Positions 1 to 64,000 of a stretch of 64,000 bases of DNA are shown here, piece by piece. How positions within the stretch are numbered: the stretch's first letter is position 1; each line of letters starts with the position of its first letter. Position numbers and translations under genes: made by a program. The notes beneath the pieces were generated by a model. It was not told the origin of the DNA, made no database searches, and was given only the letters and a program-made list of their open reading frames with translations. Origin of the DNA: Geoglobus acetivorans (GTDB taxonomy: Archaea > Halobacteriota > Archaeoglobi > Archaeoglobales > Archaeoglobaceae); assembly GCF_039641995.1 (NCBI RefSeq), contig NZ_CP087714.1, positions 1,740,328 through 1,804,327 of the forward strand. Direction: 5' to 3'.

Positions 1-1076
1 GCATAAGGATTGACGGCAGAGAGGTATCATGCGAATCCGGAAAATACCTCATCGAGATAGCTCTTGAGAACGGCATCTACATCCCAAACCTCTGTTATCA
101 TCCCAACATTTCGCCTGCTACACGTTTCGAAGGTGCTGAAAAGGTTTTCAGAGGTAGTGAGATTTTTGAGGGTAATGCGGGCCACTACGATGGCTGCGGG
201 ATATGTGTTGTGGAGGTTAACGGAAAACCGGTCAATTCGTGCGAATACGTTCCTCAGGGTGGGGAGGATGTTGTAACCGACAGCGATTCCCTCAGAGAGG
301 AGAGGCAGAGGAGGCTTGCGGAAATTCTTGCCAATCATCCGCACGTCTGCATAACCTGTGAGTACAGGCACGGCTGCGACAGGATTCAGTGCAGCTTCGG
401 AAACCCGGTTGAGGAGAGGTGCTGTGATCTGTTTCCTGTTTGCGAATTGAGACACCTCGCCGAGTATGTGGGAGTAGCAGACCACACGCCAAAATACGTT
501 TTCAGGGACCTGCCCGTTGTGGAGGAAAAGCTTTACCGGTGGAACTGGAACTACTGCATAAACTGCACCAGATGCGTGAGGGCCTGTCAGGAAATCAGGG
601 AAGCCGGGGCTTTGAGCTTCACCGTCATTGATGGTGGAGTGTTGGTGGGCAGAACCGCTGAGAGCGATACCCAGTCAGGGTGCAAGTTCTGCGGGGTGTG
701 TGTTGAGGTGTGTCCCACCGGCACCGTCAGGGATCTGAAGGGCAGGCAGAAGAACAGGTGGAGAGAATCCATATCGGCCAAAATGCTTGCACCCCTGCAT
801 GAGGCGATCCCGCTGAGTGAAGAAAACGTTGAAGATGTCCCGGAAAAGGCCGGAGTTTTCAGGCTTTTCAACGAGTCGATGGAAATCGTTTACATAAAGG
901 GGACGGAGAACCTGAAAGAAGAACTTATGAACGAGCTTGGAAAGGCCGCATTTTTCGATTATGTTGAGGACGAGATGTACACGATGAAGGAGAGCGAGAT
1001 GATTCAGGAGTACCTCCAGAAACACGGGACAATGCCGCCCATGAATGACGAGGAGGATGACCTTTTCGACATCTGA
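1..1076 (+). CDS. NuoG/HydA-type iron-sulfur electron-transfer protein (5' end outside window)
   Basis: The frame is open from base 3, so the N-terminus is missing; 357 residues are visible. In order they show a [2Fe-2S] ferredoxin domain (Cys 31 in LCYHP, Cys 65 and 68 in GCGICVVEV, Cys 80), a NuoG-like His/Cys segment (HPHVCITC, then several more Cys), and two [4Fe-4S] motifs (CINCTRCVRAC and CKFCGVCVEVC). The spacing between the first two [2Fe-2S] cysteines is about 33 residues, longer than the usual ten or so. No molybdopterin domain follows; the protein ends in an acidic tail (DDLFDI). By family it should pass electrons between NAD(P)H or ferredoxin and a partner enzyme. It lies 18 bp before a thiolase operon and near a putative ring reductase, so a role in supplying electrons to acyl-CoA chemistry is an inference. 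Confidence 0.85.
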   Translation, partial: IRIDGREVSCESGKYLIEIALENGIYIPNLCYHPNISPATRFEGAEKVFRGSEIFEGNAGHYDGCGICVVEVNGKPVNSCEYVPQGGEDVVTDSDSLREERQRRLAEILANHPHVCITCEYRHGCDRIQCSFGNPVEERCCDLFPVCELRHLAEYVGVADHTPKYVFRDLPVVEEKLYRWNWNYCINCTRCVRACQEIREAGALSFTVIDGGVLVGRTAESDTQSGCKFCGVCVEVCPTGTVRDLKGRQKNRWRESISAKMLAPLHEAIPLSEENVEDVPEKAGVFRLFNESMEIVYIKGTENLKEELMNELGKAAFFDYVEDEMYTMKESEMIQEYLQKHGTMPPMNDEEDDLFDI

Positions 1077-1094
1077 TCTTTTTGCGGTGATTTT

Positions 1095-2270
1095 ATGTCT
1101 GCTGGAAGGAGGGTAGGAATCGTAGGCGTTGGCTGTTCAAAATTCGGTATCCGGGATGATGTGACGCTTCAGGAGCTTGCCTTTGAGGCCGTGAGCGAGG
1201 CCCTCAGTGACGCCTCTCTCACAAAAGACGATATCGAAATGAGTGTTGTGGGCATCGCTGGAACGAGGAGCTATGAGCTGATGCCCGCCGTTCCCATAAA
1301 CGAGTACTGTGGGTTCGCCGGAAGAGGCCCGGTGAGGGTTGAGGCCGCATGCGCAACGGGAAGTGCGGCCGTTTACACGGCCTACTCAAGCATAGCATCC
1401 GGCATGGTGGATGTTGCCATAGCTGTGGGCGTGGAGAAGATGAGTGAGGTGGACACGCCGACCTCCCTCGCTGTTGGTGGCAGGAGCGGGAGCTACCTTT
1501 GGGAGTTCCACCAGTACGGGACAACATTTCCCGGATACTATGCGATGCACGCCTCCGCCCACATGGCCGAGTATGGAACAACTGAGGAGCAGATGGCTCT
1601 TGTTGCAGTTAAAAATCACAGAAATGCTGTTCACAACAAAAAGGCCATGTTCAGGAAGGAGATATCTCTTGAAAAGGCTTTGGGCTTGAGATACGTTGCT
1701 TACCCCCTGAGGCTCTTCGATTGCAGTGCGATTACTGACGGCTCCTCGGCGGCAATTCTCGCAAGTGAGGAGAAAATCAGAGAGCTTGGAATTGACAATG
1801 CTGTGTGGATTGAAGGCGTGGGCTTCAGCAGTGACACCGCCAACATGACCAGGAGGGAGAGCTACACCACGCTTAAAGCCACGGTGAAGGCAGGCGAGAT
1901 GGCATACAGGATGGCCGGGATTGATGAGCCTGTCAAACAGCTCGATGTTGCAGCGGTCCACGACTGCTTCACCATTGCGGAGATTATGGCATACGAGGAC
2001 CTGAGATTCTGCAGGAAGGGTGAGGGCGGGAAGTTCGTTGAGAGCGGCGATTCTGATTTCGGCGGAAAGCTTCCGGTTAACACGTTTGGAGGGCTTAAGG
2101 CAAAGGGTCACCCTCTTGGAGCCACGGGAGTTGCGATGTTTTACGAGATCGTGAAACAGCTGAGAGGTGAGGCGGGCAGGTTGCAGGCAGATCTGAAGAA
2201 CCACAGAGGTCTGACGCACAACATTGGTGGCACCGGGCATTTTGGCTGGGTTTTCGTGCTGGGGGTGTGA
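1095..2270 (+). CDS. Thiolase (acetyl-CoA acetyltransferase, SCP-x/archaeal type)
   Basis: A 391-residue thiolase-fold protein. Cys 86 in EAACATGSAA is the expected acyl-accepting nucleophile, and the C-terminal half has the family's HDCFTIAE and GHPLGATG blocks. Thiolases cleave 3-oxoacyl-CoA with CoA, the last step of beta-oxidation, or run in the condensing direction. It is followed after 3 bp by a DUF35 protein; archaeal thiolases of this group form complexes with DUF35 partners, which is known for HMG-CoA pathway relatives. Neighbouring hydratase and dehydrogenase genes favour a catabolic role. The start is the ATG after GGTGATTTT. A second thiolase/DUF35 pair is encoded at 25.6-27.3 kb. 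Confidence 0.9.
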   Translation: MSAGRRVGIVGVGCSKFGIRDDVTLQELAFEAVSEALSDASLTKDDIEMSVVGIAGTRSYELMPAVPINEYCGFAGRGPVRVEAACATGSAAVYTAYSSIASGMVDVAIAVGVEKMSEVDTPTSLAVGGRSGSYLWEFHQYGTTFPGYYAMHASAHMAEYGTTEEQMALVAVKNHRNAVHNKKAMFRKEISLEKALGLRYVAYPLRLFDCSAITDGSSAAILASEEKIRELGIDNAVWIEGVGFSSDTANMTRRESYTTLKATVKAGEMAYRMAGIDEPVKQLDVAAVHDCFTIAEIMAYEDLRFCRKGEGGKFVESGDSDFGGKLPVNTFGGLKAKGHPLGATGVAMFYEIVKQLRGEAGRLQADLKNHRGLTHNIGGTGHFGWVFVLGV

Positions 2271-2273
2271 CTG

Positions 2274-2705
2274 ATGGGTGATGAGAGGTTCACGATCGAA
2301 AGCAGACAGTTCGTTCTCAGACACAGGATTCCTGCCACAAAAACTGAAAGGTACTGGAAAGGGCTGGAGGAAGGAAAAATCTATGCCACCGTCTGCAGGA
2401 ACTGCGGTGCGGCCTTCTCACCGCCCCAGACCGACTGCAGTTCATGCTACACTTCCGACATGGAATGGGTTGAGATCGAAGGAGATGGGGTTGTGGAGGC
2501 GTTAACTCAGATACACAGCATTCCTCAGGGATTTGAGTTTAAGGGTGAACCTTACACGATTGCCGTTGCGAGGTTCGGGGCTTTCAGGGTGATGGGGTGG
2601 TTTGAGGGCGATGAAACACTGAGTGTTGGTGAGAAAGTAAGGGCAATAACCGGCAGGGACGAAACGGGAGTCTGGAAGGTTTATTTTGAAAGGGTAGGTG
2701 ATTGA
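2274..2705 (+). CDS. DUF35 zinc-ribbon/OB-fold thiolase partner
   Basis: A 143-residue protein with an N-terminal helix, a rubredoxin-like zinc ribbon (Cys 41, 44, 55, 58) and a C-terminal OB fold, the standard DUF35 layout. Family members bind acyl-CoA and bridge thiolases to partner enzymes. It starts 3 bp after the thiolase stop and its own TGA is directly followed by the ATG of the enoyl-CoA hydratase, so the genes are almost certainly co-translated. No catalytic residues are expected. Confidence 0.9.
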   Translation: MGDERFTIESRQFVLRHRIPATKTERYWKGLEEGKIYATVCRNCGAAFSPPQTDCSSCYTSDMEWVEIEGDGVVEALTQIHSIPQGFEFKGEPYTIAVARFGAFRVMGWFEGDETLSVGEKVRAITGRDETGVWKVYFERVGD

Positions 2706-3488
2706 ATGAGCTCAAAAAGCTTTGAAAGAATAAGGCTTGATTATGATGGAGATGTGGCAATTTTAACGCTTAACAGGCCCGAAAAGCTAAATGCACTCGA
2801 TTCAAAAACCAGGATGGAGCTGAAGCAGGCTCTGGACGAGGTCGAGCAAAAAGCGAGGGTCCTCATCATTACCGGATCGGGAAAGGCGTTCGCCGCAGGT
2901 GCGGACATAAATGAGCTTCTTCAGCGAACATCGCTTGACAGTATGGAGGCGGCAAAGCTCGGGAGTGAGCTGTTCAACCGGATTGAGGAGCTGGACATCC
3001 CTGTCATTGCAGCAATCAACGGTTACGCTCTTGGCGGAGGATGCGAACTTGCTATGGCATGCGATATAAGGATCGCAAGCAGGAGGGCAAAGTTCGGACA
3101 GCCCGAAATAAATCTCGCTCTGATTCCCGGAGCTGGAGGAACCCAGAGGCTGCCCAGGCTTGTGGGCATCGGGATGGCAAAAAAGCTGATCCTGACGGGG
3201 GAGATCATTGACGCCGAGACAGCCCTCAGAATCGGCCTTGTGGAGGAGGTCGTGGAGGAGGACAGGCTGATGGACAGGGCAGCAGAAATTGCAGAAAAGA
3301 TCGCTGAAAAATCGCCAGTTGCGGTTAAGTTTGCCAAGAAGGCGATAAATTCTGCAAGATCAATGAGTCTTCCGGATGGTTTGAAGTACGAGCTAACACT
3401 CTTCTCGATGCTCTTCTCCACACACGATGCCAGGGAGGGCATGAGAGCGTTTCTTGAGAAGAGGAAGCCCGAATTCAGGGGGAATTGA
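2706..3488 (+). CDS. Enoyl-CoA hydratase (crotonase family)
   Basis: A 260-residue crotonase. The oxyanion-hole segment AGADI is at 64-68, and both glutamates used by true hydratases are present: Glu 114 in GGGCEL and Glu 134 in GQPEI. It should therefore hydrate 2-enoyl-CoA to 3-hydroxyacyl-CoA, though cyclic dienoyl-CoA hydratases share this pattern, so a ring-derived substrate is possible. It follows the DUF35 gene without a gap and is one base from the 3-hydroxyacyl-CoA dehydrogenase, giving consecutive beta-oxidation steps in one operon. Confidence 0.92.
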   Translation: MSSKSFERIRLDYDGDVAILTLNRPEKLNALDSKTRMELKQALDEVEQKARVLIITGSGKAFAAGADINELLQRTSLDSMEAAKLGSELFNRIEELDIPVIAAINGYALGGGCELAMACDIRIASRRAKFGQPEINLALIPGAGGTQRLPRLVGIGMAKKLILTGEIIDAETALRIGLVEEVVEEDRLMDRAAEIAEKIAEKSPVAVKFAKKAINSARSMSLPDGLKYELTLFSMLFSTHDAREGMRAFLEKRKPEFRGN

Positions 3489-3489
3489 A

Positions 3490-4410
3490 ATGAAGATTGA
3501 TACTGTTGGCGTTGTCGGTTTTGGGTTGATGGGAACGCAAATCACACAGTTTTTCGCTCAGAAGGGTCTAAAAGTAGTTGCTCTGGATGTCAGTCGTGAT
3601 GCTCTGGAAAAGGGGATGGCAGGAATAAGGGACGGCAGATTCGGCCTCAGAAGGCTTGTTGAAAGGGGAAAGCTGAGCGAGGACGAAATGGATGAGATTC
3701 TGGGAAGGATCAAAACCACGACAGATTATGAGGATTTGAAGGACGCTCAGCTTATAATAGAGGCTGTTTTCGAGAGCATAGAGCTCAAAAAACAGGTTCT
3801 CGGGAAAATAGCCGAAGTGGCGGATGATGCGATCATAGGCTCGAACACATCCTCGATAAGCATAACCAAACTCTCCGGAGCGGTCAGGCAGCCAGAAAAA
3901 TTCCTCGGAATACATTTCTTCAATCCTGCGCAGATCCAGAAGCTCGTGGAGCTTGTAAGGGGTCTGCTGACTGACCGGGGCCTGATGGAGGATATCAGGG
4001 CGTGGTTTACTGAGCTTGGAAAGGTTCCAATCATGGTCAACGACTCTCCCGGATTTGCCACAACACGTCTCGGCCTGACTCTTGCTAGGGAGGCGCTGTT
4101 GATGGTGCAGGAAGGTGTAGCAACACCGCAGGACATAGACATCGGGATGATGCTTGGTTACGGATACCCGATGGGACCTCTCGAAACGGGAGACCTTGTT
4201 GGCTGGGACACGAGGCTCAGAATACTCGAATCGCTGTTCGAGATGACCAAGGATCCGAAGTGGGCGCCTCCGAAGCTTCTCGTGCAGCTTGTGGATGCGG
4301 GCTACACAGGAGACCCGAGGGTGAAGATGGAGAGCAGGGGAGGGATATACGAGTACTTCGGTCAGGAAAGGCCAACCGAACTTTTAAAAAGGCTCGGCGT
4401 CAGAAAATAG
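3490..4410 (+). CDS. 3-hydroxyacyl-CoA dehydrogenase
   Basis: A 306-residue NAD-dependent dehydrogenase with a Rossmann fingerprint (GVVGFGLMG at 7-15), the catalytic His 142 in HFFNP and Glu 154 in the following helix, then the C-terminal dimerisation domain. It oxidises 3-hydroxyacyl-CoA to 3-oxoacyl-CoA, the step after the hydratase encoded upstream. The longer frame upstream lies inside the hydratase gene; the ATG at 3490, one base after the hydratase stop, gives the normal family N-terminus (MKIDTVGVVG). Two other dehydrogenases of this family are encoded in the window (27.3-29.3 kb fusion and 58.3 kb). Confidence 0.92.
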   Translation: MKIDTVGVVGFGLMGTQITQFFAQKGLKVVALDVSRDALEKGMAGIRDGRFGLRRLVERGKLSEDEMDEILGRIKTTTDYEDLKDAQLIIEAVFESIELKKQVLGKIAEVADDAIIGSNTSSISITKLSGAVRQPEKFLGIHFFNPAQIQKLVELVRGLLTDRGLMEDIRAWFTELGKVPIMVNDSPGFATTRLGLTLAREALLMVQEGVATPQDIDIGMMLGYGYPMGPLETGDLVGWDTRLRILESLFEMTKDPKWAPPKLLVQLVDAGYTGDPRVKMESRGGIYEYFGQERPTELLKRLGVRK

Positions 4411-4430
4411 CTGACGTTCGGGTGATGTGT

Positions 4431-4877
4431 ATGGAGAACCTTTATTTTGAGGACTTTGAGGTGGGAATGGAGTTTGAAACTGCCGGCAGGACGGTTACCG
4501 AGGCAGACATAGTTAACTTTGCAGCAATATCCGGGGACTGGAATCCCATCCACACCGATAAGGAGTTTGCAAAAAACACCGTTTTCGGGGAGAGGATAGC
4601 CCACGGTCTTTTGACCCTCGCAATAGCGAGCGGTCTGATAACGAGAATGAGGCTCGTGGAGAGGACCATAGTGGCATACTATGGAATTGAAAGACTCAGG
4701 TTTACCAAACCCGTTTTCATAGGGGATACGATAAAGGCTGTTGTGAGGGTTGTTGACAGGGAAGAGAGGGAAAAGTACGGCATCGTAACCTTTGAAGTCA
4801 ATGTGGTCAAGCAAACTGGGGATGTGGTTCTAACCTACATCTCAAAATCTGCAATCAAAAAGAAGGGTGGGCTGTAA
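4431..4877 (+). CDS. MaoC-like (R)-enoyl-CoA hydratase
   Basis: A 148-residue hot-dog fold protein with the hydratase-2 motif: Asp 36 and His 41 in GDWNPIHTD, followed by IAHG. Such enzymes hydrate enoyl-CoA to the (R)-3-hydroxy ester. The frame extends upstream into the dehydrogenase gene, but the ATG at 4431, about 4 bp after GGGTGAT, gives the usual start MENLYFEDF; ATG 4425 is an alternative. It is the last gene of the plus-strand operon and ends 21 bp from the converging Oah-like gene. Confidence 0.88.
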   Translation: MENLYFEDFEVGMEFETAGRTVTEADIVNFAAISGDWNPIHTDKEFAKNTVFGERIAHGLLTLAIASGLITRMRLVERTIVAYYGIERLRFTKPVFIGDTIKAVVRVVDREEREKYGIVTFEVNVVKQTGDVVLTYISKSAIKKKGGL

Positions 4878-4898
4878 TCGCTGTAAGAAAAATAAAAA

Positions 4899-5831
4899 TT
4901 ACTCGAGTTCCGCCCCGCAGACAAGGCAGAATTTCGAACTGTCCGGCAGAAACTCTGCACCGCACTTTTCACATTTTTTCATCAGCGGGCCATACGGGTA
5001 TCTGGGATCCATTCCCTCGCCGATCTTCTTCCTGATCTCCCTCATTCTCGGTTTCCTCTTCTCCTTGAATGCCCACAGCCCTTCAGACGGCTCGACACTG
5101 CCTATGTTCAGCGAGAACCAGGCCTTCCCGTGCTCCCAAGTGAGCCTCCAGATCAAGTCCCTCCACCAGTTCAGGTGAACCTTGAAGTACCACAGGCTTG
5201 AGGCAGACAGGTCGAGCATCCTGTCGATGTACTCCCTGACCTTTTCGTCCAGCTTTTCAAGTGGGACAACCTCGTTCACAACTCCCCACTGGTATGCCGT
5301 CTTCGCATCAATCTCGCTGCTCAGCATAACAATTTCCGCTGTTCTCTTGATGCCCATGTGGAGCGGTAGCCATTGAGACAGGCCACCGATCGAGGTCATG
5401 CCAACTCGTGGACCGGGAGATATGAATCTGGCGTTTTCACTTGCTATGGCGAGGTCACAGGCAGCAACAAACTCGAAGCCTCCTCCTGCCGTAACCCCAT
5501 TGACCCTGGCAATTACGGGCTTCCCGCAGTGCATTATCATGTCAAAAACTCTGCCGTAAATCTCGCCCCACTTCCAGAAGTCAGACGATTTTTTAGTGTA
5601 CTCCTCAGCGTACTCGTGGACGTTTCCCCCTGTGCAGAATGCCTTGTTTCCGACACCCGTCAGAACTATGAACTGCACGTCGTCGTCCCACATGGCATCC
5701 TCAATTGCTGAGACCATCTCCCGCAGGGTCGTGAGGGTGTAGGAGTTGTGTTCGTGGGGGCGGTTTATGGCTATCAAAGCGGTGTGGTCATACCACTCCT
5801 TGTCGTAAATTATCTCCTTATATTCGGTCAT
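4899..5831 (-). CDS. oah: BamA/Oah-like ring-opening hydrolase homologue with C-terminal zinc ribbon
   Basis: A 310-residue crotonase-fold protein. GGNVHEYAE at 68-76, GGGFEF (Glu 120), GPRVG...SIGG at 140-150 and KAWFSLN near 236-242 resemble 6-oxocyclohex-1-ene-1-carbonyl-CoA hydrolases, which open the ring formed in anaerobic benzoyl-CoA degradation. It lacks the second glutamate of simple hydratases. It is shorter than typical BamA (about 360-380 residues), missing an internal stretch, and ends with a zinc ribbon (Cys 287, 290, 302, 305) that I do not know from that family. The gene has its own promoter and lies 141 bp downstream of the putative ring-reductase operon on the same strand. 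Assignment to a ring hydrolase rests on motif recall; another crotonase activity is possible. Confidence 0.7.
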   Translation of the reverse strand: MTEYKEIIYDKEWYDHTALIAINRPHEHNSYTLTTLREMVSAIEDAMWDDDVQFIVLTGVGNKAFCTGGNVHEYAEEYTKKSSDFWKWGEIYGRVFDMIMHCGKPVIARVNGVTAGGGFEFVAACDLAIASENARFISPGPRVGMTSIGGLSQWLPLHMGIKRTAEIVMLSSEIDAKTAYQWGVVNEVVPLEKLDEKVREYIDRMLDLSASSLWYFKVHLNWWRDLIWRLTWEHGKAWFSLNIGSVEPSEGLWAFKEKRKPRMREIRKKIGEGMDPRYPYGPLMKKCEKCGAEFLPDSSKFCLVCGAELE

Positions 5832-5847
5832 GATAAATACTGGTATT

Positions 5848-5905
5848 ACTTAAATATAAATTTTACGAATTACGATATTGAGTTAAGAAAAGTTTACAAA
5901 GTAAT
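5848..5905. promoter_or_regulatory. Promoter of the Oah-like gene with bipartite upstream element
   Basis: Read on the minus strand, a TATA-like ATTTATATTTAAG lies about 25 bp before the ATG at 5831, suggesting a leaderless or nearly leaderless transcript. Just upstream of it are TTTACGAATTA (5862-5872, plus orientation) and GTTTACAAAGTAAT (5892-5905). The same two elements with the same spacing occur at 16190 and 20567. Confidence 0.5.
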
Positions 5906-5972
5906 AAAAGCAGATTCAAAATCTTGAAAATGTTAGAGGGTGGCCTTTCCCCAGTTTTTCTTAGTTGTTATT

Positions 5973-6776
5973 TTATTTTTTAAATTTTTTGAATTTATCC
6001 CGTGCGATTAACGCTGCCCCGTAAGCCCCGGCTATCTGAGGCTCTTCCGGTACGAGTATCTTCACACCCAGTTCTCGCTCTATTGCATTCACGACTCCTC
6101 TGTTCTTTGCCACACCGCCGGTCATCACGACATCCTCCACAACGCCGACCTGCTTCACGAGACCGTATATTCTCTTTGCTATGGACTCGTGAAGTCCAGC
6201 CACGATATCCTCAGCCTCCTCACCCTGTGCAAGCAGGGATATCACCTCACTTTCGGCAAAAACAGTGCATACGCTCGTTATGGTGATTTTTTTTCTGCTT
6301 CTGAAGTGCATCTCGCTCATCTCGTCTAAGGACACCCCCAGCCTCTCTGCCATCACCTCGAGAAACTTTCCCGTCCCTGCTGCACACTTGTCATTCATCG
6401 TGAATCTGACAACCTTGCCCTCCTCTGATAGCCCGATCACCTTGCTGTCCTGACCTCCGATGTCTATGACCGTCCTGGCACTCCTGAAAATTTCCTTTGC
6501 GCCCGTTGCATGGCATGTTATTTCCGTAACCTTCTCATCGGCAAAGTGCTGGGATGCGAGATTCCTTCCGTAACCTGTAGCGACTCTGAACGCCACGTCC
6601 TCCTCATCAAGCCCGGCATTTCTGAGACAGTCGAGGTATGCTTTTCTGCCACTTTCCGACAGCTTTGCCTCCGTCTTTGCGATGTGGTAACCTGCAATGT
6701 CTCCATTTTCATCCACAACACAGACCTTGATTGCCAGCGATCCGATATCTATTCCAGCGAAGTACAGAACCACCAC
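5973..6776 (-). CDS. ATP-dependent activator of 2-hydroxyacyl-CoA dehydratase/benzoyl-CoA reductase family (HgdC/BcrD-like)
   Basis: A 267-residue ASKHA-fold ATPase. Phosphate-binding motifs DIGSLAIK (10-17) and DIGGQDSK (105-112) and the two cluster-bridging cysteines, Cys 131 (NDKCAAGTG) and Cys 170 (TSVCTVFAE), are all present; in this family a homodimer holds one [4Fe-4S] cluster between subunits and uses ATP to push an electron to the partner at very low potential. Its length fits HgdC or BcrD, not the larger BcrA. It is the last gene of a four-gene operon, 9 bp after the 411-residue subunit, starting with GTG. No second ATPase subunit is encoded in the window, so if the partner is a benzoyl-CoA reductase it would be driven by a homodimeric activator or by a second subunit encoded elsewhere. 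Confidence 0.9.
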   Translation of the reverse strand: MVVLYFAGIDIGSLAIKVCVVDENGDIAGYHIAKTEAKLSESGRKAYLDCLRNAGLDEEDVAFRVATGYGRNLASQHFADEKVTEITCHATGAKEIFRSARTVIDIGGQDSKVIGLSEEGKVVRFTMNDKCAAGTGKFLEVMAERLGVSLDEMSEMHFRSRKKITITSVCTVFAESEVISLLAQGEEAEDIVAGLHESIAKRIYGLVKQVGVVEDVVMTGGVAKNRGVVNAIERELGVKILVPEEPQIAGAYGAALIARDKFKKFKK

Positions 6777-6785
6777 CTGCGTGAC

Positions 6786-8021
6786 CTATGATATTGACTC
6801 GAGATAGGCATCGATAAGGTTTTTGGCTCTTTCGAGAGGCATCAGCCTTGGATCGCACTGGGGTGCCTCGAGGATGAGGCTGCTTATGCCAAGCTCTTCC
6901 TGCAGGACCTTTGCAAGCGGTCTGACTATCATTGACGTTATCCTGCATCCCGTGTTTTCGAGAAGGAGCGCACCGTCGATGTCTGCTTTCTTGGCTGTTT
7001 TCACAACACTGTCGAGCATCTCGTAGCCCGAGTTGGTGACGTGCATCGACCTTCTCACCATGCTTTCAAAGGGCTTTGAGGCATCGACCCTGTGAACGGA
7101 CGCGTTCACGTACAGGTTCACCGGGAAATTCGCGCCATTGCTCTCACAGTATTCGTACAGCGAGAGAGTGTGCCAGGGCATTATCCCGAATGTCAGGAGC
7201 CTGTGCTTCTCGTCTGAGACCCCTTCCCGTCTCTTCACCCTTTCTTTCATCATTTCGTGAGCCTTTTTCATGAACTCGTAGGCATAATCACTCCCGAGAA
7301 CGAAAAATGCAATGAAAACGAAGTCTCCAAGTTCTCTCTGACTTGCCGGAGTGGGTGTGGACATCATCAGGTTCAGGGTTTCGATGAGCAGTCTGGATGT
7401 CTTCTCCGAGATTGCGAAAACCTCTCTGAACTTCTCCTCATCGTAAGGGCCTGCGACGGACTCCATGAAGCCCATGAGATCCTTCAGCCTTTCGACGGTG
7501 TATTCCATGTAAAGTTCTTCAGCCCATTCCGCCTCCTTCGTGATTTCATCGAGGTTTCTCAGGGAGTCTGACGTCCAGTACGGGTAGTTTATCACATATC
7601 TCGGCACACCGTAATACTTGGCAAAAACGTCGGCCATCTCGTGGTGTGCGACGCACAAAGCCCTCGTTCCGACAATGAAATCTGGCCTGGGCATCAGAGG
7701 CTTTGTCGCCTTTTCCGGCTCGAGAATCATGCCGAGGGTCGTCTTGAAGTAGTCGCAGATGAAATGGCTGTATCCATGTGAAATTGCCGAGTCTATCAGC
7801 TCAGATGAGCTGCCTCTGGCGGCGCAGTACGCAGAGTACTGCTCGGGAAATGCTGGAATAACGTCGAAAACGTATATGAGTTCGGAAGGATGGAATGAGA
7901 AGAACCACCCCACGGGTCTGTTCTTCTCTGCAAGCCTGCTCTGTCTTTCGAGGTGCTTCCTGAAAAGCTCCCTGTAGAGGGTTTTATAACCGATGTGATT
8001 CCACTCTGCCATAAACATCAT
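6786..8021 (-). CDS. BcrB/HgdA-like subunit of benzoyl-CoA reductase/2-hydroxyacyl-CoA dehydratase family
   Basis: A 411-residue protein of the HGD-D family. Candidate cluster ligands are Cys 66 (YSAYCAARG), Cys 89 (HFICDYF) and Cys 359 (ENTGCRIT); Cys 123 and Cys 389 are also present. The stretches MPRPDF...YWT and the C-terminal CDPRLM block look closer to BcrB-type subunits than to HgdA, by eye only. The family either dehydrates 2-hydroxyacyl-CoA or reduces the aromatic ring of benzoyl-CoA, both through a ketyl-type radical. The tandem ATGs overlap the stop of the 376-residue partner, with GGGAG just upstream, so the two subunits are translationally coupled. The Oah homologue and ligase next door favour ring reduction. 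Confidence 0.82.
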   Translation of the reverse strand: MMFMAEWNHIGYKTLYRELFRKHLERQSRLAEKNRPVGWFFSFHPSELIYVFDVIPAFPEQYSAYCAARGSSSELIDSAISHGYSHFICDYFKTTLGMILEPEKATKPLMPRPDFIVGTRALCVAHHEMADVFAKYYGVPRYVINYPYWTSDSLRNLDEITKEAEWAEELYMEYTVERLKDLMGFMESVAGPYDEEKFREVFAISEKTSRLLIETLNLMMSTPTPASQRELGDFVFIAFFVLGSDYAYEFMKKAHEMMKERVKRREGVSDEKHRLLTFGIMPWHTLSLYEYCESNGANFPVNLYVNASVHRVDASKPFESMVRRSMHVTNSGYEMLDSVVKTAKKADIDGALLLENTGCRITSMIVRPLAKVLQEELGISSLILEAPQCDPRLMPLERAKNLIDAYLESIS

Positions 8022-9148
8022 CTCCCGTGAGATTCAACAAACGCCTCAATCCTGCCCTCGATCTGGGCTTTTGAAAGCGGAAAGTCAAGGTCTATCGTTA
8101 AAACCGGCAGGTCAAGCTCATCGATAATGGCCGGACACTGGTGTCCGCAAACCTCGCAACCCCTGTCCTTGAAAACAATCACAGCCTCAGCCCTACTGGC
8201 TTTTATCCTGTCCCTTATGAACTTCACCCTCTCCAGCACGGAAAGCTCGTTAGATGCGGAGGTCATCACGCATGCGGTTGAATACAGGTATCTGTCTGCA
8301 ATCCCCTCCAGATTAGCTCTGTTTACAATTCCATTGTAGTATCCAGTGGAGGTGCAGAAGTCGTCCGAAACGATTGCAATTCCGTAATTCTCGAGAATCT
8401 TCAGAAGTTCAGAGCTGTAAAAGTCTGTGCCGGAAACATGAACCCTCAGAATGTAGTCTCCGTTTCCTTCCCTCTCTGAAAGAAGTCCGTAAAGCTCTTC
8501 TGCGATTCTGTTAAAGTCCTCTTTCAGCATGTGCATTGAGGAAAGCATGATCAGCATCCACTCTGAAGCGCTTACCTTCACTCTATCCTCGCTCCTCAAC
8601 CTCTCCAGTCTTGTGCAGACCTTTCTGAAGTTGTTGTATGTTTCTATGGATTTTTTCAGTGAGCTGGTATCTGTCTCAAAACCTGTAAACCTTGCAAGAA
8701 AACTCGAAAATCTTTCAAGCTCCCTGATGAAGAATCTTCTCGATTTCTCATCTCTGCTGAACGGATACTGAACCATGTAGGAGAATTCCGGGTTTAAATA
8801 AAAACGGTAGAGCGAAAAAAGATGAATTTTGGTGTCGTCGGAGGTCGTGCTCACGATTCCGTCCAGGAATTCTGTCTCACCCCTCAGTCCGGCCTCCATA
8901 ACGTTTCTTGCATAATAGCACGTCCACTGGGGCATGACGGAGCTGGCGTTAGGCGTGCTTCCGTAGTTTCCGAACACCCTCACCGGAACAGCCCCTGTGG
9001 AATGAATGACTTCCTCGGGAACGTTGTTGCAGAGCGTTCCTATAACCTTCATTCCCTTTTCTCTGTACTCCTTTATCTTTGTCCTGTTATCGATGGCGTT
9101 TTTCATCTGAGCAAACAGTCCCTCAACGCTATCGCTCAACGAAACCAC
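8018..9148 (-). CDS. BcrC/HgdB-like subunit of benzoyl-CoA reductase/2-hydroxyacyl-CoA dehydratase family
   Basis: A 376-residue HGD-D family protein with the typical N-terminal block (Cys 40 in GTLCNNVPEEVIHSTG, then AVPVRV), Cys 77 in QWTCYYAR, and a C-terminal EVCGHQCPAI. These cysteines are the likely ligands of the active-site [4Fe-4S] cluster. It pairs with the 411-residue subunit whose start overlaps its stop. The start is a GTG 4 bp after the ligase stop. The family alone does not separate dehydratase from ring reductase; purification or substrate tests would be needed to decide. Confidence 0.82.
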   Translation of the reverse strand: MVSLSDSVEGLFAQMKNAIDNRTKIKEYREKGMKVIGTLCNNVPEEVIHSTGAVPVRVFGNYGSTPNASSVMPQWTCYYARNVMEAGLRGETEFLDGIVSTTSDDTKIHLFSLYRFYLNPEFSYMVQYPFSRDEKSRRFFIRELERFSSFLARFTGFETDTSSLKKSIETYNNFRKVCTRLERLRSEDRVKVSASEWMLIMLSSMHMLKEDFNRIAEELYGLLSEREGNGDYILRVHVSGTDFYSSELLKILENYGIAIVSDDFCTSTGYYNGIVNRANLEGIADRYLYSTACVMTSASNELSVLERVKFIRDRIKASRAEAVIVFKDRGCEVCGHQCPAIIDELDLPVLTIDLDFPLSKAQIEGRIEAFVESHGR

Positions 9149-9152
9149 CGGT

Positions 9153-10817
9153 TCAGCTACCCTCGAATTTCTTCCTTTCTTCCTCTCTCAGGATTCTCCT
9201 GAGGATCTTGCCGACGGGAGACTTTGGAAGCTCGTCTCTGAACTCTATGATTCTCGGAACCTTGTAGCTTGCAAGGTGCTTTCTTGCGAATTCCACGATT
9301 TCCTCTTCTGTTGCGGTCTCGCCTTCCTTGAGGACTATGAATGCCTTTACAGTCTCGCCCCTGTACTTATCAGGCACACCGATAACTGCGCACTCCTTGA
9401 CCTTGGGGTGCATGTAGAGGACTTCCTCAACCTCTGACGGATAGATGTTGAAACCTCCGGCGATTATCATGTCCTTTTTTCTGTCCACTATGTAGATGTA
9501 GCCGTCCTCGTCCATGTAGCCCATGTCGCCCGTGTAGAGCCAGCCGTCCTTTATGGCCTCCCTCGTTTTTTCCGGGTCATTCCAGTACTCTCTGATTATT
9601 TTCTTGCTCCTGAGAACGATCTCTCCAATGTTCTCCTCACCGGGTGGGAGCGGATTGTCTGTGCCGGGGTCCATTATTCTCATCTCAACAGTTGGAACGG
9701 GCAATCCCGCACTGCCGACCTTTATAACTCCGTGTACCGGGTTGCTCGTGCCTATTATTGCAGCCTCGGTCAGCCCCCACTGCTCTATCACTGTTGCGTT
9801 TGGCATGAGGGCCTTGACCTCTTTCAGAAGCTCAACAGGCACTGGAGCGGAACCGACGCTTATGACTCTTACAGATGAGAAGTTTGCTGTTTTCGAGTAC
9901 GGATGGTTCACGATGGCGACAAGATGTGTTGGCACGCAGTGAATCTGAGTTATGCCGTAGGTTTCAATCGCACTGATGAATTCACCCGCATCGAAGTACG
10001 GGAAGAGGACAACAGTCCCGCCGTTCATGAAGACGTTCATGTTTGATGTCCATATTCCGTTTCCGTGGAACATGGGCATCAGGCCAGAAAAAACATCTTC
10101 GCCCCTTCTTATGTCAAGACATGCAGAAAATATCTTTGCGTCGATCATCAGGTTGCGGTGGGTGTAAACTGCGCCCTTCGACCTCCCGGTTGTTCCGCCC
10201 GTGTATGTTAATGAGGCGACGTCTTCCGGCTTCAGGTCCTTTTCAGGCTTCTTGGGTGAGTGTTTGAGCAGATCGTTGAAGTAGAGAACATTCTCCTTTT
10301 CCCTGATCTCCTGTTCGTGAAGCATCGGGATAAATCTTCTCGCTGAGGGGGATATGAAATCCCTCAGACTTGTGAGGATCACGTATTCGAGTTCGGTTCT
10401 GTCGAGAACGGCCTTCACTCTCTCATACAGGATGTCGAGGGTTACGATCGCCTTGGCTCCTGAGTGGTTCAGCTGGTACTCAAGCTCCCTTTCCGTGTAC
10501 ATCACGTTCGTGTGGACCGCAATCATTCCGTTGCTCAGCGCACCGAAATAGCCTATGTTGAACTGAGGGCAGTTGGGCATGAAAAATGAAATCCTGTCGC
10601 CCCTTTCCAGATATTCGCTCAGTCCACCTGCAAACCTGCAAACGTAGTCAAAAAACTCTCCGTACTTGATCCTGTTCCCGTAATAGATGATGGCATCCTT
10701 GTCTCTGAATTCTTCTGAAACGCTTTCAAGCGCATGGGGAGGAGTGGTGTCCGGCTCTTCGATGTCTTCCGGCCAGCCTATGTACGGATACCATTTTTTC
10801 CAGATCTGATCATTCAT
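9153..10817 (-). CDS. AMP-forming acyl/aryl-CoA ligase
   Basis: A 554-residue member of the ANL superfamily. The P-loop YTGGTTGRSKG is at about 205-215; further on are QWGLTE, the YTGD hinge block, the DRKKDMII core and the C-terminal catalytic Lys in SPVGKILRR. It makes an acyl-adenylate and then the CoA ester. It is the first gene of the operon with the ring-reductase-like subunits, so an aromatic or alicyclic acid is the likely substrate, although its sequence looks like the medium/long-chain fatty acid group. The transcript start would lie within the 10818-11044 gap. Confidence 0.9.
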   Translation of the reverse strand: MNDQIWKKWYPYIGWPEDIEEPDTTPPHALESVSEEFRDKDAIIYYGNRIKYGEFFDYVCRFAGGLSEYLERGDRISFFMPNCPQFNIGYFGALSNGMIAVHTNVMYTERELEYQLNHSGAKAIVTLDILYERVKAVLDRTELEYVILTSLRDFISPSARRFIPMLHEQEIREKENVLYFNDLLKHSPKKPEKDLKPEDVASLTYTGGTTGRSKGAVYTHRNLMIDAKIFSACLDIRRGEDVFSGLMPMFHGNGIWTSNMNVFMNGGTVVLFPYFDAGEFISAIETYGITQIHCVPTHLVAIVNHPYSKTANFSSVRVISVGSAPVPVELLKEVKALMPNATVIEQWGLTEAAIIGTSNPVHGVIKVGSAGLPVPTVEMRIMDPGTDNPLPPGEENIGEIVLRSKKIIREYWNDPEKTREAIKDGWLYTGDMGYMDEDGYIYIVDRKKDMIIAGGFNIYPSEVEEVLYMHPKVKECAVIGVPDKYRGETVKAFIVLKEGETATEEEIVEFARKHLASYKVPRIIEFRDELPKSPVGKILRRILREEERKKFEGS

Positions 10818-11044
10818 GATTTATTTTTACATTAATTCCTTAATAACTTTTTCTATCGATTTACATGTGTCAGAGCCATCAGCTGATTTTTATCGTTCAA
10901 TGAGGGATTAGAACGTTATTTGCTGTTTCGGTCTGCTGGAATTCTGTTTAATCTGTAAAGTATTAAAGCGAATCAATAAACCAAAGTTAAGATTATGTGA
11001 ATAATTGTCAAACAATGTAACAGCAGTAAAAATTTTGGAATGTG
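10818..11044. other. Intergenic, upstream of ligase operon
   Basis: AT-rich and without a plausible ORF. It carries an exact inverted repeat ATTGT-CAA-ACAAT at 11004-11016, continuing as ACAATGTAA, which resembles TTTACAATGTAA at the SDR promoter. TTTACA also occurs at 10825 and 10859. These may be operator sites for the ligase operon on the minus strand. Confidence 0.4.
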
Positions 11045-12070
11045 CTATTCCGGAACGGCATCTTCCTTCCTTACGGTGAACCTCTTTATCTTGCTCCATA
11101 ATCCTTCGGGTGCAATAACAGCCACAGCTATCAGGAGGATGTACAGCAGAACCTCATCGTTCACAGGGACCCATGCCGGAAAAGCCTGAACCGCACCTTT
11201 CAGCCACCAGTTCTTGAGGAGGTATATCACAAACCCGCCAAAAACGGGGCCGTACAGTGTACCAAGTCCGCCTATGACTGCAGACAGTATTATCAGCAGC
11301 ATGAGTGGAATGTCGTAAACATCGGGCCCGATGGTTATTCTGTAGTGGACGAGTGTGGCACCACCTATCCCTGCGAAGAACGAGCTTGTAACGAAGGCGA
11401 GGATCTTGTATTTGACAACGTTTATTCCAAGAGCCTCTGCAAGAACCTCGTCATCTCTGACCGCTCTGAACTTGAGGCCTATCTCGCTGTTCACGAGCAG
11501 CCAGATGAGTATGAACGAGATCATGAACACGGCGAATGCGAAGTAGTATCTGAGCAGGGGTGATTCAGCAAGGCCCCTTTCGAGACCTATTGAGAATCCC
11601 TCCTCACCACCGAATATGCTTGAGAAGACGTACACCGACTGCATGAACACGAGGGGCAGTATTGCGGTAACGAGCGAAAAGTAGTAACCCTTCAGTCTCA
11701 GCGTAATGATGCCTATGCCAAGTCCGAAAAGCGCCGCAACTATACCCCCCATGAGGATTGAGACGGGTACCGGTACGGGGGACATGCCCGCCAGGAAATC
11801 CACCGAACCTGAGAATCTGGACGGAACCTGGAGCAGAGCGGCAGTGTATGCCCCGAGACCAACAAAAACCGTGTGGCCGAGGTTGACCTGTCCCGTGTAT
11901 CCCACGATTATGTCCCAGCTTATCGTCAGGACCAGAAATATCATGGTGAGGCCCAGCAGGTACAAGAACGCCTCTGAAACAGCAAACGGGATAGCAAGCC
12001 CCGCTATGAGGAATATTGCCCATGCGATTATCTGCCTGATATCCATCTCCGGCAATTTCGATACTGTCAT
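11045..12070 (-). CDS. livM: Liv-type ABC transporter permease, LivM
   Basis: A 341-residue inner-membrane permease with about nine hydrophobic segments and the LivM signature (GYTGQVNLGH near the N-terminal third, LKGYYFSLVT, GGLGTLYGP). The frame is open further upstream, but the ATG at 12070 overlaps the LivH stop (ATGA) and follows GGTGGAAG, so I take it as the start. LivHM form the channel of branched-chain amino acid importers; in aromatic degraders, related systems import aromatic acids, and the genomic setting here makes that reasonable. Confidence 0.92.
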   Translation of the reverse strand: MTVSKLPEMDIRQIIAWAIFLIAGLAIPFAVSEAFLYLLGLTMIFLVLTISWDIIVGYTGQVNLGHTVFVGLGAYTAALLQVPSRFSGSVDFLAGMSPVPVPVSILMGGIVAALFGLGIGIITLRLKGYYFSLVTAILPLVFMQSVYVFSSIFGGEEGFSIGLERGLAESPLLRYYFAFAVFMISFILIWLLVNSEIGLKFRAVRDDEVLAEALGINVVKYKILAFVTSSFFAGIGGATLVHYRITIGPDVYDIPLMLLIILSAVIGGLGTLYGPVFGGFVIYLLKNWWLKGAVQAFPAWVPVNDEVLLYILLIAVAVIAPEGLWSKIKRFTVRKEDAVPE

Positions 12071-12924
12071 TCTTCCACCCCGAAAAGTCCTGTAGGTCTG
12101 AAAACCAGAATGGCAATTATCAGAAGGAGTGTTACGAACTCGGACCACCTCGCCCCGAAAAAGGTTATCACGATTGTGATCACATAACCGACAATGAATG
12201 CGGCAACTATGCTGCCCCTAACGCTTCCAAGCCCGCCGAGGATGACTATAGCAAATGCGTAGATGAGTGACTTCAGGGCCACCATCGGCGTGGCTGCGAA
12301 AACCTGAGTGTACAGTATGCCCCCAATTCCTGCCAGCACGGCAGAGATGAACATGGTGAGCATGAAAATCCTGTCAACATCGATGCCCACAAGCATTGCA
12401 CCTTCAACATTCTGCGAGGATGCGGATACCTTTTTCCCCGTTCTCGTCTTGTTGATGAACACCTCAAGCAGAATCAGACAGATGATTGCGACGAAGAACG
12501 CGAGGATTCGCTTGTATGTGATGGGCACACTCCCTATCCTGAGAACTCCGGTGATTAGCGAGGGATACGAAATGCCGTGCTCCCCGAACAGCAGGATGAG
12601 TATCTGTTCCACGAGGAGTGCAAACGCGAGGGTTACGATTATGATCATGACCTCGTGCTCCTTTATTCTGGCGAGTATTCCGGTGTACAGCGCAACACCT
12701 ATCATGCCCACGAGGAACACCGCTACGAACGATGCTATGTAGGGATCGAGCCCGTATTTGTACAGGCTGATGCCGATGTATGCCGACAGAATAAAAAACG
12801 TGCCGTGGGCAAAATTCAGGATTCTCGAAACACCGAAAATGAGTGAGAAACCTGAAGCAACGAGCGCCCATATTCCGCTTACGACAGCGCCATAGACAAG
12901 TATCCTGAGCAGGATATCTATCAT
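12067..12924 (-). CDS. livH: Liv-type ABC transporter permease, LivH
   Basis: A 285-residue permease with about eight membrane segments and the LivH blocks SGIWALVASGFSLIFGV and ILGGLGSVRGS. It precedes livM with a 4-bp ATGA overlap and follows livK after 72 bp. That gap contains GTTTACA sequences at 12921 and 12971 and A/T runs. It forms the membrane channel with LivM. Confidence 0.92.
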   Translation of the reverse strand: MIDILLRILVYGAVVSGIWALVASGFSLIFGVSRILNFAHGTFFILSAYIGISLYKYGLDPYIASFVAVFLVGMIGVALYTGILARIKEHEVMIIIVTLAFALLVEQILILLFGEHGISYPSLITGVLRIGSVPITYKRILAFFVAIICLILLEVFINKTRTGKKVSASSQNVEGAMLVGIDVDRIFMLTMFISAVLAGIGGILYTQVFAATPMVALKSLIYAFAIVILGGLGSVRGSIVAAFIVGYVITIVITFFGARWSEFVTLLLIIAILVFRPTGLFGVEE

Positions 12925-12996
12925 GGTTGATAATGTGTTTACAAAAAAATAAAAAAATTTCGGTCAAAGTTTACAAATTCTGGAACTTTTTTAAGT

Positions 12997-14325
12997 TCAA
13001 ATCCACGGTGGTAACTTAAGGTCTCCATTCGCGACGGTCGATGGGTACAGATAGTACTGCTTTCCGTCCTGCCACTGGGCTATGAAGTTTCTTACATATT
13101 CATCGCCCCAGACAAGGGCGTGATTGCTGTAGAAAGCAATGTTCCTCGTCAGCTTGGCAGGATTTCCGGGCTTGTATTTCTCAAGGTATTTGACGACAAC
13201 ATCCGGATCAAACGGATTCTTTTCTCCATCCTTATATGCTGCCTCTACCGCCATCTTGTAGAGATATACTGCATCGTACGCTCCATAAGCCTGATGGGAT
13301 TCAGGATAGTGTCCGTACTTCTTCTTGTAATTCTCGATGAACTTGGCCGCCATCTCGGTTGGTGGCGAGGTTATCAGCACACCACCGTCCACAAGGAACA
13401 GCTCATAATTGGCAGCCCCACCGGTCTTCTCGTAGAACTGGGCATCAATTGCGGCGAGATCATGACCACCGAGAATGGCAGGTATCTGCAGTTCAGCCCA
13501 CTGCTTTGCGAGAACATCTCCCGTTCCGGAAATGGCGAGTATCGGCATTATCAAATCCGCACCTTTGTCCTGAGCGTCAAGAAGGATCTGCTCATATTCG
13601 GTAAACCCTCTCGGAACCTTCTGATCTCCAACAATTTCTATTCCTCTTTCCTCAAGCAGAGGAGTCAGACCGGCAACAACAGGGTCGGTCCAGACGTGCT
13701 CATCTCTTATGATGTACACCTTGTTGATTTCAACACCCTTGCTTCTCAGGTAGTCTATCATGGCTGCAAGGTCCAGCGCGAAGGTTGAACCGTTGTTCTG
13801 ACTCACCCTGAACCAGTACTTGTACTTGTCATAGTTTTCGGCGACCATTTTCGGATGCACGGGACTTGAGGCATCCGAAAGGAATATCGTCTTTGTTTCA
13901 GCCATAACCTCCATCATTGCGCTCATGACTCCGCTGCTGAACCCTCCCGTGATCATGTCTGCATTTTCCTGTGTGGCGAGCCTTCTGAATTCGGCAGTTG
14001 CAGTATCCGGGTTGAGTTTCGTATCGCCTACGACGAGTTTCACTGGAAGACCGAGAATTCCACCCTGCGCGTTTATCTCATCAACTGCAAGCTGGGCTGC
14101 ATTCTTCTCAGCAGTTCCTTCAGGCAGAGACATGGGTCCTATGACTCCGATCACAACCTCCGTTTTCCCTCCAAACTTGGGTGTCGGGGTTGCGGTGGCC
14201 TGTGGAGTGGGCGTGGGTGTAGCCTGGGGTGTGGGTGTAGGTGTCGCTTCCGGCTTCTGCTCCTGAGCGCATCCGAGTGCCAATGCTGCCACCAACACCA
14301 GAACTAATATCAGTTTTTTCATCAT
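12997..14325 (-). CDS. livK: Liv-type substrate-binding lipoprotein
   Basis: A 442-residue periplasmic-binding-type protein. It has a lipoprotein signal with Cys 19 in LALGC, then a Thr/Pro-rich linker at about 27-50 that would hold the domain off the membrane, then a type 1 binding fold (GVIGPMSLPEG, AVDEINAQGGILG). The ligand cannot be read from sequence; branched-chain amino acids or aromatic carboxylates are both known for this family. It is first in the livKHM operon and is divergent from livGF. Confidence 0.9.
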   Translation of the reverse strand: MMKKLILVLVLVAALALGCAQEQKPEATPTPTPQATPTPTPQATATPTPKFGGKTEVVIGVIGPMSLPEGTAEKNAAQLAVDEINAQGGILGLPVKLVVGDTKLNPDTATAEFRRLATQENADMITGGFSSGVMSAMMEVMAETKTIFLSDASSPVHPKMVAENYDKYKYWFRVSQNNGSTFALDLAAMIDYLRSKGVEINKVYIIRDEHVWTDPVVAGLTPLLEERGIEIVGDQKVPRGFTEYEQILLDAQDKGADLIMPILAISGTGDVLAKQWAELQIPAILGGHDLAAIDAQFYEKTGGAANYELFLVDGGVLITSPPTEMAAKFIENYKKKYGHYPESHQAYGAYDAVYLYKMAVEAAYKDGEKNPFDPDVVVKYLEKYKPGNPAKLTRNIAFYSNHALVWGDEYVRNFIAQWQDGKQYYLYPSTVANGDLKLPPWI

Positions 14326-14381
14326 TTATTGTGATTGAAAAAGGTAATACTTAAATATTTCGTGGGCAAATACAACATTCG
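14326..14381. promoter_or_regulatory. Shared livK/livG divergent promoter
   Basis: The only TATA-like element, CTTAAATATT at 14350-14359, is close to symmetric. It lies about 27 bp before the livG ATG and about 30 bp before the livK ATG, so it could serve both directions with leaderless transcripts. The minus-strand reading ATATTTAAGTATTACC matches the Oah-gene promoter (ATATTTAAGTAATACC) at 15 of 16 positions. Confidence 0.5.
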
Positions 14382-15077
14382 ATGAAACCCCTACTCAAAG
14401 TTGAAAATGTTAAGAAAAAATTCGGTGAACTCGTTGCACTGGAAAATATTTCATTCGAAGTGTTTGACAGAGAATGTCTGGGTATAATTGGCCCAAATGG
14501 AGCAGGAAAAACAACGCTCTTCAATGTTATTTCGGGTCATATGAGGCCTACAGAAGGGAGAGTGTTCTTTGACGGGAAGGACATTACCGGAAAGAGGCCG
14601 AGCGAGCTTGTGAAGCTTGGACTTGTAAGGACGTTTCAGATTATAAGGGCATTCAGGAACATGACCGTGGAGGAGAATTTCCAGGCGGTTGGTGGAGACT
14701 ATGAAGGTATCATGAAGGAACTGGGTTTGTGGGGCAAGAGGAACATGGTTGCAAAGAACCTCTCCCAGGGCGATCTGAGAAAGCTGAATATAGGTCTTTC
14801 ACTGACAACAAAACCCAAACTTCTGCTTCTCGATGAACCGTTTTCGGGCTTAAGTCCGAAAGAGTGTGCAGAGCTTCATGCGGTAATAGACCACCTGAAG
14901 GAACGGGGAGTAACGATGGTCATTATTGAACACAAGCTCAAGGAGCTATTCAGCCACGTGGAAAGAGTTCTGGTGCTGAACTATGGCATACTGCTTTGTG
15001 AAGGTAAGCCGGATGAAGTTGTGAACGACGTGAAGGTTATTGAAGCATATCTCGGTGATGGGTATGCGGTTGCTTGA
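14382..15077 (+). CDS. livG: Liv-type ABC transporter ATPase, LivG
   Basis: A 231-residue ABC ATPase with Walker A GPNGAGKT at 37-44, a signature written LSQGDLRK where LSGG is usual, and Walker B LLLLDEP. It powers the LivHM channel with LivF. The ATG sits at the distance expected for a leaderless start from the TATA box at 14350. Confidence 0.92.
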   Translation: MKPLLKVENVKKKFGELVALENISFEVFDRECLGIIGPNGAGKTTLFNVISGHMRPTEGRVFFDGKDITGKRPSELVKLGLVRTFQIIRAFRNMTVEENFQAVGGDYEGIMKELGLWGKRNMVAKNLSQGDLRKLNIGLSLTTKPKLLLLDEPFSGLSPKECAELHAVIDHLKERGVTMVIIEHKLKELFSHVERVLVLNYGILLCEGKPDEVVNDVKVIEAYLGDGYAVA

Positions 15078-15753
15078 GGTCAGAAATCTGAATTCATTTT
15101 ACGGAAAGGCACACGTGCTTCACGACGTCTCGCTGCATGTGGATAAGGGCGAGACACTTGCAGTCCTCGGACCCAACGGAGCGGGAAAAACGACCCTGCT
15201 CAATTCGATATGTGGCATGGTGAGGACTGAGGGTGAGATACTCTTCAAGGATAGGGAAATCTCCTCTCTGAAACCCTACAGAAGGATCAGGCTTGGCATG
15301 GGAGTGTGTCCGGAGGGCAGAAAACTCTTTCCGGATATGACGGTGGAGGACAACCTCCTGCTTGGAGCGGGAAACGGAAATGCCAAGGAACAGCTTGAAT
15401 TCGTTTATGATCTATTCCCGAGAATAAAGGAGCTGAAGAATAATGTTGTTAAAAACATGAGTGGTGGGGAGCAGCAGATGGTCGCAATCGGCAGGGCGCT
15501 GATGTCCAATCCCGAGCTCCTTCTGCTTGATGAACCATCGATGGGGCTTGCACCGATAATTCTCGGGAAAATTATGGAGGCACTGAAAAGGATAAGGGAG
15601 GAGACAGAGATATCCATACTTCTCGTTGAGCAGAACGTCCATCTGGCGCTTCAGCTTGCTGACAGGGTCAGCGTCCTCGTCAAGGGCGAGATAGTGAGTG
15701 AGGGGAAGGCGGAGGAGATGGTCGATCTCGAGAAGCATTATTTTGAGCTGTAA
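15064..15753 (+). CDS. livF: Liv-type ABC transporter ATPase, LivF
   Basis: A 229-residue ABC ATPase with Walker A GPNGAGKT at 36-43, signature SGGEQQ and Walker B LLLLDEPSMGLAP. Its start overlaps the end of livG. Among several possible starts (15040, 15058, 15064) the ATG at 15064 has GGTG at the best spacing and gives the usual MRLLEVRNL beginning. It is the second ATPase of the importer. Confidence 0.92.
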   Translation: MRLLEVRNLNSFYGKAHVLHDVSLHVDKGETLAVLGPNGAGKTTLLNSICGMVRTEGEILFKDREISSLKPYRRIRLGMGVCPEGRKLFPDMTVEDNLLLGAGNGNAKEQLEFVYDLFPRIKELKNNVVKNMSGGEQQMVAIGRALMSNPELLLLDEPSMGLAPIILGKIMEALKRIREETEISILLVEQNVHLALQLADRVSVLVKGEIVSEGKAEEMVDLEKHYFEL

Positions 15754-15777
15754 AACGGGGTGATGGGGTTGCCTGTT

Positions 15778-16179
15778 ATGCTGAAGGTTAGAGATGTGAT
15801 GAATGAAGAGGTAACGAAGGTCGGGGAGAACGAGAATGTGCTTTCGGCAATGGAGAAGATGATTGAAAAGGGCGTGAAATGTGCGGTTGTGGTCGATGAC
15901 AGCGGAAAGGAGATTGGCCTGATAACGGAAGGCACGGTCGTCAGAAAGGTGCTGATGAAGCGGAAGGATCCTGCAGAGATCAGGGTTGGGGAGATAATGT
16001 CAACACCGCTGAAAACGATTCCGGCGGACATGAGTCTGAGAGATGCGATGATCAAGTTTGTTTCTGACAACGTCAAGCAGCTTTATGTTGAGGATAATGG
16101 AAAGATTGTGGGAATTATTACCGAGCACAGGATTTTGAAGGCGCTCACCGAGATAATTGTTACATTGCTCTCAATTTGA
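15778..16179 (+). CDS. Tandem CBS-domain protein
   Basis: A 133-residue protein made of two CBS domains (VRDVMNEEVTKVG and VGEIMSTPLKTIP beginnings). Such pairs bind adenosine nucleotides or S-adenosylmethionine and act as regulatory modules. It lies 24 bp after livF and is probably co-transcribed, so it may sense energy state for the importer or catabolic genes; this is inference. GTG 15760 and ATG 15763 are alternative starts; 15778 gives the common MLKVRDVM beginning. Confidence 0.85.
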   Translation: MLKVRDVMNEEVTKVGENENVLSAMEKMIEKGVKCAVVVDDSGKEIGLITEGTVVRKVLMKRKDPAEIRVGEIMSTPLKTIPADMSLRDAMIKFVSDNVKQLYVEDNGKIVGIITEHRILKALTEIIVTLLSI

Positions 16180-16189
16180 CCAGCGTTAT

Positions 16190-16235
16190 TTTACGAATTA
16201 AACATTAAATTTTTAAAGTGTGTTTACAATGTAAT
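16190..16235 (+). promoter_or_regulatory. SDR promoter with bipartite element
   Basis: TTTACGAATTA (16190-16200) is followed by the TATA-like ATTTTTAAAG (16209-16218) and then GTTTACAATGTAAT (16222-16235), which contains the perfect palindrome TTACA-A-TGTAA. The palindrome lies between TATA and the expected transcription start near 16240, a position where a bound repressor would block initiation. Confidence 0.5.
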
Positions 16236-16248
16236 ATCTGGTGATAGA

Positions 16249-17004
16249 ATGAGGTTTAAGGACCGGGTTGTGCTGGTAACCGGGGCAGGTAGAGGTATAG
16301 GAAGGGCGATAGCCGAGGCATTTGCCAGAGAAGGTGCGAATGTTGTGATCAATGATATAAATGAAGAGGATGCGAATAGAACAGCCAAGGAACTGGCCGA
16401 GATGTATGGTGTAAAAACTCTCGGCTACAGGGCAGACGTCACGAGCTATTCTGAAGTTTCTGAGATGGCGGAATACGTTAAAAGAGAACTCGGGACGGTT
16501 GACATCCTGGTGAACAATGCGGGGTTCTGGACGATCAAGAAGTTCATAGACACAACTCCTGAAGACTGGGAGAAGGATATCAGAATATGCTACTACGGTA
16601 CGCTGAACTGCACCCACGCCTTTCTGGGAGGTATGCTTGAGAAGAGGTACGGCAGGATAATCAACATCGTGAGTGATGCAGGGAGGATCGGAGAACCCTA
16701 TCTGGCGGTTTACTCCGGAGCGAAGGCAGCGGTGATAGGGTTCAGCAAGGCCCTCGCGAAAGAGGTTGCCAGGCGGAATATAACGGTCAACTGCGTTGCG
16801 GCTGGCGTGACGAAAACTCCGGGGGTTGAGGGCTTCCTGAAAAGTGTCGGCGGAGAGGAAAAGCTCGTTAAGGCGTATCCCAGAGGGAGACTCGGAAAGC
16901 CCGAGGACATCGCAAATGGTGTTATCTTCTTCGCTCTCGACGAGTCAGAATACATAACCGGACAGGTGATCAGCATAAGCGGAGGGTACACAACAGTCGG
17001 GTAA
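16249..17004 (+). CDS. Short-chain dehydrogenase/reductase
   Basis: A 251-residue classical SDR: cofactor motif TGAGRGIG at 11-18, NNAG at 89-92, and the catalytic Ser 142, Tyr 155, Lys 159. Asp 36 after the second strand favours NAD(H). Family members include 3-oxoacyl reductases and alicyclic 2-hydroxy-acyl-CoA dehydrogenases; the substrate cannot be fixed. It heads a run of genes for aldehyde oxidation and aryl-CoA formation and starts after GGTGAT. Confidence 0.88.
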   Translation: MRFKDRVVLVTGAGRGIGRAIAEAFAREGANVVINDINEEDANRTAKELAEMYGVKTLGYRADVTSYSEVSEMAEYVKRELGTVDILVNNAGFWTIKKFIDTTPEDWEKDIRICYYGTLNCTHAFLGGMLEKRYGRIINIVSDAGRIGEPYLAVYSGAKAAVIGFSKALAKEVARRNITVNCVAAGVTKTPGVEGFLKSVGGEEKLVKAYPRGRLGKPEDIANGVIFFALDESEYITGQVISISGGYTTVG

Positions 17005-17010
17005 TCTTAA

Positions 17011-17032
17011 CCGGCTTTTTCAAAATTTTTCT
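17011..17032 (+). terminator. T-rich terminator after SDR
   Basis: CCGGCTTTTT followed by ATTTTTCTG lies just after the SDR stop. Archaeal polymerase terminates on such T-runs. It comes just before the zinc-ribbon gene, so the AOR group may be a separate or only partly coupled transcript. Confidence 0.35.
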
Positions 17033-17046
17033 GTGAGGGGAGTAGT

Positions 17047-17196
17047 ATGGCGCCTTCGACAAGATGCCTGAACTGCAGACACAGGTTTGAGGTTGAAAGA
17101 GGTGCAGATACTGCGGAATGTCCCTACTGCGGGACTAAATGGAGGATAAGCTGGATGGATCCCGAACAACCCAAGGTTCAGGGTAAGGCAGAATGA
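17047..17196 (+). CDS. Small zinc-ribbon protein
   Basis: A 49-residue protein with two CxxC knuckles (CLNC at 7-10, CPYC at 25-28), typical of rubredoxin- or RpoP-like zinc ribbons. It begins with an ATG after GAGGGGAG and ends 9 bp before the AOR gene. It may be a small partner or a nucleic-acid-binding ribbon; the function is unknown. Position and spacing argue it is co-expressed with the AOR. Confidence 0.75.
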   Translation: MAPSTRCLNCRHRFEVERGADTAECPYCGTKWRISWMDPEQPKVQGKAE

Positions 17197-17205
17197 GGTG
17201 TTTTT

Positions 17206-19107
17206 ATGGTTCTGAACAGAAAGCTGGGCATCATCGATCTGAACAAAAATAAGGTTCTGGTTAGAGAAATCCCCGTTGAGCTGAGAAAAAAACATCTTGG
17301 AGGGAGGGGGCTTAACTGGTACTATCTCTACAATTCTATCCGTCCTGATATTGATCCATTTTCACCTGAAAATGTTCTTGCCATCGGTGCAGGTTTGCTG
17401 ACAGGATTTCCGGCGCTCGGAGCCGGAAGGACACAGATTTCCACAAAAAACCCCATGACAGGTGGTGTTGGGGATTCCAACATGGGTGGCGCGTTCGGGC
17501 CACAGCTAAGGCTTGCGGGCTTTGATCACCTTCTCATTGTTGGAAAGGCTGAGAAACCCACTTACATTCTCGTTAAGGACGGCGGAATCGAAATCCGGAG
17601 TGCTGAACATCTCTGGGGCCTTGATACGCACACGGTCCAGAAGGCTATCCGGGAAGAGGTGGGTGATGACAGAGCAGAGAGCATGGTGATAGGCAGGGCG
17701 GGAGAGAACCTCGTTGCTTTCGCCAACGTGATGAACGGGATAAAGAATGCCGGAGGGAGGAGTGGCACCGGAGCAGTCATGGGGTCAAAGAACCTCAAGG
17801 CAATCGTGGCGAGCGGGGACATTGATCTGGAGGTTCATGATCCCGAAAAACTTCTTGACTACTCTCTTGAGGTGGACAGGCGGGCGAGAAACACCAAGTG
17901 GGCGAAAACCCTCGGACGTCTCGGCACTCCTCTGCTTTATGATGTGTCCTATACCACGGGGTTTATTGGCACGCTGAACTGGCAGTACAACACCCCTGGA
18001 GAGGACGGAAAACCACTTGAAGCAGAAAATCTCGAAAAATACAGTGTTAAAATGGTTGCATGCATTGGATGCAGCGTTCACTGCAGGCACAGGGTGAAAA
18101 TCAGAGAGGGCAGATACAGAGGGGTTGTGACTGAAGGACCGGAATACGCTGCCATAGGTGCATTCGGAACGGGAGTGGGCGTTTACGACTGGGAGTTTGT
18201 CATAAAGTGCAATGAAATGGCAAACAGGTGGGGAGTCGATTTGATCTCTCTCGGAACGACGGTTGCATGGGCGTTTGAGCTTTTCCAGAGGGGCTTTATA
18301 ACCGAGAATGACACAGGCGGTTTGAGACTTGAGTGGGGCAATGAAAATGCAGTTCTCGACCTTGCGAGAATGATCGTCGAGAGGCAGAATATAGGGAACG
18401 TTCTCGCTGATGGAATGCTCAAAGCTTCTGAAAAAATCGGGAAGGAGTCTCTTTACTATGCCAACCAGACGAAAGGGCATCCAAACCTGCTGACGGACGA
18501 AAGGGGAATACCGAGCTTCGCTCTCGGGATAGCAACGTCCACGAGAGGAGCAGACCATTTGAGGAGCAGACCTGGAATCGACCTCTTCCAGCTTCCTGAG
18601 GAAACTCTCGAGAAGATATACGGGCACAGAATTGTTAGCGATTTCACCGCCTACGAGACCAAGGGGATAATGGTGTGGTGGCATGAACTGCTCTACAACG
18701 TTGTTGACAGTCTCGGAATCTGCAAGTTCCAGACTGTCTTTAACTCCGCAAATTCTCCGAGGTTTGAGGATTACGTGCCTTTGATAGAATACGCAACAGG
18801 AATCAGGTTGACAAGGGAAGAACTGATGGAGATCGGCGAGAGAAATTATACCACTGAAAGAATGTTCAATGTTCTGAACGGATTCAGCAGGAAGGACGAC
18901 TATCCGCCCGAGAGGTATTTCAGAGAGGAGACAAAGAGGGGTCTGCCGTTCATGAAGGGCAGGAAACTTGATAGAGAGAAGTACGAGATGATGCTGGAGG
19001 AATACTACAGACAGCACGGATGGGATGAGAACGGGGTTCCAAAGAAGGAAACGCTCGAACGGCTCGGCATAGCTGAGCCGGATTACTCGATGCTGGAGGT
19101 GTTGTAG
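17206..19107 (+). CDS. Aldehyde:ferredoxin oxidoreductase (tungsten enzyme family)
   Basis: A 633-residue AOR-family protein. [4Fe-4S] ligands are Cys 286, Cys 289, Cys 293 (CIGCSVHC) and Cys 506 (SLGICKF); the N-terminal domain holds the pterin-binding glycine-rich GVGDSNMGGAFG region. These enzymes oxidise aldehydes to acids with tungstopterin and ferredoxin. The adjacent polyferredoxin, MoaD-like protein and phenylacetate-CoA ligase suggest an aryl-aldehyde or an acyl substrate whose product is then linked to CoA. Some AOR relatives (BamB-type) instead reduce aromatic rings; the presence of Oah-like genes in the window makes that alternative worth testing. Confidence 0.9.
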   Translation: MVLNRKLGIIDLNKNKVLVREIPVELRKKHLGGRGLNWYYLYNSIRPDIDPFSPENVLAIGAGLLTGFPALGAGRTQISTKNPMTGGVGDSNMGGAFGPQLRLAGFDHLLIVGKAEKPTYILVKDGGIEIRSAEHLWGLDTHTVQKAIREEVGDDRAESMVIGRAGENLVAFANVMNGIKNAGGRSGTGAVMGSKNLKAIVASGDIDLEVHDPEKLLDYSLEVDRRARNTKWAKTLGRLGTPLLYDVSYTTGFIGTLNWQYNTPGEDGKPLEAENLEKYSVKMVACIGCSVHCRHRVKIREGRYRGVVTEGPEYAAIGAFGTGVGVYDWEFVIKCNEMANRWGVDLISLGTTVAWAFELFQRGFITENDTGGLRLEWGNENAVLDLARMIVERQNIGNVLADGMLKASEKIGKESLYYANQTKGHPNLLTDERGIPSFALGIATSTRGADHLRSRPGIDLFQLPEETLEKIYGHRIVSDFTAYETKGIMVWWHELLYNVVDSLGICKFQTVFNSANSPRFEDYVPLIEYATGIRLTREELMEIGERNYTTERMFNVLNGFSRKDDYPPERYFREETKRGLPFMKGRKLDREKYEMMLEEYYRQHGWDENGVPKKETLERLGIAEPDYSMLEVL

Positions 19108-19593
19108 ATGACCTCTGAGAAATACCTCATGGTGTTCCCGGAGCTGTGCACCGGATGCAGGGAGTGCGAGATCGCATGCTCCCTGAAACACGACGGAGTC
19201 GTTGGCTACCAGAAGTCGAGAATCAGGGTAATAAGGGATGTATTCGAGGGGATAGAGATTCCGGTGGTTTGCATGCAGTGCATTGATGCCCCCTGCATGA
19301 ATTCATGCAGGGTCGAGGCGATCTACGTGGATGAGAATGGGGCAAAGATAATTGACTACGAGAAATGCATAGGGTGCAGGAGGTGCATAGTTGTCTGCCC
19401 TCTCGGTGCAAATTTCCTGAATCCTGAAACAGGAAAGCCCATCAAGTGCGATCTCTGTGATGGCGATCCGGTGTGTGTTAAGTTCTGCTCGACAGGAGCG
19501 GTCAGATATTTGAGTCCAGAAGAGATAAATTCGGAAGAATTAAGACTGGCATCGAAAAACTACATTAAGGCTCTGATTGAAAGAGAGATGTGA
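19108..19593 (+). CDS. Polyferredoxin, 4 x [4Fe-4S] (HycB/DmsB type)
   Basis: A 161-residue protein with four cysteine groups (CTGCRECEIAC, CMQCIDAPCMNSC, CIGCRRCIVVC, CDLCDGDPVCVKFC), the arrangement of electron-transfer subunits of molybdo/tungsto-enzymes. It begins at the base after the AOR stop and should take electrons from it. No twin-arginine signal is seen, so it is cytoplasmic. Confidence 0.9.
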   Translation: MTSEKYLMVFPELCTGCRECEIACSLKHDGVVGYQKSRIRVIRDVFEGIEIPVVCMQCIDAPCMNSCRVEAIYVDENGAKIIDYEKCIGCRRCIVVCPLGANFLNPETGKPIKCDLCDGDPVCVKFCSTGAVRYLSPEEINSEELRLASKNYIKALIEREM

Positions 19594-19594
19594 T

Positions 19595-20566
19595 ATGAAG
19601 ATCAGGCTGATCGGACCGCTGAAGAGGAGGTACGGAGAGGTCATTGAAATCTGGTTGGGCAGGGAGATTACTCTCAATGAGGCCCTGAAAATTGTTTCCG
19701 AAAGGTATCCAGAGCTTAAAGGAGAGATTGATGACATCGGGGCGTACAACTTCTCCCTCAATGGGGTTCTCGTAAAGAAAGATGAGATGAATTCGATTAA
19801 AGTCCGGGACGAGGATGAGATCATTGTGATTCCTGCAATCTCTGGAGGAGATAAGGCGGGCAGGGTTAAACGGGTGGTGATGAGAAACTTTGACCTGAGC
19901 GGAGAAACGTACCACATTTTTGAAGAAAAGCACGAATTTTTCACCGGACTCGCCTCTGATCTGGTGGAGTTTTCAGATTGTGCTTTTGAATCGTGCCTTG
20001 ATGTGGGATGCGGAACCGGAGTTATTGCCCGGGTTCTGGATGATTGCGATGTTGTTGGGCTGGACATTTCGAGAATAATGCTTGAAAAGGCGAGGACGCT
20101 CATGAGTCATGTAGTGCAGGGAGATGGCGCAAATCTGCCCTTCAGGGATAACAGCTTTGATGCCGTTTTTTTCAACGCTTCGATTTTCCTGATACCTGAT
20201 GCAGGCAAAGCGCTTGAGGAGGCTATGCGGGTTGTGAGGAGTGGTGGCACTGTCGCCGGCAGTCTGTTCTCAGGCGTCTATCATTCTGGACGTGATGCTC
20301 TTGCGGAACTTGGCCTGAGACACAGGGAGGTTTATCCCTCCAGCCAGATAGCATCTTCGGTTCTGGAACTTGGCGGGGAAATAGATGTGGTTGATTACAG
20401 AGCCGGAAAAGGTCTGATAATTGATTTTTATTCTGTTCCTGCAATGTCAAACGCACTCTTTCCAGGAATTGAATACGGTGAGCGACTGAAACTGGTTAAA
20501 GAAAGGCTGGAAAATCTTCCACAAAGCGTTGAATTCAGGTGGACATTTTTCAGAATTCCCGGTTAA
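19595..20566 (+). CDS. MoaD-like ubiquitin fold fused to class I methyltransferase
   Basis: A 323-residue fusion. Residues 1 to about 85 are a MoaD-like domain ending in the SGG that normally forms the thiocarboxylated C-terminus; the rest is a SAM-dependent methyltransferase (CLDVGCGTGVIARV, then VVGLDIS). MoaD works only with a free C-terminal Gly-Gly. After the second Gly codon the bases read GATAAG, so a TAA sits two bases out of frame (19852-19854). An ATG at 19880 behind GGGTGGTG could start the methyltransferase alone. The protein might be a real fusion cleaved later, two proteins made by internal initiation, or a recent indel. Its position after AOR and polyferredoxin points to tungstopterin supply. 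Confidence 0.8.
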   Translation: MKIRLIGPLKRRYGEVIEIWLGREITLNEALKIVSERYPELKGEIDDIGAYNFSLNGVLVKKDEMNSIKVRDEDEIIVIPAISGGDKAGRVKRVVMRNFDLSGETYHIFEEKHEFFTGLASDLVEFSDCAFESCLDVGCGTGVIARVLDDCDVVGLDISRIMLEKARTLMSHVVQGDGANLPFRDNSFDAVFFNASIFLIPDAGKALEEAMRVVRSGGTVAGSLFSGVYHSGRDALAELGLRHREVYPSSQIASSVLELGGEIDVVDYRAGKGLIIDFYSVPAMSNALFPGIEYGERLKLVKERLENLPQSVEFRWTFFRIPG

Positions 20567-20642
20567 TTTACGAATTAAAATTTTGGCCTCAATTAACTTT
20601 ACAAACTTAACAGAAAGTTATTTATACGATTTACTGTGTAAT
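20567..20642 (+). promoter_or_regulatory. Ligase promoter with bipartite element
   Basis: TTTACGAATTA (20567-20577) is followed by CTTTACAAACTTAAC (20597-20611), then the TATA-like TTATTTATACG (20619-20629) and TTTACTGTGTAA (20630-20641). The ATG is at 20680. Here both elements lie upstream of the TATA box. Confidence 0.5.
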
Positions 20643-20679
20643 TTTCATGGTTAATGGTTAATATTGTTGGGGTGGTTGG

Positions 20680-21975
20680 ATGTACTGGAACCCAGTTATA
20701 GAAAAGATGGGCCCTGACGAGATCAGGGAGATGCAGGGAAGGTTGTTGAGAAACACGGTGCATTACGCCTACAGCTATTCTCCGTTTTACAGGGAGCTGT
20801 ATGACAGCGCCGGGATAAAGCCGGATGATATCAGGAGCGTGGATGACGTTACGAAACTGCCATTTGTTAAAAAGCAGGATTTGAGGGACAGCTATCCCTA
20901 TGGCATGTTTGCAGTACCGCTCTCGAAAATTCTGAGAATCCATGCCTCGAGCGGGACAACCGGAAAACCCACCGTTACCGGATACACTGCCGACGACCTC
21001 GAACTCTGGAGCGAGAGCCTTGCGAGGGGGCTGTACTCTGCAGGCATAAGAAAAGAGGACATAATTCAGAACGCCTATGGGTATGGGCTCTTCACAGGAG
21101 GCCTTGGATTCCATTACGCCGGGGAGAAGATTGGGGCAACTGTAATTCCGTCATCGTCGGGAAACACCCAGAGGCAGATTGAACTTATGAAGGATTTGGG
21201 CTCTACGGTGATATGCTGCACTCCCAGCTACATGATTTACCTGACAGAATACGCCTTGAAGATGGGCGTTGATCTTAAAGAGGACACGAAGCTGAGAATG
21301 GGTGTTTTTGGAGCAGAGCCATGGAGTGAGGAAACCAGAAAGAGGATTGAGAACAAATCGGGAATTGATGCCATAAACATCTACGGCACATCAGAAATAA
21401 GCGGACCTGTTGTGAGTGAATGCCACGAAAAGGCCGGAATACACTTCTGGGGAGATATCTTCCTGATAGAGGTCATCGATCCGAAAACAGGAGAGCAGCT
21501 CGGAGAGGGGGAGAAAGGCGAGCTCGTAGTTACAGTCCTCGGAAAGGAAGGGCTTCCGATGATAAGGTGGAGGACGGGAGACATAACCAGCATAATCTAT
21601 GAGAAATGCAACTGTGGAAGGTGGCATCCGAGAATTGACAGGATTACCGGAAGGGCAGACGACATGTTCATCGTGAGGGGGGTCAACGTCTTCCCGAGCC
21701 ATGTGGAGTATGCTCTCATGCAGGTTAAGGAGGTCAGCGAACACTACATGATCATACTTGAAAGGGATGAGAACGGACTTGACCTGATGAAGGTTCAGGT
21801 GGAGATAAATCCGGAGTATGTGGGCAAGATAGCGTTCGATGAACTCGCCCGGAAGGTTCAGGAGACTCTCAGGAGCTACCTTAATGTAACCCCTGCCGTT
21901 GAGATTGTTGAACCTGAAACCCTGCCGAGGTTCGAAGGAAAGGCCAAGAGAGTTGTGGACAAGAGAAGGGTCTGA
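20680..21975 (+). CDS. paaK: Phenylacetate-CoA ligase family protein
   Basis: A 431-residue PaaK-type ligase: N-terminal YWNP start, P-loop SSGTTGKP at 90-97, YGTSEISGP, RTGD hinge, and GRADDMFIVRGVNVFPSHVE before the C-terminal domain. It makes aryl-CoA from phenylacetate-like acids with ATP. AOR upstream could make the acid from the aldehyde, and Ior at 29-32 kb could make arylacetyl-CoA from arylpyruvate, so both routes to arylacetyl-CoA are present. The start follows GGGTGGTTGG. Confidence 0.9.
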   Translation: MYWNPVIEKMGPDEIREMQGRLLRNTVHYAYSYSPFYRELYDSAGIKPDDIRSVDDVTKLPFVKKQDLRDSYPYGMFAVPLSKILRIHASSGTTGKPTVTGYTADDLELWSESLARGLYSAGIRKEDIIQNAYGYGLFTGGLGFHYAGEKIGATVIPSSSGNTQRQIELMKDLGSTVICCTPSYMIYLTEYALKMGVDLKEDTKLRMGVFGAEPWSEETRKRIENKSGIDAINIYGTSEISGPVVSECHEKAGIHFWGDIFLIEVIDPKTGEQLGEGEKGELVVTVLGKEGLPMIRWRTGDITSIIYEKCNCGRWHPRIDRITGRADDMFIVRGVNVFPSHVEYALMQVKEVSEHYMIILERDENGLDLMKVQVEINPEYVGKIAFDELARKVQETLRSYLNVTPAVEIVEPETLPRFEGKAKRVVDKRRV

Positions 21976-21980
21976 TAGCA

Positions 21981-22523
21981 TTGAAGCCAGCACTCGTGGT
22001 CATTGATCTGATAAAGGGTAACGAACCCTTTTTTAATGAAGAACATCTGCAAATAATTCCCAGAGTCAGGCATGTGATAGATGAGCTGAGGAGTCTTTCA
22101 ATTCCCATAATTTTTGCAAACGACAGCTATCCCGAGAACGACTGGCTCTTCAACTTCATGAAGAAACATGCGGTGAGGGGAACGAAGGAAGTGGAGGTAA
22201 TTGACGAGCTGGAAGTCAGAGATGAAGATATTGTCGTGGAAAAACGAAGATTCAGTGCTTTTTTCAGAACGGACCTTGATATTACCCTCAGGGAGATGGG
22301 TGTGGATACTGTGGCCCTCGCAGGAATAAACACGCACGTCTGCGTTCTTTCCACGGCTTTTGATGCCATAAGCAACGACTTCAGAGTAATTCTGCTGAGT
22401 GATTGCTGTGCGTCCCACACAAGGGATGTTCACGAATTCATTGTTAACCGGTTTAAGGGTCTGCCAGCTTTTCAGGTAATGGAGAGCGAAGAGTTTCTCG
22501 AGACGGTGCGGGGAAAGAGCTGA
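21981..22523 (+). CDS. Isochorismatase-family cysteine hydrolase
   Basis: A 180-residue hydrolase with the family triad Asp 9 (VVID), Lys 88 (VVEKRRFSAF) and Cys 121 (INTHVCVLSTAFDA). It belongs with nicotinamidases and related amidases; the substrate is unknown. It starts with TTG 5 bp after the ligase stop, so the two are co-transcribed, perhaps supplying an acid from an amide to the ligase. That link is inference. Confidence 0.85.
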   Translation: MKPALVVIDLIKGNEPFFNEEHLQIIPRVRHVIDELRSLSIPIIFANDSYPENDWLFNFMKKHAVRGTKEVEVIDELEVRDEDIVVEKRRFSAFFRTDLDITLREMGVDTVALAGINTHVCVLSTAFDAISNDFRVILLSDCCASHTRDVHEFIVNRFKGLPAFQVMESEEFLETVRGKS

Positions 22524-22528
22524 GCTAC

Positions 22529-22549
22529 TTCTATTTTCTGTTTTTTTGT
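22529..22549 (+). terminator. T-rich terminator
   Basis: CTATTTTCTG followed by seven T lies just after the isochorismatase stop, ending the ligase operon. Confidence 0.4.
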
Positions 22550-22650
22550 CCGGGATGTCTGTCTAACTTTGTAACATCAATGTGTCTTTGTGTCAAACAT
22601 TGTCAAAATTTAACCGAATAATTTTTAAATTTGTAAAATAACAATTAAAC

Positions 22651-23586
22651 ATGAGGATTGCCATAGTGGGGGCCGGAGTTATCGGGAGCATTTTTGCGTA
22701 CATATTTGGCAGGACGCACGAGGTTACACTGATCGAGGTGGTGAAGGAGAAGGTCGAGCTTTACAGAAAGGAAGGCTACTCGATAATAATGCCGGATGGG
22801 AAAGAGGTGCACGTTGATAACGTCCATGTGACATCTGACCCGGCAGAGGTTGGCGAGGTTGATCTTGTTCAGATATCTGTCAAGGGCTATGCGACCGAAC
22901 CGGCAACAAAGAATGCCCTGCCCATGATCGGAAAGGACACAATGGTTCTGTCAGTCCAGAACGGACTTGTGCATGACATCATTTCGAACATCGTTGGCAA
23001 GGACAAAGTTATTGCGGGAATTACTGCCCACAGTGGCATGCCGGTCTCTCCAAACGTCATCAGGTATGTTGGAGGTTACGGGCCTCTTCTGACCATAGGC
23101 AAGTACGACAAGAATCCGGACGAGAGGTTTAACTGGGTGGTTGAGGAGCTGAGAAAGACGGGAGAGGAGATTCTGGTTGTGGATGACATTGAGCCAATCA
23201 TCTGGAAGAAGCTTGTTGCGAACGTTGCATGCAATCCCGTGGCGGCAATAACCGGAATGACGAGTGTTGAAGCTCTTGCCTGCGAAAACAGCAAGGAGTT
23301 GATTAAGATGCTGGCCGAAGAGGTCGTGGCCGTTGCGAAGGCGAGAGGCATTTACTTTGAGGAGATGGAAAACATAGCCGAATTTGTTTACCAGGCCTTT
23401 GCCGGAACCAAGGACAACAAGGTTTCCATGCTGCAGGATGTCGAGGCGAAAAGGAAAACCGAGATCGACACGCTTAACGGAGCAATCGTTGCAGAAGGAG
23501 AGAGGCTTGGTGTAAGTGTCCCGGCAAACAGGGTTATCACCAACGTTGTTAAGTCGATTGAGTACATGTACGGAAAGAGGGGTTAA
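22651..23586 (+). CDS. panE: 2-dehydropantoate 2-reductase family protein
   Basis: A 311-residue protein with an N-terminal GAGVIGS Rossmann motif, the catalytic-type Lys in KKLVANVACNPVAA and the C-terminal RKTEIDTLNG block of ketopantoate reductases. If canonical, it makes pantoate for CoA, which would suit a cell living on CoA esters. Paralogues with other substrates exist. The upstream region has TATA-like TTTTTAAATTT near 22620 and TGTCAAACATTGTCAAAA at 22591, related to the ACAATGTAA sites elsewhere in the window. Confidence 0.82.
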   Translation: MRIAIVGAGVIGSIFAYIFGRTHEVTLIEVVKEKVELYRKEGYSIIMPDGKEVHVDNVHVTSDPAEVGEVDLVQISVKGYATEPATKNALPMIGKDTMVLSVQNGLVHDIISNIVGKDKVIAGITAHSGMPVSPNVIRYVGGYGPLLTIGKYDKNPDERFNWVVEELRKTGEEILVVDDIEPIIWKKLVANVACNPVAAITGMTSVEALACENSKELIKMLAEEVVAVAKARGIYFEEMENIAEFVYQAFAGTKDNKVSMLQDVEAKRKTEIDTLNGAIVAEGERLGVSVPANRVITNVVKSIEYMYGKRG

Positions 23587-23617
23587 ATCAGGAACTTTTC
23601 ACAATTTTTTGCAGCCT

Positions 23618-24211
23618 ATGAAAGTTCTCGATCTGAAAGAATCTCTTTCCCTGCTCGGGAAATACGGTATTCCGGTTGTGGAGACAATTTTCGTATCATC
23701 GAAAAGGGATGTTTTGAGGATTGCTGACAGCCTGTATTTTCCCTGCGTGGTCAAGCCAAATACTGGTGGGCATAAAACCGAGCTGGGTGTGTTTAAGGGT
23801 CTGAAATCTGTGGATGAAGTCATTCAGGCACTTGATAAGCTCGGATGTGAGGTGGGCATTCAGAGAATGGTAAGCGGATTTGAGATTTTTCTCGGGGCAA
23901 AGAAGGACGGGCTTTTCGGACACGTTCTTGCCCTCGGGACAGGGGGTGTGTTTGCCGGACTCTTCGAAGACATATCTTTCAGGCTGATTCCCGTAAAAAA
24001 ATCTGATTTCGACGAGATGGTCGATGAGACAAAACTCTCCGCCGTATCTGAAGGCTTCAGAAACTTTGAATTCGGCAGGGAAAAGCTTTATGACGTTGCA
24101 AAAAAATTTGAAAGGCTGGTTATCGAGGAGGATGTGAAGGAGGCAGACATAAATCCGCTTGTTGCAAACGGTGATGAAATTCTGGCGGTCGATGCGAGGA
24201 TCATTCTCTGA
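23618..24211 (+). CDS. acdB: ADP-forming acyl-CoA synthetase, beta (ATP-grasp) subunit
   Basis: A 197-residue ATP-grasp protein: PCVVKPNTGGHKTELGV, LGTGGVFAGLFED and ADINPLV are landmarks of the Acd beta subunit, which moves the phosphoryl group to ADP. It is slightly shorter than the usual 230 or so residues. The frame extends further upstream into panE, but the ATG at 23618 matches the family start. Its last 11 bases overlap the end of the alpha-subunit gene on the other strand, so alpha and beta are not in one operon. Confidence 0.87.
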   Translation: MKVLDLKESLSLLGKYGIPVVETIFVSSKRDVLRIADSLYFPCVVKPNTGGHKTELGVFKGLKSVDEVIQALDKLGCEVGIQRMVSGFEIFLGAKKDGLFGHVLALGTGGVFAGLFEDISFRLIPVKKSDFDEMVDETKLSAVSEGFRNFEFGREKLYDVAKKFERLVIEEDVKEADINPLVANGDEILAVDARIIL

Positions 24212-25583
24212 GCAAAATTCTGCCGTAATTTCTGAGCGCCCAGATGCTTTTCACGGCAATCTCTGGCGTTGAATACACCGGCACACCACCCTCTTCTATT
24301 CTCTCTCTGACGTCATTCCATGTGCCCGGAGGATAATTCAGGCAGACCGTCATTGGCTTTTGCCTTGCCGCTCTGACGATGCTGTTCACCGGAACTTTGA
24401 GAAATTCTCCAGACCAGGAGTATATGTAGTTCAGGACAATACCATCCACGTTTTCATCCTCTGCGATTAGCTCTATCACCTTCCCGCACAGGTCCACATC
24501 GTTGGCCACAAAACCCAGATCGACGGGGTTGTCCCGTATCGTGTAAGGTGGGAGCAGCTCAAAGAGCTGGTGTCTCGTGTCTTCAGAAAATCTGGCCAGC
24601 TTCATACCACATTTTTCAACTGTATCACACGCAACCATTCCGAGCCCTGCAACAAGAGATACAACTGCAACTCTATCACCGAACACGGGTTTCTGCATTG
24701 ACAGAGCTTTGGCGAACGATACCAGCTCTTCAAGCGTTTCGGCAACAACTGCGCCGTACTGTTTTAAAGCGGAAACGAAAATTCTGTAGTCTCCTGCCAT
24801 GGATCCCGTGTGCGACTTCGATGCTCTGTCAGCCTTTCTGAACCTTCCGCTCTTCATTGCAACCACCGGTTTTGATCTGCAGATTTCGTAGATTTTTTCC
24901 AGCATTTTTCTCGGGTTTTCCGTGCCTTCTATGTAAAGGGCAATGCAATCCGTGTCATCATCTCCGGCAAGGTATTCCAGCATTTCGGGAAAGTCCACAT
25001 TCAGCCGGTTTCCAAGACCAATTATCTTGCTGAAACCTATGCCTTCTTTCATCGCATAGGGTGCGATCAGGTGGCATATTCCTCCGCTCTGGCTTACGAG
25101 AGCAATATTTCCGCTTTTTACTTTAAACAGGGCAGGCGTAAAGCTCGCATTCAGCCTGCTCCTGACGTTTACAATACCAAAGGTGTTCGGGCCTATGACC
25201 ACTGCATTTTCTTTTTCCACAAGACTTTTGAGTTCCTCATGCAGTTTTCCTCCATCCGGTATCTCTGCCTCCCTGAATCCTGAGGTTATTATTACAAAGG
25301 CCCTTGTACCCCTGTCCAGAAATTCCCCCAGAACATCACGTATTTTTTCTCGCGGAATCACAATTATAGCAAGATCCGGAGTTACCGGGAGATCTCCAAC
25401 TCTGGAGTATGCAGTCATGCCAAAAACCTGATTTTTTCCCGGATTTAAAGGGTATATCTCGCCATCAAAGCTTTCAACGAGACTCTTCATTACGTGATAA
25501 CCCATTTTCTCCTCATTGTCTGTAGCCCCGGCAACAGCCACGGTTTTCGGGTTGAAAAGAGTCCTGAGGTGCACAGCATACAT
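24201..25583 (-). CDS. acdA: ADP-forming acyl-CoA synthetase, alpha subunit
   Basis: A 460-residue protein with an N-terminal CoA-binding domain (PKTVAVAGATD), succinyl-CoA synthetase-like ligase domains and the phosphohistidine site SHTGSMAGD. Together with AcdB it turns acyl-CoA plus ADP and phosphate into acid plus ATP, the main substrate-level phosphorylation step after Ior or beta-oxidation in archaea. It follows the DUF35 gene by 49 bp on the minus strand, so it is probably at the end of the iorB operon. Confidence 0.9.
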   Translation of the reverse strand: MYAVHLRTLFNPKTVAVAGATDNEEKMGYHVMKSLVESFDGEIYPLNPGKNQVFGMTAYSRVGDLPVTPDLAIIVIPREKIRDVLGEFLDRGTRAFVIITSGFREAEIPDGGKLHEELKSLVEKENAVVIGPNTFGIVNVRSRLNASFTPALFKVKSGNIALVSQSGGICHLIAPYAMKEGIGFSKIIGLGNRLNVDFPEMLEYLAGDDDTDCIALYIEGTENPRKMLEKIYEICRSKPVVAMKSGRFRKADRASKSHTGSMAGDYRIFVSALKQYGAVVAETLEELVSFAKALSMQKPVFGDRVAVVSLVAGLGMVACDTVEKCGMKLARFSEDTRHQLFELLPPYTIRDNPVDLGFVANDVDLCGKVIELIAEDENVDGIVLNYIYSWSGEFLKVPVNSIVRAARQKPMTVCLNYPPGTWNDVRERIEEGGVPVYSTPEIAVKSIWALRNYGRILLRE

Positions 25584-25632
25584 CTTGCATTCCTCTCAAT
25601 GAATTTCGTTGCAGTATAAAAATGGAAGTGGG

Positions 25633-26130
25633 TTAAACCTTCGTGAAGCAGTACCAGTATCTCTTCTTATCTCCCGGACCTTCTATTTCCATGATCTCCC
25701 ATCTTACCCTCTCCCCTATTTCAAGATCCTCGTAGCCAATGTCGAACATCATGCCGCTTATCTGCACACCGTTTTCCGGATAGTCTCCGAATCTTGCAAC
25801 GGCAATGACGAAAGGTGCGTAATCCTCAACAATAATCGGTGCCCCGAGTTTGAGCTCGGTGAATGCGTAAAGCTCTCCCTCTTCTGGAATTTCGACCCAC
25901 TCAAGGTCTTCGCCGTTGCAGTTGGGGCAGACAATCAGTGGGGGGAAGTGAACCCTTCCGCATGTCATGCACTTCGTTGTTACGAGCTTTCCATCGGCAA
26001 GAGACCTGTAAAATTCATATATGCGTGTTGCATCCGGCCCTTCCGGTTCCTGCTGATCCCACAGGTCGAGAAGGGGGTTCAGAGGAATCTGGTCGGGGAG
26101 CCTCAATTTCCTTCTGGTGTGTGATGTCAT
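25633..26130 (-). CDS. DUF35 zinc-ribbon/OB-fold thiolase partner
   Basis: A 165-residue DUF35 protein with zinc ribbon CMTC...CPNC and OB fold. The start is backed by GGAGGTGG 4 bp upstream. It directly follows the thiolase gene (gap 11 bp), repeating the pairing seen at 1.1-2.7 kb. Confidence 0.9.
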   Translation of the reverse strand: MTSHTRRKLRLPDQIPLNPLLDLWDQQEPEGPDATRIYEFYRSLADGKLVTTKCMTCGRVHFPPLIVCPNCNGEDLEWVEIPEEGELYAFTELKLGAPIIVEDYAPFVIAVARFGDYPENGVQISGMMFDIGYEDLEIGERVRWEIMEIEGPGDKKRYWYCFTKV

Positions 26131-26141
26131 TTTCCCACCTC

Positions 26142-27338
26142 CTACTTTAGATCTTTTCGTTTATTTATGCTGTAGGCCATTATGTGGTGAAGCTGCGCCA
26201 TCCCGCTCAGGTTGTGGGCGATTCCAAGCTCTGCACCGTCAACGTACCTCTCCTTCGGCACATCTCCCCTGAACTGCATGACCATCTCCCAGGCCTGCCT
26301 GACTCCCGTGGCTCCGAGAGGGTGCCCATTCGAAAGCAGACCCCCACCTGGATTTACAGCAACCTTGCCTCCAATGTAGCTCTCTCCCTCCTCTATGAAC
26401 TTTCCGCCCTCTCCTTTCCTGCAGAAACCAAGCTCCTCATATTCGAGAATTTCGCTTATGGTAAAGCAGTCATGAACCTCAGCCATGTCTATGTCCTCGG
26501 GAGATATTTTGAGCATGGAGTAGAGGTCGTTTGCAGCCTTCCTCAACCCAACCCAGTGACTCAGGTCTCCAAACTGGTTGGTTGTATGGGCTGAATCAAC
26601 GTGCTGAACTCCACCAAGTATCCACACCGGAGTATCCGTGAACTCTCTTGCCCTTTCCTCACTGGCAAGAATGAGCGCACAGGCACCGTCAGTTATCGCA
26701 CTGCAGTCAAAGAGTGTTAATGGCGGGGCGACCATTCTGGACCCGAGGACCTTCTCTACCGTAACCTCCTTCTGGAACTGGGCGTAGGGGTTTCTTGCCC
26801 CATAATATGAATTCTTGACCCTGATCATTGCCAGCTGCTCGCTCGTTGTGCCAAACTCGTGCATGTGCCTCTGGGCAACCATTGCGAAAAATGGTGGTGC
26901 GGTAAAACCGTTAACTCCATCGAACTCCCTGTTTCCGACATTGATCATACTCGATTGTGAAACGCTCATGAATTTCGAGTTCATCTTCTCTACGCCGACA
27001 ACCATGGCGATGTCGCTCAAACCTGTTGCAACCGCAAGCCATGCGTATCTTATGGCGGCCTGACCGCTTGCGCATGCCACTTCAGTTCTTGAGATCACCC
27101 TGCTAACGTTAATTCCAAGAAGTTCGGCGACGTATGGTGCCACATGGGTCTGAAAGACCCACCTTTCAGGCTGTGCCGCACCGACGAACAGCGAATCAAT
27201 GTCTTTTCTGTCCAGATTCGGCACATCGTCGAAAACAGCCTTACCTGCCTCCTGGACGAGATCCCTCCAGCTCGCCTCTCTTACGCCGAATCTGGTTATT
27301 CCTGCCCCCACAATGGCGACTTCTCTCATCCCGATCAT
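26142..27338 (-). CDS. Thiolase (archaeal DUF35-associated type)
   Basis: A 398-residue thiolase with the acyl-accepting Cys in EVACASGQAA, plus HDCFTISE and GHPLGATG. The ATG overlaps the upstream fusion gene's TGA; the internal ATG at 27329 (MREVAIVG) is also possible. It should cleave the 3-oxoacyl-CoA made by the upstream HAD/ECH fusion, so four consecutive genes cover hydration, oxidation and thiolysis. Confidence 0.9.
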   Translation of the reverse strand: MIGMREVAIVGAGITRFGVREASWRDLVQEAGKAVFDDVPNLDRKDIDSLFVGAAQPERWVFQTHVAPYVAELLGINVSRVISRTEVACASGQAAIRYAWLAVATGLSDIAMVVGVEKMNSKFMSVSQSSMINVGNREFDGVNGFTAPPFFAMVAQRHMHEFGTTSEQLAMIRVKNSYYGARNPYAQFQKEVTVEKVLGSRMVAPPLTLFDCSAITDGACALILASEERAREFTDTPVWILGGVQHVDSAHTTNQFGDLSHWVGLRKAANDLYSMLKISPEDIDMAEVHDCFTISEILEYEELGFCRKGEGGKFIEEGESYIGGKVAVNPGGGLLSNGHPLGATGVRQAWEMVMQFRGDVPKERYVDGAELGIAHNLSGMAQLHHIMAYSINKRKDLK

Positions 27339-29314
27339 CTCCCCCTGAAGTTCGGTTTCCTTCTGTACATGAACGCCTGAATACCCTCGGCTATGTCCTC
27401 GCTGACCGCAACGTTTCCACCGGAGGCTGCCTCCAGATACAGCCCCGTCCTCAGGTGATCCTGGTTGCCGTAGTACATCACCCTCTTCACGAGTTTGTAT
27501 GCAAGCGGAGGACCTTCAGCAATTTTTTCGGCAACCTCCATAACCTTGTCTGTGAACGCCTCAGGCTCGGCAACGTAGTTGGCAATCCCCCACTCGTAAG
27601 CTCTATCTGCATCGATTGGCTCCTTCATCAGTATCGCCTGTTTTGCCCTTGACATCCCCACGATGTAAACCAGCCTCTGTGTTCCGCCCCATCCCGGGAA
27701 GAGACCGAGGTTAAGCTCAGGCAACGCAAGCACGGCTTTTTTGCTCACAACCCTGAGATCACATGCGAGTGCAAGCTCGAAACCTCCGCCCATCGCTGGG
27801 CCATTGATTGCAGCTATGACTGGCTTGGAAAGGGTCTCAATTTTTGTGAACGTCCTGTGTCCCTTCTCGCTGAATTCCATCATGTCCTCAGCCCTGCCAC
27901 TCGCAAATACTGACATATCCGCCCCGGCGCAGAAGTTTCTACCCTCGCCGGTGATGACTATGCACCTCACATCATTATCCTTTTCCAAAATGTCCAGAGC
28001 CGAGCATATCTCGTCAAGAAACGTCGGATTCAGGGCGTTTGCCCTCTGGGGTCTGTTTAGCTTTATGAATCCTATCTTTCTCTCTCTGTCTATGTCTACT
28101 TTTACGAACTCATACATGAATGGCCCGTATTTGAAGAATCCCTCTCCAGATTTTCTGCCTGTTTTACCCTCCTCAACGAGCTTCACAATGACTGGATTTG
28201 GCCTGTATCTCTCCTCACCGTATCTGGAATAGAGGTCTTCAAGCTTTTTCAGAATGGCGTCCAAACCCGCATCATCTGCCATTCTCAGAAGACCTCTCGG
28301 ATAATTTAGGCCATACAGAACTCCGAGGTCTATCTCCTCTGGAGTGGCGACACCCTTTTCGATGAGCCATGCAGCCTCGTTTACGGCGGGAGCAAGTAGC
28401 CTCAGGATATCGAAATCCTTTCCAGCCCTCAGGGGAACCTCATTGGTTTTCCCCTCGCTCCAGTCGTAAAAGCCCTTTCCTGACTTTTTACCCAGATGTC
28501 CTGCATTGAACAGCCTTTCGAACGGAGGTGCCGGGCGGTATGATTCTCCGAGTGTTTCTCTGTAGTATTCGAGAACGTGATAGCTGACGTCAATGCACCC
28601 TCCACCGAGAAGATCGTGGAGCTCAAAGAGACCCATCGGGAGGCCCATTCTGTACTTGACGGCAGAATCGATTTCTTCAACCGTTCCTTCTCCGTTTTCA
28701 AGCGCCCATGCAGCCTCGTTTGCCATCGTAACAAAAATCCTGTTGACGACAAAACCCGGAACATCCTTTCTTACGTGAATGATCACTCTGTTGAGCCTCT
28801 TTGAAACCTCTTCGACGGTTTTTATGGTTTCTTCGCTGGTGTATTTTCCATAGACTATTTCCACAAGCCTCATTATCTTTGGCGGGTTGAAAAAGTGAAG
28901 TCCGACAAATCTGTCTTTTTTGTTCAGAAACTCTGAGAGCTGCGTGATGCTGAGGGAAGAGGTGTTTGTTGCGATAATCGCATCATCTCTACAGTACTTC
29001 TCCACTTCCTGAAATACCTGGCTCTTGAGTTCGATAATTTCGGGAATTGCTTCAATTATCAGATCCGCATCCTTAACCGCAGACTCAACGTCAGTCGTGG
29101 TTTTTATTCTTGACAGGACGGAATCTACTTCCTCTTTCAGTCTGCCCTTCTTCCGATCTCTCTCAAGACCGGATTTTATTTTTTCATAGGCCCTCTCCAG
29201 AATTTCCTCCTTTATATCCCTGATTGTGACCTCGTATCCTGAAATCGCACAGAGTTCCGCAATGGCATGGCCCATCGCTCCTGCCCCGAGAACTGCAATT
29301 TTTTTAACCTCCAC
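27335..29314 (-). CDS. Bifunctional 3-hydroxyacyl-CoA dehydrogenase/enoyl-CoA hydratase
   Basis: A 659-residue fusion with the dehydrogenase first (GAGAMG Rossmann motif, HFFNP catalytic His, two C-terminal HAD domains) and a crotonase domain last (GGGFELALACD and LPELNLGLFPGWGGTQR, both hydratase Glu present). This order is the reverse of bacterial FadB and is known from Archaeoglobus-type fusions. A GTG at 29329 overlaps the iorB stop, but the GTG at 29314 follows GAGGGG at good spacing and gives MEVKKIAVLGAG, so I prefer it. It is coupled to the thiolase by an ATGA overlap. Confidence 0.9.
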   Translation of the reverse strand: MEVKKIAVLGAGAMGHAIAELCAISGYEVTIRDIKEEILERAYEKIKSGLERDRKKGRLKEEVDSVLSRIKTTTDVESAVKDADLIIEAIPEIIELKSQVFQEVEKYCRDDAIIATNTSSLSITQLSEFLNKKDRFVGLHFFNPPKIMRLVEIVYGKYTSEETIKTVEEVSKRLNRVIIHVRKDVPGFVVNRIFVTMANEAAWALENGEGTVEEIDSAVKYRMGLPMGLFELHDLLGGGCIDVSYHVLEYYRETLGESYRPAPPFERLFNAGHLGKKSGKGFYDWSEGKTNEVPLRAGKDFDILRLLAPAVNEAAWLIEKGVATPEEIDLGVLYGLNYPRGLLRMADDAGLDAILKKLEDLYSRYGEERYRPNPVIVKLVEEGKTGRKSGEGFFKYGPFMYEFVKVDIDRERKIGFIKLNRPQRANALNPTFLDEICSALDILEKDNDVRCIVITGEGRNFCAGADMSVFASGRAEDMMEFSEKGHRTFTKIETLSKPVIAAINGPAMGGGFELALACDLRVVSKKAVLALPELNLGLFPGWGGTQRLVYIVGMSRAKQAILMKEPIDADRAYEWGIANYVAEPEAFTDKVMEVAEKIAEGPPLAYKLVKRVMYYGNQDHLRTGLYLEAASGGNVAVSEDIAEGIQAFMYRRKPNFRGR

Positions 29315-29325
29315 AGTCTCACCCC

Positions 29326-29916
29326 TCACGAAAAATAATCATATCCTGCCTTCAGAGCCTTTACATTTGCCTCATGGAGCCTTTCCGGCAGAACGTCCTT
29401 CATGGCTCTCTCTATTATTTCGTAGGAGAATGGGAGGTCTGCAAGCTTGGAAAGCATCCCCAGTACCACAACATTAGTTGCCTGAACCGTGCCAGCGACC
29501 TCCTCGGCTATTTTCGATGCCGGAACAAGTTCGATTCGTTCCGAATATTCCTTCAGTTTTTCGTACGTTTTTTTGATGTCCGGGTAGCTGGAGATTCCCT
29601 GGGAGACTGATGGAGGTATAATCGGCCTGTCGTTCACAATTAGCGTCGTGTCCCTGTTCGCATACTGGATGTATCTCAGAGCCTCAGACGGTTCGAGAGC
29701 AATGAGATAGTGGGCAGAGCCGATTGGAATGAGGGGTGATTCAGCGTCTCCAATTCTGACATGGACCTCAACACTCCCCCCACGCTGAGCCATTCCGTGG
29801 GTTTCTGCAGTAACAACGTTCAATCCTGCCTTAAGAGCCGATCTGGCAAGTATGCCGGAAGTCGTGAGAATGCCCTGGCCTCCCACACCTACCAGAAGAA
29901 TGTTGACCACATTCAT
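29326..29916 (-). CDS. iorB: Indolepyruvate:ferredoxin oxidoreductase, beta subunit
   Basis: A 196-residue pyruvate-oxidoreductase gamma-type domain (GVGGQGILTTSGILA, AETHGMAQRGGSV). With IorA it converts arylpyruvates to arylacetyl-CoA, CO2 and reduced ferredoxin. It leads a minus-strand operon of beta-oxidation genes and is divergent from iorA, whereas the two are usually adjacent on one strand. Confidence 0.92.
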   Translation of the reverse strand: MNVVNILLVGVGGQGILTTSGILARSALKAGLNVVTAETHGMAQRGGSVEVHVRIGDAESPLIPIGSAHYLIALEPSEALRYIQYANRDTTLIVNDRPIIPPSVSQGISSYPDIKKTYEKLKEYSERIELVPASKIAEEVAGTVQATNVVVLGMLSKLADLPFSYEIIERAMKDVLPERLHEANVKALKAGYDYFS

Positions 29917-29990
29917 CTTTCCAAATTTAAATTTTCTAATATTTTAATTTTACTGAAGTTATTCTTTGACCCCTTTATTCTTTACAACAT

Positions 29991-30007
29991 CAAAAATTAT
30001 TTAAATG
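29991..30007 (+). promoter_or_regulatory. iorA TATA box deciding the start
   Basis: AAATTATTTAAAT lies at the ATG at 30005, too close for that ATG to be in the transcript. Initiation 25 or so bases downstream would place the 5' end at the second in-frame ATG, 30029. Confidence 0.45.
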
Positions 30008-30028
30008 TCCACTGAACAATGTTATTAC

Positions 30029-31897
30029 ATGCTTAAGGAGGTTGTTCTTGACGCTCCTGGAGAGAAGGTATTTTTGCTCGGGAACGAAGCCATTGCCAGA
30101 GGTGCAATTGAGGCGGGAATCGACATCTATTCTGCATATCCCGGTACACCATCCTCGGAAATTGTTGATACTCTGAGTCAGGCCTGCAGGTTGCTTAAGG
30201 GAAAAATGGACTTCTACCTCGAATATTCTGTGAATGAAAAGGTTGCTTTTGAGGTTGCTGTCGGAGCATCACTTGCCGGAAAAAGGGGAATGTGCGGGAT
30301 GAAGCATGTTGGAGTTAATGTTGCAGCAGATGCTCTTTTCAGCTTTGCGTACATGGGTGCGAGAGGCGGTTTCGTCTGCATCTCTGCTGACGATCCGTCA
30401 ATGCACTCAAGCCAGAACGAACAGGACAACAGGTGGTACGGGATTGCCGCGAAAATACCTGTAGTTGAGCCAACTTCTCCACAGGAAGCAAAGGATTATG
30501 TCGGGAAGGCGTTTGAAATCTCCGAAAAGTTTGGAGTTCCCGTGATATTCAGGACTGTGACCAGATTAAACCACGGAAGTGGTGTCGTCGAGCTTGGAAA
30601 AATTCCGGAGAAAAAACTTGAAAAGGCTGAGTGGAAGAGAAATCCACCAACAGATGTCCTAGTCCCAGGGAATGCAAGAAGGCAGAAGCTGGTTCTTCTT
30701 GAAAAAATTGAAAAAGTAAGGGAGTATTTTGAAAAATCGGAGCTGAACTGGATAGAAGGCGGAGATTCTGACAAAGGCGTCATAGCGAGCGGTATAGCTT
30801 ACAGATATACCAAGGAAGCCCTGAATAGGCTCGAGAAGGATTTGCCTCTCCTCAAGCTATCGACAACAAACCCTCTCCCCGAAAAGCTTGTTGAGGACTT
30901 CATATCGAATCTGGACGGTGTTGCCATTGTCGAAGAGCTCGATCCATTTGTTGAGATGCAGGTGAGGGCCATCGCGGGAGAATACGGGGTGGAGATTTAC
31001 GGCAAGAAAAACGGGCACTTCCCGATGCATTATGAATACACAGTGCACACTGTCGAGAAGGGAATTGCCATGATGCTGGACGAGTCAGCATCTGTTTGCT
31101 ATGATGAGGTGATTGAAAAGGCAAAATCCGCAAACCAGATGGCTCCACTCAGACCACCGGTTTTCTGTCCTGGCTGCCCTCACGCAGCAAGCTACTATGC
31201 AATCAAGGAGGTTGCGGGTGAGGAGGCTCTGCCGAGCGATATCGGATGCTACACCCTCGGCGTTAACAGGCCCTTTGAAGCTGTGGACATCACACTCTGC
31301 ATGGGAGGAGGCTTTGGAATATCAAACGGGCTCAGCAGGGTTGTTAAGAACAAAGTGATTGCGACTGCGGGAGATTCAACATTTTTCCACGCATCCCTCC
31401 CCGCCCTTGTGAATGCAGTTTACAACAGGGCGAATGTTGTGTTCGTCGTTCTTGACAACTCCACAACGGCCATGACCGGACATCAACCTCACCCCGGTAT
31501 GGATGTGAGGGGATGCGGTGAAGAGGGTCATAGGGTCAGAATAGAGGACGTTGCAAGGGCAGTCGGGGTCGAGTTTGTGGAGGTTGTTAACCCCTACAAC
31601 ATCAGGAAAATGGAGAACGCAATAAAATCGGCAATGGAGCATGATGGCGTGGCTGTTGTCGTTGCAAGGCAGCTCTGTGCAATTCTGTGGAACAGGGAGA
31701 GAAAGAGGAAGGGAGTCAGAATAAGGCCGTTCGAGGTTACAGAGGACTGCGTGAAATGCCTGAAGTGCGTCAGTCAGTTTGCCTGTCCGGCGATAGTGTA
31801 TGATGGCGAGAATGTGTGGATCGATGAGACGCTCTGTGCGGGATGTGGCGTCTGCACTCAGATCTGTCCGGAAAGGGCGATAAAGCCCGCCAGATAA
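30029..31897 (+). CDS. iorA: Indolepyruvate:ferredoxin oxidoreductase, alpha subunit
   Basis: About 622 residues: an N-terminal pyruvate-oxidoreductase domain (LLGNEAIARGAIEAG), a thiamine diphosphate-binding domain (GDSTFFHASLPALVNAVYN, then DNSTTAMTGHQPHPG), and two C-terminal [4Fe-4S] motifs (CVKCLKC...C and CAGCGVCTQIC). It decarboxylates aryl 2-oxo acids from aromatic amino acids. The upstream ATG at 30005 adds eight residues but overlaps the TATA box, so 30029 is chosen. Confidence 0.93.
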   Translation: MLKEVVLDAPGEKVFLLGNEAIARGAIEAGIDIYSAYPGTPSSEIVDTLSQACRLLKGKMDFYLEYSVNEKVAFEVAVGASLAGKRGMCGMKHVGVNVAADALFSFAYMGARGGFVCISADDPSMHSSQNEQDNRWYGIAAKIPVVEPTSPQEAKDYVGKAFEISEKFGVPVIFRTVTRLNHGSGVVELGKIPEKKLEKAEWKRNPPTDVLVPGNARRQKLVLLEKIEKVREYFEKSELNWIEGGDSDKGVIASGIAYRYTKEALNRLEKDLPLLKLSTTNPLPEKLVEDFISNLDGVAIVEELDPFVEMQVRAIAGEYGVEIYGKKNGHFPMHYEYTVHTVEKGIAMMLDESASVCYDEVIEKAKSANQMAPLRPPVFCPGCPHAASYYAIKEVAGEEALPSDIGCYTLGVNRPFEAVDITLCMGGGFGISNGLSRVVKNKVIATAGDSTFFHASLPALVNAVYNRANVVFVVLDNSTTAMTGHQPHPGMDVRGCGEEGHRVRIEDVARAVGVEFVEVVNPYNIRKMENAIKSAMEHDGVAVVVARQLCAILWNRERKRKGVRIRPFEVTEDCVKCLKCVSQFACPAIVYDGENVWIDETLCAGCGVCTQICPERAIKPAR

Positions 31898-32011
31898 TTT
31901 CAAAATCTTTTTCGTGCGTTGAAAAATATTTTTCAAATTATTCTTCAGACGTGCTAAAAAGGAAAATATTAAACCTCTTCATGACGATGGAGTCTGTAGT
32001 CGGGGATAGCC

Positions 32012-32836
32012 ATGATAGATACACACGTTCACGTCTTTCCGGATAAAATCCTCTGGAGACTGTATGCCTGGATAGAGAAGAAACACAAATCAAAAGCAAC
32101 TGTCGAGCTTGATGTTGATTCGGTGATAGGAAAACTCCAGAGTATGGGTGTTGAACACTTCTTCAACCTGACACACTCGATAACTCCTGAAATGACGGAA
32201 ATTCTTGCGGAATGGAATGTGAAGCTCAAGGGAATGATGGACTGTCATGCATTCACCGGATTTCATCAGAATAACGATACTGAGGAGCTTTACAGGATTT
32301 TCGAACTGGGAATTGATGGCTTGAAGCTGCATCCCCCTGTTCAGAGGCTTTATCCGGATGGCAGAGAAGCGCTTGAGATCTATGAAATTCTGGATGAACT
32401 TGGAAAACCGCTTGTAATCCACACGGGCTACTTCCTTGATAATGGCTTTAAGTACACACTTCCCGAATTTTATGAACCACTCGCTTACAGCTATTCCTTC
32501 CCCGTAATCCTTGCACACATGATGGTGGGGAAAACGGAACACCTGCCGAGATTTCTCGATGCCAGGAATAACATATACTCGGACACGTCCCTGGCATTCA
32601 TAAGGGTCGAAATCACAGACCCTCACTCGGGCGAGAAGGTGAGGTTTTACAGCGACGACGTCAGGGAGGTCGTGATGCAGTATCCGGACAGAATTCTGTA
32701 CGGCAGCGAGATTCCGGTAATATGGGTGGATCCGGACGAGACTCTCAGAACTCTGAACGAGGAGTTCGATGAGGATACGGTTATCCGGATAACGAGAAAA
32801 AATCCGGAAAAGTTTATAAGAAAATATCTGGAGTGA
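32012..32836 (+). CDS. Amidohydrolase-family (TIM-barrel) metal hydrolase
   Basis: A 274-residue amidohydrolase-2-like protein. HxH is DTHVH at its N-terminus; KLHP, VIHTG and LAHM supply further metal or catalytic His. The position usually written GTD/GSD near the end reads YGSEIPV, so the expected metal-site Asp is Glu. The family includes decarboxylases and lactonases as well as amidases. It shares an apparent transcript with the small helical protein and pyrD (gaps of 7 bp and overlap), which could hint at pyrimidine chemistry, but it is too divergent to call dihydroorotase. Confidence 0.75.
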   Translation: MIDTHVHVFPDKILWRLYAWIEKKHKSKATVELDVDSVIGKLQSMGVEHFFNLTHSITPEMTEILAEWNVKLKGMMDCHAFTGFHQNNDTEELYRIFELGIDGLKLHPPVQRLYPDGREALEIYEILDELGKPLVIHTGYFLDNGFKYTLPEFYEPLAYSYSFPVILAHMMVGKTEHLPRFLDARNNIYSDTSLAFIRVEITDPHSGEKVRFYSDDVREVVMQYPDRILYGSEIPVIWVDPDETLRTLNEEFDEDTVIRITRKNPEKFIRKYLE

Positions 32837-32843
32837 GAAAACG

Positions 32844-33038
32844 ATGGAGATTGAAAAACTGAAGCACCTCCTACAGCACTGGATTGATCACAATAACGAG
32901 CATGTCTCCAAATACTTGGAATGGGCAGAAAAGATTGAAGATGAATATCCTGATGTTTCACAGAAGATTAAGGAGAGCATAGAATTTTTTGAGAGCGGTA
33001 ATCTGAAGCTTAAAGAGGCGTTTGAGCTGATAAGATGA
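32844..33038 (+). CDS. Small helical His-containing protein
   Basis: A 64-residue, apparently all-helical protein with a His-rich N-terminal segment (HLLQHWIDHNNEH). Similar short helical proteins occur in archaea with no settled role. Its TGA overlaps the pyrD ATG (ATGA), so it is translationally coupled. A metal- or partner-binding function is only a guess. Confidence 0.7.
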   Translation: MEIEKLKHLLQHWIDHNNEHVSKYLEWAEKIEDEYPDVSQKIKESIEFFESGNLKLKEAFELIR

Positions 33039-33931
33039 GAGAGGCATTGAAGATAAATCTGGCGGGAATCGAAATGAGAAACCCGCTGATGCTTTCGAGC
33101 GGGGTTATGGGCAGCTTTGCCACATCTCTGAACAGGCTCTCCGAGCATGCCGGAGCGGTGGTTACGAAAAGCGTGGGGCTTGAACCTGTGGAGGGCTACA
33201 GAAATCCTGCCGTGATCAACTACTCCCACGGGCTGATAAATGCTGTAGGGCTTTCCTCACCCGGGGCAAGGGCTTTTGCAGAGGAACTTGAAGATTACGT
33301 GTTTTACGCTCCGCTCGTGGTGAGCCTCTTCGCCTCAACACCCGAGGAATTTGCAGAGCTTGTGAGCTATTTCCCGTTCGCAGATGGCTTCGAGCTAAAT
33401 CTCAGCTGTCCCCACGCGAAAAATGTTGGGCTTGCGGTGGGCAGTGATCCTGACCTCGTTTACGAGATTGTCAGGGCTGTGAAGAAGCGAACCACCAAGC
33501 CGGTTTTTGCCAAGCTCTCTCCGAATGTCAGAGACATCGTCGAAATCGGCAAGGCGGCTGAAGAGGGGAAAGCGGACGGTGTTGTGGCGATCAACACCCT
33601 GAAAGGTATGAAAATAGACATATTCGCAAAAAGGCCGATTCTGAGCAACGTGAGCGGGGGAGTGAGTGGAGAGGGGATTAAACCCATCGCCGTAAAATGC
33701 GTCTGGGACCTTTACGAGGAACTGAGCATACCTGTCATCGGCTCTGGAGGGGTTACAAGCTGGAAGGATGTCATAGAATTCATGCTTGCCGGGGCAACTG
33801 CGGTACAGATAGGTTCAGCGCTCTACTACTCCAACAGGATTTTCTACAGCCTTGAAGAGAGTCTGATAGCATACACGAGAATGACAGGAGAAAGGCTGGA
33901 GGACATTGTTGGGATGGCGCACAGGTCATAG
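33035..33931 (+). CDS. pyrD: Dihydroorotate dehydrogenase (class 1B catalytic subunit)
   Basis: A 298-residue FMN-binding TIM barrel with the class 1 catalytic Cys in ELNLSCPH, NTLKGM and C-terminal GSGGVTSWKDV phosphate-binding loop. It oxidises dihydroorotate in pyrimidine synthesis. Class 1B enzymes use a PyrK partner, which is not encoded in the window. Confidence 0.93.
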   Translation: MREALKINLAGIEMRNPLMLSSGVMGSFATSLNRLSEHAGAVVTKSVGLEPVEGYRNPAVINYSHGLINAVGLSSPGARAFAEELEDYVFYAPLVVSLFASTPEEFAELVSYFPFADGFELNLSCPHAKNVGLAVGSDPDLVYEIVRAVKKRTTKPVFAKLSPNVRDIVEIGKAAEEGKADGVVAINTLKGMKIDIFAKRPILSNVSGGVSGEGIKPIAVKCVWDLYEELSIPVIGSGGVTSWKDVIEFMLAGATAVQIGSALYYSNRIFYSLEESLIAYTRMTGERLEDIVGMAHRS

Positions 33932-33998
33932 CTTTCGAAGTTTCATGGATTGTATTCAAATGCACGTTTGCACTGTCTCGTCCTGCAATGCCAGATGT

Positions 33999-34886
33999 TC
34001 AGGAAACTCTCACCCAGTACACCGTGCCGTCAAACTCCGCCCGAATGTCTCCCCTGTTGTACAGGTAGCTGAGGTAGGCTTTCAGCGTGGCGAGCATTAA
34101 GCTGTATTCTGTGAAGTTGTTCAGCCTTATTTCAAACTCTGAACATAGCTTTGCCAGAATTTCATCTGTTGTGCCTTTGCTGATGGAGAGAAGGAATTCC
34201 TCCACACGTTCGATGACGTCCAGATTCAAATCGACAAGAGGAGTGATATCTTCTGCCGGTTCTGCATGACACGGTATGTAACGTTCAAAGCTGCTTTTTT
34301 CAAGGAATGACAGCGTCTCTCTCTGTTTTTCTATGTCCATGAACAGTGGAATTCTGTACTTTTCCACAACTCTTTCGGAAAACACAGCGTCTGCACAGTA
34401 AAGCACCCCATCAACTTCAACACCAATCTGTCCCGGAGAATGCCCGGGAAGCGGAACTGTGGTGACTTTTGTCTTTCCAAAGTCGAGTTCAATCCGGCTG
34501 TCAGCGTTTATAACATTGTCCACTCTTGATGGTCTGGCCATGAGGAAGCGGTTCATCATCTCGTTCACGGGATGGGCGGAGAACAGGTAGAGGGGTTCGA
34601 GGTAGGGGTATTGAATGATTCCCGCCTCGACTTCTGGGGCATAGACTCTTGCGTCTGTCCTGCTCACCAGGTAACTGTTTCCACCGAAGTGGTCCGCATG
34701 TGAGTGGGTGTTGATCACTGCCTCAAGCTTTAAACCGTTCTTTTCGAGAAGCTTCAGTATTTTCCTGCCTGACTCCCTGTCCAGACCGGTATCGACGAGG
34801 ATTGCAGTATCCTTACTTCGGACAACTCCAACGTTTGTGGGACCGGGAATGAAGCAGGCACGGTCAGAGACCTGCACGAGCTTCAT
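33999..34886 (-). CDS. Metallo-beta-lactamase-fold hydrolase
   Basis: A 295-residue MBL protein with HSHADH at 61-66, GHSPGQIG and CHAEP supplying metal ligands. A C-terminal helical segment (winged-helix-like) follows. The family hydrolyses thioesters, lactones or phosphodiesters; the substrate is unknown. It converges with pyrD and is divergent from the sodium symporter. Confidence 0.85.
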   Translation of the reverse strand: MKLVQVSDRACFIPGPTNVGVVRSKDTAILVDTGLDRESGRKILKLLEKNGLKLEAVINTHSHADHFGGNSYLVSRTDARVYAPEVEAGIIQYPYLEPLYLFSAHPVNEMMNRFLMARPSRVDNVINADSRIELDFGKTKVTTVPLPGHSPGQIGVEVDGVLYCADAVFSERVVEKYRIPLFMDIEKQRETLSFLEKSSFERYIPCHAEPAEDITPLVDLNLDVIERVEEFLLSISKGTTDEILAKLCSEFEIRLNNFTEYSLMLATLKAYLSYLYNRGDIRAEFDGTVYWVRVS

Positions 34887-35043
34887 GGAAAAAATTGCAT
34901 ATCCTTCTATTTAAGCCATTCCGGATCATCCATTCCTCAAAGCCAGCGCAGTCCTGAACATGCCGTTTGCAACAATTTATCATTTCAGATACTTTTTTCA
35001 GCAACTGCGCATTTTTGCGACAAAATATCAAGGAGGTGGTTGC

Positions 35044-36510
35044 TTGCAGAGAGAGCACTGGGCCACGAGAGCGGGATTCGTTCTCGCTGCAGTGGGATCG
35101 GCCATAGGTCTCGGTAACATCTGGAGATTTGGATACCTGGTTTACAAGAATGGTGGTGGGGCGTTTCTGATTCCGTATTTTGTTGCGCTTTTTATTGCGG
35201 GAATAAGCCTGATGATTCTTGAGTTTGCGCTCGGCCACAGGTTCAGGGCAAGCGCCCCACAGGCGTTGAGAGCAATAAATAAAAAATTCGAGTGGATCGG
35301 CTGGTGGGCCGTTGTGGGTGGAATGATAATCACGATGTACTACTCTGTGGTGATTGCCTGGGCCTTAGTTTACTTCACCAAGGCATTCACCCTCGCATGG
35401 GGCGCTGAGACGAAAGCGTACTACTTTGGACAGATCCTGCAGCTCACCGACTCGCCCTGGAACTTTGGAGGGTTTGCTGTCGAGGTTCTTGTGGCAACCG
35501 CAGTTGTCTGGGCGCTCAACTGGTTCATAGACTTCAGGGGAGTTAGGAAGGGTATCGAAAAGGCTAACATGGTTCTGATGCCACTCCTGTGGATTCTGGC
35601 CATAATCCTTGTCGTCAGAGCACTGACCCTGCCCGGGGCGATTGAGGGCATAGAATGGTACCTCAAGCCCGACTTCTCAAAGCTTGCAGACTACAACATC
35701 TGGCTTTCGGCATTTGGTCAGATATTCTTCACCCTCAGTCTCGGAATGGGTATAATGATTGCTTATGCCAGCTATCTGCCCGAGAAAAGCGACATTGCTA
35801 ACAACGCCTTCATTGTTGCGCTTGCGAACTGTGCCTTCAGCTTCCTCATCGGCTTTGCGATATTCGGCACCCTCGGCTACATGGCATACGCAACGGGAAG
35901 CGAGATTGGTGATGTTGTCGCACAGTCCATAGGTCTCGCGTTCGTTGTTTTCCCGCAGGCCCTCAACATGCTTCCTGCCCTTAAAGTGTTCACGGCTGTG
36001 GTGTTCTTCCTTGCACTGGTCGTTGCCGGACTCTCGTCATCCATTTCCCTCGTCGAGGCTGTTGTTGCAGCGGTGATGGACAGGTTCGGCATTGAAAGGA
36101 GGAAGGCTGTGAACCTCGTCGTTGGAATCGGATTCCTGGGCAGTCTGCTCTACACGACGAAGGCAGGTCTGTACTGGCTCGACATTGTCGACCACTTCGT
36201 GAACTACTACGGCCTCGTGCTTGTTGGGCTGCTTGAGGTCATAGCTGTTGCGTGGTTCTTCGACCTCGGAAAGATCAGGGAACACATAAACGCAGTGTCG
36301 GAGATAAAGGTGGGTTCCTGGTGGAACTTTGCAGTGAAGTTTGCCGTGCCCGCAATTCTGCTGGTTCTGCTTGGCTTTGACATAGCCGGCAATTTAAAGG
36401 AGCCTTACGGAGGTTATCCCGTCAACGCCCTGCTTGCGGGCTTTGGTGTAATCCTTGCAGGAATGCTGGTCTCGGCACTGCTCTCATGGAGGGGTAGAGA
36501 TGTCTCCTGA
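35044..36510 (+). CDS. Sodium:neurotransmitter-symporter (SNF) family transporter
   Basis: A 488-residue protein with about 12 membrane segments and the NSS signature WATRAGFVLAAVGSAIGLGNIWRF near the N-terminus (unwound TM1). Archaeal and bacterial members take up amino acids with sodium. The strong AGGAGGTGG at 35031-35039 points to TTG 35044 as start (MQREHWATRAG); an upstream ATG at 34960 would add an atypical leader. It overlaps a 33-residue small subunit. Confidence 0.92.
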   Translation: MQREHWATRAGFVLAAVGSAIGLGNIWRFGYLVYKNGGGAFLIPYFVALFIAGISLMILEFALGHRFRASAPQALRAINKKFEWIGWWAVVGGMIITMYYSVVIAWALVYFTKAFTLAWGAETKAYYFGQILQLTDSPWNFGGFAVEVLVATAVVWALNWFIDFRGVRKGIEKANMVLMPLLWILAIILVVRALTLPGAIEGIEWYLKPDFSKLADYNIWLSAFGQIFFTLSLGMGIMIAYASYLPEKSDIANNAFIVALANCAFSFLIGFAIFGTLGYMAYATGSEIGDVVAQSIGLAFVVFPQALNMLPALKVFTAVVFFLALVVAGLSSSISLVEAVVAAVMDRFGIERRKAVNLVVGIGFLGSLLYTTKAGLYWLDIVDHFVNYYGLVLVGLLEVIAVAWFFDLGKIREHINAVSEIKVGSWWNFAVKFAVPAILLVLLGFDIAGNLKEPYGGYPVNALLAGFGVILAGMLVSALLSWRGRDVS

Positions 36511-36601
36511 TGCAATAGCGATGGGCCTTTTTGGATTCGCCGTGCTGTATGGCGGGCTGGCTTACTTCCTGTACAGGGCGATGAAAGCCGAGAAGGTGTA
36601 A
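36500..36601 (+). CDS. Small subunit of NSS transporter (MetS-like)
   Basis: A 33-residue peptide with one hydrophobic segment followed by a basic end (FLYRAMKAEKV). Its ATG lies 11 bp inside the end of the symporter gene with GGAGGGG upstream. Small MetS subunits are known to be required by the MetP-type methionine/alanine symporters of actinobacteria, and this has the right size and position. Confidence 0.8.
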   Translation: MSPDAIAMGLFGFAVLYGGLAYFLYRAMKAEKV

Positions 36602-36602
36602 A

Positions 36603-36627
36603 TTTTCTATTTATTTTTTGTTTTTGT
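36603..36627 (+). terminator. T-rich terminator after symporter genes
   Basis: TTTTCTATTTATTTTTTG and then TTTTTG directly follow the small-subunit stop. Confidence 0.45.
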
Positions 36628-36717
36628 GGATTCTGGAGATTTTTAAAACATCTGATACATTGTGTGGTTTTACCTGTGTACTGGGGGGTTGAAAAGTAAT
36701 AAATATACCGGAAAAGA

Positions 36718-37047
36718 ATGGAGATTGTGGGATGGAAGATCGTGCTGAAGCACGAGAACGGAATTGACAGGGTTGAAATCACAGGTGTCGGAGAGGATCC
36801 TCACAAACCTGAGGAGATCCTAACAACCTTTAGGGGGAGGAACGGAAAAGCTGTTCTTGAAAAGATCCTTGAGGGTGTCAGGAAGGGAGTTCCAGTTATA
36901 GTTCCTGCGTTATCGGACAGAGATCTTTATGCTTATTCCTATCACGCTGGCAGAATTGCGGATGAAGACCCAAGATGGAAGTTTGAATCAAACCTGCCTG
37001 AGATAAGTATTTCAGAAGAGGAAGATGGAGAAATGTTGATTACCTGA
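36718..37047 (+). CDS. Hypothetical protein
   Basis: A 109-residue acidic protein I do not recognise. It starts MEIVGWKIVL, has a central helix (GKAVLEKILEGVRKG) and a C-terminal acidic run (EEEDGE). A TATA-like AATAAATATA lies shortly before the ATG. No signal peptide or membrane segment is seen. Confidence 0.6.
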   Translation: MEIVGWKIVLKHENGIDRVEITGVGEDPHKPEEILTTFRGRNGKAVLEKILEGVRKGVPVIVPALSDRDLYAYSYHAGRIADEDPRWKFESNLPEISISEEEDGEMLIT

Positions 37048-37286
37048 ACTGTTAATATTTGAGAGGTTAGCTGTTTCCAGCCTCTTTCACTCTCTTAAAA
37101 ATCAAATTTTTAGCCATGTTTTGAATTGTGCATAACTCGAGATTGAGAGAAGAGAGTTGAGCCAATATGTCAAAATTCTATTCAATGATTACGTCATGTG
37201 GTAGAAGTTCCAGTGAAGTTCTTTTTGCTTATGATCACATTGATGACCATGTTTGCTGTTTTATCTGCTATCTATGCTTCAGAAGT

Positions 37287-37314
37287 ATTAATTTGGTGAC
37301 ATTAATTTGGTGAC
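37287..37314. repeat. 14-bp tandem duplication
   Basis: ATTAATTTGGTGAC occurs twice in a row, covering the stop codon of the minus-strand gene that begins at 37589. The second copy repeats the end of that gene, a likely slippage product. The rest of 37048-37286 holds no gene that I can see. Confidence 0.7.
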
Positions 37315-37589
37315 TTATTTTTTTTAAGTTTTTCAGCATTGTAGAACCTCCAAGCTCCATGTAATAAGTACGCCGCACCTACTATTACAAACATGATGGA
37401 CCAGAGCCAATAGTTCGGAGTTGGTGGTTGCAGCGACAATCCAACAGCGTAAATAACAAATCCGAATCCTATAGACATCGCACCAATCCCAATTGAAACT
37501 TCTGTGGATGACTTTAGCTCTCTTTTAAGTTCTTCGAATCTATTATCCAGCTCCTCAAGATACTTCTCGAATATTTCCTCATTTTTCAT
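37302..37589 (-). CDS. Hypothetical two-TM membrane protein
   Basis: A 95-residue protein: a charged, coiled-coil-like N-terminal helix (EEIFEKYLEELDNRFEEL) followed by two membrane segments and a basic tail. I do not recognise a family. It lies between the symporter genes and the CRISPR array. Confidence 0.6.
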   Translation of the reverse strand: MKNEEIFEKYLEELDNRFEELKRELKSSTEVSIGIGAMSIGFGFVIYAVGLSLQPPTPNYWLWSIMFVIVGAAYLLHGAWRFYNAEKLKKNKSPN

Positions 37590-37625
37590 ATATGTCTCTT
37601 TGAAAATAACCCGGATAAAAAGGTA

Positions 37626-37648
37626 CTGATGACTCTACAACTCATCAG
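37626..37648. repeat. Inverted repeat upstream of the two-TM gene
   Basis: CTGATGA and TCATCAG are separated by nine bases (CTCTACAAC). It lies 37 bp upstream of the minus-strand gene start and about 120 bp beyond the trailer end of the CRISPR array. It could be an operator or a transcript-end hairpin. Confidence 0.4.
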
Positions 37649-37768
37649 ACAATCGATATAATAAATCCAAACCTTCTCAGCAAAATTTTTACACCATCCG
37701 CAGGCTTAGTTAGACTGCGTGGTTTCATTAATATCGGTTAATTCGGCTTATTCCAGTAAGAGAAATTA

Positions 37769-38437
37769 CTTTCAATCCCTTAAAGGTCTGATTTCAACGA
37801 GCTGGCCACAACTCACCAGCCACACTCGACGAAGCTTTCAATCCCTTAAAGGTCTGATTTCAACGAGCTGGCCACAACTCACCAGCCACACTCGACGAAG
37901 CTTTCAATCCCTTAAAGGTCTGATTTCAACCAGCTGGAGCACCCACACATTTGCGCTCGTACTTCTCGGTGCTTTCAATCCCTTAAAGGTCTGATTTCAA
38001 CACAGCGTGAGGTTCACGTAGGTCTGCGGGTCTATAACGACTTTCAATCCCTTAAAGGTCTGATTTCAACCAGTTACATTCAGGGTCAGGTACGACACCC
38101 CAAATGGCTTTCAATCCCTTAAAGGTCTGATTTCAACTTTCTCAGCATCGCAAATAGGGTTGCCCAAGAATTCGACTTTCAATCCCTTAAAGGTCTGATT
38201 TCAACGGAGAGCCGGGTGGTGAGTCTGAGGGAGGCGATGGACCCTTTCAATCCCTTAAAGGTCTGATTTCAACTGCGTGGAACAGAACTGCATCATTCGT
38301 GATTGAATCAACCTTTCAATCCCTTAAAGGTCTGATTTCAACGAGGAAGTCTATTCTGAGATCACTGAGGTTGCCTTCACTGGATGAAGTTGAAGCTGGG
38401 CTGAAGGCTTTCAATCCCTTAAAGGTCTGATTTCAAC
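37769..38437 (-). CRISPR. CRISPR array, 10 repeats / 9 spacers
   Basis: Ten identical 30-bp repeats starting CTTTCAATCCC and ending GATTTCAAC occur at 37769, 37835, 37901, 37972, 38041, 38108, 38176, 38244, 38313 and 38408. Spacers are 36, 36, 41, 39, 37, 38, 38, 39 and 65 bp. The first two (37799-37834 and 37865-37900) are identical. On the minus strand the repeat ends in ATTGAAAG, the usual 8-nt crRNA 5' tag, so I read the array as transcribed leftwards with its leader at 38438 onward. The repeat resembles those of Archaeoglobus. No cas gene is encoded anywhere in the window. Confidence 0.97.
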
Positions 38438-38879
38438 CTCCGGTAATATTCCCCCAAATTCCTTTAAAAAGCTTTCTTCTCGCTTCTTTCATTTAAATAC
38501 TGCAGCGAACCCCCAGTGATGCAGGTCATTTATAACGTTATGCGACTTTTATTCCGGAGTTTGTTTTTGAATTCGGGTTATTTAGAAGGTTCTATTCTGA
38601 AATTGATTAATTCTGTCTGGGGAGAGAAGGGAGATAAAAATAATCTGGCCCGAATTCTGGAAAGAAGGAAGTGAAAATTAAAAGGTTTTACTATAAAAAT
38701 GATGGATTAAAAGATTTGCGACGGTCTTAAAAAGTTCTGTTGCGGTAGTGGCGGCACCAGAATTTGTTGAGCTGGAAATTGCGGGATATGAGCGTGAGTT
38801 ACTGACTCTCATTTCTAATTCGCATTTTGTAAGGAAAAGTTTAAATTCCGAAAAGAATTATTCAGAAATGGTGATAGAA
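38438..38879. other. CRISPR leader side and AT-rich intergenic region
   Basis: This stretch has no convincing gene. On the minus strand GTATTTAAAT (38491-38500) is a good TATA box for the array, with initiation expected near 38466. On the plus strand AGTTTAAATT near 38838 could serve the winged-helix gene. An in-frame GTG at 38748 would extend that gene by 44 residues, but the extension crosses this TATA box. Confidence 0.5.
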
Positions 38880-39056
38880 ATGTCTGAGGAAAAAATTATA
38901 GAGGTTTTGAAGAATGCCGGCAGGCCACTGAAAACTGCAGAAATCGCAGAGCTTGCTGGAATGGACAGCAAAGAAGTTTCGAAGATTATAAGCAAGCTCA
39001 AAAAAGAGGGTAAGATTGCAAGCCCGAAAAGATGCTACTATTCCGTTCAATCCTAA
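38880..39056 (+). CDS. Small winged-helix DNA-binding protein
   Basis: A 58-residue protein that is essentially one winged helix-turn-helix (IIEVLKNAGRPLKTAEIAEL, DSKEVSKIISKLKKEGKI). It starts at the ATG after GGTGATAGAA. It is next to the CRISPR leader side, and might regulate a neighbouring gene, but no operator is apparent. Confidence 0.75.
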   Translation: MSEEKIIEVLKNAGRPLKTAEIAELAGMDSKEVSKIISKLKKEGKIASPKRCYYSVQS

Positions 39057-39103
39057 TTTCTTAGGGGAAATCTGGATATATTCAGTATCCGCAATTTTAT
39101 TTT

Positions 39104-39709
39104 GTGAAGTCCCTCATCCCAAAAATGCACGGTGCAACGTCAATATGGCTGTCGGCTCTCCTGGTCTCGGCATTTAAGTTGGAGCCGCTTGAATTTTTGG
39201 CCTCAGTCTCACTAATCTTTGCCATCGCTTCAGGTCACAATATTGTTTTCAAAGGTATTAAATCACGGGTCGATTATGCCGTGGTTCTGATTTTCGCAAC
39301 ACTCGCCGGAATTACAGCGCTGAACAATCCGTATATTGCCCTGTACGCAGTTCCTTTTGCCCTTTCTGTTGCATTTCGAAGGGATTTCAGGAAGTATGTT
39401 GTTTTTGCATCCATTCTGACGACCCTGCCCGCAGCTTACATTGCAAACCCGAAAACAATCATTCTGTTCATCTCGTTTGCCTTTGCATCTGTTCTTGTCG
39501 CAGATTCGAGAATATATTCTGACAGAAGAACCCTTATTGCTGGAATTGTGGTGTTTTCTCTGATCTCTGCCCTTGTGGACAACAGACTCATTCCGTTCAC
39601 TTTCCTGCTCGCCATCCCTGAGGTTCTTGACTTCAAAACTAAAACTCTCGGCCTGTATCTTCTGGCAATCCTTTTGAGTTTTTCAGCAGTCCTTGTTTTT
39701 ATGGGATGA
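39104..39709 (+). CDS. Multi-TM membrane protein (YwiC-like?)
   Basis: A 201-residue protein with about seven hydrophobic segments, starting with GTG (ATG 39125 is an alternative). The beginning LIPKMHGATSIWLSALL loosely recalls YwiC-type proteins (PKEHGAW), a weak match by eye. Its 3' end overlaps the converging YkgJ-like gene by 11 bp. Confidence 0.6.
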   Translation: MKSLIPKMHGATSIWLSALLVSAFKLEPLEFLASVSLIFAIASGHNIVFKGIKSRVDYAVVLIFATLAGITALNNPYIALYAVPFALSVAFRRDFRKYVVFASILTTLPAAYIANPKTIILFISFAFASVLVADSRIYSDRRTLIAGIVVFSLISALVDNRLIPFTFLLAIPEVLDFKTKTLGLYLLAILLSFSAVLVFMG

Positions 39710-40079
39710 ACCCGTAGATATCTTTTATGTGCTTGATGAGCGTTCTTTCGACTCTCTTTATCTTCGACACAGGGATTTCTGCTGCTGATGGGCAGAAATC
39801 GTGAACCACTGCTCTTTTTTTATCCACATCATAAACGACCGGATACAGTCTGCACCCGAGAGGTCTGCTATCGTATATGCTGCATTGGCCATCTTTCAAA
39901 AAGAGACACTTTCCATCTATGTTCCTGAGAATTCGCACACCATCAACTTCGACGCTGAAATCATTTCTGTCATAACCGAGAGATTCGATCCTTTTCAGGT
40001 CTCTTTCGCTGAGCTGCATCTCTGTTTCAACACAGCATTCGTGGCATCCCTTATCAGTGCAGTTCAGCCTGATCTCCAT
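39699..40079 (-). CDS. YkgJ-type Cys-cluster (zinc/iron-chelating) protein
   Basis: A 126-residue protein with Cys 7, 12, 15, 16 (CTDKGCHECC) and downstream GKCLFL, GQCSIYDSRPLGCRLYP and DFCPS, the YkgJ-family pattern thought to bind zinc or an iron-sulfur cluster. It overlaps the end of the asparagine-synthase-like gene by 26 bp, so both are likely translated together. Confidence 0.85.
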   Translation of the reverse strand: MEIRLNCTDKGCHECCVETEMQLSERDLKRIESLGYDRNDFSVEVDGVRILRNIDGKCLFLKDGQCSIYDSRPLGCRLYPVVYDVDKKRAVVHDFCPSAAEIPVSKIKRVERTLIKHIKDIYGFIP

Positions 40080-41220
40080 GCATCCCCCTCAGAAAATCCC
40101 CAAGTTCAGCTTTGTAGGATTTTGCCACCTTCTCGAGCATTTTATAGGTGTTCGTGGAATACTGAATCGCCTTTTTACTTGCATAGGCGAGTTCGGTCGG
40201 AATGTACCTTCTTGCAAGTTCCCTCAGGAAATACTTCCTGATCACTCTTCCGCTCTCCCTGTATATTTTGAATTCAACAGGTATCGAGAGAGCAGATTCT
40301 ATGATATCGAAATCAAGGTAAGGTGTGTGGAGCTTCATCTCGTTGATGTAGGACAGCTTTGCATCTCTCACAAGATTGTTGTCTCCGATGTTGAGTATAT
40401 CCTCTAGCAGAGCCTTTTCCAGGCTTTTTCCAATAAGGTTCTCGTACCTCTTGTACCCTCCGAAAAGCTCATCCGCTCCCTGACCGAATACAATTTCAGT
40501 AAATCCGAGGGATTTTGCATAGTTCATTGAGAGGTATATCGGCAGGGCTATTGAGACCTGCAGAGGGTTGGAAGTCTCGATTGCGGTTATCACCGCGGGG
40601 AGAGTGTTCTTTAGTGTCTCCAAGTCGAACCTGAATATGTCCACATCTTTTCCAAGAAGTCTGGCAGCATCTTTAATTCTTTTTTCCTCTGCCTTGGAGG
40701 CTGTAACAGCAATAAGCGGCACATCGTAGAAATATGCAAGGAACGACGAATCGATTCCGCCCGAAAAACTCAGGCATGCGTTCCCAAACTTCTTTTTTTC
40801 AAGAGATTCAATTATCCTCTCCTCGATAACGGGTTTATCAAATTCACCGGGTTTTATCACTTCGAAAAATTCAGTGATTTCCTGGAATATCACCTCTCCA
40901 TCGTATCCCAGCTCGAGATATTCACCCGGCAGGACCTCTCTGAATTCAGGCACGAATTTTTTGAAGTTTGAAACTGCAAGGCGATCGTTGTAGTACAGTG
41001 GTTTGGAGCCGAGAATGTCCCTTGTTAGGATAACTCTGTCGGACTTAAACGAAACTGCGTAAAACAGCCCCCTGTGATTTTTCACGATATCTCTGTTTAT
41101 TTCGGTGTTTTCGACTCCTTCGTAGAAGGATAAACCACGCTGTTTCGTTGGATACCTTTGTTCGACTCCCAGACCATTCAGTTTTCCGTTCTGGATGGTT
41201 GGGCTTATGACTATGGACAT
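40054..41220 (-). CDS. Asparagine synthase-like protein lacking the glutaminase nucleophile
   Basis: A 388-residue protein with an ATP-pyrophosphatase loop SFSGGIDSS at 151-159 and the synthetase-domain block FGQGADELFGGYKRY. The N-terminal 130 residues keep only the second half of a class II glutaminase fold (RDILGSKPLYY, PGEYLEL). The first half, including the nucleophile Cys 2, is absent (it begins MSIVIS). It therefore probably uses ammonia or another amine, or modifies a different substrate. Coupling with the Cys-cluster protein is a clue to a non-standard role. TATA-like AATTAATATACC lies about 28 bp before the ATG. Confidence 0.8.
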   Translation of the reverse strand: MSIVISPTIQNGKLNGLGVEQRYPTKQRGLSFYEGVENTEINRDIVKNHRGLFYAVSFKSDRVILTRDILGSKPLYYNDRLAVSNFKKFVPEFREVLPGEYLELGYDGEVIFQEITEFFEVIKPGEFDKPVIEERIIESLEKKKFGNACLSFSGGIDSSFLAYFYDVPLIAVTASKAEEKRIKDAARLLGKDVDIFRFDLETLKNTLPAVITAIETSNPLQVSIALPIYLSMNYAKSLGFTEIVFGQGADELFGGYKRYENLIGKSLEKALLEDILNIGDNNLVRDAKLSYINEMKLHTPYLDFDIIESALSIPVEFKIYRESGRVIRKYFLRELARRYIPTELAYASKKAIQYSTNTYKMLEKVAKSYKAELGDFLRGMHGDQAELH

Positions 41221-41567
41221 TTTACTGTGCTATCTTGAAATCCGGGTATATTAATTTTTGCAAGACCTGCCACACTTATCCCGGTGTAAAAACACAGAAT
41301 TGACTTTTCAGAATTGCAAACTTTTGGGTTGCACACGGGATTTGATGCTGCTGCAGTGATGTATATTTCCATGTCAAACTGATCCTGTAACTTTTTTAAT
41401 TCTTCAGGCCTGGATGGGCGGAAATCTGCTGGAGCGGAGATATTCCAGTGGAAAAGGTGGGGTGGGGGGTAGAAGCTTACAAGAACGTAATTTTTCGAAA
41501 GGTATATATGAATTTCAAGTGGAATTTTCGTGGCATATCATGTAAAATAACTGCCGGAGGTGTCTGT
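41221..41567. promoter_or_regulatory. Intergenic region with methylmalonyl-CoA operon promoter
   Basis: No gene is seen. A clear TATA box GTATATATG (41502-41510) preceded by CGAAAG (BRE-like) would start transcription near 41535, giving a short leader with GGAGGTG before the ATG at 41568. A G-rich run GGTGGGGTGGGGGG at 41456-41469 lies upstream. I see no cobalamin riboswitch fold. Confidence 0.55.
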
Positions 41568-41984
41568 ATGGAGAAAAAAATCAGAGTTCTTATTGCAAAA
41601 CCGGGTCTTGATGGTCATGACAGGGGTGCAAAAGTGATTGCAAGGGCTTTGAGGGATGCCGGTTTTGAGGTCATATACACCGGAATAAGAAGGACGCCTG
41701 AAGAAATTGCCGAGACAGCTCTGCAGGAAGACGTGGATGTTATCGGTCTCAGCATCCTGAGTGGAGCACATCTTGAATTGATCCCCCTCATAATGGATGA
41801 GCTGAGGAAGAGGGGAATAGAACCCAACAGAGATATTGTCGTTCTCGTTGGAGGAATAATCCCTCCGGAAGATATACCTAAGCTGAAGGAAATGGGCGTT
41901 GCTGAGGTTTTCATACCCGGCACGCCGATGTATGAGATTATAGACTTCATTAAGAGGAGTGCAGGTGAAAAGGTGATAGCATGA
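41568..41984 (+). CDS. mcmA2: Methylmalonyl-CoA mutase, B12-binding small subunit
   Basis: A 138-residue cobalamin-binding domain with the lower-ligand motif DGHDRG near residue 15-20, LSILSGAH and [17 protein letters not shown]. It carries adenosylcobalamin for the large subunit encoded at 44.5 kb. The upstream in-frame extension crosses the TATA box; ATG 41568 with GGAGGTG is the right start. Its ATGA stop overlaps the epimerase start. Confidence 0.93.
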
Positions 41985-42385
41985 GTTTTGAAATCAGGAA
42001 AATTGATCATATCGGTATTGCGGTAAAAAGTCTGGATGAGGCTGTAGAGCTTTACAGAAAGCTCGGTTTCGAGGTTAAGGATATTGAGGAAGTGCCGGAG
42101 CAGAAGGTAAGGGTTGCAATGCTGCCAGCTGGCGAAAGCAAAATAGAACTTCTCGAGGCAACCTCTCCGGAGAGTGCGATTGCAAAACATGTCGAGAAAA
42201 GAGGGGAAGGCATTCAGCACATAGCGATCAACGTCTCAAACATTGAGGAAGCAATAGAGAATGCGAAGAGAAATGGCCTTCAGGTCATCGACGAAAAGCC
42301 GAGGATCGGTGCTGGAGGAAAGAAGGTTGCGTTTGTCCATCCAAAAAGCACGAAGGGCGTTTTGCTGGAATTCGTGGAGGGATGA
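41981..42385 (+). CDS. mce: Methylmalonyl-CoA epimerase
   Basis: A 134-residue VOC-fold protein with [16 protein letters not shown] and the C-terminal LLEFVEG supplying metal ligands. It interconverts the (R) and (S) forms of methylmalonyl-CoA between carboxylase and mutase. It overlaps both neighbours by ATGA. Confidence 0.93.
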
Positions 42386-43938
42386 AATTGAGAAGGGAGC
42401 TTATTGAGGAACTCTACAGGAGGAGGGAAAAGTTACTGCAGATGGGAGGAGAGCAGAGAGTAAAGAAGCAGCACGATGCGGGGAAGCTGACCGCAAGAGA
42501 GAGGATTGAGGCGTTTCTCGATCCCGGGAGCTTCGTGGAGATAAACCCGTTTGTTGAAAAAAGAAATACTGATTTCGGTCTTGATAAGGCCGAGATTCCA
42601 GCTGACGGTGTCGTGACAGGTTATGGAACAGTAGATGGAAGACCGGTTGCAGTTTTCGCCCAGGACTTTACGGTGATGGGTGGCAGCCTTGGAGAGATGC
42701 ACGGATTTAAGATAGCATATCTCCTAGACTTTGCGATGAAGGTCGGAATACCGGTTATCGGGCTTAACGACTCGGGTGGAGCGAGGATACAGGAGGGTGT
42801 GGATGCCCTCAAGGGATACGGAGACATATTCTACAGGAATACTCTTGCAAGTGGTGTTATACCTCAGATAAGTGTCATAATGGGGCCATGTGCTGGTGGT
42901 GCCGTTTACAGTCCAGCAATCGGAGATTTCATCGTCATGACAAAAAACAAGTCATGCTACATGTTCATCACCGGGCCGCAGGTTATCAAGACTGTAACGG
43001 GAGAGGATGTAACTCCTCAGGAACTCGGTGGCTGGGAGGCCCATGCTGCCAAGAGCGGTAATGCACATCTTGTTGCCGAAGACGACATGCACGCAGCACA
43101 GCTTGTGAGGAAACTGATCAGTTATCTGCCCCTGAACAACCTGGAAGACCCTCCCGTTGTTGATACCGGCGACAATCCTGCGAGGACAACTCCTGAAATC
43201 TATGATATCATTCCCGACGATCCGAACAAGCCCTATGATGTGAGAGACGTTATCAGAGCGGTAGTGGATAATGGCGAATTCTTCGAAATTCACGAGATGT
43301 TCGCTCCGAATGCAACCGTTGGATTTGCCAGGATGGACGGAAAGACTGTCGGTATCGTGGCCAACAACCCCAAGTTCTATGCAGGCACCCTCGACGTCAA
43401 CAGCAGCGATAAGATTGCAAGATTTGTCAGATTCTGCGATGCGTTCAACATACCGATACTGACTTTTGTTGACGTTCCGGGCTATCTTCCTGGAGTTCAG
43501 CAGGAGTACGGCGGTATTATAAGGCACGGCGCAAAAATCCTGTATGCTTACAGTGAGGCCACAGTTCCGCTCGTTACTCTGATTCTGAGAAAGGCCTATG
43601 GAGGTGCGTATCTCGCTATGGGCAGCAAGCATCTTGGTGCGGACGTAGTTTACGCCTATCCTACTGCTGAAATTGCTGTGATGGGTCCGGAAGGAGCTGC
43701 GGAAATTGTTTTCAGAAAGGAAATAGCGAATGCTGAAGATCCTGAGAAGGTCAGGCAGGAAAAGGTTCAGGAGTACAGAGACAGATTTGCAAACCCCTAC
43801 CGAGCGGCTGCGAGAGGATATATTGACGATGTGATCGATCCAAAGTTCACGAGGGTGAAAATAATCTCGGCCCTGAGAGTTCTGGACACCAAGAGGGAGA
43901 AGCTCCCTCCCAAGAAGCACGGCAACATACCCCTGTGA
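42382..43938 (+). CDS. mmdA: Methylmalonyl-CoA decarboxylase/propionyl-CoA carboxylase carboxyltransferase subunit
   Basis: A 518-residue carboxyltransferase with two crotonase-like halves: acyl-CoA pocket GGARIQEG and PCAGGAVYSPA in the first, and VPGYLPGVQQEYGGIIRHGAKILYA plus GGAYLAMGSK in the second. It moves CO2 between biotin and propionyl-CoA. No biotin carboxylase gene is present here, so it could act as a decarboxylase/transcarboxylase or pair with one elsewhere. Confidence 0.92.
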   Translation: MKLRRELIEELYRRREKLLQMGGEQRVKKQHDAGKLTARERIEAFLDPGSFVEINPFVEKRNTDFGLDKAEIPADGVVTGYGTVDGRPVAVFAQDFTVMGGSLGEMHGFKIAYLLDFAMKVGIPVIGLNDSGGARIQEGVDALKGYGDIFYRNTLASGVIPQISVIMGPCAGGAVYSPAIGDFIVMTKNKSCYMFITGPQVIKTVTGEDVTPQELGGWEAHAAKSGNAHLVAEDDMHAAQLVRKLISYLPLNNLEDPPVVDTGDNPARTTPEIYDIIPDDPNKPYDVRDVIRAVVDNGEFFEIHEMFAPNATVGFARMDGKTVGIVANNPKFYAGTLDVNSSDKIARFVRFCDAFNIPILTFVDVPGYLPGVQQEYGGIIRHGAKILYAYSEATVPLVTLILRKAYGGAYLAMGSKHLGADVVYAYPTAEIAVMGPEGAAEIVFRKEIANAEDPEKVRQEKVQEYRDRFANPYRAAARGYIDDVIDPKFTRVKIISALRVLDTKREKLPPKKHGNIPL

Positions 43939-43949
43939 GGTGTTGCGAT

Positions 43950-44081
43950 ATGAATGCTGAGGAGTTTCTTGCTGCCATAACCGCCATTCACAGATACATT
44001 GAGGATCACTCCGAAAAGCCCGTGGAGATCAGGAGAGATGTCAGCTACTGGAAAATAGTTTCAAGAGTGCCGGGGTGGTGA
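43950..44081 (+). CDS. Small carboxylase/decarboxylase-associated subunit (MmdE-like)
   Basis: A 43-residue peptide: a helical N-terminal part (EEFLAAITAIHRYIEDH) and a C-terminal SYWKIVSRVPGW that recalls the PW-x-A-x-R ends of small acyl-CoA carboxylase or decarboxylase subunits. It lies between the carboxyltransferase and biotin-carrier genes with gaps of 11 and 3 bp. It has no membrane segment. The family match is by pattern only. Confidence 0.7.
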   Translation: MNAEEFLAAITAIHRYIEDHSEKPVEIRRDVSYWKIVSRVPGW

Positions 44082-44084
44082 ATC

Positions 44085-44477
44085 TTGGCCAGATATGCAG
44101 TTACGGTTAACGGGAGAAAGTATGAGGTTGATGTGGAGGAGATAGCTCCAGGAAAATTCAGGGTAAATGTAAACGGTAAGGAAGAAGTAATCGAAATGGT
44201 CGAGGAAAGAAGGCAGCTTCAGGCTGTGGAACCTCAGGTTTCAGCTTCACCAGTCAAAGCAGCCGGGGGAGAGGTAAAGGCCGAGATGTCCGGCACGATT
44301 GTGCGAATTCTGAAGAACGAGGGGGAGGAGATCAGGAAGGGAGATCCCGTGATCGTCCTTGAGGCAATGAAGATGGAAAACGAGATCGTGGCACCTTCTG
44401 ACGGCAGGCTTTCGAAAATCTTTGTTAAGGAAGGAGACAAGGTTCAGGCAGGTTCTGAACTTTTCGCTGTATCCTGA
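44085..44477 (+). CDS. mmdC: Biotin carboxyl carrier protein
   Basis: A 130-residue protein with the biotinylation motif EAMKMEN, Lys 96. An N-terminal YAVTVNGRKYEVDV domain and a Pro/Ala linker precede the biotinyl domain. It starts with TTG after GGGGTGGTG. It carries CO2 for the adjacent carboxyltransferase. Confidence 0.93.
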   Translation: MARYAVTVNGRKYEVDVEEIAPGKFRVNVNGKEEVIEMVEERRQLQAVEPQVSASPVKAAGGEVKAEMSGTIVRILKNEGEEIRKGDPVIVLEAMKMENEIVAPSDGRLSKIFVKEGDKVQAGSELFAVS

Positions 44478-44489
44478 GGAGGTGTTTGC

Positions 44490-46136
44490 ATGAACAAAAG
44501 AGAATGGGAGGAGAAATACGTTAAACCTCTCCTCGAAAAAGCTCCTGAAAGGAAAAAGGTATTCAGGACAGCAAGTGGTTTTGAGGTTGACAGGGTTTAC
44601 ACCCCCGAAGATGTCAGCATCGATTATGAAAGCAAACTCGGTTATCCCGGAGCTTACCCGTTCACGAGGGGAATTTACCCCACAATGTATCGTGGAAGAG
44701 TATGGACAATGAGACAGTATGCCGGTTTTGGAACGGCAGAGGAGACGAATAAGAGGTACAAGTATCTGCTTGAGCAGGGTCAGACCGGACTGAGCGTTGC
44801 CTTCGACCTTCCCACCCAGATAGGTTACGACAGCGACAGCCCGATGGCTCTTGGAGAGGTCGGAAAGGTTGGCGTTGCCATTGACACGATAGAGGACATG
44901 CAGATTCTGTTTGATGGAATTCCCCTCGACAAGGTTTCGACCTCCATGACGATCAATTCGACTGCAGCACAGCTCCTGAGCATGTACATAAGCGTTGCCG
45001 AGTCGCAGGGCGTCGACAGGAAGGTTCTGAGAGGAACCGTTCAGAACGACATGCTGAAAGAATACATTGCGAGAGGAACCTACATCTTCCCGCCTGAGCC
45101 GAGCCTGAGGCTTGCAACGGATATCATAATGTTCTGCGCAAAGGAGGTACCGAAGTGGAATTCGATCAGCATTTCGGGATATCACATGGAGGAGGCTGGG
45201 GCCACACCTGTACAGGAGGTTGCATTCACGCTTGCAGACGGAATAGAGTACGTTCAGAGAGTAATTGACAGAGGTATGGATGTTGACACCTTTGCTCCGA
45301 GACTCAGCTTCTTCTTCGCAGCAGGAAACAACCTGCTTGAAGAGGTTGCGAAGTTCAGGGCTGCAAGAAGAATCTGGGCAAGAATCATGAGGGAAAGGTT
45401 TGGGGCGAAAAATCCAAGGTCAATGATGCTCAGGTTCCACGTCCAGACTGCCGGGTGCACCTTAACGGCTCAGCAGCCTGAAAACAACATAATCAGGGTT
45501 ACACTGCAGGCTCTTGCCGCCGTTCTCGGAGGGACGCAGAGCCTGCATACCAACAGCTATGATGAGGCTCTGAGCCTTCCGACCGAGAAGGCTGTGAGAA
45601 TCGCACTCAGGACTCAGCAGATCATAGCTGAGGAGAGTGGGGTGGCTGATGTTGCAGATCCGCTTGGTGGGGCATACTATGTCGAGTGGCTCACTGAGAG
45701 GATAGAGGAGGAGGCGATGAAGTACATCGAGAAGATTGACGAGATGGGTGGCGTCATAAAGGCCATTGAGAGTGGATACATCCAGAGGGAAATACAGAAG
45801 TCTGCCTATGAGAAGCAGAAGGCGATTGACGAGGGCGAGCTTACAGTCGTCGGAGTTAACAAGTACAGAATCGATGAGGAGCTGAACGTCGAAATTCTCA
45901 GAATAGACAAGGAGATGGTTCAGAAGCAGATCGACAGGCTTAAAAGGTTCAGGGAAACCAGAGACAGGAGCAAAATGGAGGAAGCGCTCACCAAACTCAA
46001 GAAAGCAGCGGAGAATCCCGACGAGAACCTGATGCCGTACATTCTCGAGGCGGTAAGGGCCAGAGCCACCCTCGGGGAGATAACAGACGCTTTGAGAGAG
46101 GCGTTTGGTGAGTACAGAGCCCCGCAGATATTCTGA
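44490..46136 (+). CDS. mcmA1: Methylmalonyl-CoA mutase, large (catalytic) subunit
   Basis: A 548-residue TIM-barrel subunit with [37 protein letters not shown] and the C-terminal LTERIEEEA block. It has no B12 domain of its own; that is supplied by the 138-residue subunit at the start of the operon, the archaeal arrangement. It interconverts methylmalonyl-CoA and succinyl-CoA, connecting propionyl-CoA to central metabolism. Confidence 0.94.
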
Positions 46137-46145
46137 GGTGGTTTT

Positions 46146-46715
46146 CTGGAGGACATATATTTATTTTTTATCCCTCCTCTTCTCGGAGCGTTCATAGGCT
46201 ACCTGACAAACGTTGTCGCTGTAAAGCTGCTTTTCCATCCAAAAAAACCAATAAGGATTCTGGGATTCAGGATACAGGGTTTAATTCCGGCCAAAAGTGA
46301 GGAATTTGCTCACAGAATAATCGATGTTTTTGAAGAATACGTTGGCAGGGAAGAGTTCAGGGAGCTTATTGAGGAGGCGATTGAAAAAACGATCAGGGAG
46401 TCGAGACTTTTCAGGATTCTGTCAAACTCGGCAGTTATTGCCATTCTGGAGAGATACGGAGTGGTTGACCGAATTTCGGACCAGATTGAGGACCTGCTGT
46501 CAAAAACACAGGTTATGGCGAGCAAGGTGATAGTGGAAAACATTGACTTCAGAAAATTCCTCGAGCGGAAAATTGCGGAGTTCAGTGAGGAGGAAGCTGA
46601 ATACGTGTTCAAAAAGCTGGCGAAAAACGAGATGAGATTCATAGAGATTTCGGGAGCAATCCTGGGGTTTTTAATCGGGCTTGTTCAGAGCATCTTTTTC
46701 ATTATAGCCCATTAA
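46146..46715 (+). CDS. DUF445 membrane protein with CTG start
   Basis: A 189-residue protein of the short DUF445 type: N-terminal membrane segment with IPPLLGAFIGYLTN and VAVKLLFHPKKP, a charged helical middle, and a C-terminal membrane segment. Between the in-frame stop of mcmA1 (46134-46136) and the conserved region there is no ATG, GTG or TTG. CTG at 46146 stands 5 bp after GAGGTGG and gives MEDIYLFFIPPLLGA, the length expected for the family. Either a CTG start or a sequence error explains this. A GTG at 46461 would leave only 84 residues. Confidence 0.75.
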   Translation: MEDIYLFFIPPLLGAFIGYLTNVVAVKLLFHPKKPIRILGFRIQGLIPAKSEEFAHRIIDVFEEYVGREEFRELIEEAIEKTIRESRLFRILSNSAVIAILERYGVVDRISDQIEDLLSKTQVMASKVIVENIDFRKFLERKIAEFSEEEAEYVFKKLAKNEMRFIEISGAILGFLIGLVQSIFFIIAH

Positions 46716-47243
46716 TGTGTAATGGTGACTGTAAATGGGTAGCCTTTCAGTGAACCTGAAATTCTCTCTCAACGCATTTTCCATCTCTTTTTCGTCAATC
46801 CTCTCTTCAACAGGCGGCCCATAATCCATTTCGATTTTTTTCCATTCGATAATGCAGACGACTTTTGCCTTTGAAGCCCACTTCAGGAATCCTTTCCAGT
46901 CATCCACCTCATGCAGGACATTGGAGAACAAAACGAAATCTACAGGAAAATCAAATTCATGTGGCGTTTCAGAGAGTATTATTCCCACGTTTTTTATCTT
47001 TAACATCTCAAGCTCGCCCCTCAGTGCCTCGATCATTTCTCTGTTTGCCTCTACTGCATAAACTCTTTTGAAGTGCTTTGCGAGGGGGATGGTGAAGTAT
47101 CCAGGCCCTGCACCATAGTCAACTGCGTTCTCTCTGGACTGCACTCTTCTGATAACTTCTCTCTCGAAGACATCTACAGGGAGAATTTTCTTTCTTTTTT
47201 CACTCTTCAGATCTTCCGGCTTTCCTGAAAACCTGTGGGGCAT
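46671..47243 (-). CDS. SAM-dependent methyltransferase
   Basis: A 190-residue class I methyltransferase with DYGAGPGYFTIPLA (motif I), VYAVEANREM (motif II) and FSNVLHEVDDW (motif IV). The substrate is unknown. It overlaps the convergent DUF445 gene by 45 bp. Confidence 0.82.
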   Translation of the reverse strand: MPHRFSGKPEDLKSEKRKKILPVDVFEREVIRRVQSRENAVDYGAGPGYFTIPLAKHFKRVYAVEANREMIEALRGELEMLKIKNVGIILSETPHEFDFPVDFVLFSNVLHEVDDWKGFLKWASKAKVVCIIEWKKIEMDYGPPVEERIDEKEMENALRENFRFTERLPIYSHHYTLMGYNEKDALNKPD

Positions 47244-47330
47244 CAGCAGGATATGTGCAGTGTCTAATAAAAATGTTCTCGTGTTCAGCTGCTGGATGGG
47301 AAAGGCGGGCAGATTTAAAAAATGAAGTGT

Positions 47331-48389
47331 TCAGGTCTGTTTCCTGACCTGCTCTATTATGATCTCATAATCTCTCTCCACTTCACTCAAAAACTGTTTC
47401 ATGGTATAACCGTTCTTGTAGGCGAGGAGTGTGGCACCTCCCGCTCCAACTCCTTCCTTCACGAACCCCTCAGTATAGGCTCTGAGCCCGGGTTTCGAGG
47501 ATTCGCCAAGTCCCGGATCACTTGCTATGACGTCCACGGCAGAAATCTCAGAAATGCTGGCTGTTGCGTCGTCGGCAACGTATGTTGTTGTTGCGAGATA
47601 GATCTCGCTGCTCTCATCTATTCTCCTGATTATCTGGGAGGCTGCAGCCATCTGAGTGCCACCTGCAAGAACAACCGGTTTTTCTGCGCCTGTTGAAATA
47701 CCTGCTACTGCCAGCAGAACTGGGTCACCGACCTCTGCGAGAATTTCTATCGGGTCATCGCTCTCCACCCTTCTCACGGCTTTTTCAATAACCTCTCTTT
47801 TTATGTTTACGGGATTCTGGGGCATGCTGGACGAAACGGCAGGATCCAGTCCAAGTGCCTTCAGAACAGCTCCTGCCGTTGTTGTTCCGGCAGGGATGCT
47901 CTCACCAATCATCAGCACGTCAAAAGCCTTTGAAATTTCTTTTCCTATAATCCGGGCATACTCAAAAGCCTCCATTGCCGAATCCATGCTGAAGGCGCTT
48001 TGTTCTGCAATGTTGTTTCCCACAGGTGCGTTAATGGTGTAGTGTGGTATTTTTGGTTTCACCATAAGTCCCGCATCGACGACAAACAGCGGGACTTTGA
48101 GCAGCCTCAGGGCAGTGTATGTAATCAGTGCCGGAGTTGGCTTTCCGTCTGGAGTTGCGGGTGGAAACGGAATACTCTTGCACTGTCCGTAATGCAGGAG
48201 TTCTGCATCGGCCGGAGGAGTGAACTTAATCAGGTCTGGATTTTCTCCTGCAGCAGTGATTCCCGGAATTTCCGCAGTTCTTGTATTGCCGATGCACAGA
48301 ACGAAACCCACGTTTCCATTCAGCACATCTGAAAAGTCATTTCCCTTAACAACCCTGTAGCTCATGGATTCTGTGAGGATTTCTGGCAT
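47331..48389 (-). CDS. cobT: Nicotinate-nucleotide:dimethylbenzimidazole phosphoribosyltransferase (archaeal CobT family)
   Basis: A 352-residue protein of the archaeal CobT-like group: GIGNTRTAE-like LCIGNTRTAE, GESIPAGTTTAGAV and VLAGGTQMAAA. The bacterial enzyme activates the lower ligand of cobalamin; the archaeal relatives are assigned by homology. It fits the B12-dependent mutase gene nearby. It is divergent from polB. Confidence 0.85.
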   Translation of the reverse strand: MPEILTESMSYRVVKGNDFSDVLNGNVGFVLCIGNTRTAEIPGITAAGENPDLIKFTPPADAELLHYGQCKSIPFPPATPDGKPTPALITYTALRLLKVPLFVVDAGLMVKPKIPHYTINAPVGNNIAEQSAFSMDSAMEAFEYARIIGKEISKAFDVLMIGESIPAGTTTAGAVLKALGLDPAVSSSMPQNPVNIKREVIEKAVRRVESDDPIEILAEVGDPVLLAVAGISTGAEKPVVLAGGTQMAAASQIIRRIDESSEIYLATTTYVADDATASISEISAVDVIASDPGLGESSKPGLRAYTEGFVKEGVGAGGATLLAYKNGYTMKQFLSEVERDYEIIIEQVRKQT

Positions 48390-48405
48390 TATAACTGTTT
48401 TTTTT

Positions 48406-48423
48406 GTATTACAATTGTAATAC
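48406..48423. promoter_or_regulatory. Perfect 18-bp palindrome between cobT and polB
   Basis: GTATTACAATTGTAATAC is fully self-complementary. It lies 17 bp upstream of the cobT ATG and 56 bp upstream of polB, nearer cobT. It looks like an operator for a dimeric regulator, perhaps of cobalamin genes. Confidence 0.6.
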
Positions 48424-48446
48424 TCAATTGCATTAGGGCCATGAAA

Positions 48447-48457
48447 GGGTTAAATAG
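48447..48457 (+). promoter_or_regulatory. polB TATA box
   Basis: GGGTTAAATAG lies about 27 bp before the ATG at 48480, suggesting a leaderless mRNA. The purine run GAAAGGG before it resembles a BRE. Confidence 0.5.
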
Positions 48458-48479
48458 TATCCCGCCAACAATTCCCTGA

Positions 48480-50825
48480 ATGGAAGGCTGGCTCATTGAT
48501 GCAGATTATGTTACTGAGGCAGGAAGGGCAGTGGTAAGACTGTGGTGCAGGGACGAGGAAGGAGTATTTGTTGTGCATGACCGGAACTTCACACCTTACT
48601 TTTACGTCATCCCTTACCGGGATTTTGACCCGATGGATGTTTCGGTAGAGTCCAGAGGGAAGGAGATAGCCCCTCTAAAGGTGGAAAAAGCCAGGAAAAA
48701 GATTTTTGGCCGGGAAACCGAGGTTTATGTGGTTTACGCCCACCATCCCCAGGATGTCCCAAAGCTGAGAGAGGCTTTCAGGGACTACGGTGATGTGAGG
48801 GAAGCAGACATTCCCTTTGCATACAGGTATCTGATAGATAGGGACCTTGCTTGTATGGATGGTGTAAGGGTTGAGGGCGAGGTCAGGCAGGAGAAGGGGC
48901 TGAGGGTTGTTGATGCGGAGACTGTTGAGAGAATCAGAAAGAAGACGTTTCCCAGCCTGAAGGTTCTCGCATTTGACTGTGAGATGCTCACCGAATTCGG
49001 GATGGCCGATGCCGAGAAGGACCCGATAATTATCATCGGAGTCAAGATGGGCGATTATGAGGAAATCATACACGGTGAGGAGAGGGAGATAATAGCCAGA
49101 TTTGTAAAGGTGATAAGAGAACTGGACCCCGACATTATCGTTGGCTACAATCAGGACGGCTTTGACTGGCCGTATTTAAAAAAGAGGGCTGAAAAACTCT
49201 CCGTTAAACTTTCGATCGGCAGGGACGGTAGTGAACTGACATTCAGGGGTGGCAGACCGAAAATTACCGGACGACTGAATGTTGACCTTTACGATCTGGC
49301 GATGAGACTGGATGTTAAGGTCAAAAAGCTTGAAAACGTGGCCGAATTTCTGGGCAGGAAGGTGGAAATTGCAGACATAGAGGCGAAGGACATCTACCGC
49401 AGGTGGACCTCTGGAGATAAGGAGAGTGTGTTCAGATACTCGAGACAGGACATACTGAACACCTATTTCATAGCTGAAGAGCTTCTTCCCATGCATTACG
49501 AGCTTTCCAGGATGGTCAGGCTCCCAGTGGACGACATCACAAGGATTGGCAGGGGGAAGCAGGTTGACTGGTTGCTTCTGAGTGAAGCGTACAGGCTGAA
49601 TGAACTCGCACCAAATCCCAGAGAAATGGATGAGGGCTACGAGGGGGCATTTGTTCTTGAACCGGTCAGGGGTCTGCATGAGAACGTTTACTGCCTGGAT
49701 TTCGCTTCGATGTATCCTTCAATAATGATTGCCTACAACATCTCACCCGACACCTATGTTTCGGGAGCATGTGATGACTGTTTTGTTGCGCCTGAGGTGA
49801 ACCACAGGTTCAGAAAACAGCCGGATGGCTTTTTCAAGAGAATTCTCCAGGACCTGATCAGAAGGAGGCGTGAGGTGAAGGCGACGATGAGCAAAACAGA
49901 CAGAGACAGCATCGATTACAGACTTCTCGACATAAAGCAGCAGACGCTCAAGATCCTCACTAACTCGTTTTACGGATACACCGGATGGAGCGGGGCAAGG
50001 TGGTACTGCAGAGCATGTGCTGAGGCAACCACTGCCTGGGGCAGGCACTTTATCAAAAAATCCGCAGAGATTGCCAGGAGCATGGGGTTTGAGGTGCTTT
50101 ACGGCGACACGGATTCGCTTTTTGTCAAGAAGGACGATGGGCCTGCGGATAGTGGGGAAGTGGAGGAACTGATAAAGCGCATTTCGAGGGAGATACCAAT
50201 CACCATAGAGGTCGATGAAATCTACCGGACAATATTCTTCGTTGAAAAGAAAAGGTACGCGGGGCTAACATCGGACGGGAGGCTCGTTGTCAAGGGTCTT
50301 GAGGTCAGGAGAGGGGACTGGTGCGAGCTTGCAAAGGAAACTCAGAGAAGCGTTATAGAGATAATCCTGAAGGAAACGAATCCTGAAAAAGCTCTCAAAT
50401 ATGTTAGAGAGGTGATAGGCAGAATCAAGTCGGGGGACTATCCCCTTGAAAAGTACATCATTTACAAGGGACTGACAAGAAAGCCCTCTAGGTATGAGAG
50501 CGTTCAGGCACACGTCAAGGCTGCCAAGAGAGGAATGGAACTTGGTTATCATTACCCTGTAGGCACGAAGGTGGGATTCGTGGTTGTTGAAGGTTCCGGC
50601 AACATCGGAGACAGGGCTTACCCACTCGAACTGATTGAAAGCTTTGATGGAGAGCTTGTTGAGCTAAAAACCAAACTCGGCAACGAGAAGAGGAGGATTG
50701 ATAAAGAATACTACATAAATAACCAGATCATCCCGAGTGTTTTGAGGATACTCGAGAGGTTTGGATACAACGAGCTGACAATAAAGGGAAATACACAAAA
50801 AACCCTTGACTCATTCTTTGGCTGA
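48480..50825 (+). CDS. polB: DNA polymerase family B (replicative, archaeal PolB1 type)
   Basis: A 781-residue family B polymerase. Exonuclease motifs: Exo I FDCE (Asp 166, Glu 168), Exo II NQDGFDWPYL, Exo III YSRQDILNTY. Polymerase motifs: A (DFASMYPS), B (KILTNSFYGY) and C (YGDTDS), all intact. The C-terminus QKTLDSFF is a PCNA-interacting peptide. The ATG matches a leaderless start. Confidence 0.96.
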   Translation: MEGWLIDADYVTEAGRAVVRLWCRDEEGVFVVHDRNFTPYFYVIPYRDFDPMDVSVESRGKEIAPLKVEKARKKIFGRETEVYVVYAHHPQDVPKLREAFRDYGDVREADIPFAYRYLIDRDLACMDGVRVEGEVRQEKGLRVVDAETVERIRKKTFPSLKVLAFDCEMLTEFGMADAEKDPIIIIGVKMGDYEEIIHGEEREIIARFVKVIRELDPDIIVGYNQDGFDWPYLKKRAEKLSVKLSIGRDGSELTFRGGRPKITGRLNVDLYDLAMRLDVKVKKLENVAEFLGRKVEIADIEAKDIYRRWTSGDKESVFRYSRQDILNTYFIAEELLPMHYELSRMVRLPVDDITRIGRGKQVDWLLLSEAYRLNELAPNPREMDEGYEGAFVLEPVRGLHENVYCLDFASMYPSIMIAYNISPDTYVSGACDDCFVAPEVNHRFRKQPDGFFKRILQDLIRRRREVKATMSKTDRDSIDYRLLDIKQQTLKILTNSFYGYTGWSGARWYCRACAEATTAWGRHFIKKSAEIARSMGFEVLYGDTDSLFVKKDDGPADSGEVEELIKRISREIPITIEVDEIYRTIFFVEKKRYAGLTSDGRLVVKGLEVRRGDWCELAKETQRSVIEIILKETNPEKALKYVREVIGRIKSGDYPLEKYIIYKGLTRKPSRYESVQAHVKAAKRGMELGYHYPVGTKVGFVVVEGSGNIGDRAYPLELIESFDGELVELKTKLGNEKRRIDKEYYINNQIIPSVLRILERFGYNELTIKGNTQKTLDSFFG

Positions 50826-50826
50826 T

Positions 50827-51588
50827 ATGCTTGCAACCGAAAGAATTGGGGACGTGGAGAGGATTGAAGTAGGGGCAGAAGTTGAGGGCAGAGTTGTATT
50901 CACAACGTCCTTTTACGTTTATTCAGACCTCGTTTTTGATTCGGGATGTTCAAATGTGAGGGGCGAGGTGGCTGAATGGCTGAAGAAGCGTGACTTTCAG
51001 GCTGTTTATCTGACCCACCACCATGAAGACCACTCCGGAAATGCGGGACTGTTTGATGTGATCCATTCAGGAAAAGCCACGGCAGAAATTCTTTCCTCAG
51101 GGTTTGAGATTCCGGACTATCGGAAGCTGGTATGGGGCGAGGTTGAACATATTCCCGCCGAGAGATTCAGGGAACCCGACATAGAGTTTGTTTACACTCC
51201 GGGACATTCTCAGGATCATGTTGTCTACCTTCTGGATGACTATGCCTTTATCGGGGATCTGATTGCAGCGAAGAGAGTTTTCGTGGCTCTGAGGTACGAG
51301 AGGTATGTTCAGACCATTGAATCCCTTGAGAGGTTGCTCAGCCATGATTTCGAGGTTGCCTTTGGAGGGCATGGGATATACCGCAGAGAAGAGGTCGAGG
51401 AGTATCTGGGTTACCTGAGAGGGTTGAGACAGAGATGTCTGGAGCTTTACGAAAGTGGAAAGTCGTACATGGAAATCTATGCTGAGGTTTTCGGAGAGCC
51501 GGGCGAAAGGGCAATGTTGTTTGAAAAGTTTAGCGGAGGGGAGTGGTCAAGAGAAAATCTCGTAAAATCGCTTATAGGTATCCAGTAG
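50827..51588 (+). CDS. Metallo-beta-lactamase-fold hydrolase
   Basis: A 253-residue MBL protein with HHHEDH (His 64, His 66, Asp 68, His 69), PGHSQDHV and GGHG. The ATG at 50827 is one base after the polB stop; an upstream in-frame ATG lies inside polB. A C-terminal helical region follows. Probably a thioesterase- or lactonase-like enzyme; function unknown. Confidence 0.87.
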   Translation: MLATERIGDVERIEVGAEVEGRVVFTTSFYVYSDLVFDSGCSNVRGEVAEWLKKRDFQAVYLTHHHEDHSGNAGLFDVIHSGKATAEILSSGFEIPDYRKLVWGEVEHIPAERFREPDIEFVYTPGHSQDHVVYLLDDYAFIGDLIAAKRVFVALRYERYVQTIESLERLLSHDFEVAFGGHGIYRREEVEEYLGYLRGLRQRCLELYESGKSYMEIYAEVFGEPGERAMLFEKFSGGEWSRENLVKSLIGIQ

Positions 51589-51726
51589 TTATTCTTTGAG
51601 GAGCTAATCATCATTTACTCTTTGAAACGAGTATGTTCTCAGCATGATATTTTGGAAAATCTATACGCCTCACCATCTGCACACAGTTGGTGACGCGATT
51701 GAGTCCTGTCTTCTTCCGGGAAAATC

Positions 51727-51771
51727 TTTATATCCGACAATGAATAAATAATACATCGAAGTCCGATGTAT
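51727..51771 (+). promoter_or_regulatory. PadR-operon promoter with overlapping inverted repeat
   Basis: TTTATATCC (51727-51735) is a TATA box; about 25 bp later, at the expected start, is an inverted repeat ATACATCG-AAGTC-CGATGTAT (51751-51771). It contains ACAT/ATGT half-sites like those of PadR regulators, and a PadR gene is second in this operon, so autoregulation is likely. Confidence 0.6.
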
Positions 51772-51783
51772 GGAGGTGTATGT

Positions 51784-52116
51784 ATGGACGACATTCTGGC
51801 AGTGACAACTGAAAGCATACCGGGTTACAGAATCGTGGAGGTGAAGGGAATAGCACGTGGTGGAGTGGTTAGAGCCACGCACCTCGGAAGGGACATAATG
51901 GCTCTGCTGAGAAACATCAGGGGTGGGGAGATAAACGAGTACACCCGGATGATGGCAGAGGCGAGGGAGGAAGCTTTGAAAAGGATGTTTCTTCATGCAA
52001 AAGAACTTGGAGCGAATGCAGTCGTCAACATCCGATTCGCAACCTCAAACGTTCGCTCCAACGTTGCGGAAGTCTATGCCTATGGCACCGCAGTTGTTGC
52101 TGTACCTGAGCAGTGA
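51784..52116 (+). CDS. YbjQ/UPF0145-family protein
   Basis: A 110-residue protein of the UPF0145 group (IPGYRIVEVKGIARGG, ELGANAVVNIRF). These form pentameric assemblies with no settled activity. The ATG at 51784 follows GGAGGTG. It shares a transcript with the PadR regulator. Confidence 0.88.
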   Translation: MDDILAVTTESIPGYRIVEVKGIARGGVVRATHLGRDIMALLRNIRGGEINEYTRMMAEAREEALKRMFLHAKELGANAVVNIRFATSNVRSNVAEVYAYGTAVVAVPEQ

Positions 52117-52157
52117 ATGGTTATGGCTGCCATCTCCAGTGCTGCAGAGGTGTGCCG

Positions 52158-52514
52158 ATGCCCGTGTTCCCGCATAACGAGAGAAGCGCAATTAAAAAAC
52201 TTCGCAAGGATTTGCGATCCGGTTTCTACTCTTTTATGGTGCTGTCAATTCTTGAAAAAGAGGGTGACCTCCATGGCTACGCAATAAGGAAGAATCTTGA
52301 AACACTCAGCGAAGGAAAGCTGGTTCCGAGTGAGGGAACACTCTACGACCTCCTGAAGAGCCTCAGGAAATACGGGCTCGTGGAAGACTTCCAGGCTGAG
52401 GTTGGAGGAAGATTCAGGAGATATTACAGGATCACGAACCTTGGCAGGAAAGTTCTTGCTGAGCTGAGGGATGAGGTGCATGTCCTTATGAAGACGCTCA
52501 GTAAGGTGCTGTAA
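52158..52514 (+). CDS. PadR-family transcriptional regulator
   Basis: A 118-residue winged helix (SFMVLSILEKEGDLHGYAIRKNLE, VPSEGTLYDLLKSLRKYGLVE) with a short dimerisation tail. Start at ATG 52158 after GAGGTG. Known PadR proteins repress phenolic-acid or transporter genes; here the likely target is its own operon. Confidence 0.88.
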   Translation: MPVFPHNERSAIKKLRKDLRSGFYSFMVLSILEKEGDLHGYAIRKNLETLSEGKLVPSEGTLYDLLKSLRKYGLVEDFQAEVGGRFRRYYRITNLGRKVLAELRDEVHVLMKTLSKVL

Positions 52515-52581
52515 TTCTGTTTTTTCGTGGTGAAGAGGGTGAGAGAAAAGTTTATCTTGAGTTTGAATCCCGGTCTTCTGG

Positions 52582-53106
52582 ATGAAAATTGCAGTTGGAA
52601 CGAGAAATCCGGCCAAAATAGAGGGTGTCAGTAGGGCTTTTGAGAAATTCTTTAATGATGTCGAGATTGTTCCCAGAGAAGGCATTTCGGGTGTCAGTGA
52701 TCAACCATTTGGGGCTGAAACGATAGAAGGAGCTGTGAACAGAGCAAAGAACGCATACAGTGACGGTTTCGACTTTTCTGTGGGAATTGAGGCAGGACTT
52801 TTCGAGCTGCCGTTCACACTCACGGGCTACATCGATTTTCAGGTTGCATGCGTGTACGATGGCGAAAACTACACCATCGGTTTCGGGCCGGGTTTTGAGT
52901 ACCCACCTCTGGTTGTAAGTGAAGTTCTCAGGGGGAGGGAGGTAGGGGATGTCATGGAGGTCCTGACAGGGATTGAAAATCTCGGGAAAAAACAGGGTGC
53001 AATAGGCTTTTTGACAAAAAATGCCATAACGAGGAGCATGCTCAGCGAGATTGCAGTAACAATGGCCCTGATTCCCTGGCTTAACCGGGAGATGTACAGG
53101 CAATGA
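52582..53106 (+). CDS. Inosine/xanthosine triphosphatase (YjjX-type NTPase)
   Basis: A 174-residue protein with VGTRNPAKIEGVSRAF at the start and FSVGIEAGL in the middle, the NTPase_I-T family pattern. It hydrolyses non-canonical purine triphosphates. Its TGA overlaps the ATG of the radical SAM gene. Confidence 0.9.
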   Translation: MKIAVGTRNPAKIEGVSRAFEKFFNDVEIVPREGISGVSDQPFGAETIEGAVNRAKNAYSDGFDFSVGIEAGLFELPFTLTGYIDFQVACVYDGENYTIGFGPGFEYPPLVVSEVLRGREVGDVMEVLTGIENLGKKQGAIGFLTKNAITRSMLSEIAVTMALIPWLNREMYRQ

Positions 53107-53951
53107 ACCGCCTGATCACACCGTTCGACCCCTGGAAGTCCAGAATTTGCACCTGTCCCGTGAAGTACTCTCTCAACCCCTACACCGGCTGTGATCACCG
53201 GTGCCTTTACTGTTACTCCACATACATCCCGAATTTTTTCAGCGCCAGGCCGAAAAAGCTCCTGCTTACGAGGCTTGAGAGGGAACTGAAGAATCTGCCT
53301 GAAAACGCGCTTATTTCCATGTCTAACAGTTCCGACCCCTATCCGCCGATGGAAAGAGAGCTTGAGCTGACGAGAGGTGCATTGAAGCTCATGGCCGAGA
53401 AAGGTGTGAGGCTTCTTGTCATAACCAAGAGCGATATTGTGGTGAGGGATGCGGACATTCTTGCGAACATGCGTTCTGCTGTTTCAATAACGGTTACAAC
53501 CATCCACGATGAAATTGCAGGCAGAATTGAACCAGACGCCCCTAAACCGGGAGAGAGGATCAGAGCCCTCAAGGAGCTGAAAAAGAGAGGAATTCCGGTA
53601 ATTCTAAGGCTCGATCCCGTAATGCCCGGAATAAATGAGGATCACGTTGAAGACGTGCTTGAAAGGGCGGACTTTGTCGATCATGTTGTTGCATCCACCC
53701 TCAAGCTGAGGCGAGACTCTTTTGCGCGAATATCCAGGGAGTTTCCGGAGATTGCGGAGCGATACAGGTACCTCTACTTTGCAGAGGGGGAGAAAATAGG
53801 TGGGAGCTGGTACCTGAGAAGAGAAAGACGGGAAGAACTCCTTTCGAGGGTTGCTGAAAAGTGTGAGGAGCTTGGCATGAGCTATGCATTCTGCAGGGAG
53901 GGAATACCTTTCAGGGCGAGGAGCTGTGACGGATCTCACCTGATAGCATGA
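53103..53951 (+). CDS. Radical SAM protein (SplB-like)
   Basis: A 282-residue radical SAM protein with [4Fe-4S] ligands Cys 30, Cys 34, Cys 37 (CDHRCLYC), in the spore-photoproduct-lyase-like group that is common in archaea and of unknown substrate. Translation is coupled to the NTPase gene. Confidence 0.88.
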   Translation: MNRLITPFDPWKSRICTCPVKYSLNPYTGCDHRCLYCYSTYIPNFFSARPKKLLLTRLERELKNLPENALISMSNSSDPYPPMERELELTRGALKLMAEKGVRLLVITKSDIVVRDADILANMRSAVSITVTTIHDEIAGRIEPDAPKPGERIRALKELKKRGIPVILRLDPVMPGINEDHVEDVLERADFVDHVVASTLKLRRDSFARISREFPEIAERYRYLYFAEGEKIGGSWYLRRERREELLSRVAEKCEELGMSYAFCREGIPFRARSCDGSHLIA

Positions 53952-53981
53952 GATCTATCTGTTCCGTTCTGCATTTCTCTT

Positions 53982-54413
53982 TCAGAGCATATTCGTTATT
54001 ATTGCTACAAGAACTGCAGCATACGAGACAGCGTTAAGAATTGCCGAGAGGAGGACACTTTTCACCGCACTCCTCTCCATTCCAACTCTGTAAATGACTC
54101 CCTCAATCAGCGTGGAAAGGGCGTAGGCGGAGAGGAACCAGATCTCTATTGCAGATTTGTACGGGCCGGGAACAACCAGCCCTGCAGCTGAGCTGACAAT
54201 GTTGGCGATGACGACTGCCAGAATGCCTCTGCCAACCTTAATTTTCAGCCCAAGTTTCCCTCTAAGAGCGAGAAATACCAGCACCTCGAGGAGAATGATG
54301 ATGGGTATGTAGGGGATGAACACGAATGTGAGCGGGAAAATCACGTCAGCCCTTGCAACATGGATGAGGAGTAGCAGGATTATCGGGAGCAGATGTTTTT
54401 TCACGTTGTGCAT
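53982..54413 (-). CDS. Hypothetical membrane protein
   Basis: A 143-residue protein with four hydrophobic segments, the first possibly a signal sequence. Not recognised. It converges with the radical SAM gene. Upstream (54414-54611) is AT-rich intergenic DNA with a small inverted repeat CCGA-ATGCA-TCGG and T-run at 54487-54506. Confidence 0.6.
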   Translation of the reverse strand: MHNVKKHLLPIILLLLIHVARADVIFPLTFVFIPYIPIIILLEVLVFLALRGKLGLKIKVGRGILAVVIANIVSSAAGLVVPGPYKSAIEIWFLSAYALSTLIEGVIYRVGMERSAVKSVLLSAILNAVSYAAVLVAIITNML

Positions 54414-54611
54414 TGGTGTCTAATTAATTTAAAATTCTTCCTATTGCTGGAAAGATGTTGGGAGAGTTGTTAAAGATAAAAGATCTCCGAATGCATCGGA
54501 TTTTTTAGTCACTATGATTTGATGGCGCAACTTTAATAATATCTTGTAGGAAAACACATACAAGAATTTTCTCAAAAACTTTAAAAATTCTTTAAATAAC
54601 TCTACAATCGT

Positions 54612-55400
54612 ATGAACAATTTACCACATTCAACAATAAACCAATCCAGATCAATCGAATTATTAAAAACCGTACAGGCCGGGCCGAAAAAACGACAGGA
54701 GCTCAAAAAGTCCCTGAAAATATCTATTTCTCACCTCTCCCAGATTCTGAAAAGACTCGAGCAACAGCACCTCGTAAAGCGAGAAGGGGAGACTGTGTAT
54801 ATTTTACCAAAAGGAGAAATTCTCCTCAGAGCGTATTGTGTTAATCAGAGGTTCAACAAATTTCTCCAGAATTTTGGAGATCTCGTAAATGACTTTGACA
54901 TCAGCGACATCCCCGACTGGCTCATCTCGAGACTGTACGAGCTTGATTCAATTGAAGTTGTTGACGTTGAAGGCGAGTTTCTTGAACCTCACAGTGAATT
55001 TTTCTCAGCTTTAGCTCAGGCGGTTAAAGTTAAAGGCTACACCTCCGTGTTTTTCAGGGAATACGTTGACTTCTTCTTTGAACTGGCAGAAAAAGGTGTT
55101 GATCTGGAAATCATCGTGAGCGAGGAAGTATTTAAGAAAATACTGGCCGAGTTCTCGGAGGAGTTCCAGAAGGGTTTAAGTCTGAATAACGTTAGATTTT
55201 ATGTTTCAAAAAAGAAATTTCGTTTCGCATTTGCTGTTTCAGAGAACATTCTCTCCATTTCGTTTTACCTCAGAACGGGAGTTTTCGACTACAAGCGGGA
55301 TTTTCTCTGCAGAGGGGATGATGCGGTGCGATGGGGAAATGATCTGTTTGAATTCGTCAGAAACAATTCAGAATTAATTGATATGCAAAAACTGAGATAA
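54612..55400 (+). CDS. Winged-helix regulator with DUF1724-like C-terminal domain
   Basis: A 262-residue archaeal regulator: an N-terminal wHTH (GPKKRQELKKSLKISISHLSQILKRLEQQHLVKRE, residues about 28-70) and a C-terminal ligand-binding-like domain of the FilR1/DUF1724 type. TATA-like TTTAAAAATTC and TTTAAATAACT lie 15-35 bp before the ATG. It sits at the left edge of the AT-rich patch and may control the genes to its right. Its 3' end overlaps the converging UbiA remnant by 44 bp. Confidence 0.8.
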   Translation: MNNLPHSTINQSRSIELLKTVQAGPKKRQELKKSLKISISHLSQILKRLEQQHLVKREGETVYILPKGEILLRAYCVNQRFNKFLQNFGDLVNDFDISDIPDWLISRLYELDSIEVVDVEGEFLEPHSEFFSALAQAVKVKGYTSVFFREYVDFFFELAEKGVDLEIIVSEEVFKKILAEFSEEFQKGLSLNNVRFYVSKKKFRFAFAVSENILSISFYLRTGVFDYKRDFLCRGDDAVRWGNDLFEFVRNNSELIDMQKLR

Positions 55401-55854
55401 CTGCTTCAGAATCAATAATTCTTCTTCCGGATTTTTCCTCGAGCATTAATGCGAGCTGGATCAACAAGAGGCTCAGAACTACCAGTATATGCGGGAGGAG
55501 CAGAAACGATACGATATGATTGAGGAGATTCAGGAGATGCAGAAAGGCTCTAAACCTCTTGCCAAGGAGTCTGGGAAGTGTCAGAATTTTGTCATAGCGG
55601 ACATCCTTTAAATCGAAGTAGGCAGAGTTGACGAACAGTTTCAGAAGGAAGAATGCAAAGGCACCGAAAACAAATTCATCCAGCGAGAAAGCAACGGCAA
55701 AGCCCCAGGAAAATCCAACCACGATGTTTTTGATTCCATAGCCTGCCTTGAGCCTGGGTTTCCGTTTTCCAACCTTGACTCCAGACGCATAGAGGTAACC
55801 GGTTAGAAATAAAACAGCAGGGACGATAGTCATTCCCTCAAATGTGTAAATCAA
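55357..55854 (-). pseudogene. N-terminally truncated UbiA-type prenyltransferase
   Basis: 165 residues readable from a TTG. It keeps the second half of the UbiA fold, including the second Asp motif YFDLKDVRYDK and GYGIKNIVVGFSWG, but the first Asp motif region (NDxxDxxxD) that opens the active site is missing. The coding sense continues upstream of the TTG for about a dozen codons (KFPALFYLTGLL) before an in-frame TAA, with no start codon, and the sequence beyond is AT-rich. It therefore looks like a decayed remnant. Confidence 0.65.
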
Positions 55855-56054
55855 TAAGCCAGTGAGGTAAAAAAGGGCAGGAAACTTGACACTCTCTCTT
55901 TAGTCGACCAAGTATATTTTTATTTCGGAATTAAAATTTTCAATCTGTCTCTAAAAAGTTTAGCTGACGATTAAACAGTTTTGTTGGTAATTAAAGTTTT
56001 TAGATTAGAAATTAATAAATATACGATATTCTCACTTGATTTTGAGGTGATGAA

Positions 56055-56888
56055 ATGAAAAGAGCACTGGCTTTGCTGCTGGTTTTGGTGATACTGAGCA
56101 GCATGGCGAGTCCGGCAATGGCAAATACAGAAGTCACGAGAACACATGTCAAACTGATCCTCCGAGAGAAGTCAAGGACGTCAACAATTGTGGAAGTAAA
56201 TAATGTGTTAATAAGTCTGAAAAGCAACAAAAACTTAACAAAAGCCAACTTAGAAATTAAGGATCTCAAAACTGGCAGGACATACATATTCGAATACAGG
56301 GTGAGTGAAAACAATGGTAAATACACTATCGAAGTGTACAGCAAAGGAAGACTCGTGAACAAGTACGAGTCCAAGTATAACCCACTGGATTCAAACGTTA
56401 CGAAGAAATTGCTGTCTGAAAATAGCAAAAACATTGCGAACATCGGGATGCTCTCCTATTCCTACTGGTGGGACGGTGTGAAATTCGTAAAGGGGTACGG
56501 GGTCAAGTATTCTCATCCAGACTATGCGTACTACCAGATAGAGCCCTGGGAAACGGTTTACATAGATGGTAATCAGTTGATACATTATCATATATCAGAT
56601 GCCGCATCGCAGGTAATAGCGCAGCTTGCTCCTGCTGCAGCTGGAGCGGCTATTGGTGCATATGTGGGAGGAGTGGTAGGAGCTGTTGCCGGAGCGGTGT
56701 TGGGAGTAATTCTCAGCGGTGCTACGAGTTATGTTCTCCTTGATGAAAAGGGAAGTATCTGGTTCTGGTATGCCAAAAAGTGGGGATGGACAGTAATTCC
56801 AGTGCCTCCATACATTCAGTACCTCCCGATGTATTTCAGAATCGCAGCATACACTTTGTGGGATGCTCTTGGTATTGGAAACCCTTAA
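56055..56888 (+). CDS. Secreted protein with glycine-zipper segment
   Basis: A 277-residue protein I cannot place. A signal peptide (cleavage likely after ASPAMA, residue 23) is followed by a charged beta-rich part, an aromatic-rich part (SYSYWWDG, YAYYQIEPW) and a small-residue stretch at about 184-223 with repeated GxxxG/AxxxG (AAAGAAIGAYVGGVVGAVAG) that could insert in a membrane. It then has aromatic residues (IWFWYAKKWGW). The layout recalls pore-forming or bacteriocin-like proteins; this is a guess. TATA-like AATAAATATACG lies near 56025. The codons are AT-rich compared with the flanks. Confidence 0.7.
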   Translation: MKRALALLLVLVILSSMASPAMANTEVTRTHVKLILREKSRTSTIVEVNNVLISLKSNKNLTKANLEIKDLKTGRTYIFEYRVSENNGKYTIEVYSKGRLVNKYESKYNPLDSNVTKKLLSENSKNIANIGMLSYSYWWDGVKFVKGYGVKYSHPDYAYYQIEPWETVYIDGNQLIHYHISDAASQVIAQLAPAAAGAAIGAYVGGVVGAVAGAVLGVILSGATSYVLLDEKGSIWFWYAKKWGWTVIPVPPYIQYLPMYFRIAAYTLWDALGIGNP

Positions 56889-56918
56889 ATTTTTATTAAT
56901 TTTTTAGTGGTGGATGGT

Positions 56919-57335
56919 ATGGTCAGACGGGCAGATCATATTCTGGGAGTGTTTCTGGGACTGTTACTGTTCTTGTTATGGATTTCCTTTCTGTTCATAA
57001 TCGCTACATCTTTCTTGGCAGAAAAGGAAACTGTCAACGGAACAGAAATCGCAAGAATCAGCACATTCAACCAAATCTTCATCTGGATTATGGCCGGTCC
57101 TCTCCCATTTCTTTTGGTTCTCGGACATTATCTCATTTCAGGAGAGCAGGAAGACGTAAAGCTGATGAAATTTTCATCAATCGGATTTTCAATCTGGCTA
57201 ACAGCGTTGTTGATTGCGTTTTTAGCCAGCATGAACATGTCCCCCAGGACAGTTCTCGCAGGAGGATACATGATGATATTTCTGATCCTGCTTTTCGAAA
57301 AATTAAAGCACGCAGCACTGAAGGATAATGTGTGA
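56919..57335 (+). CDS. Hypothetical four-TM membrane protein
   Basis: A 138-residue protein with about four membrane segments and short loops. Not recognised. Start at the ATG after GGTGGATGGT (GTG 56907 is an alternative). It follows the secreted protein by 30 bp and is coupled to the next small ORF by TGATG, so it is in the same operon. Confidence 0.65.
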   Translation: MVRRADHILGVFLGLLLFLLWISFLFIIATSFLAEKETVNGTEIARISTFNQIFIWIMAGPLPFLLVLGHYLISGEQEDVKLMKFSSIGFSIWLTALLIAFLASMNMSPRTVLAGGYMMIFLILLFEKLKHAALKDNV

Positions 57336-57439
57336 TGGCCTTGATGACACCTGCTTTTACACTCGATGTCCTGGTGAGCTTAGAAGGGTTGATTTTAATT
57401 GCATGCTTACTGGCAGAGAAAAAAGCAGGAAATTTGTAA
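57335..57439 (+). CDS. 34-residue hydrophobic peptide
   Basis: Starts in a TGATG overlap with the preceding stop. It has one hydrophobic stretch (LEGLILIACLLAEKK). No family is known to me. The stop-start overlap is the main support. Confidence 0.45.
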   Translation: MALMTPAFTLDVLVSLEGLILIACLLAEKKAGNL

Positions 57440-57488
57440 TCTTCCATCTCAACACATATTCTACTGGAGAGTGGGGGGTTGCAGGAGG

Positions 57489-58028
57489 ATGTTAGAGTAT
57501 AAGCTGACATCTGCAGACATTTTGCTGAATACCTTTACTGACCCACTGTTACTGGCAGTAAACATTATTCTCTACATAATCTTGGCTTTCTGCTTCGTAA
57601 AGGCGAAATCTATGAGGAGCAGAATGATAATTCTGACCTTTGCTCTGATCCTTCCTTTCGCCTACGCTACACCAACTCTTACAGAAACATTAAAAGGCTG
57701 GGACTGGTATGGTTATGAGCTTGAAGGCAGCAAACTCCACATAAGAGCCTGGGCTGCTGACGAAATTATCGATCTCAGTAACTCGACGGTGTTTCTGACC
57801 TCCTCAGACCACTGGAGACTAAAGGTGAGAACCTTCGGAGTGAGTGCTGGTGAAGTCTCGATGGGAAGATACATTCTCAATAACGGAATAAATGCTGTCC
57901 TTTTCAAGCATAAAAACAGCGAGAGGTTTGTTGTGATCAGCACAAGCGGAAAATACTACGTAATAATTCATCCGGGAGTTGAGAGGCTTTATGAGGAAAT
58001 ACTCAGAGTTAAAGGGAATGGCAGTTGA
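57489..58028 (+). CDS. Membrane protein with PH-like domain
   Basis: A 179-residue protein with two N-terminal membrane segments and a C-terminal part (WYGYELEGSKLHIRAW, ... NNGINAVLFKHKNSERFVVIST, YYVIIHPGVERLYEEIL) that resembles bacterial PH-like domains. Start at ATG 57489 after GCAGGAGG. It may be an immunity- or regulation-type partner in the cluster; no direct evidence. Confidence 0.7.
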   Translation: MLEYKLTSADILLNTFTDPLLLAVNIILYIILAFCFVKAKSMRSRMIILTFALILPFAYATPTLTETLKGWDWYGYELEGSKLHIRAWAADEIIDLSNSTVFLTSSDHWRLKVRTFGVSAGEVSMGRYILNNGINAVLFKHKNSERFVVISTSGKYYVIIHPGVERLYEEILRVKGNGS

Positions 58029-58208
58029 ATACAGCTTACCATCAGATAAATCTGAAAAAATAATAACTTTACTAACATTTTTAGCTTCCTTGGCAGTGCT
58101 GGGGTTTTTTTTACCCATCTTGACTTTCTTCTGGAGCCTTTGTATACTCTGATAATAATCTCAATCCTGTCAGTTCCTGCGATAGCTTTTTTATTCTCTC
58201 CCAGGTAG
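57991..58208 (+). pseudogene. Frameshifted fragment of a PH-like membrane protein
   Basis: From ATG 57991 the reading frame gives KIITLLTFLASLAVLGFF and then meets a run of eight T (58107-58114) in GGGTTTTTTTTACCC. Staying in frame ends at TGA 58150; shifting frame gives a second membrane segment ending SVPAIAFLFSPR before TAG 58206. This is the N-terminal two-TM part usually followed by a PH domain, which is absent. It overlaps the previous gene's end. Confidence 0.55.
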
Positions 58209-58316
58209 GTGATTCTTGCCAAACGAGGAGTTAATCATCGAAAAAAACCATCGGAAAGATCGAAATACCTTACAAAATATCTAAAAATAGATTTCTGCCA
58301 AAAAAGAGTAGAAAAA

Positions 58317-59177
58317 TTACTTGGTATAGTCGTAGAATCCCCTGCCCGTCTTTCTACCGAGCAGCCCAGCCTGAACCATCTGTTTGAGCAGAGGGCATGG
58401 GCGGTATTTGTCTCCAAGCTCTCTGTGCAGGGTTTCGATTGCTGCAAGACAGATGTCCAGGCCAATCAGGTCGGCAAGCTCTAACGGCCCCATGGGAACG
58501 TTGGTGAACAGCCTCATTCCCCTGTCTATCTCCTCCTTCGTTGCAACTCCTTCGTAAAGCACCCATATACCCTCGTTTATCCAGGGCATCAGGATTCTGT
58601 TGGAGATGAAACCGGGCGAGTCTTTGCAGACAACAGGCTCTTTTCCGAGCTTCTTCGTGAACTCGACCGCGAATTCAAGCGTTTCGTCGCTTGTAAGCAA
58701 CCCCCTGACGATCTCAACGCCCTTCATCACAGGAACGGGGTTCATGAAGTGGATTCCCACGAAGTTCTCCGGCCTCCTCGTCACCGCCGCCATTTCTGTG
58801 ATGCTGAGCGTGGATGTGTTTGATGCAAAAATCGCATCCTCTCTCTTCACAATTTCGTTAAGCTTTTTGAACGTCTCCTTTTTCAAATCCATGTTCTCTA
58901 TTATTGCCTCAATTACAACATCCACATCTGCGAGGTCCTCAAGCTTCGTGGTGGGTTTTATCCTGCCCATTATTGTTTCAACGTCCTCGTTCAGCCTGCC
59001 TTTCTCTGCAAACTTCTCAAGGCTTTTTCTTATGTTTGCAAGTCCCCTTTCGAGGAATCTGTCTTCTATGTCCCTCAGCACCACCTCATAACCAGCCATC
59101 GCACAGACCTGGGCTATTCCCCCACCCATGGTTCCAGCGCCGAGAACTCCAACCTTTTTAACATCCCCAACGTTCAT
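58317..59177 (-). CDS. 3-hydroxyacyl-CoA (3-hydroxybutyryl-CoA) dehydrogenase
   Basis: A 286-residue HAD with GAGTMGGG Rossmann motif and HFMNPVPVMKGVE (catalytic His, Glu). The C-terminal domain is complete. It is the third gene of a beta-oxidation operon with acyl-CoA dehydrogenase (9 bp upstream) and thiolase. The size suits a short-chain substrate. Confidence 0.93.
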   Translation of the reverse strand: MNVGDVKKVGVLGAGTMGGGIAQVCAMAGYEVVLRDIEDRFLERGLANIRKSLEKFAEKGRLNEDVETIMGRIKPTTKLEDLADVDVVIEAIIENMDLKKETFKKLNEIVKREDAIFASNTSTLSITEMAAVTRRPENFVGIHFMNPVPVMKGVEIVRGLLTSDETLEFAVEFTKKLGKEPVVCKDSPGFISNRILMPWINEGIWVLYEGVATKEEIDRGMRLFTNVPMGPLELADLIGLDICLAAIETLHRELGDKYRPCPLLKQMVQAGLLGRKTGRGFYDYTK

Positions 59178-59186
59178 AATATCACC

Positions 59187-60335
59187 TCATGCTCTTATCT
59201 TTCCAGCAAGCCTTCTTGAGATGACTATTCTCTGAGCCTCGCTCGTCCCCTCATAAATCGTCCCAACCCTCGCATCTCTGTAATAGCGTTCCACATCATA
59301 CTCCTTGCTGAAACCGTATCCTCCAAAGATCTGCACAGCCTCGTAGGTGACCTTTATCGCAACCTCACTTGCAAATAACTTCGCTGCAGAGCTTAAAGCC
59401 GGATCAGCCTTGCCGTTATCAACGAGCCATGCAGCCTTGAAGACGAGAAGCTTTGCAGCCTCTATGTCCTTGTACATATCCGCAAGCTTGAATGCTATTG
59501 CCTGATGCTCTATCAGGGGTTTTCCAAAGCTCTTCCTTTCCTTCGCATACTGCAATGCTCTTTCGTATGCTCCGATTGCCATTCCGAGGTGGAGAGCGCC
59601 AATTTTAATCCTGCTTTCATTGAAAAAGGCCATTAACTGGTAGAACCCGTTGTTTTCCCTGCCTACAAGATTTTCCTCGGGTACCCTGACGTTGCTGAGC
59701 GAGACTTCGGCAGTATCATGGCAGTTCAGACCCATTTTATCTATCTTCTTTGCAGAATATCCCTCTCTGTCCTGCTCGACAAGGAATGCCGAGATGCCTC
59801 TGTGAGGTGGATCGACCTGAGCGGTTTTTGCAAGGACGATCGTGTAAATGCCCTCGCTTCCGTTGGTTATGAACTGCTTTGTTCCGTTCAGCACCCATTC
59901 GTCTCCATCCTTCACCGCCCTTGTCCTCATTGCGGCAACATCGGTTCCGCAGTCAGGCTCGGTGATGGCTATGGCCGAAATACCATCGCCCTTCGGGACC
60001 TTCGCCATGAACTTTTCCTTCTGCTCCTCCGAGCCAAAGTGAAGGAGCATTGGAACACCGAGAACCGCAAGGTCTATGGCTGAACCTATGCTGCTGTCAG
60101 CCCTTGTGAACTCCATGCTGATTATTGCCTCAGCCAGACAATCCATTCCGGCACCGCTGTATTCCTCCGGTATGCTTGCACCGATGTAGCCGAGCTTTGC
60201 GGCCTTTCTGTATATCTTCATCGGATACTCTTTTTTCTCATCGTAGTCCCTTCCGTATGGCATTATTTCCTTTTCAGCAAACTCTCTCACTGCTTCCTGA
60301 AGCATTTTGTGTTCTTCATCCAGTGTGAAGTCCAT
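59187..60335 (-). CDS. Acyl-CoA dehydrogenase
   Basis: A 382-residue flavoenzyme with family signatures (AITEPDCGTDVAAMRTRA, GYGFSKEYDVERYYRDARVGTIYEGTSE). The catalytic Glu is in YEGTSE. It makes the 2-enoyl-CoA for beta-oxidation and passes electrons to an ETF, which is not encoded here. Confidence 0.94.
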   Translation of the reverse strand: MDFTLDEEHKMLQEAVREFAEKEIMPYGRDYDEKKEYPMKIYRKAAKLGYIGASIPEEYSGAGMDCLAEAIISMEFTRADSSIGSAIDLAVLGVPMLLHFGSEEQKEKFMAKVPKGDGISAIAITEPDCGTDVAAMRTRAVKDGDEWVLNGTKQFITNGSEGIYTIVLAKTAQVDPPHRGISAFLVEQDREGYSAKKIDKMGLNCHDTAEVSLSNVRVPEENLVGRENNGFYQLMAFFNESRIKIGALHLGMAIGAYERALQYAKERKSFGKPLIEHQAIAFKLADMYKDIEAAKLLVFKAAWLVDNGKADPALSSAAKLFASEVAIKVTYEAVQIFGGYGFSKEYDVERYYRDARVGTIYEGTSEAQRIVISRRLAGKIRA

Positions 60336-60344
60336 ACGACCACC

Positions 60345-61526
60345 TCAATACTTCCTGAAGACTATCGCATCACCCTGAGCCATCCCTGCACAGAGCGTAA
60401 CCACCCCGTATTCTTCATTTCTTCTAAGCATCTCGTGCATGAGCGTTACAACAAGTCTTGCCCCCGTCGCCCCAATCGGATGACCGAGAGCTACAGCTCC
60501 ACCATTGACATTCACCCTGTCAAGGTCAATATTCAGCAGATACTTGGCAGAAATGAGAGTTACTGCCGCAAAAGCCTCGTTGATCTCCCACAGGCCGATA
60601 TCGTCTTTGGTAACTCCAGCTTTCTCAAGGGCAATCTCCGCTGCATACGCCGGAACGGTTGCGATGTACTTTGGATCTCTTGAAGCCTGTCCGTGTGCAA
60701 GAACCTCAAGTTTTGGCTCTATTCCAAGCTCTTTCGCCTTTTCTTCGCTCATTAAAACGACAGCAGCTGCACCATCACTTGTGTTGGGTGCGTTGGCTGC
60801 AGTAATCTTGCCATCCGGTCTGAAAACTGGTTTAAGACTCTTTATTTTTTCAAGAGTTGTATCTCTTCTCGGGTTCTCGTCCGTATCAACAACTTTTTCG
60901 CCTTTTTTCTCCTTAATCGTAACGGGAATAATCTCCTCTTTGAATTTGCCCTCATCAATCGCCTTTATCGCCTTCATGTGACTGTGATATGACCATTCGT
61001 CCATCTCATCTCTGCTGACACCAAACTCGTCTGCGACATCTTCTGTATTTTCTGCCATGTGCTGGTTGTATATCGGGTCCCAGAGACCGTCATGCACCAT
61101 GAGATCAACAAGGGTATCGTTGAACATCCTGTAGCCCCATCTCGCCTTCATAAGGGCATAGGGGACATTGCTCATGCTCTCCATGCCACCAGCAACGACT
61201 ATCTCAGCTTCACCCATCTGAATCATGAGGTGTCCGAGAGCCACGGCTTTGAGCCCGGAGGTGCAGACCTTGTTGATCTGATAGGCAGGGGCCGTATTCG
61301 GAAGACCTGCCCTGAGCGCAGCATGCCTTGCCGTGTTCTGCCCGCATCCGGCTGTAACCACATGACCCATAATGACCTCGTCAACGTCCTCTGGCTTTAT
61401 TCCGGCCCTTTCAATGGCCTCTCTTATCACTATGCTACCGAGTTCAACGGCAGAAACGTCTTTTAAGCCTCCTCCAAATCTCCCTATTGGAGTTCTGACA
61501 CCACTGACGATAACCGTTCTTGTCAT
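60345..61526 (-). CDS. Acetyl-CoA C-acetyltransferase (thiolase)
   Basis: A 393-residue bacterial-type thiolase, unlike the DUF35-linked ones in the window: Cys 88 (NKVCTSG), NEAFA, GHPIGATGAR and CAGMAQGDA. It is the first gene of the operon; the ATG at 61526 follows GGTGAT, and an upstream frame extension crosses the promoter. It thiolyses or condenses short-chain acyl-CoA. Confidence 0.94.
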   Translation of the reverse strand: MTRTVIVSGVRTPIGRFGGGLKDVSAVELGSIVIREAIERAGIKPEDVDEVIMGHVVTAGCGQNTARHAALRAGLPNTAPAYQINKVCTSGLKAVALGHLMIQMGEAEIVVAGGMESMSNVPYALMKARWGYRMFNDTLVDLMVHDGLWDPIYNQHMAENTEDVADEFGVSRDEMDEWSYHSHMKAIKAIDEGKFKEEIIPVTIKEKKGEKVVDTDENPRRDTTLEKIKSLKPVFRPDGKITAANAPNTSDGAAAVVLMSEEKAKELGIEPKLEVLAHGQASRDPKYIATVPAYAAEIALEKAGVTKDDIGLWEINEAFAAVTLISAKYLLNIDLDRVNVNGGAVALGHPIGATGARLVVTLMHEMLRRNEEYGVVTLCAGMAQGDAIVFRKY

Positions 61527-61540
61527 TTTATCACCAAAAA

Positions 61541-61568
61541 TTAACGTAATTGTTAAGTTAATAATATT
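61541..61568 (-). promoter_or_regulatory. Promoter and possible operator of the thiolase operon
   Basis: On the minus strand AAAATATTATTAAC is a likely TATA box. Downstream of it, near the transcript start, is an inverted repeat TTAAC-GTAATT-GTTAA (61541-61556). This position suits a repressor. Confidence 0.45.
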
Positions 61569-61628
61569 TTCCCTTTTGGCGATGATTAATTGAATGGATT
61601 GGTTTGCCGGGAGTAACAAAAAATAATG

Positions 61629-61640
61629 AGGTTTTTATAG
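61629..61640 (+). promoter_or_regulatory. TATA box deciding the racemase start
   Basis: AGGTTTTTATAG lies about 27 bp before the ATG at 61663, which would make that ATG the first base of the transcript. An earlier in-frame TTG (61645) would not be transcribed. Confidence 0.45.
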
Positions 61641-61662
61641 GACATTGATCCTCGAAACCCTC

Positions 61663-62655
61663 ATGCTTGGGGGAATGGCCGTAATCGAACTTGCGTATTA
61701 CTATCCCGGTCCGTTCTGCTGCAAAATTCTTTCGGACTTGGGTGCGAGGGTGGTGAAAATAGAACCACCATCAGGAGATCCCATGAGATACCGGCCCGAA
61801 ATATTTGCAGGGATAAATGCAGGGAAGGAACTGCTCAGAATTGACCTGAAAACGGAAGAGGGCAGAGACGAATTCTACCGCCTTGTTGAGGGTGCCGATG
61901 TTGTGGTCGAGGGTTTCAGACCGGGGGTTGCAAAAAAGCTTGGCGTTGACTACGAAACCCTGAGCAAAATCAACGAGGGACTGATTTACTGTTCGATTAC
62001 GGGCTTTGGTCAGAACTCAGAAATAACAAGGCCAGTTCACGACATCAATGTTCTCGCCATGGCAGGGATTTGTGAGGTGTCAGGACTGGCGGAGAACACC
62101 CCAAAAGACCCAAATGTCCAGTTCTCGGACTACACTTCGTCCGTGATGGCTGCAATTTCAATTCTGTCTGCATACATCAGGAAGATGAGGACTGGAAGAG
62201 GTGCCTATATCGATGTTAACATGTACGATTCGGCTCTGTTTTCAGTGCCTCTGCACGCTTTCAGAGCTGCGAATGGCAAGCCCCACCTCAGGGACTTCTA
62301 CGACAATCCCGGATACAGAATTTACAGGGCGAAGGGCTGCCACGTGTCCATAGGGATTCTGGATGAGCCAGTGTTCTGGGAGAGATTTTGCAGGAGGCTT
62401 GGTCTCGATGAGTTTGCAGAGGTTGGGTTTGAGGAAAGGCTTGCAAGAGCTGATGAAATTGAAAAGCGGGTTGCTGAAAGGCTGTCTGACATGAACAAAA
62501 GGGAAATCGAAGACCTCTTTGGAGAGGACATACCTTACGGCATAATTGAACCTCTGGAAAGGTCAGTTTCAGACTTCGATTTTCTCAGAGAGGTTGAGTT
62601 TGAGAACACCAAAGTGAAAACCTTCAGTTTTCCGGTCAGGTTTCACCTGAGATAA
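61663..62655 (+). CDS. Alpha-methylacyl-CoA racemase-like (CoA-transferase family III)
   Basis: A 330-residue CaiB/Frc-family protein. VHDINVLAMAG puts His 126 followed by Asp 127, and Asp 156 falls in NVQFSDYTSS; these match the His 126/Asp 156 pair of the mycobacterial racemase MCR. Glu 235 in LDEPVFW stands where a third catalytic Glu is expected. It should epimerise 2-methylacyl-CoA rather than transfer CoA. It is shorter than most family members, lacking C-terminal parts. This numbering depends on the 61663 start. Confidence 0.78.
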   Translation: MLGGMAVIELAYYYPGPFCCKILSDLGARVVKIEPPSGDPMRYRPEIFAGINAGKELLRIDLKTEEGRDEFYRLVEGADVVVEGFRPGVAKKLGVDYETLSKINEGLIYCSITGFGQNSEITRPVHDINVLAMAGICEVSGLAENTPKDPNVQFSDYTSSVMAAISILSAYIRKMRTGRGAYIDVNMYDSALFSVPLHAFRAANGKPHLRDFYDNPGYRIYRAKGCHVSIGILDEPVFWERFCRRLGLDEFAEVGFEERLARADEIEKRVAERLSDMNKREIEDLFGEDIPYGIIEPLERSVSDFDFLREVEFENTKVKTFSFPVRFHLR

Positions 62656-62686
62656 ATTTATTTTCCTTATTTGAATTCTGACACCT

Positions 62687-63202
62687 GTGGAGGTATATGT
62701 TCTCAGACTCGGTCACAGGCCGGAGAGAGATAAGAGAATCTCTACTCACGTAGCCCTGACAGCCAGAGCATTTGGAGCGAGAGGCATTTACTTTGACACC
62801 AGTGACACGAGGCTCTTTGAAAGCGTGAGGGATGTTGTTGACCGCTGGGGTGGAGAATTCTTCATCGAGCGTGCAGAATCATGGAAAAGCCTGATTAAGA
62901 ACTTTGAGGGAGTGAAGGTCCATCTGACCATGTACGGCCTGCCCCTTCCGGATAAACTCCACGAGATCAGGAATGCAGATAAAATTCTGGTAATCGTTGG
63001 AGCGGAGAAAGTGCCGCCGGAGGTTTACGAGCTTTCGGACTACAACATAGCCATAGGCAACCAGCCACACAGTGAAGTTGCGGCTCTTGCGATCTTTCTT
63101 GACCGTGTTCTCGAAGGACATGTGTTCAATGCAGAGTTCGAGGATGCCAGGCTCAGGGTTATTCCGTCGGAGAGGGGTAAAAAGATAATCGAGAACGACT
63201 GA
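62687..63202 (+). CDS. trm56: tRNA (cytidine(56)-2'-O)-methyltransferase, archaeal Trm56
   Basis: A 171-residue SPOUT-type methylase with [20 protein letters not shown] at its start, LTMYGLP in the middle and [18 protein letters not shown] at the knot. It methylates C56 of archaeal tRNAs. GTG start 30 bp after the racemase gene. A TATA-like AAATTTATTTTCC lies about 27 bp before the GTG. Confidence 0.9.
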
Positions 63203-63261
63203 CAGTTTGTATTAACAGTGTTAAATCGATAGGTATTTATTTTTTAAGTCTTCAGTTATTT

Positions 63262-63945
63262 GTGGTGAATGGCTCTGAATACATAGTTCAGGGATTATCA
63301 CTTTTGGTCGTGTCAAGTGTAGCGCTGAACCTTGTGCTTCAGAATGAATCCAGAGATATACTTGACTCGAAGGTGAGGCTGTCATACATAATGTCTATAT
63401 TTGTTTTCGCATCGCTTCTCTTCACCTGGATTTCAGGATTCCTTTATTACATGCTGTGGACAAATACCACCAGATTTCTTATGGATCTTTCAGCATTCAT
63501 ATTCTGGGCAGTGATGGTCTCGGCAAACCTGTACATCATCAAGGTTCTTGTAATGGAGAGCGGGGTCTTGCCAAGGATGCAAAAAGAGTTCTTTGACGTC
63601 GTTCTTTACTTCATCGTCCTGTGGTTGCTCACGAGTCACCTGGGCTTCATCTCTTACGGACTGCTCACAACACTTTCAACCACAGCCTCGATTATAGGAG
63701 TTTATTTTGTCCTGGTGCTTGGAAAGTACTATAACCACAAGGACCTGTTCATAGTCCCGCTTGAGATTCACATCTTTTATCTGATGTCGGTTCTCGCCTC
63801 CATCTCCATGGGACTCCTGCTTCTGGGCAGGGTGTACAACTACCGCTCTTACCTGTTTTTTGCAATTCTCATATACGTCTTTCTCATATACGGAGTCGGT
63901 AAGATTGCCATTGAGCTGAGAAAATATCTGTCCAAAATAAGCTAA
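63262..63945 (+). CDS. Hypothetical seven-TM membrane protein
   Basis: A 227-residue protein with about seven membrane helices, no motif that I recognise. Starts with GTG (63262 or 63265) behind a TATA-like TTATTTTTTAAG. Its layout resembles membrane sensor domains, but no output domain follows. Confidence 0.65.
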   Translation: MVNGSEYIVQGLSLLVVSSVALNLVLQNESRDILDSKVRLSYIMSIFVFASLLFTWISGFLYYMLWTNTTRFLMDLSAFIFWAVMVSANLYIIKVLVMESGVLPRMQKEFFDVVLYFIVLWLLTSHLGFISYGLLTTLSTTASIIGVYFVLVLGKYYNHKDLFIVPLEIHIFYLMSVLASISMGLLLLGRVYNYRSYLFFAILIYVFLIYGVGKIAIELRKYLSKIS

Positions 63946-63949
63946 TTTT

Positions 63950-64000
63950 TTAAACTTCTGCTGTTTCCTCCACCTGTATGCCGTCAATAATGGTGGGTGG
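63950..64000 (-). CDS. Possible 3' end of a minus-strand gene (partial)
   Basis: The minus strand reads PPTIIDGIQVEETAEV and then TAA at 63950-63952. It is plausible as a protein C-terminus but too short to identify. The plus-strand ATG at 63979 is the alternative. Confidence 0.35.
   Translation of the reverse strand, partial: PPTIIDGIQVEETAEV

Follow-up and report, generated by a model that had tools for sequence, protein, structure and literature searches.

A second BCR/HAD-family system with a single activator, apparently an undescribed subfamily, beside bzdNOPQ in Geoglobus acetivorans

Organization of the locus

The window, a 64,000-nucleotide stretch of the Geoglobus acetivorans genome, carries on its minus strand five adjacent genes for an acyl-CoA ligase, two HGD-D family subunits (beta and the catalytic alpha), one activator ATPase and a crotonase, with lower-pathway genes facing them on the plus strand (Table 1). 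This gene content, the opposing hydratase, dehydrogenase and thiolase genes and the archaeal host had all been predicted from the sequence and were confirmed; the orthologs named in a single-query genome scan belong to Geoglobus and to Archaeoglobus MAGs. Ligase and beta genes are 4 bp apart, those of beta and alpha overlap by 4 bp, and gaps of 9 bp and 141 bp precede the activator and crotonase genes, respectively; this spacing suggests a single operon. All five genes are maintained, with dN/dS values of 0.013-0.076 relative to the nearest genome. Among the open reading frames and Pfam domains of the operon, neither a CoA-transferase nor a 2-hydroxyacid dehydrogenase was recognised.

Table 1. 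Coordinates of the cluster and its flanking genes in the window
Feature	Position	Strand	Size and evidence
NuoG/HoxU-like ferredoxin-domain protein	1-1076	plus	start 16 bp left of window; directly downstream of bzdNOPQ
Thiolase, DUF35 partner, enoyl-CoA hydratase, 3-hydroxyacyl-CoA dehydrogenase, MaoC	1095-4877	plus	lower pathway; faces cluster
Crotonase	4899-5831	minus	310 aa; ECH_1 167 bits; zinc-ribbon-like C-terminal end
Activator ATPase, BcrAD_BadFG, HgdC/BcrD type	5973-6776	minus	267 aa; Pfam 245 bits
HGD-D alpha (catalytic) subunit	6786-8021	minus	411 aa; HGD-D Pfam 179 bits
HGD-D beta subunit	8018-9148	minus	376 aa; double-cubane type; GCEVCGHQC motif; HGD-D Pfam 209 bits
Acyl-CoA ligase	9153-10817	minus	554 aa; Pfam AMP-binding 275 bits
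ABC transporter permeases and binding protein, branched-chain amino acid/aromatic acid type	11045-14325	minus	Pfam, synteny
ABC transporter ATPases (14382-15753) and conserved small gene, one transporter unit	14382-16179	plus	Pfam, synteny

A complete benzoyl-CoA reductase adjoins the window

A full bzd-type benzoyl-CoA reductase (BCR), BzdN-O-P-Q, is encoded just left of the window, with bzdQ ending 35 bp before window base 1, and adds two HGD-D subunits and two BadFG-type ATPases to those described above; the left border of the window thus splits a larger gene island. In profile searches, bzdO (468 bits) and bzdQ (415 bits) both exceed their curated cut-offs. Because this operon adjoins the window, the window set is a second system rather than a BCR minus one ATPase, and a BCR working with a single ATPase was rejected as an explanation. 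The original prediction had counted one ATPase and posed the puzzle of an archaeal BCR running on it; the count is right for the window cluster and wrong for the genome, and the puzzle falls away with a standard two-ATPase enzyme next door. The genome's other two ATPases, raised beforehand as possible distant partners, are bzdP and bzdQ of this separate operon and group in the tree with other BzdP and BzdQ. What stands is that a cluster for aromatic degradation includes a BCR/HAD-family HGD-D heterodimer served by just one activator.

Family placement of alpha, beta and the activator

Each of the three proteins falls in its own clade, with support of 100/100 for alpha, 100/99 for beta and 99/94 for the activator. 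Each clade also contains a second archaeal family, identical for all three, and the proteins therefore evolve together as a unit. In trees built without FldBC and HgdAB sequences, a union of alpha with HadB was rejected (AU p=0.018), whereas alpha with BzdO was not (AU p=0.14); beta could join either BzdN (p=0.094) or HadC (p=0.09). Neither alpha nor beta exceeds any curated cut-off: against the curated models, the window subunits score 61 bits for BzdO (cut-off 449), 88 for BzdN (454), 88 for BcrC (421) and 180 for BzdQ (380). The best curated match of alpha is HadB (122 bits), and beta scores highest, at 129 bits, against the double-cubane reductase model, under its cut-off of 350. The predicted structure of beta (pLDDT 83) is closest in fold to BzdN (Z 43.9, versus 41.8 for HadC); the AlphaFold prediction for alpha was too poor for use (pLDDT 37). 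A plasmid search returned distant relatives only, with 20-25% identity to alpha, and literature searches found nothing on a BCR phylogeny including double-cubane proteins or on a corresponding dehydratase in Syntrophoarchaeum. Judged by tree position and catalytic residues, alpha and beta stand nearer the ring reductases than the known dehydratases, and together with the activator they apparently form a separate, undescribed subfamily of BCR/HAD radical enzymes.

Activator, ligase and crotonase

The activator passes the general activase domain model only (TIGR00241, 278 bits, over the cut-off), carries the cysteine-containing motifs NDKCAAGTG and VCTVFAESEV, can be aligned to HgdC and HadI, and scores 234 bits against HgdC. 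It is a single activator of HgdC type, probably homodimeric. Its clade lies outside that of HgdC/HadI and is congruent with those of alpha and beta even where its gene has moved away; for this reason an activator shared with bzdPQ is not favoured. The ligase is 77% identical to a Ferroglobus placidus gene (L056:4214-5881) that corresponds to Ferp_1044 by gene counting from Ferp_1033-1034. The F. placidus enzyme is a reported benzoyl-CoA ligase; its measured activity on benzoate was small, and no value for 4-hydroxybenzoate is given in the parts consulted (PMC6500515). The crotonase is the genome's best match to TIGR03200, although under the cut-off, and is found in 15 of 59 genomes of the class, all 15 with bzdO; it is a candidate archaeal 6-oxocyclohexene-carbonyl-CoA hydrolase (Oah).

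Active-site residues of alpha and beta

Alpha retains the BzdO site: C89, C123, C359, E60 and H126, invariant in the clade, correspond to BzdO C95, C128, C380, Glu65 and His131, whose cluster-ligand and catalytic roles have been described (PMC11971306), and Y91, Y304 and W39 match as well. Alpha possesses the residues for the [4Fe-4S]-OH2 site of class I BCRs. In the alignment, the position of His131 is occupied by V in HadB and AF-type sequences, F in MbdO and G in Azoarcus-type rows, and the extra double-cubane cysteines are absent from alpha. Because BzdO Leu302 and Leu383 are replaced by Ser308 and Thr362 in alpha, the ring pocket is more polar here.

Beta keeps five of the six BzdN [8Fe-9S] ligands (C36, 73, 100, 263, 293 and 327), and so departs from the six-cysteine set of BZD-type N subunits: throughout the clade, which spans two archaeal families, Cys100 is Asp and residue 330 (BzdN numbering) is a new Cys. 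It does not have the reduced single-cluster site of dehydratase beta subunits either, as C36, C263 and C293 are present and HadC has lost the first two. To our knowledge, a double-cubane cluster with exchanged Asp/Cys ligands has not been described. Alanine replacements of BzdN cysteine ligands were unstable (PMC11971306). The double-cubane cysteines were rejected as proof of a BCR: they also occur in DCCP and in the A. fulgidus-type pair, and are missing from MbdN.

Distribution and genomic context

Alpha and beta occur in 13 of 14 bzdO-positive Archaeoglobaceae genomes versus none of 41 bzdO-negative ones, and sit there beside the Ferp_1044-orthologous ligase. What is conserved is their linkage with the ligase and transporter, not with bzdNOPQ: the permease and binding-protein genes stay adjacent to ligase-beta-alpha, and this block is kept even where activator and crotonase have relocated. 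The second archaeal family carries alpha, beta and activator with no bzdO above the cut-off and with adjoining fatty-acid and B12-mutase genes; an association with aromatics therefore does not hold across the whole clade.

HcrA-type genes are absent: no xanthine-oxidase-family protein (PF20256) was found in any alpha/beta genome, window genome included, or in the three tested alpha/beta-free relatives of the same family (G026, G014 and G001). In two related BCR genomes without alpha/beta (family f2), by contrast, Hcr-like genes line up with a gene for a benzoate-type ligase. Since only two families are being contrasted, the complementarity of Hcr and alpha/beta amounts to a single evolutionary comparison. 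F. placidus, which grows on phenol and 4-hydroxybenzoate (PMC3236036), has alpha/beta, with alpha, beta and activator corresponding to Ferp_1041-1043, and no Mo protein of the xanthine oxidase family; growth of G. acetivorans on aromatics was not seen (PMC4600277).

Proposed function and alternatives

The leading reading, quite possible though short of probable, is that alpha, beta and the activator constitute an ATP-dependent aryl-CoA reductase, most likely one that dehydroxylates hydroxybenzoyl-CoA. In its favour are the separate clades, the BzdO-like residues of alpha, the co-occurrence with bzdO, the linkage to ligase and transporter, the absence of PF20256 proteins from alpha/beta genomes and the growth of F. 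placidus on phenol and 4-hydroxybenzoate. The narrower proposal, in which a Mo-free BCR/HAD-family enzyme with an Asp/Cys-exchanged double cubane reduces 4-hydroxybenzoyl-CoA at the expense of ATP and fills the missing step in F. placidus, is somewhat doubtful. We infer the cluster types, electron path and substrate as follows. The alpha/beta heterodimer would be driven by one homodimeric ATPase activator, whose [4Fe-4S] cluster would receive electrons from reduced ferredoxin; ATP hydrolysis would lower their potential, the modified double-cubane-type cluster of beta would store them, and the [4Fe-4S]-OH2 centre of alpha, flanked by Glu60 and His126, would pass them to a CoA ester that the neighbouring ligase forms. 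The likeliest substrate would be a ring-hydroxylated benzoyl-CoA, chiefly 4-hydroxybenzoyl-CoA, reductively dehydroxylated to benzoyl-CoA, after which BzdNOPQ would reduce the ring, Dch hydrate the product and the window crotonase open the ring. The system would replace the molybdenum enzyme HcrABC. That enzyme reduces hydroxybenzoyl-CoA without need for ATP, a point against the ATP-driven reading. Also weighing against it are the single contrast behind the Hcr complementarity, the lack of PF20256 in the tested alpha/beta-free relatives, the fatty-acid and B12-mutase context in the second family, the absence of observed growth on aromatics in G. acetivorans, which has the genes, and the small benzoate activity of the ligase.

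Rather unlikely, by comparison, is a second dearomatising reductase with a homodimeric activator, acting on the ring of benzoyl-CoA or a substituted benzoyl-CoA (e.g. methyl- or 3-hydroxy-), or on dienoyl-CoA one step further. The ring reductase originally envisaged survives here as a second enzyme, not as the genome's sole BCR. The BzdO-like Glu/His pair and cluster ligands of alpha, the unrejected unions with BzdO and BzdN, the BzdN-like fold of beta and the tight linkage to a benzoyl-CoA ligase ortholog all fit it; but BzdNOPQ next door already performs ring reduction, the alpha pocket is more polar, and the two f2 genomes do without alpha/beta.

The captured 2-hydroxyacyl-CoA dehydratase, the other original option, has weakened: we consider it improbable that an enzyme with HgdABC/HadBCI/FldBCI function was recruited into the aromatic cluster for, e.g., phenyllactyl- or mandelyl-type CoA esters. 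A single activator is what dehydratases have, HadB is the best curated match of alpha, beta may join HadC, and the context in the second family is fatty-acid-like. Yet both subunits, whose placement among dehydratases had been named in advance as decisive, fall outside those represented in the trees; alpha with HAD is rejected, His126 and the double-cubane C36 and C263 are retained, the activator lies outside the HgdC/HadI clade, and the operon is without a recognised CoA-transferase or 2-hydroxyacid dehydrogenase.

A non-aromatic role, as an ATP-driven double-cubane reductase of a small molecule or in supplying the BCR with electrons or protecting it, would suit the top score of beta (still below its cut-off), the reduction of small molecules by DCCP (PMC11971306) and the near-strict co-occurrence with BCR, but is very improbable given that the protein is a heterodimer whose alpha subunit has a full site of the substrate type, and that the conserved linkage is to ligase and transporter, not bzdNOPQ.

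Should hydroxybenzoyl-CoA dehydroxylation prove correct, it would add a further anaerobic archaeal route for hydroxylated aromatic acids, and a single enzyme family would span dehydration, ring reduction and ring dehydroxylation. With the conserved C100D/330C exchange, nature provides a variant of the [8Fe-9S] cluster, itself rare. The apparent gap in the Ferroglobus phenol/4-hydroxybenzoate pathway becomes directly testable, and a candidate archaeal ring-opening hydrolase, the window crotonase, is named.

Comparison with known systems

BzdNOPQ (PDB 8s02) resembles the window system in fold, in its heterodimer of two HGD-D subunits, in the alpha ligands with Glu65/His131, in five of six double-cubane ligands and in benzoate context. 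In contrast to its two ATPases, the pair dedicated to class I BCRs, the window operon has one activator gene; the beta exchanges at 100 and 330, scores below curated cut-offs and a clade of its own also set it apart. HadBC/HadI (PDB 3o3m) and HgdABC share the overall family, the single activator and the alpha cysteines, Glu and VGW motif, but the window beta has double-cubane cysteines that HadC lacks, His126 is present in alpha, a ligase takes the place of the CoA-transferase, and the joining of alpha to HAD is rejected. DCCP/DCCR (PDB 6eno, 7yyl) are alike in the beta cluster cysteines and single activator; DCCP, however, is a homodimer with a double cubane per subunit, whereas the window has two HGD-D genes, one of substrate type, and the C100D and 330C changes in beta. 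HcrABC, a Mo enzyme of the xanthine oxidase family, is an unrelated protein, with no Mo protein of its family in the alpha/beta genomes; it shares only the proposed reaction and, in the f2 relatives, a similar ligase-linked genomic niche.

A second BCR/HAD-family system beside a benzoyl-CoA reductase operon

The window cluster encodes a conserved second ATP-driven system of the benzoyl-CoA reductase/2-hydroxyacyl-CoA dehydratase (BCR/HAD) family, served by one activator. Gene calls and Pfam matches bore out the predicted anatomy, with ligase, beta, alpha, activator and crotonase running in that order on the minus strand, as well as the genes proposed to oppose them. Ligase and beta are 4 bp apart, beta and alpha overlap by 4 bp, 9 bp separate alpha from the activator, and the crotonase lies 141 bp beyond. 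Relative to the nearest genome, dN/dS is 0.013-0.076 for all five genes, similar to the 0.017-0.041 of the bzd genes. Elsewhere in the window, a stretch of oxidoreductase and ligase genes has the look of an island for aromatic 2-oxoacid oxidation.

Features of the window
Feature	Positions	Strand	Description
Ligase	9153-10817	minus	Acyl-CoA ligase
Beta	8018-9148	minus	HGD-D subunit, 376 aa
Alpha	6786-8021	minus	HGD-D subunit, 411 aa
Activator	5973-6776	minus	BcrAD/BadFG ATPase, 267 aa
Crotonase	4899-5831	minus	
Opposing genes	1095-4877		Thiolase, DUF35 protein, enoyl-CoA hydratase, 3-hydroxyacyl-CoA dehydrogenase, MaoC protein
Island	17206-29916		Aldehyde ferredoxin oxidoreductase, PaaK-type ligase part, ADP-forming acyl-CoA synthetase parts, POR-type gene

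A whole-genome search found four HGD-D proteins and three ATPases of the BadFG type. Two of each make up a bzdN-bzdO-bzdP-bzdQ operon to the left of the window, with bzdQ ending 35 bp before base 1. BzdO (468 bits, cut-off 449) and BzdQ (415, cut-off 380) passed curated cut-offs; BzdN scored 395 bits, below its cut-off of 454, and a homolog of the dienoyl-CoA hydratase Dch lies farther left. Judged by these matches, the archaeon possesses a class I benzoyl-CoA reductase of the ordinary bzd type, with two ATPases. Because bzdNOPQ adjoins the window, the cluster inside it is an extra system, and the single ATPase of the original prediction holds for that cluster but not for the genome, whose bzd operon carries two more. 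The same operon in Ferroglobus placidus is Ferp_1184-1187 (PMC6500515). Directly upstream of bzdN, a 176-aa protein without a Pfam match (L009:10117-10647) shows 75-98% conservation across the examined BCR loci.

Distribution and linkage to aryl-CoA formation

Alpha orthologs (68-96% identity; those named are Geoglobus and Archaeoglobus MAGs) occur in 13 of 59 class genomes examined, own genome counted and F. placidus among them. Within the family, alpha is present in 13/14 bzdO-positive genomes, the exception being a fragmented MAG (G024), and in 0/41 bzdO-negative ones; the Fisher value of 1e-11 overstates this co-occurrence because related genomes share ancestry. Even so, two species inside the same genera (G026, G014) lack both alpha/beta and the bzd system. 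The crotonase, whose C-terminus is zinc-ribbon-like, is confined to bzdO-positive Archaeoglobi (15 genomes of the 59); G055 and G056, from another family, carry it without alpha/beta. Of the genome's proteins it best matches bacterial Oah, a ring-opening hydrolase, yet below cut-off, and the bacterial form is absent from the genome. We infer that the crotonase is the archaeal ring-opening hydrolase, a candidate Oah in place of the bacterial form.

Transporter, ligase, beta and alpha remain adjacent wherever loci are long enough to judge; in genus g3, activator and crotonase have relocated as a pair to a different locus. In F. placidus, the published 2-oxoacid:ferredoxin oxidoreductase locus Ferp_1033-1034 (PMC6500515) matches two genes at L055:11987-14556. 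Counting onward gives crotonase 1040, activator 1041, alpha 1042, beta 1043 and ligase 1044, a mapping based on gene order and our own gene caller rather than the GenBank record. Ferp_1044 is a reported benzoyl-CoA ligase, active in heterologous lysate (PMC6500515). In this species, an MNT/HEPN-type pair (L055:18277-19060) separates the thiolase/DUF35 genes from the crotonase.

Candidate reaction

Benzoyl-CoA is already accounted for by BzdNOPQ. In known pathways, growth on phenol or 4-hydroxybenzoate needs 4-hydroxybenzoyl-CoA reductase (Hcr), a molybdenum-dependent member of the xanthine oxidase family. F. placidus grows on both substrates (PMC3236036), and no xanthine oxidase family protein was found in F. 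placidus, this genome or any alpha/beta genome. Two BCR-bearing genomes without alpha/beta carry HcrC/HcrA(/HcrB)-like genes and, after them, a benzoate-type ligase (391 bits in G055, above its cut-off); the HcrA-like proteins have HcrA as their best family, at 681 and 645 bits, below its cut-off of 995. This distribution suggests that the alpha/beta system and Hcr replace one another, a lead with physiological support rather than proof, because the complementarity comes down to a single contrast of two families, and the molybdenum family is likewise missing from other Archaeoglobus-family members. We propose that the window system reduces an aryl-CoA, putatively 4-hydroxybenzoyl-CoA.

Placement in the HGD-D and activator families

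The original prediction, which weighed a benzoyl-CoA-type reductase against a captured 2-hydroxyacyl-CoA dehydratase, called for family trees; these were built for HGD-D proteins (78, 34 and 30 rows) and activators (50 rows) with BzdN/O and HadB/C as references, omitting FldBC, HgdAB and BcrBC. All three proteins group, each in a supported clade (alpha 100/100, beta 100/99, activator 99/94), with one shared set of partners from a further archaeal family, f9; the activator clade also admits the activator of an A. sulfaticallidus-sized genome and a long-branch activator of Sulfurovum. For alpha and beta, the clades are separate from BzdN/O, MbdN/O, HadB/C, the A. fulgidus-type and Azoarcus/Sphingopyxis-type pairs, and the double-cubane cluster proteins (DCCP). 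The AU test rejected alpha joined to HadB (p 0.018) and did not reject alpha with BzdO (p 0.14), beta with BzdN (p 0.094) or beta with HadC (p 0.092). In family f9, which carries canonical-type MCR genes, the three-part system occurs in the absence of a bzdO above cut-off and lies next to beta-oxidation and methylmalonyl-CoA-mutase-type genes, so the chemistry need not be uniform across the clade.

Other arrangements were seen. An MCR-bearing archaeon (L141, G082:C122:1-5051) has a further heterodimer with one activator, its beta BzdN-like with six double-cubane cysteines and its alpha carrying the His131 equivalent. L095 and L096, in genera g13 and g9, have a long-branch HGD-D protein beside two diverged activators. 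Plasmid-borne heterodimers with a single activase in Azoarcus, Sphingopyxis, Rhodobacteraceae and Rhodococcus (L142, L145, L149, L151) lie near SDR, CoA-transferase or ligase genes and form their own clade.

Residues and fold compared with BzdN and BzdO

The [8Fe-9S] ligands of BzdN are Cys36, 73, 100, 263, 293 and 327, and the BzdO active site comprises Cys95, 128, 380, Glu65 and His131 (PMC11971306). Beta keeps five of the six double-cubane cysteines, Cys100 being replaced by Asp (SDDT versus SCD); position 330, near the distal sub-cluster, is His in BzdN and Cys in every beta member shown, f9 included. The nearest match to the predicted beta fold is BzdN (Z 43.9), followed by HadC (41.8), DCCP (40.4) and MbdN (39.6), differences that are small. 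Alpha retains the complete BzdO set of three cysteines, glutamate and histidine, invariant in its clade. In our alignment, HadB has V at the His131 position, MbdO has F, and other groups have G or V; the HadB residue is published as alanine (PMC11971306), so its structural partner may differ from the sequence alignment. The ring-contacting Leu302 and Leu383 of BzdO correspond to Ser308 and Thr362 in alpha, substitutions that would be compatible with a polar substituent on the substrate.
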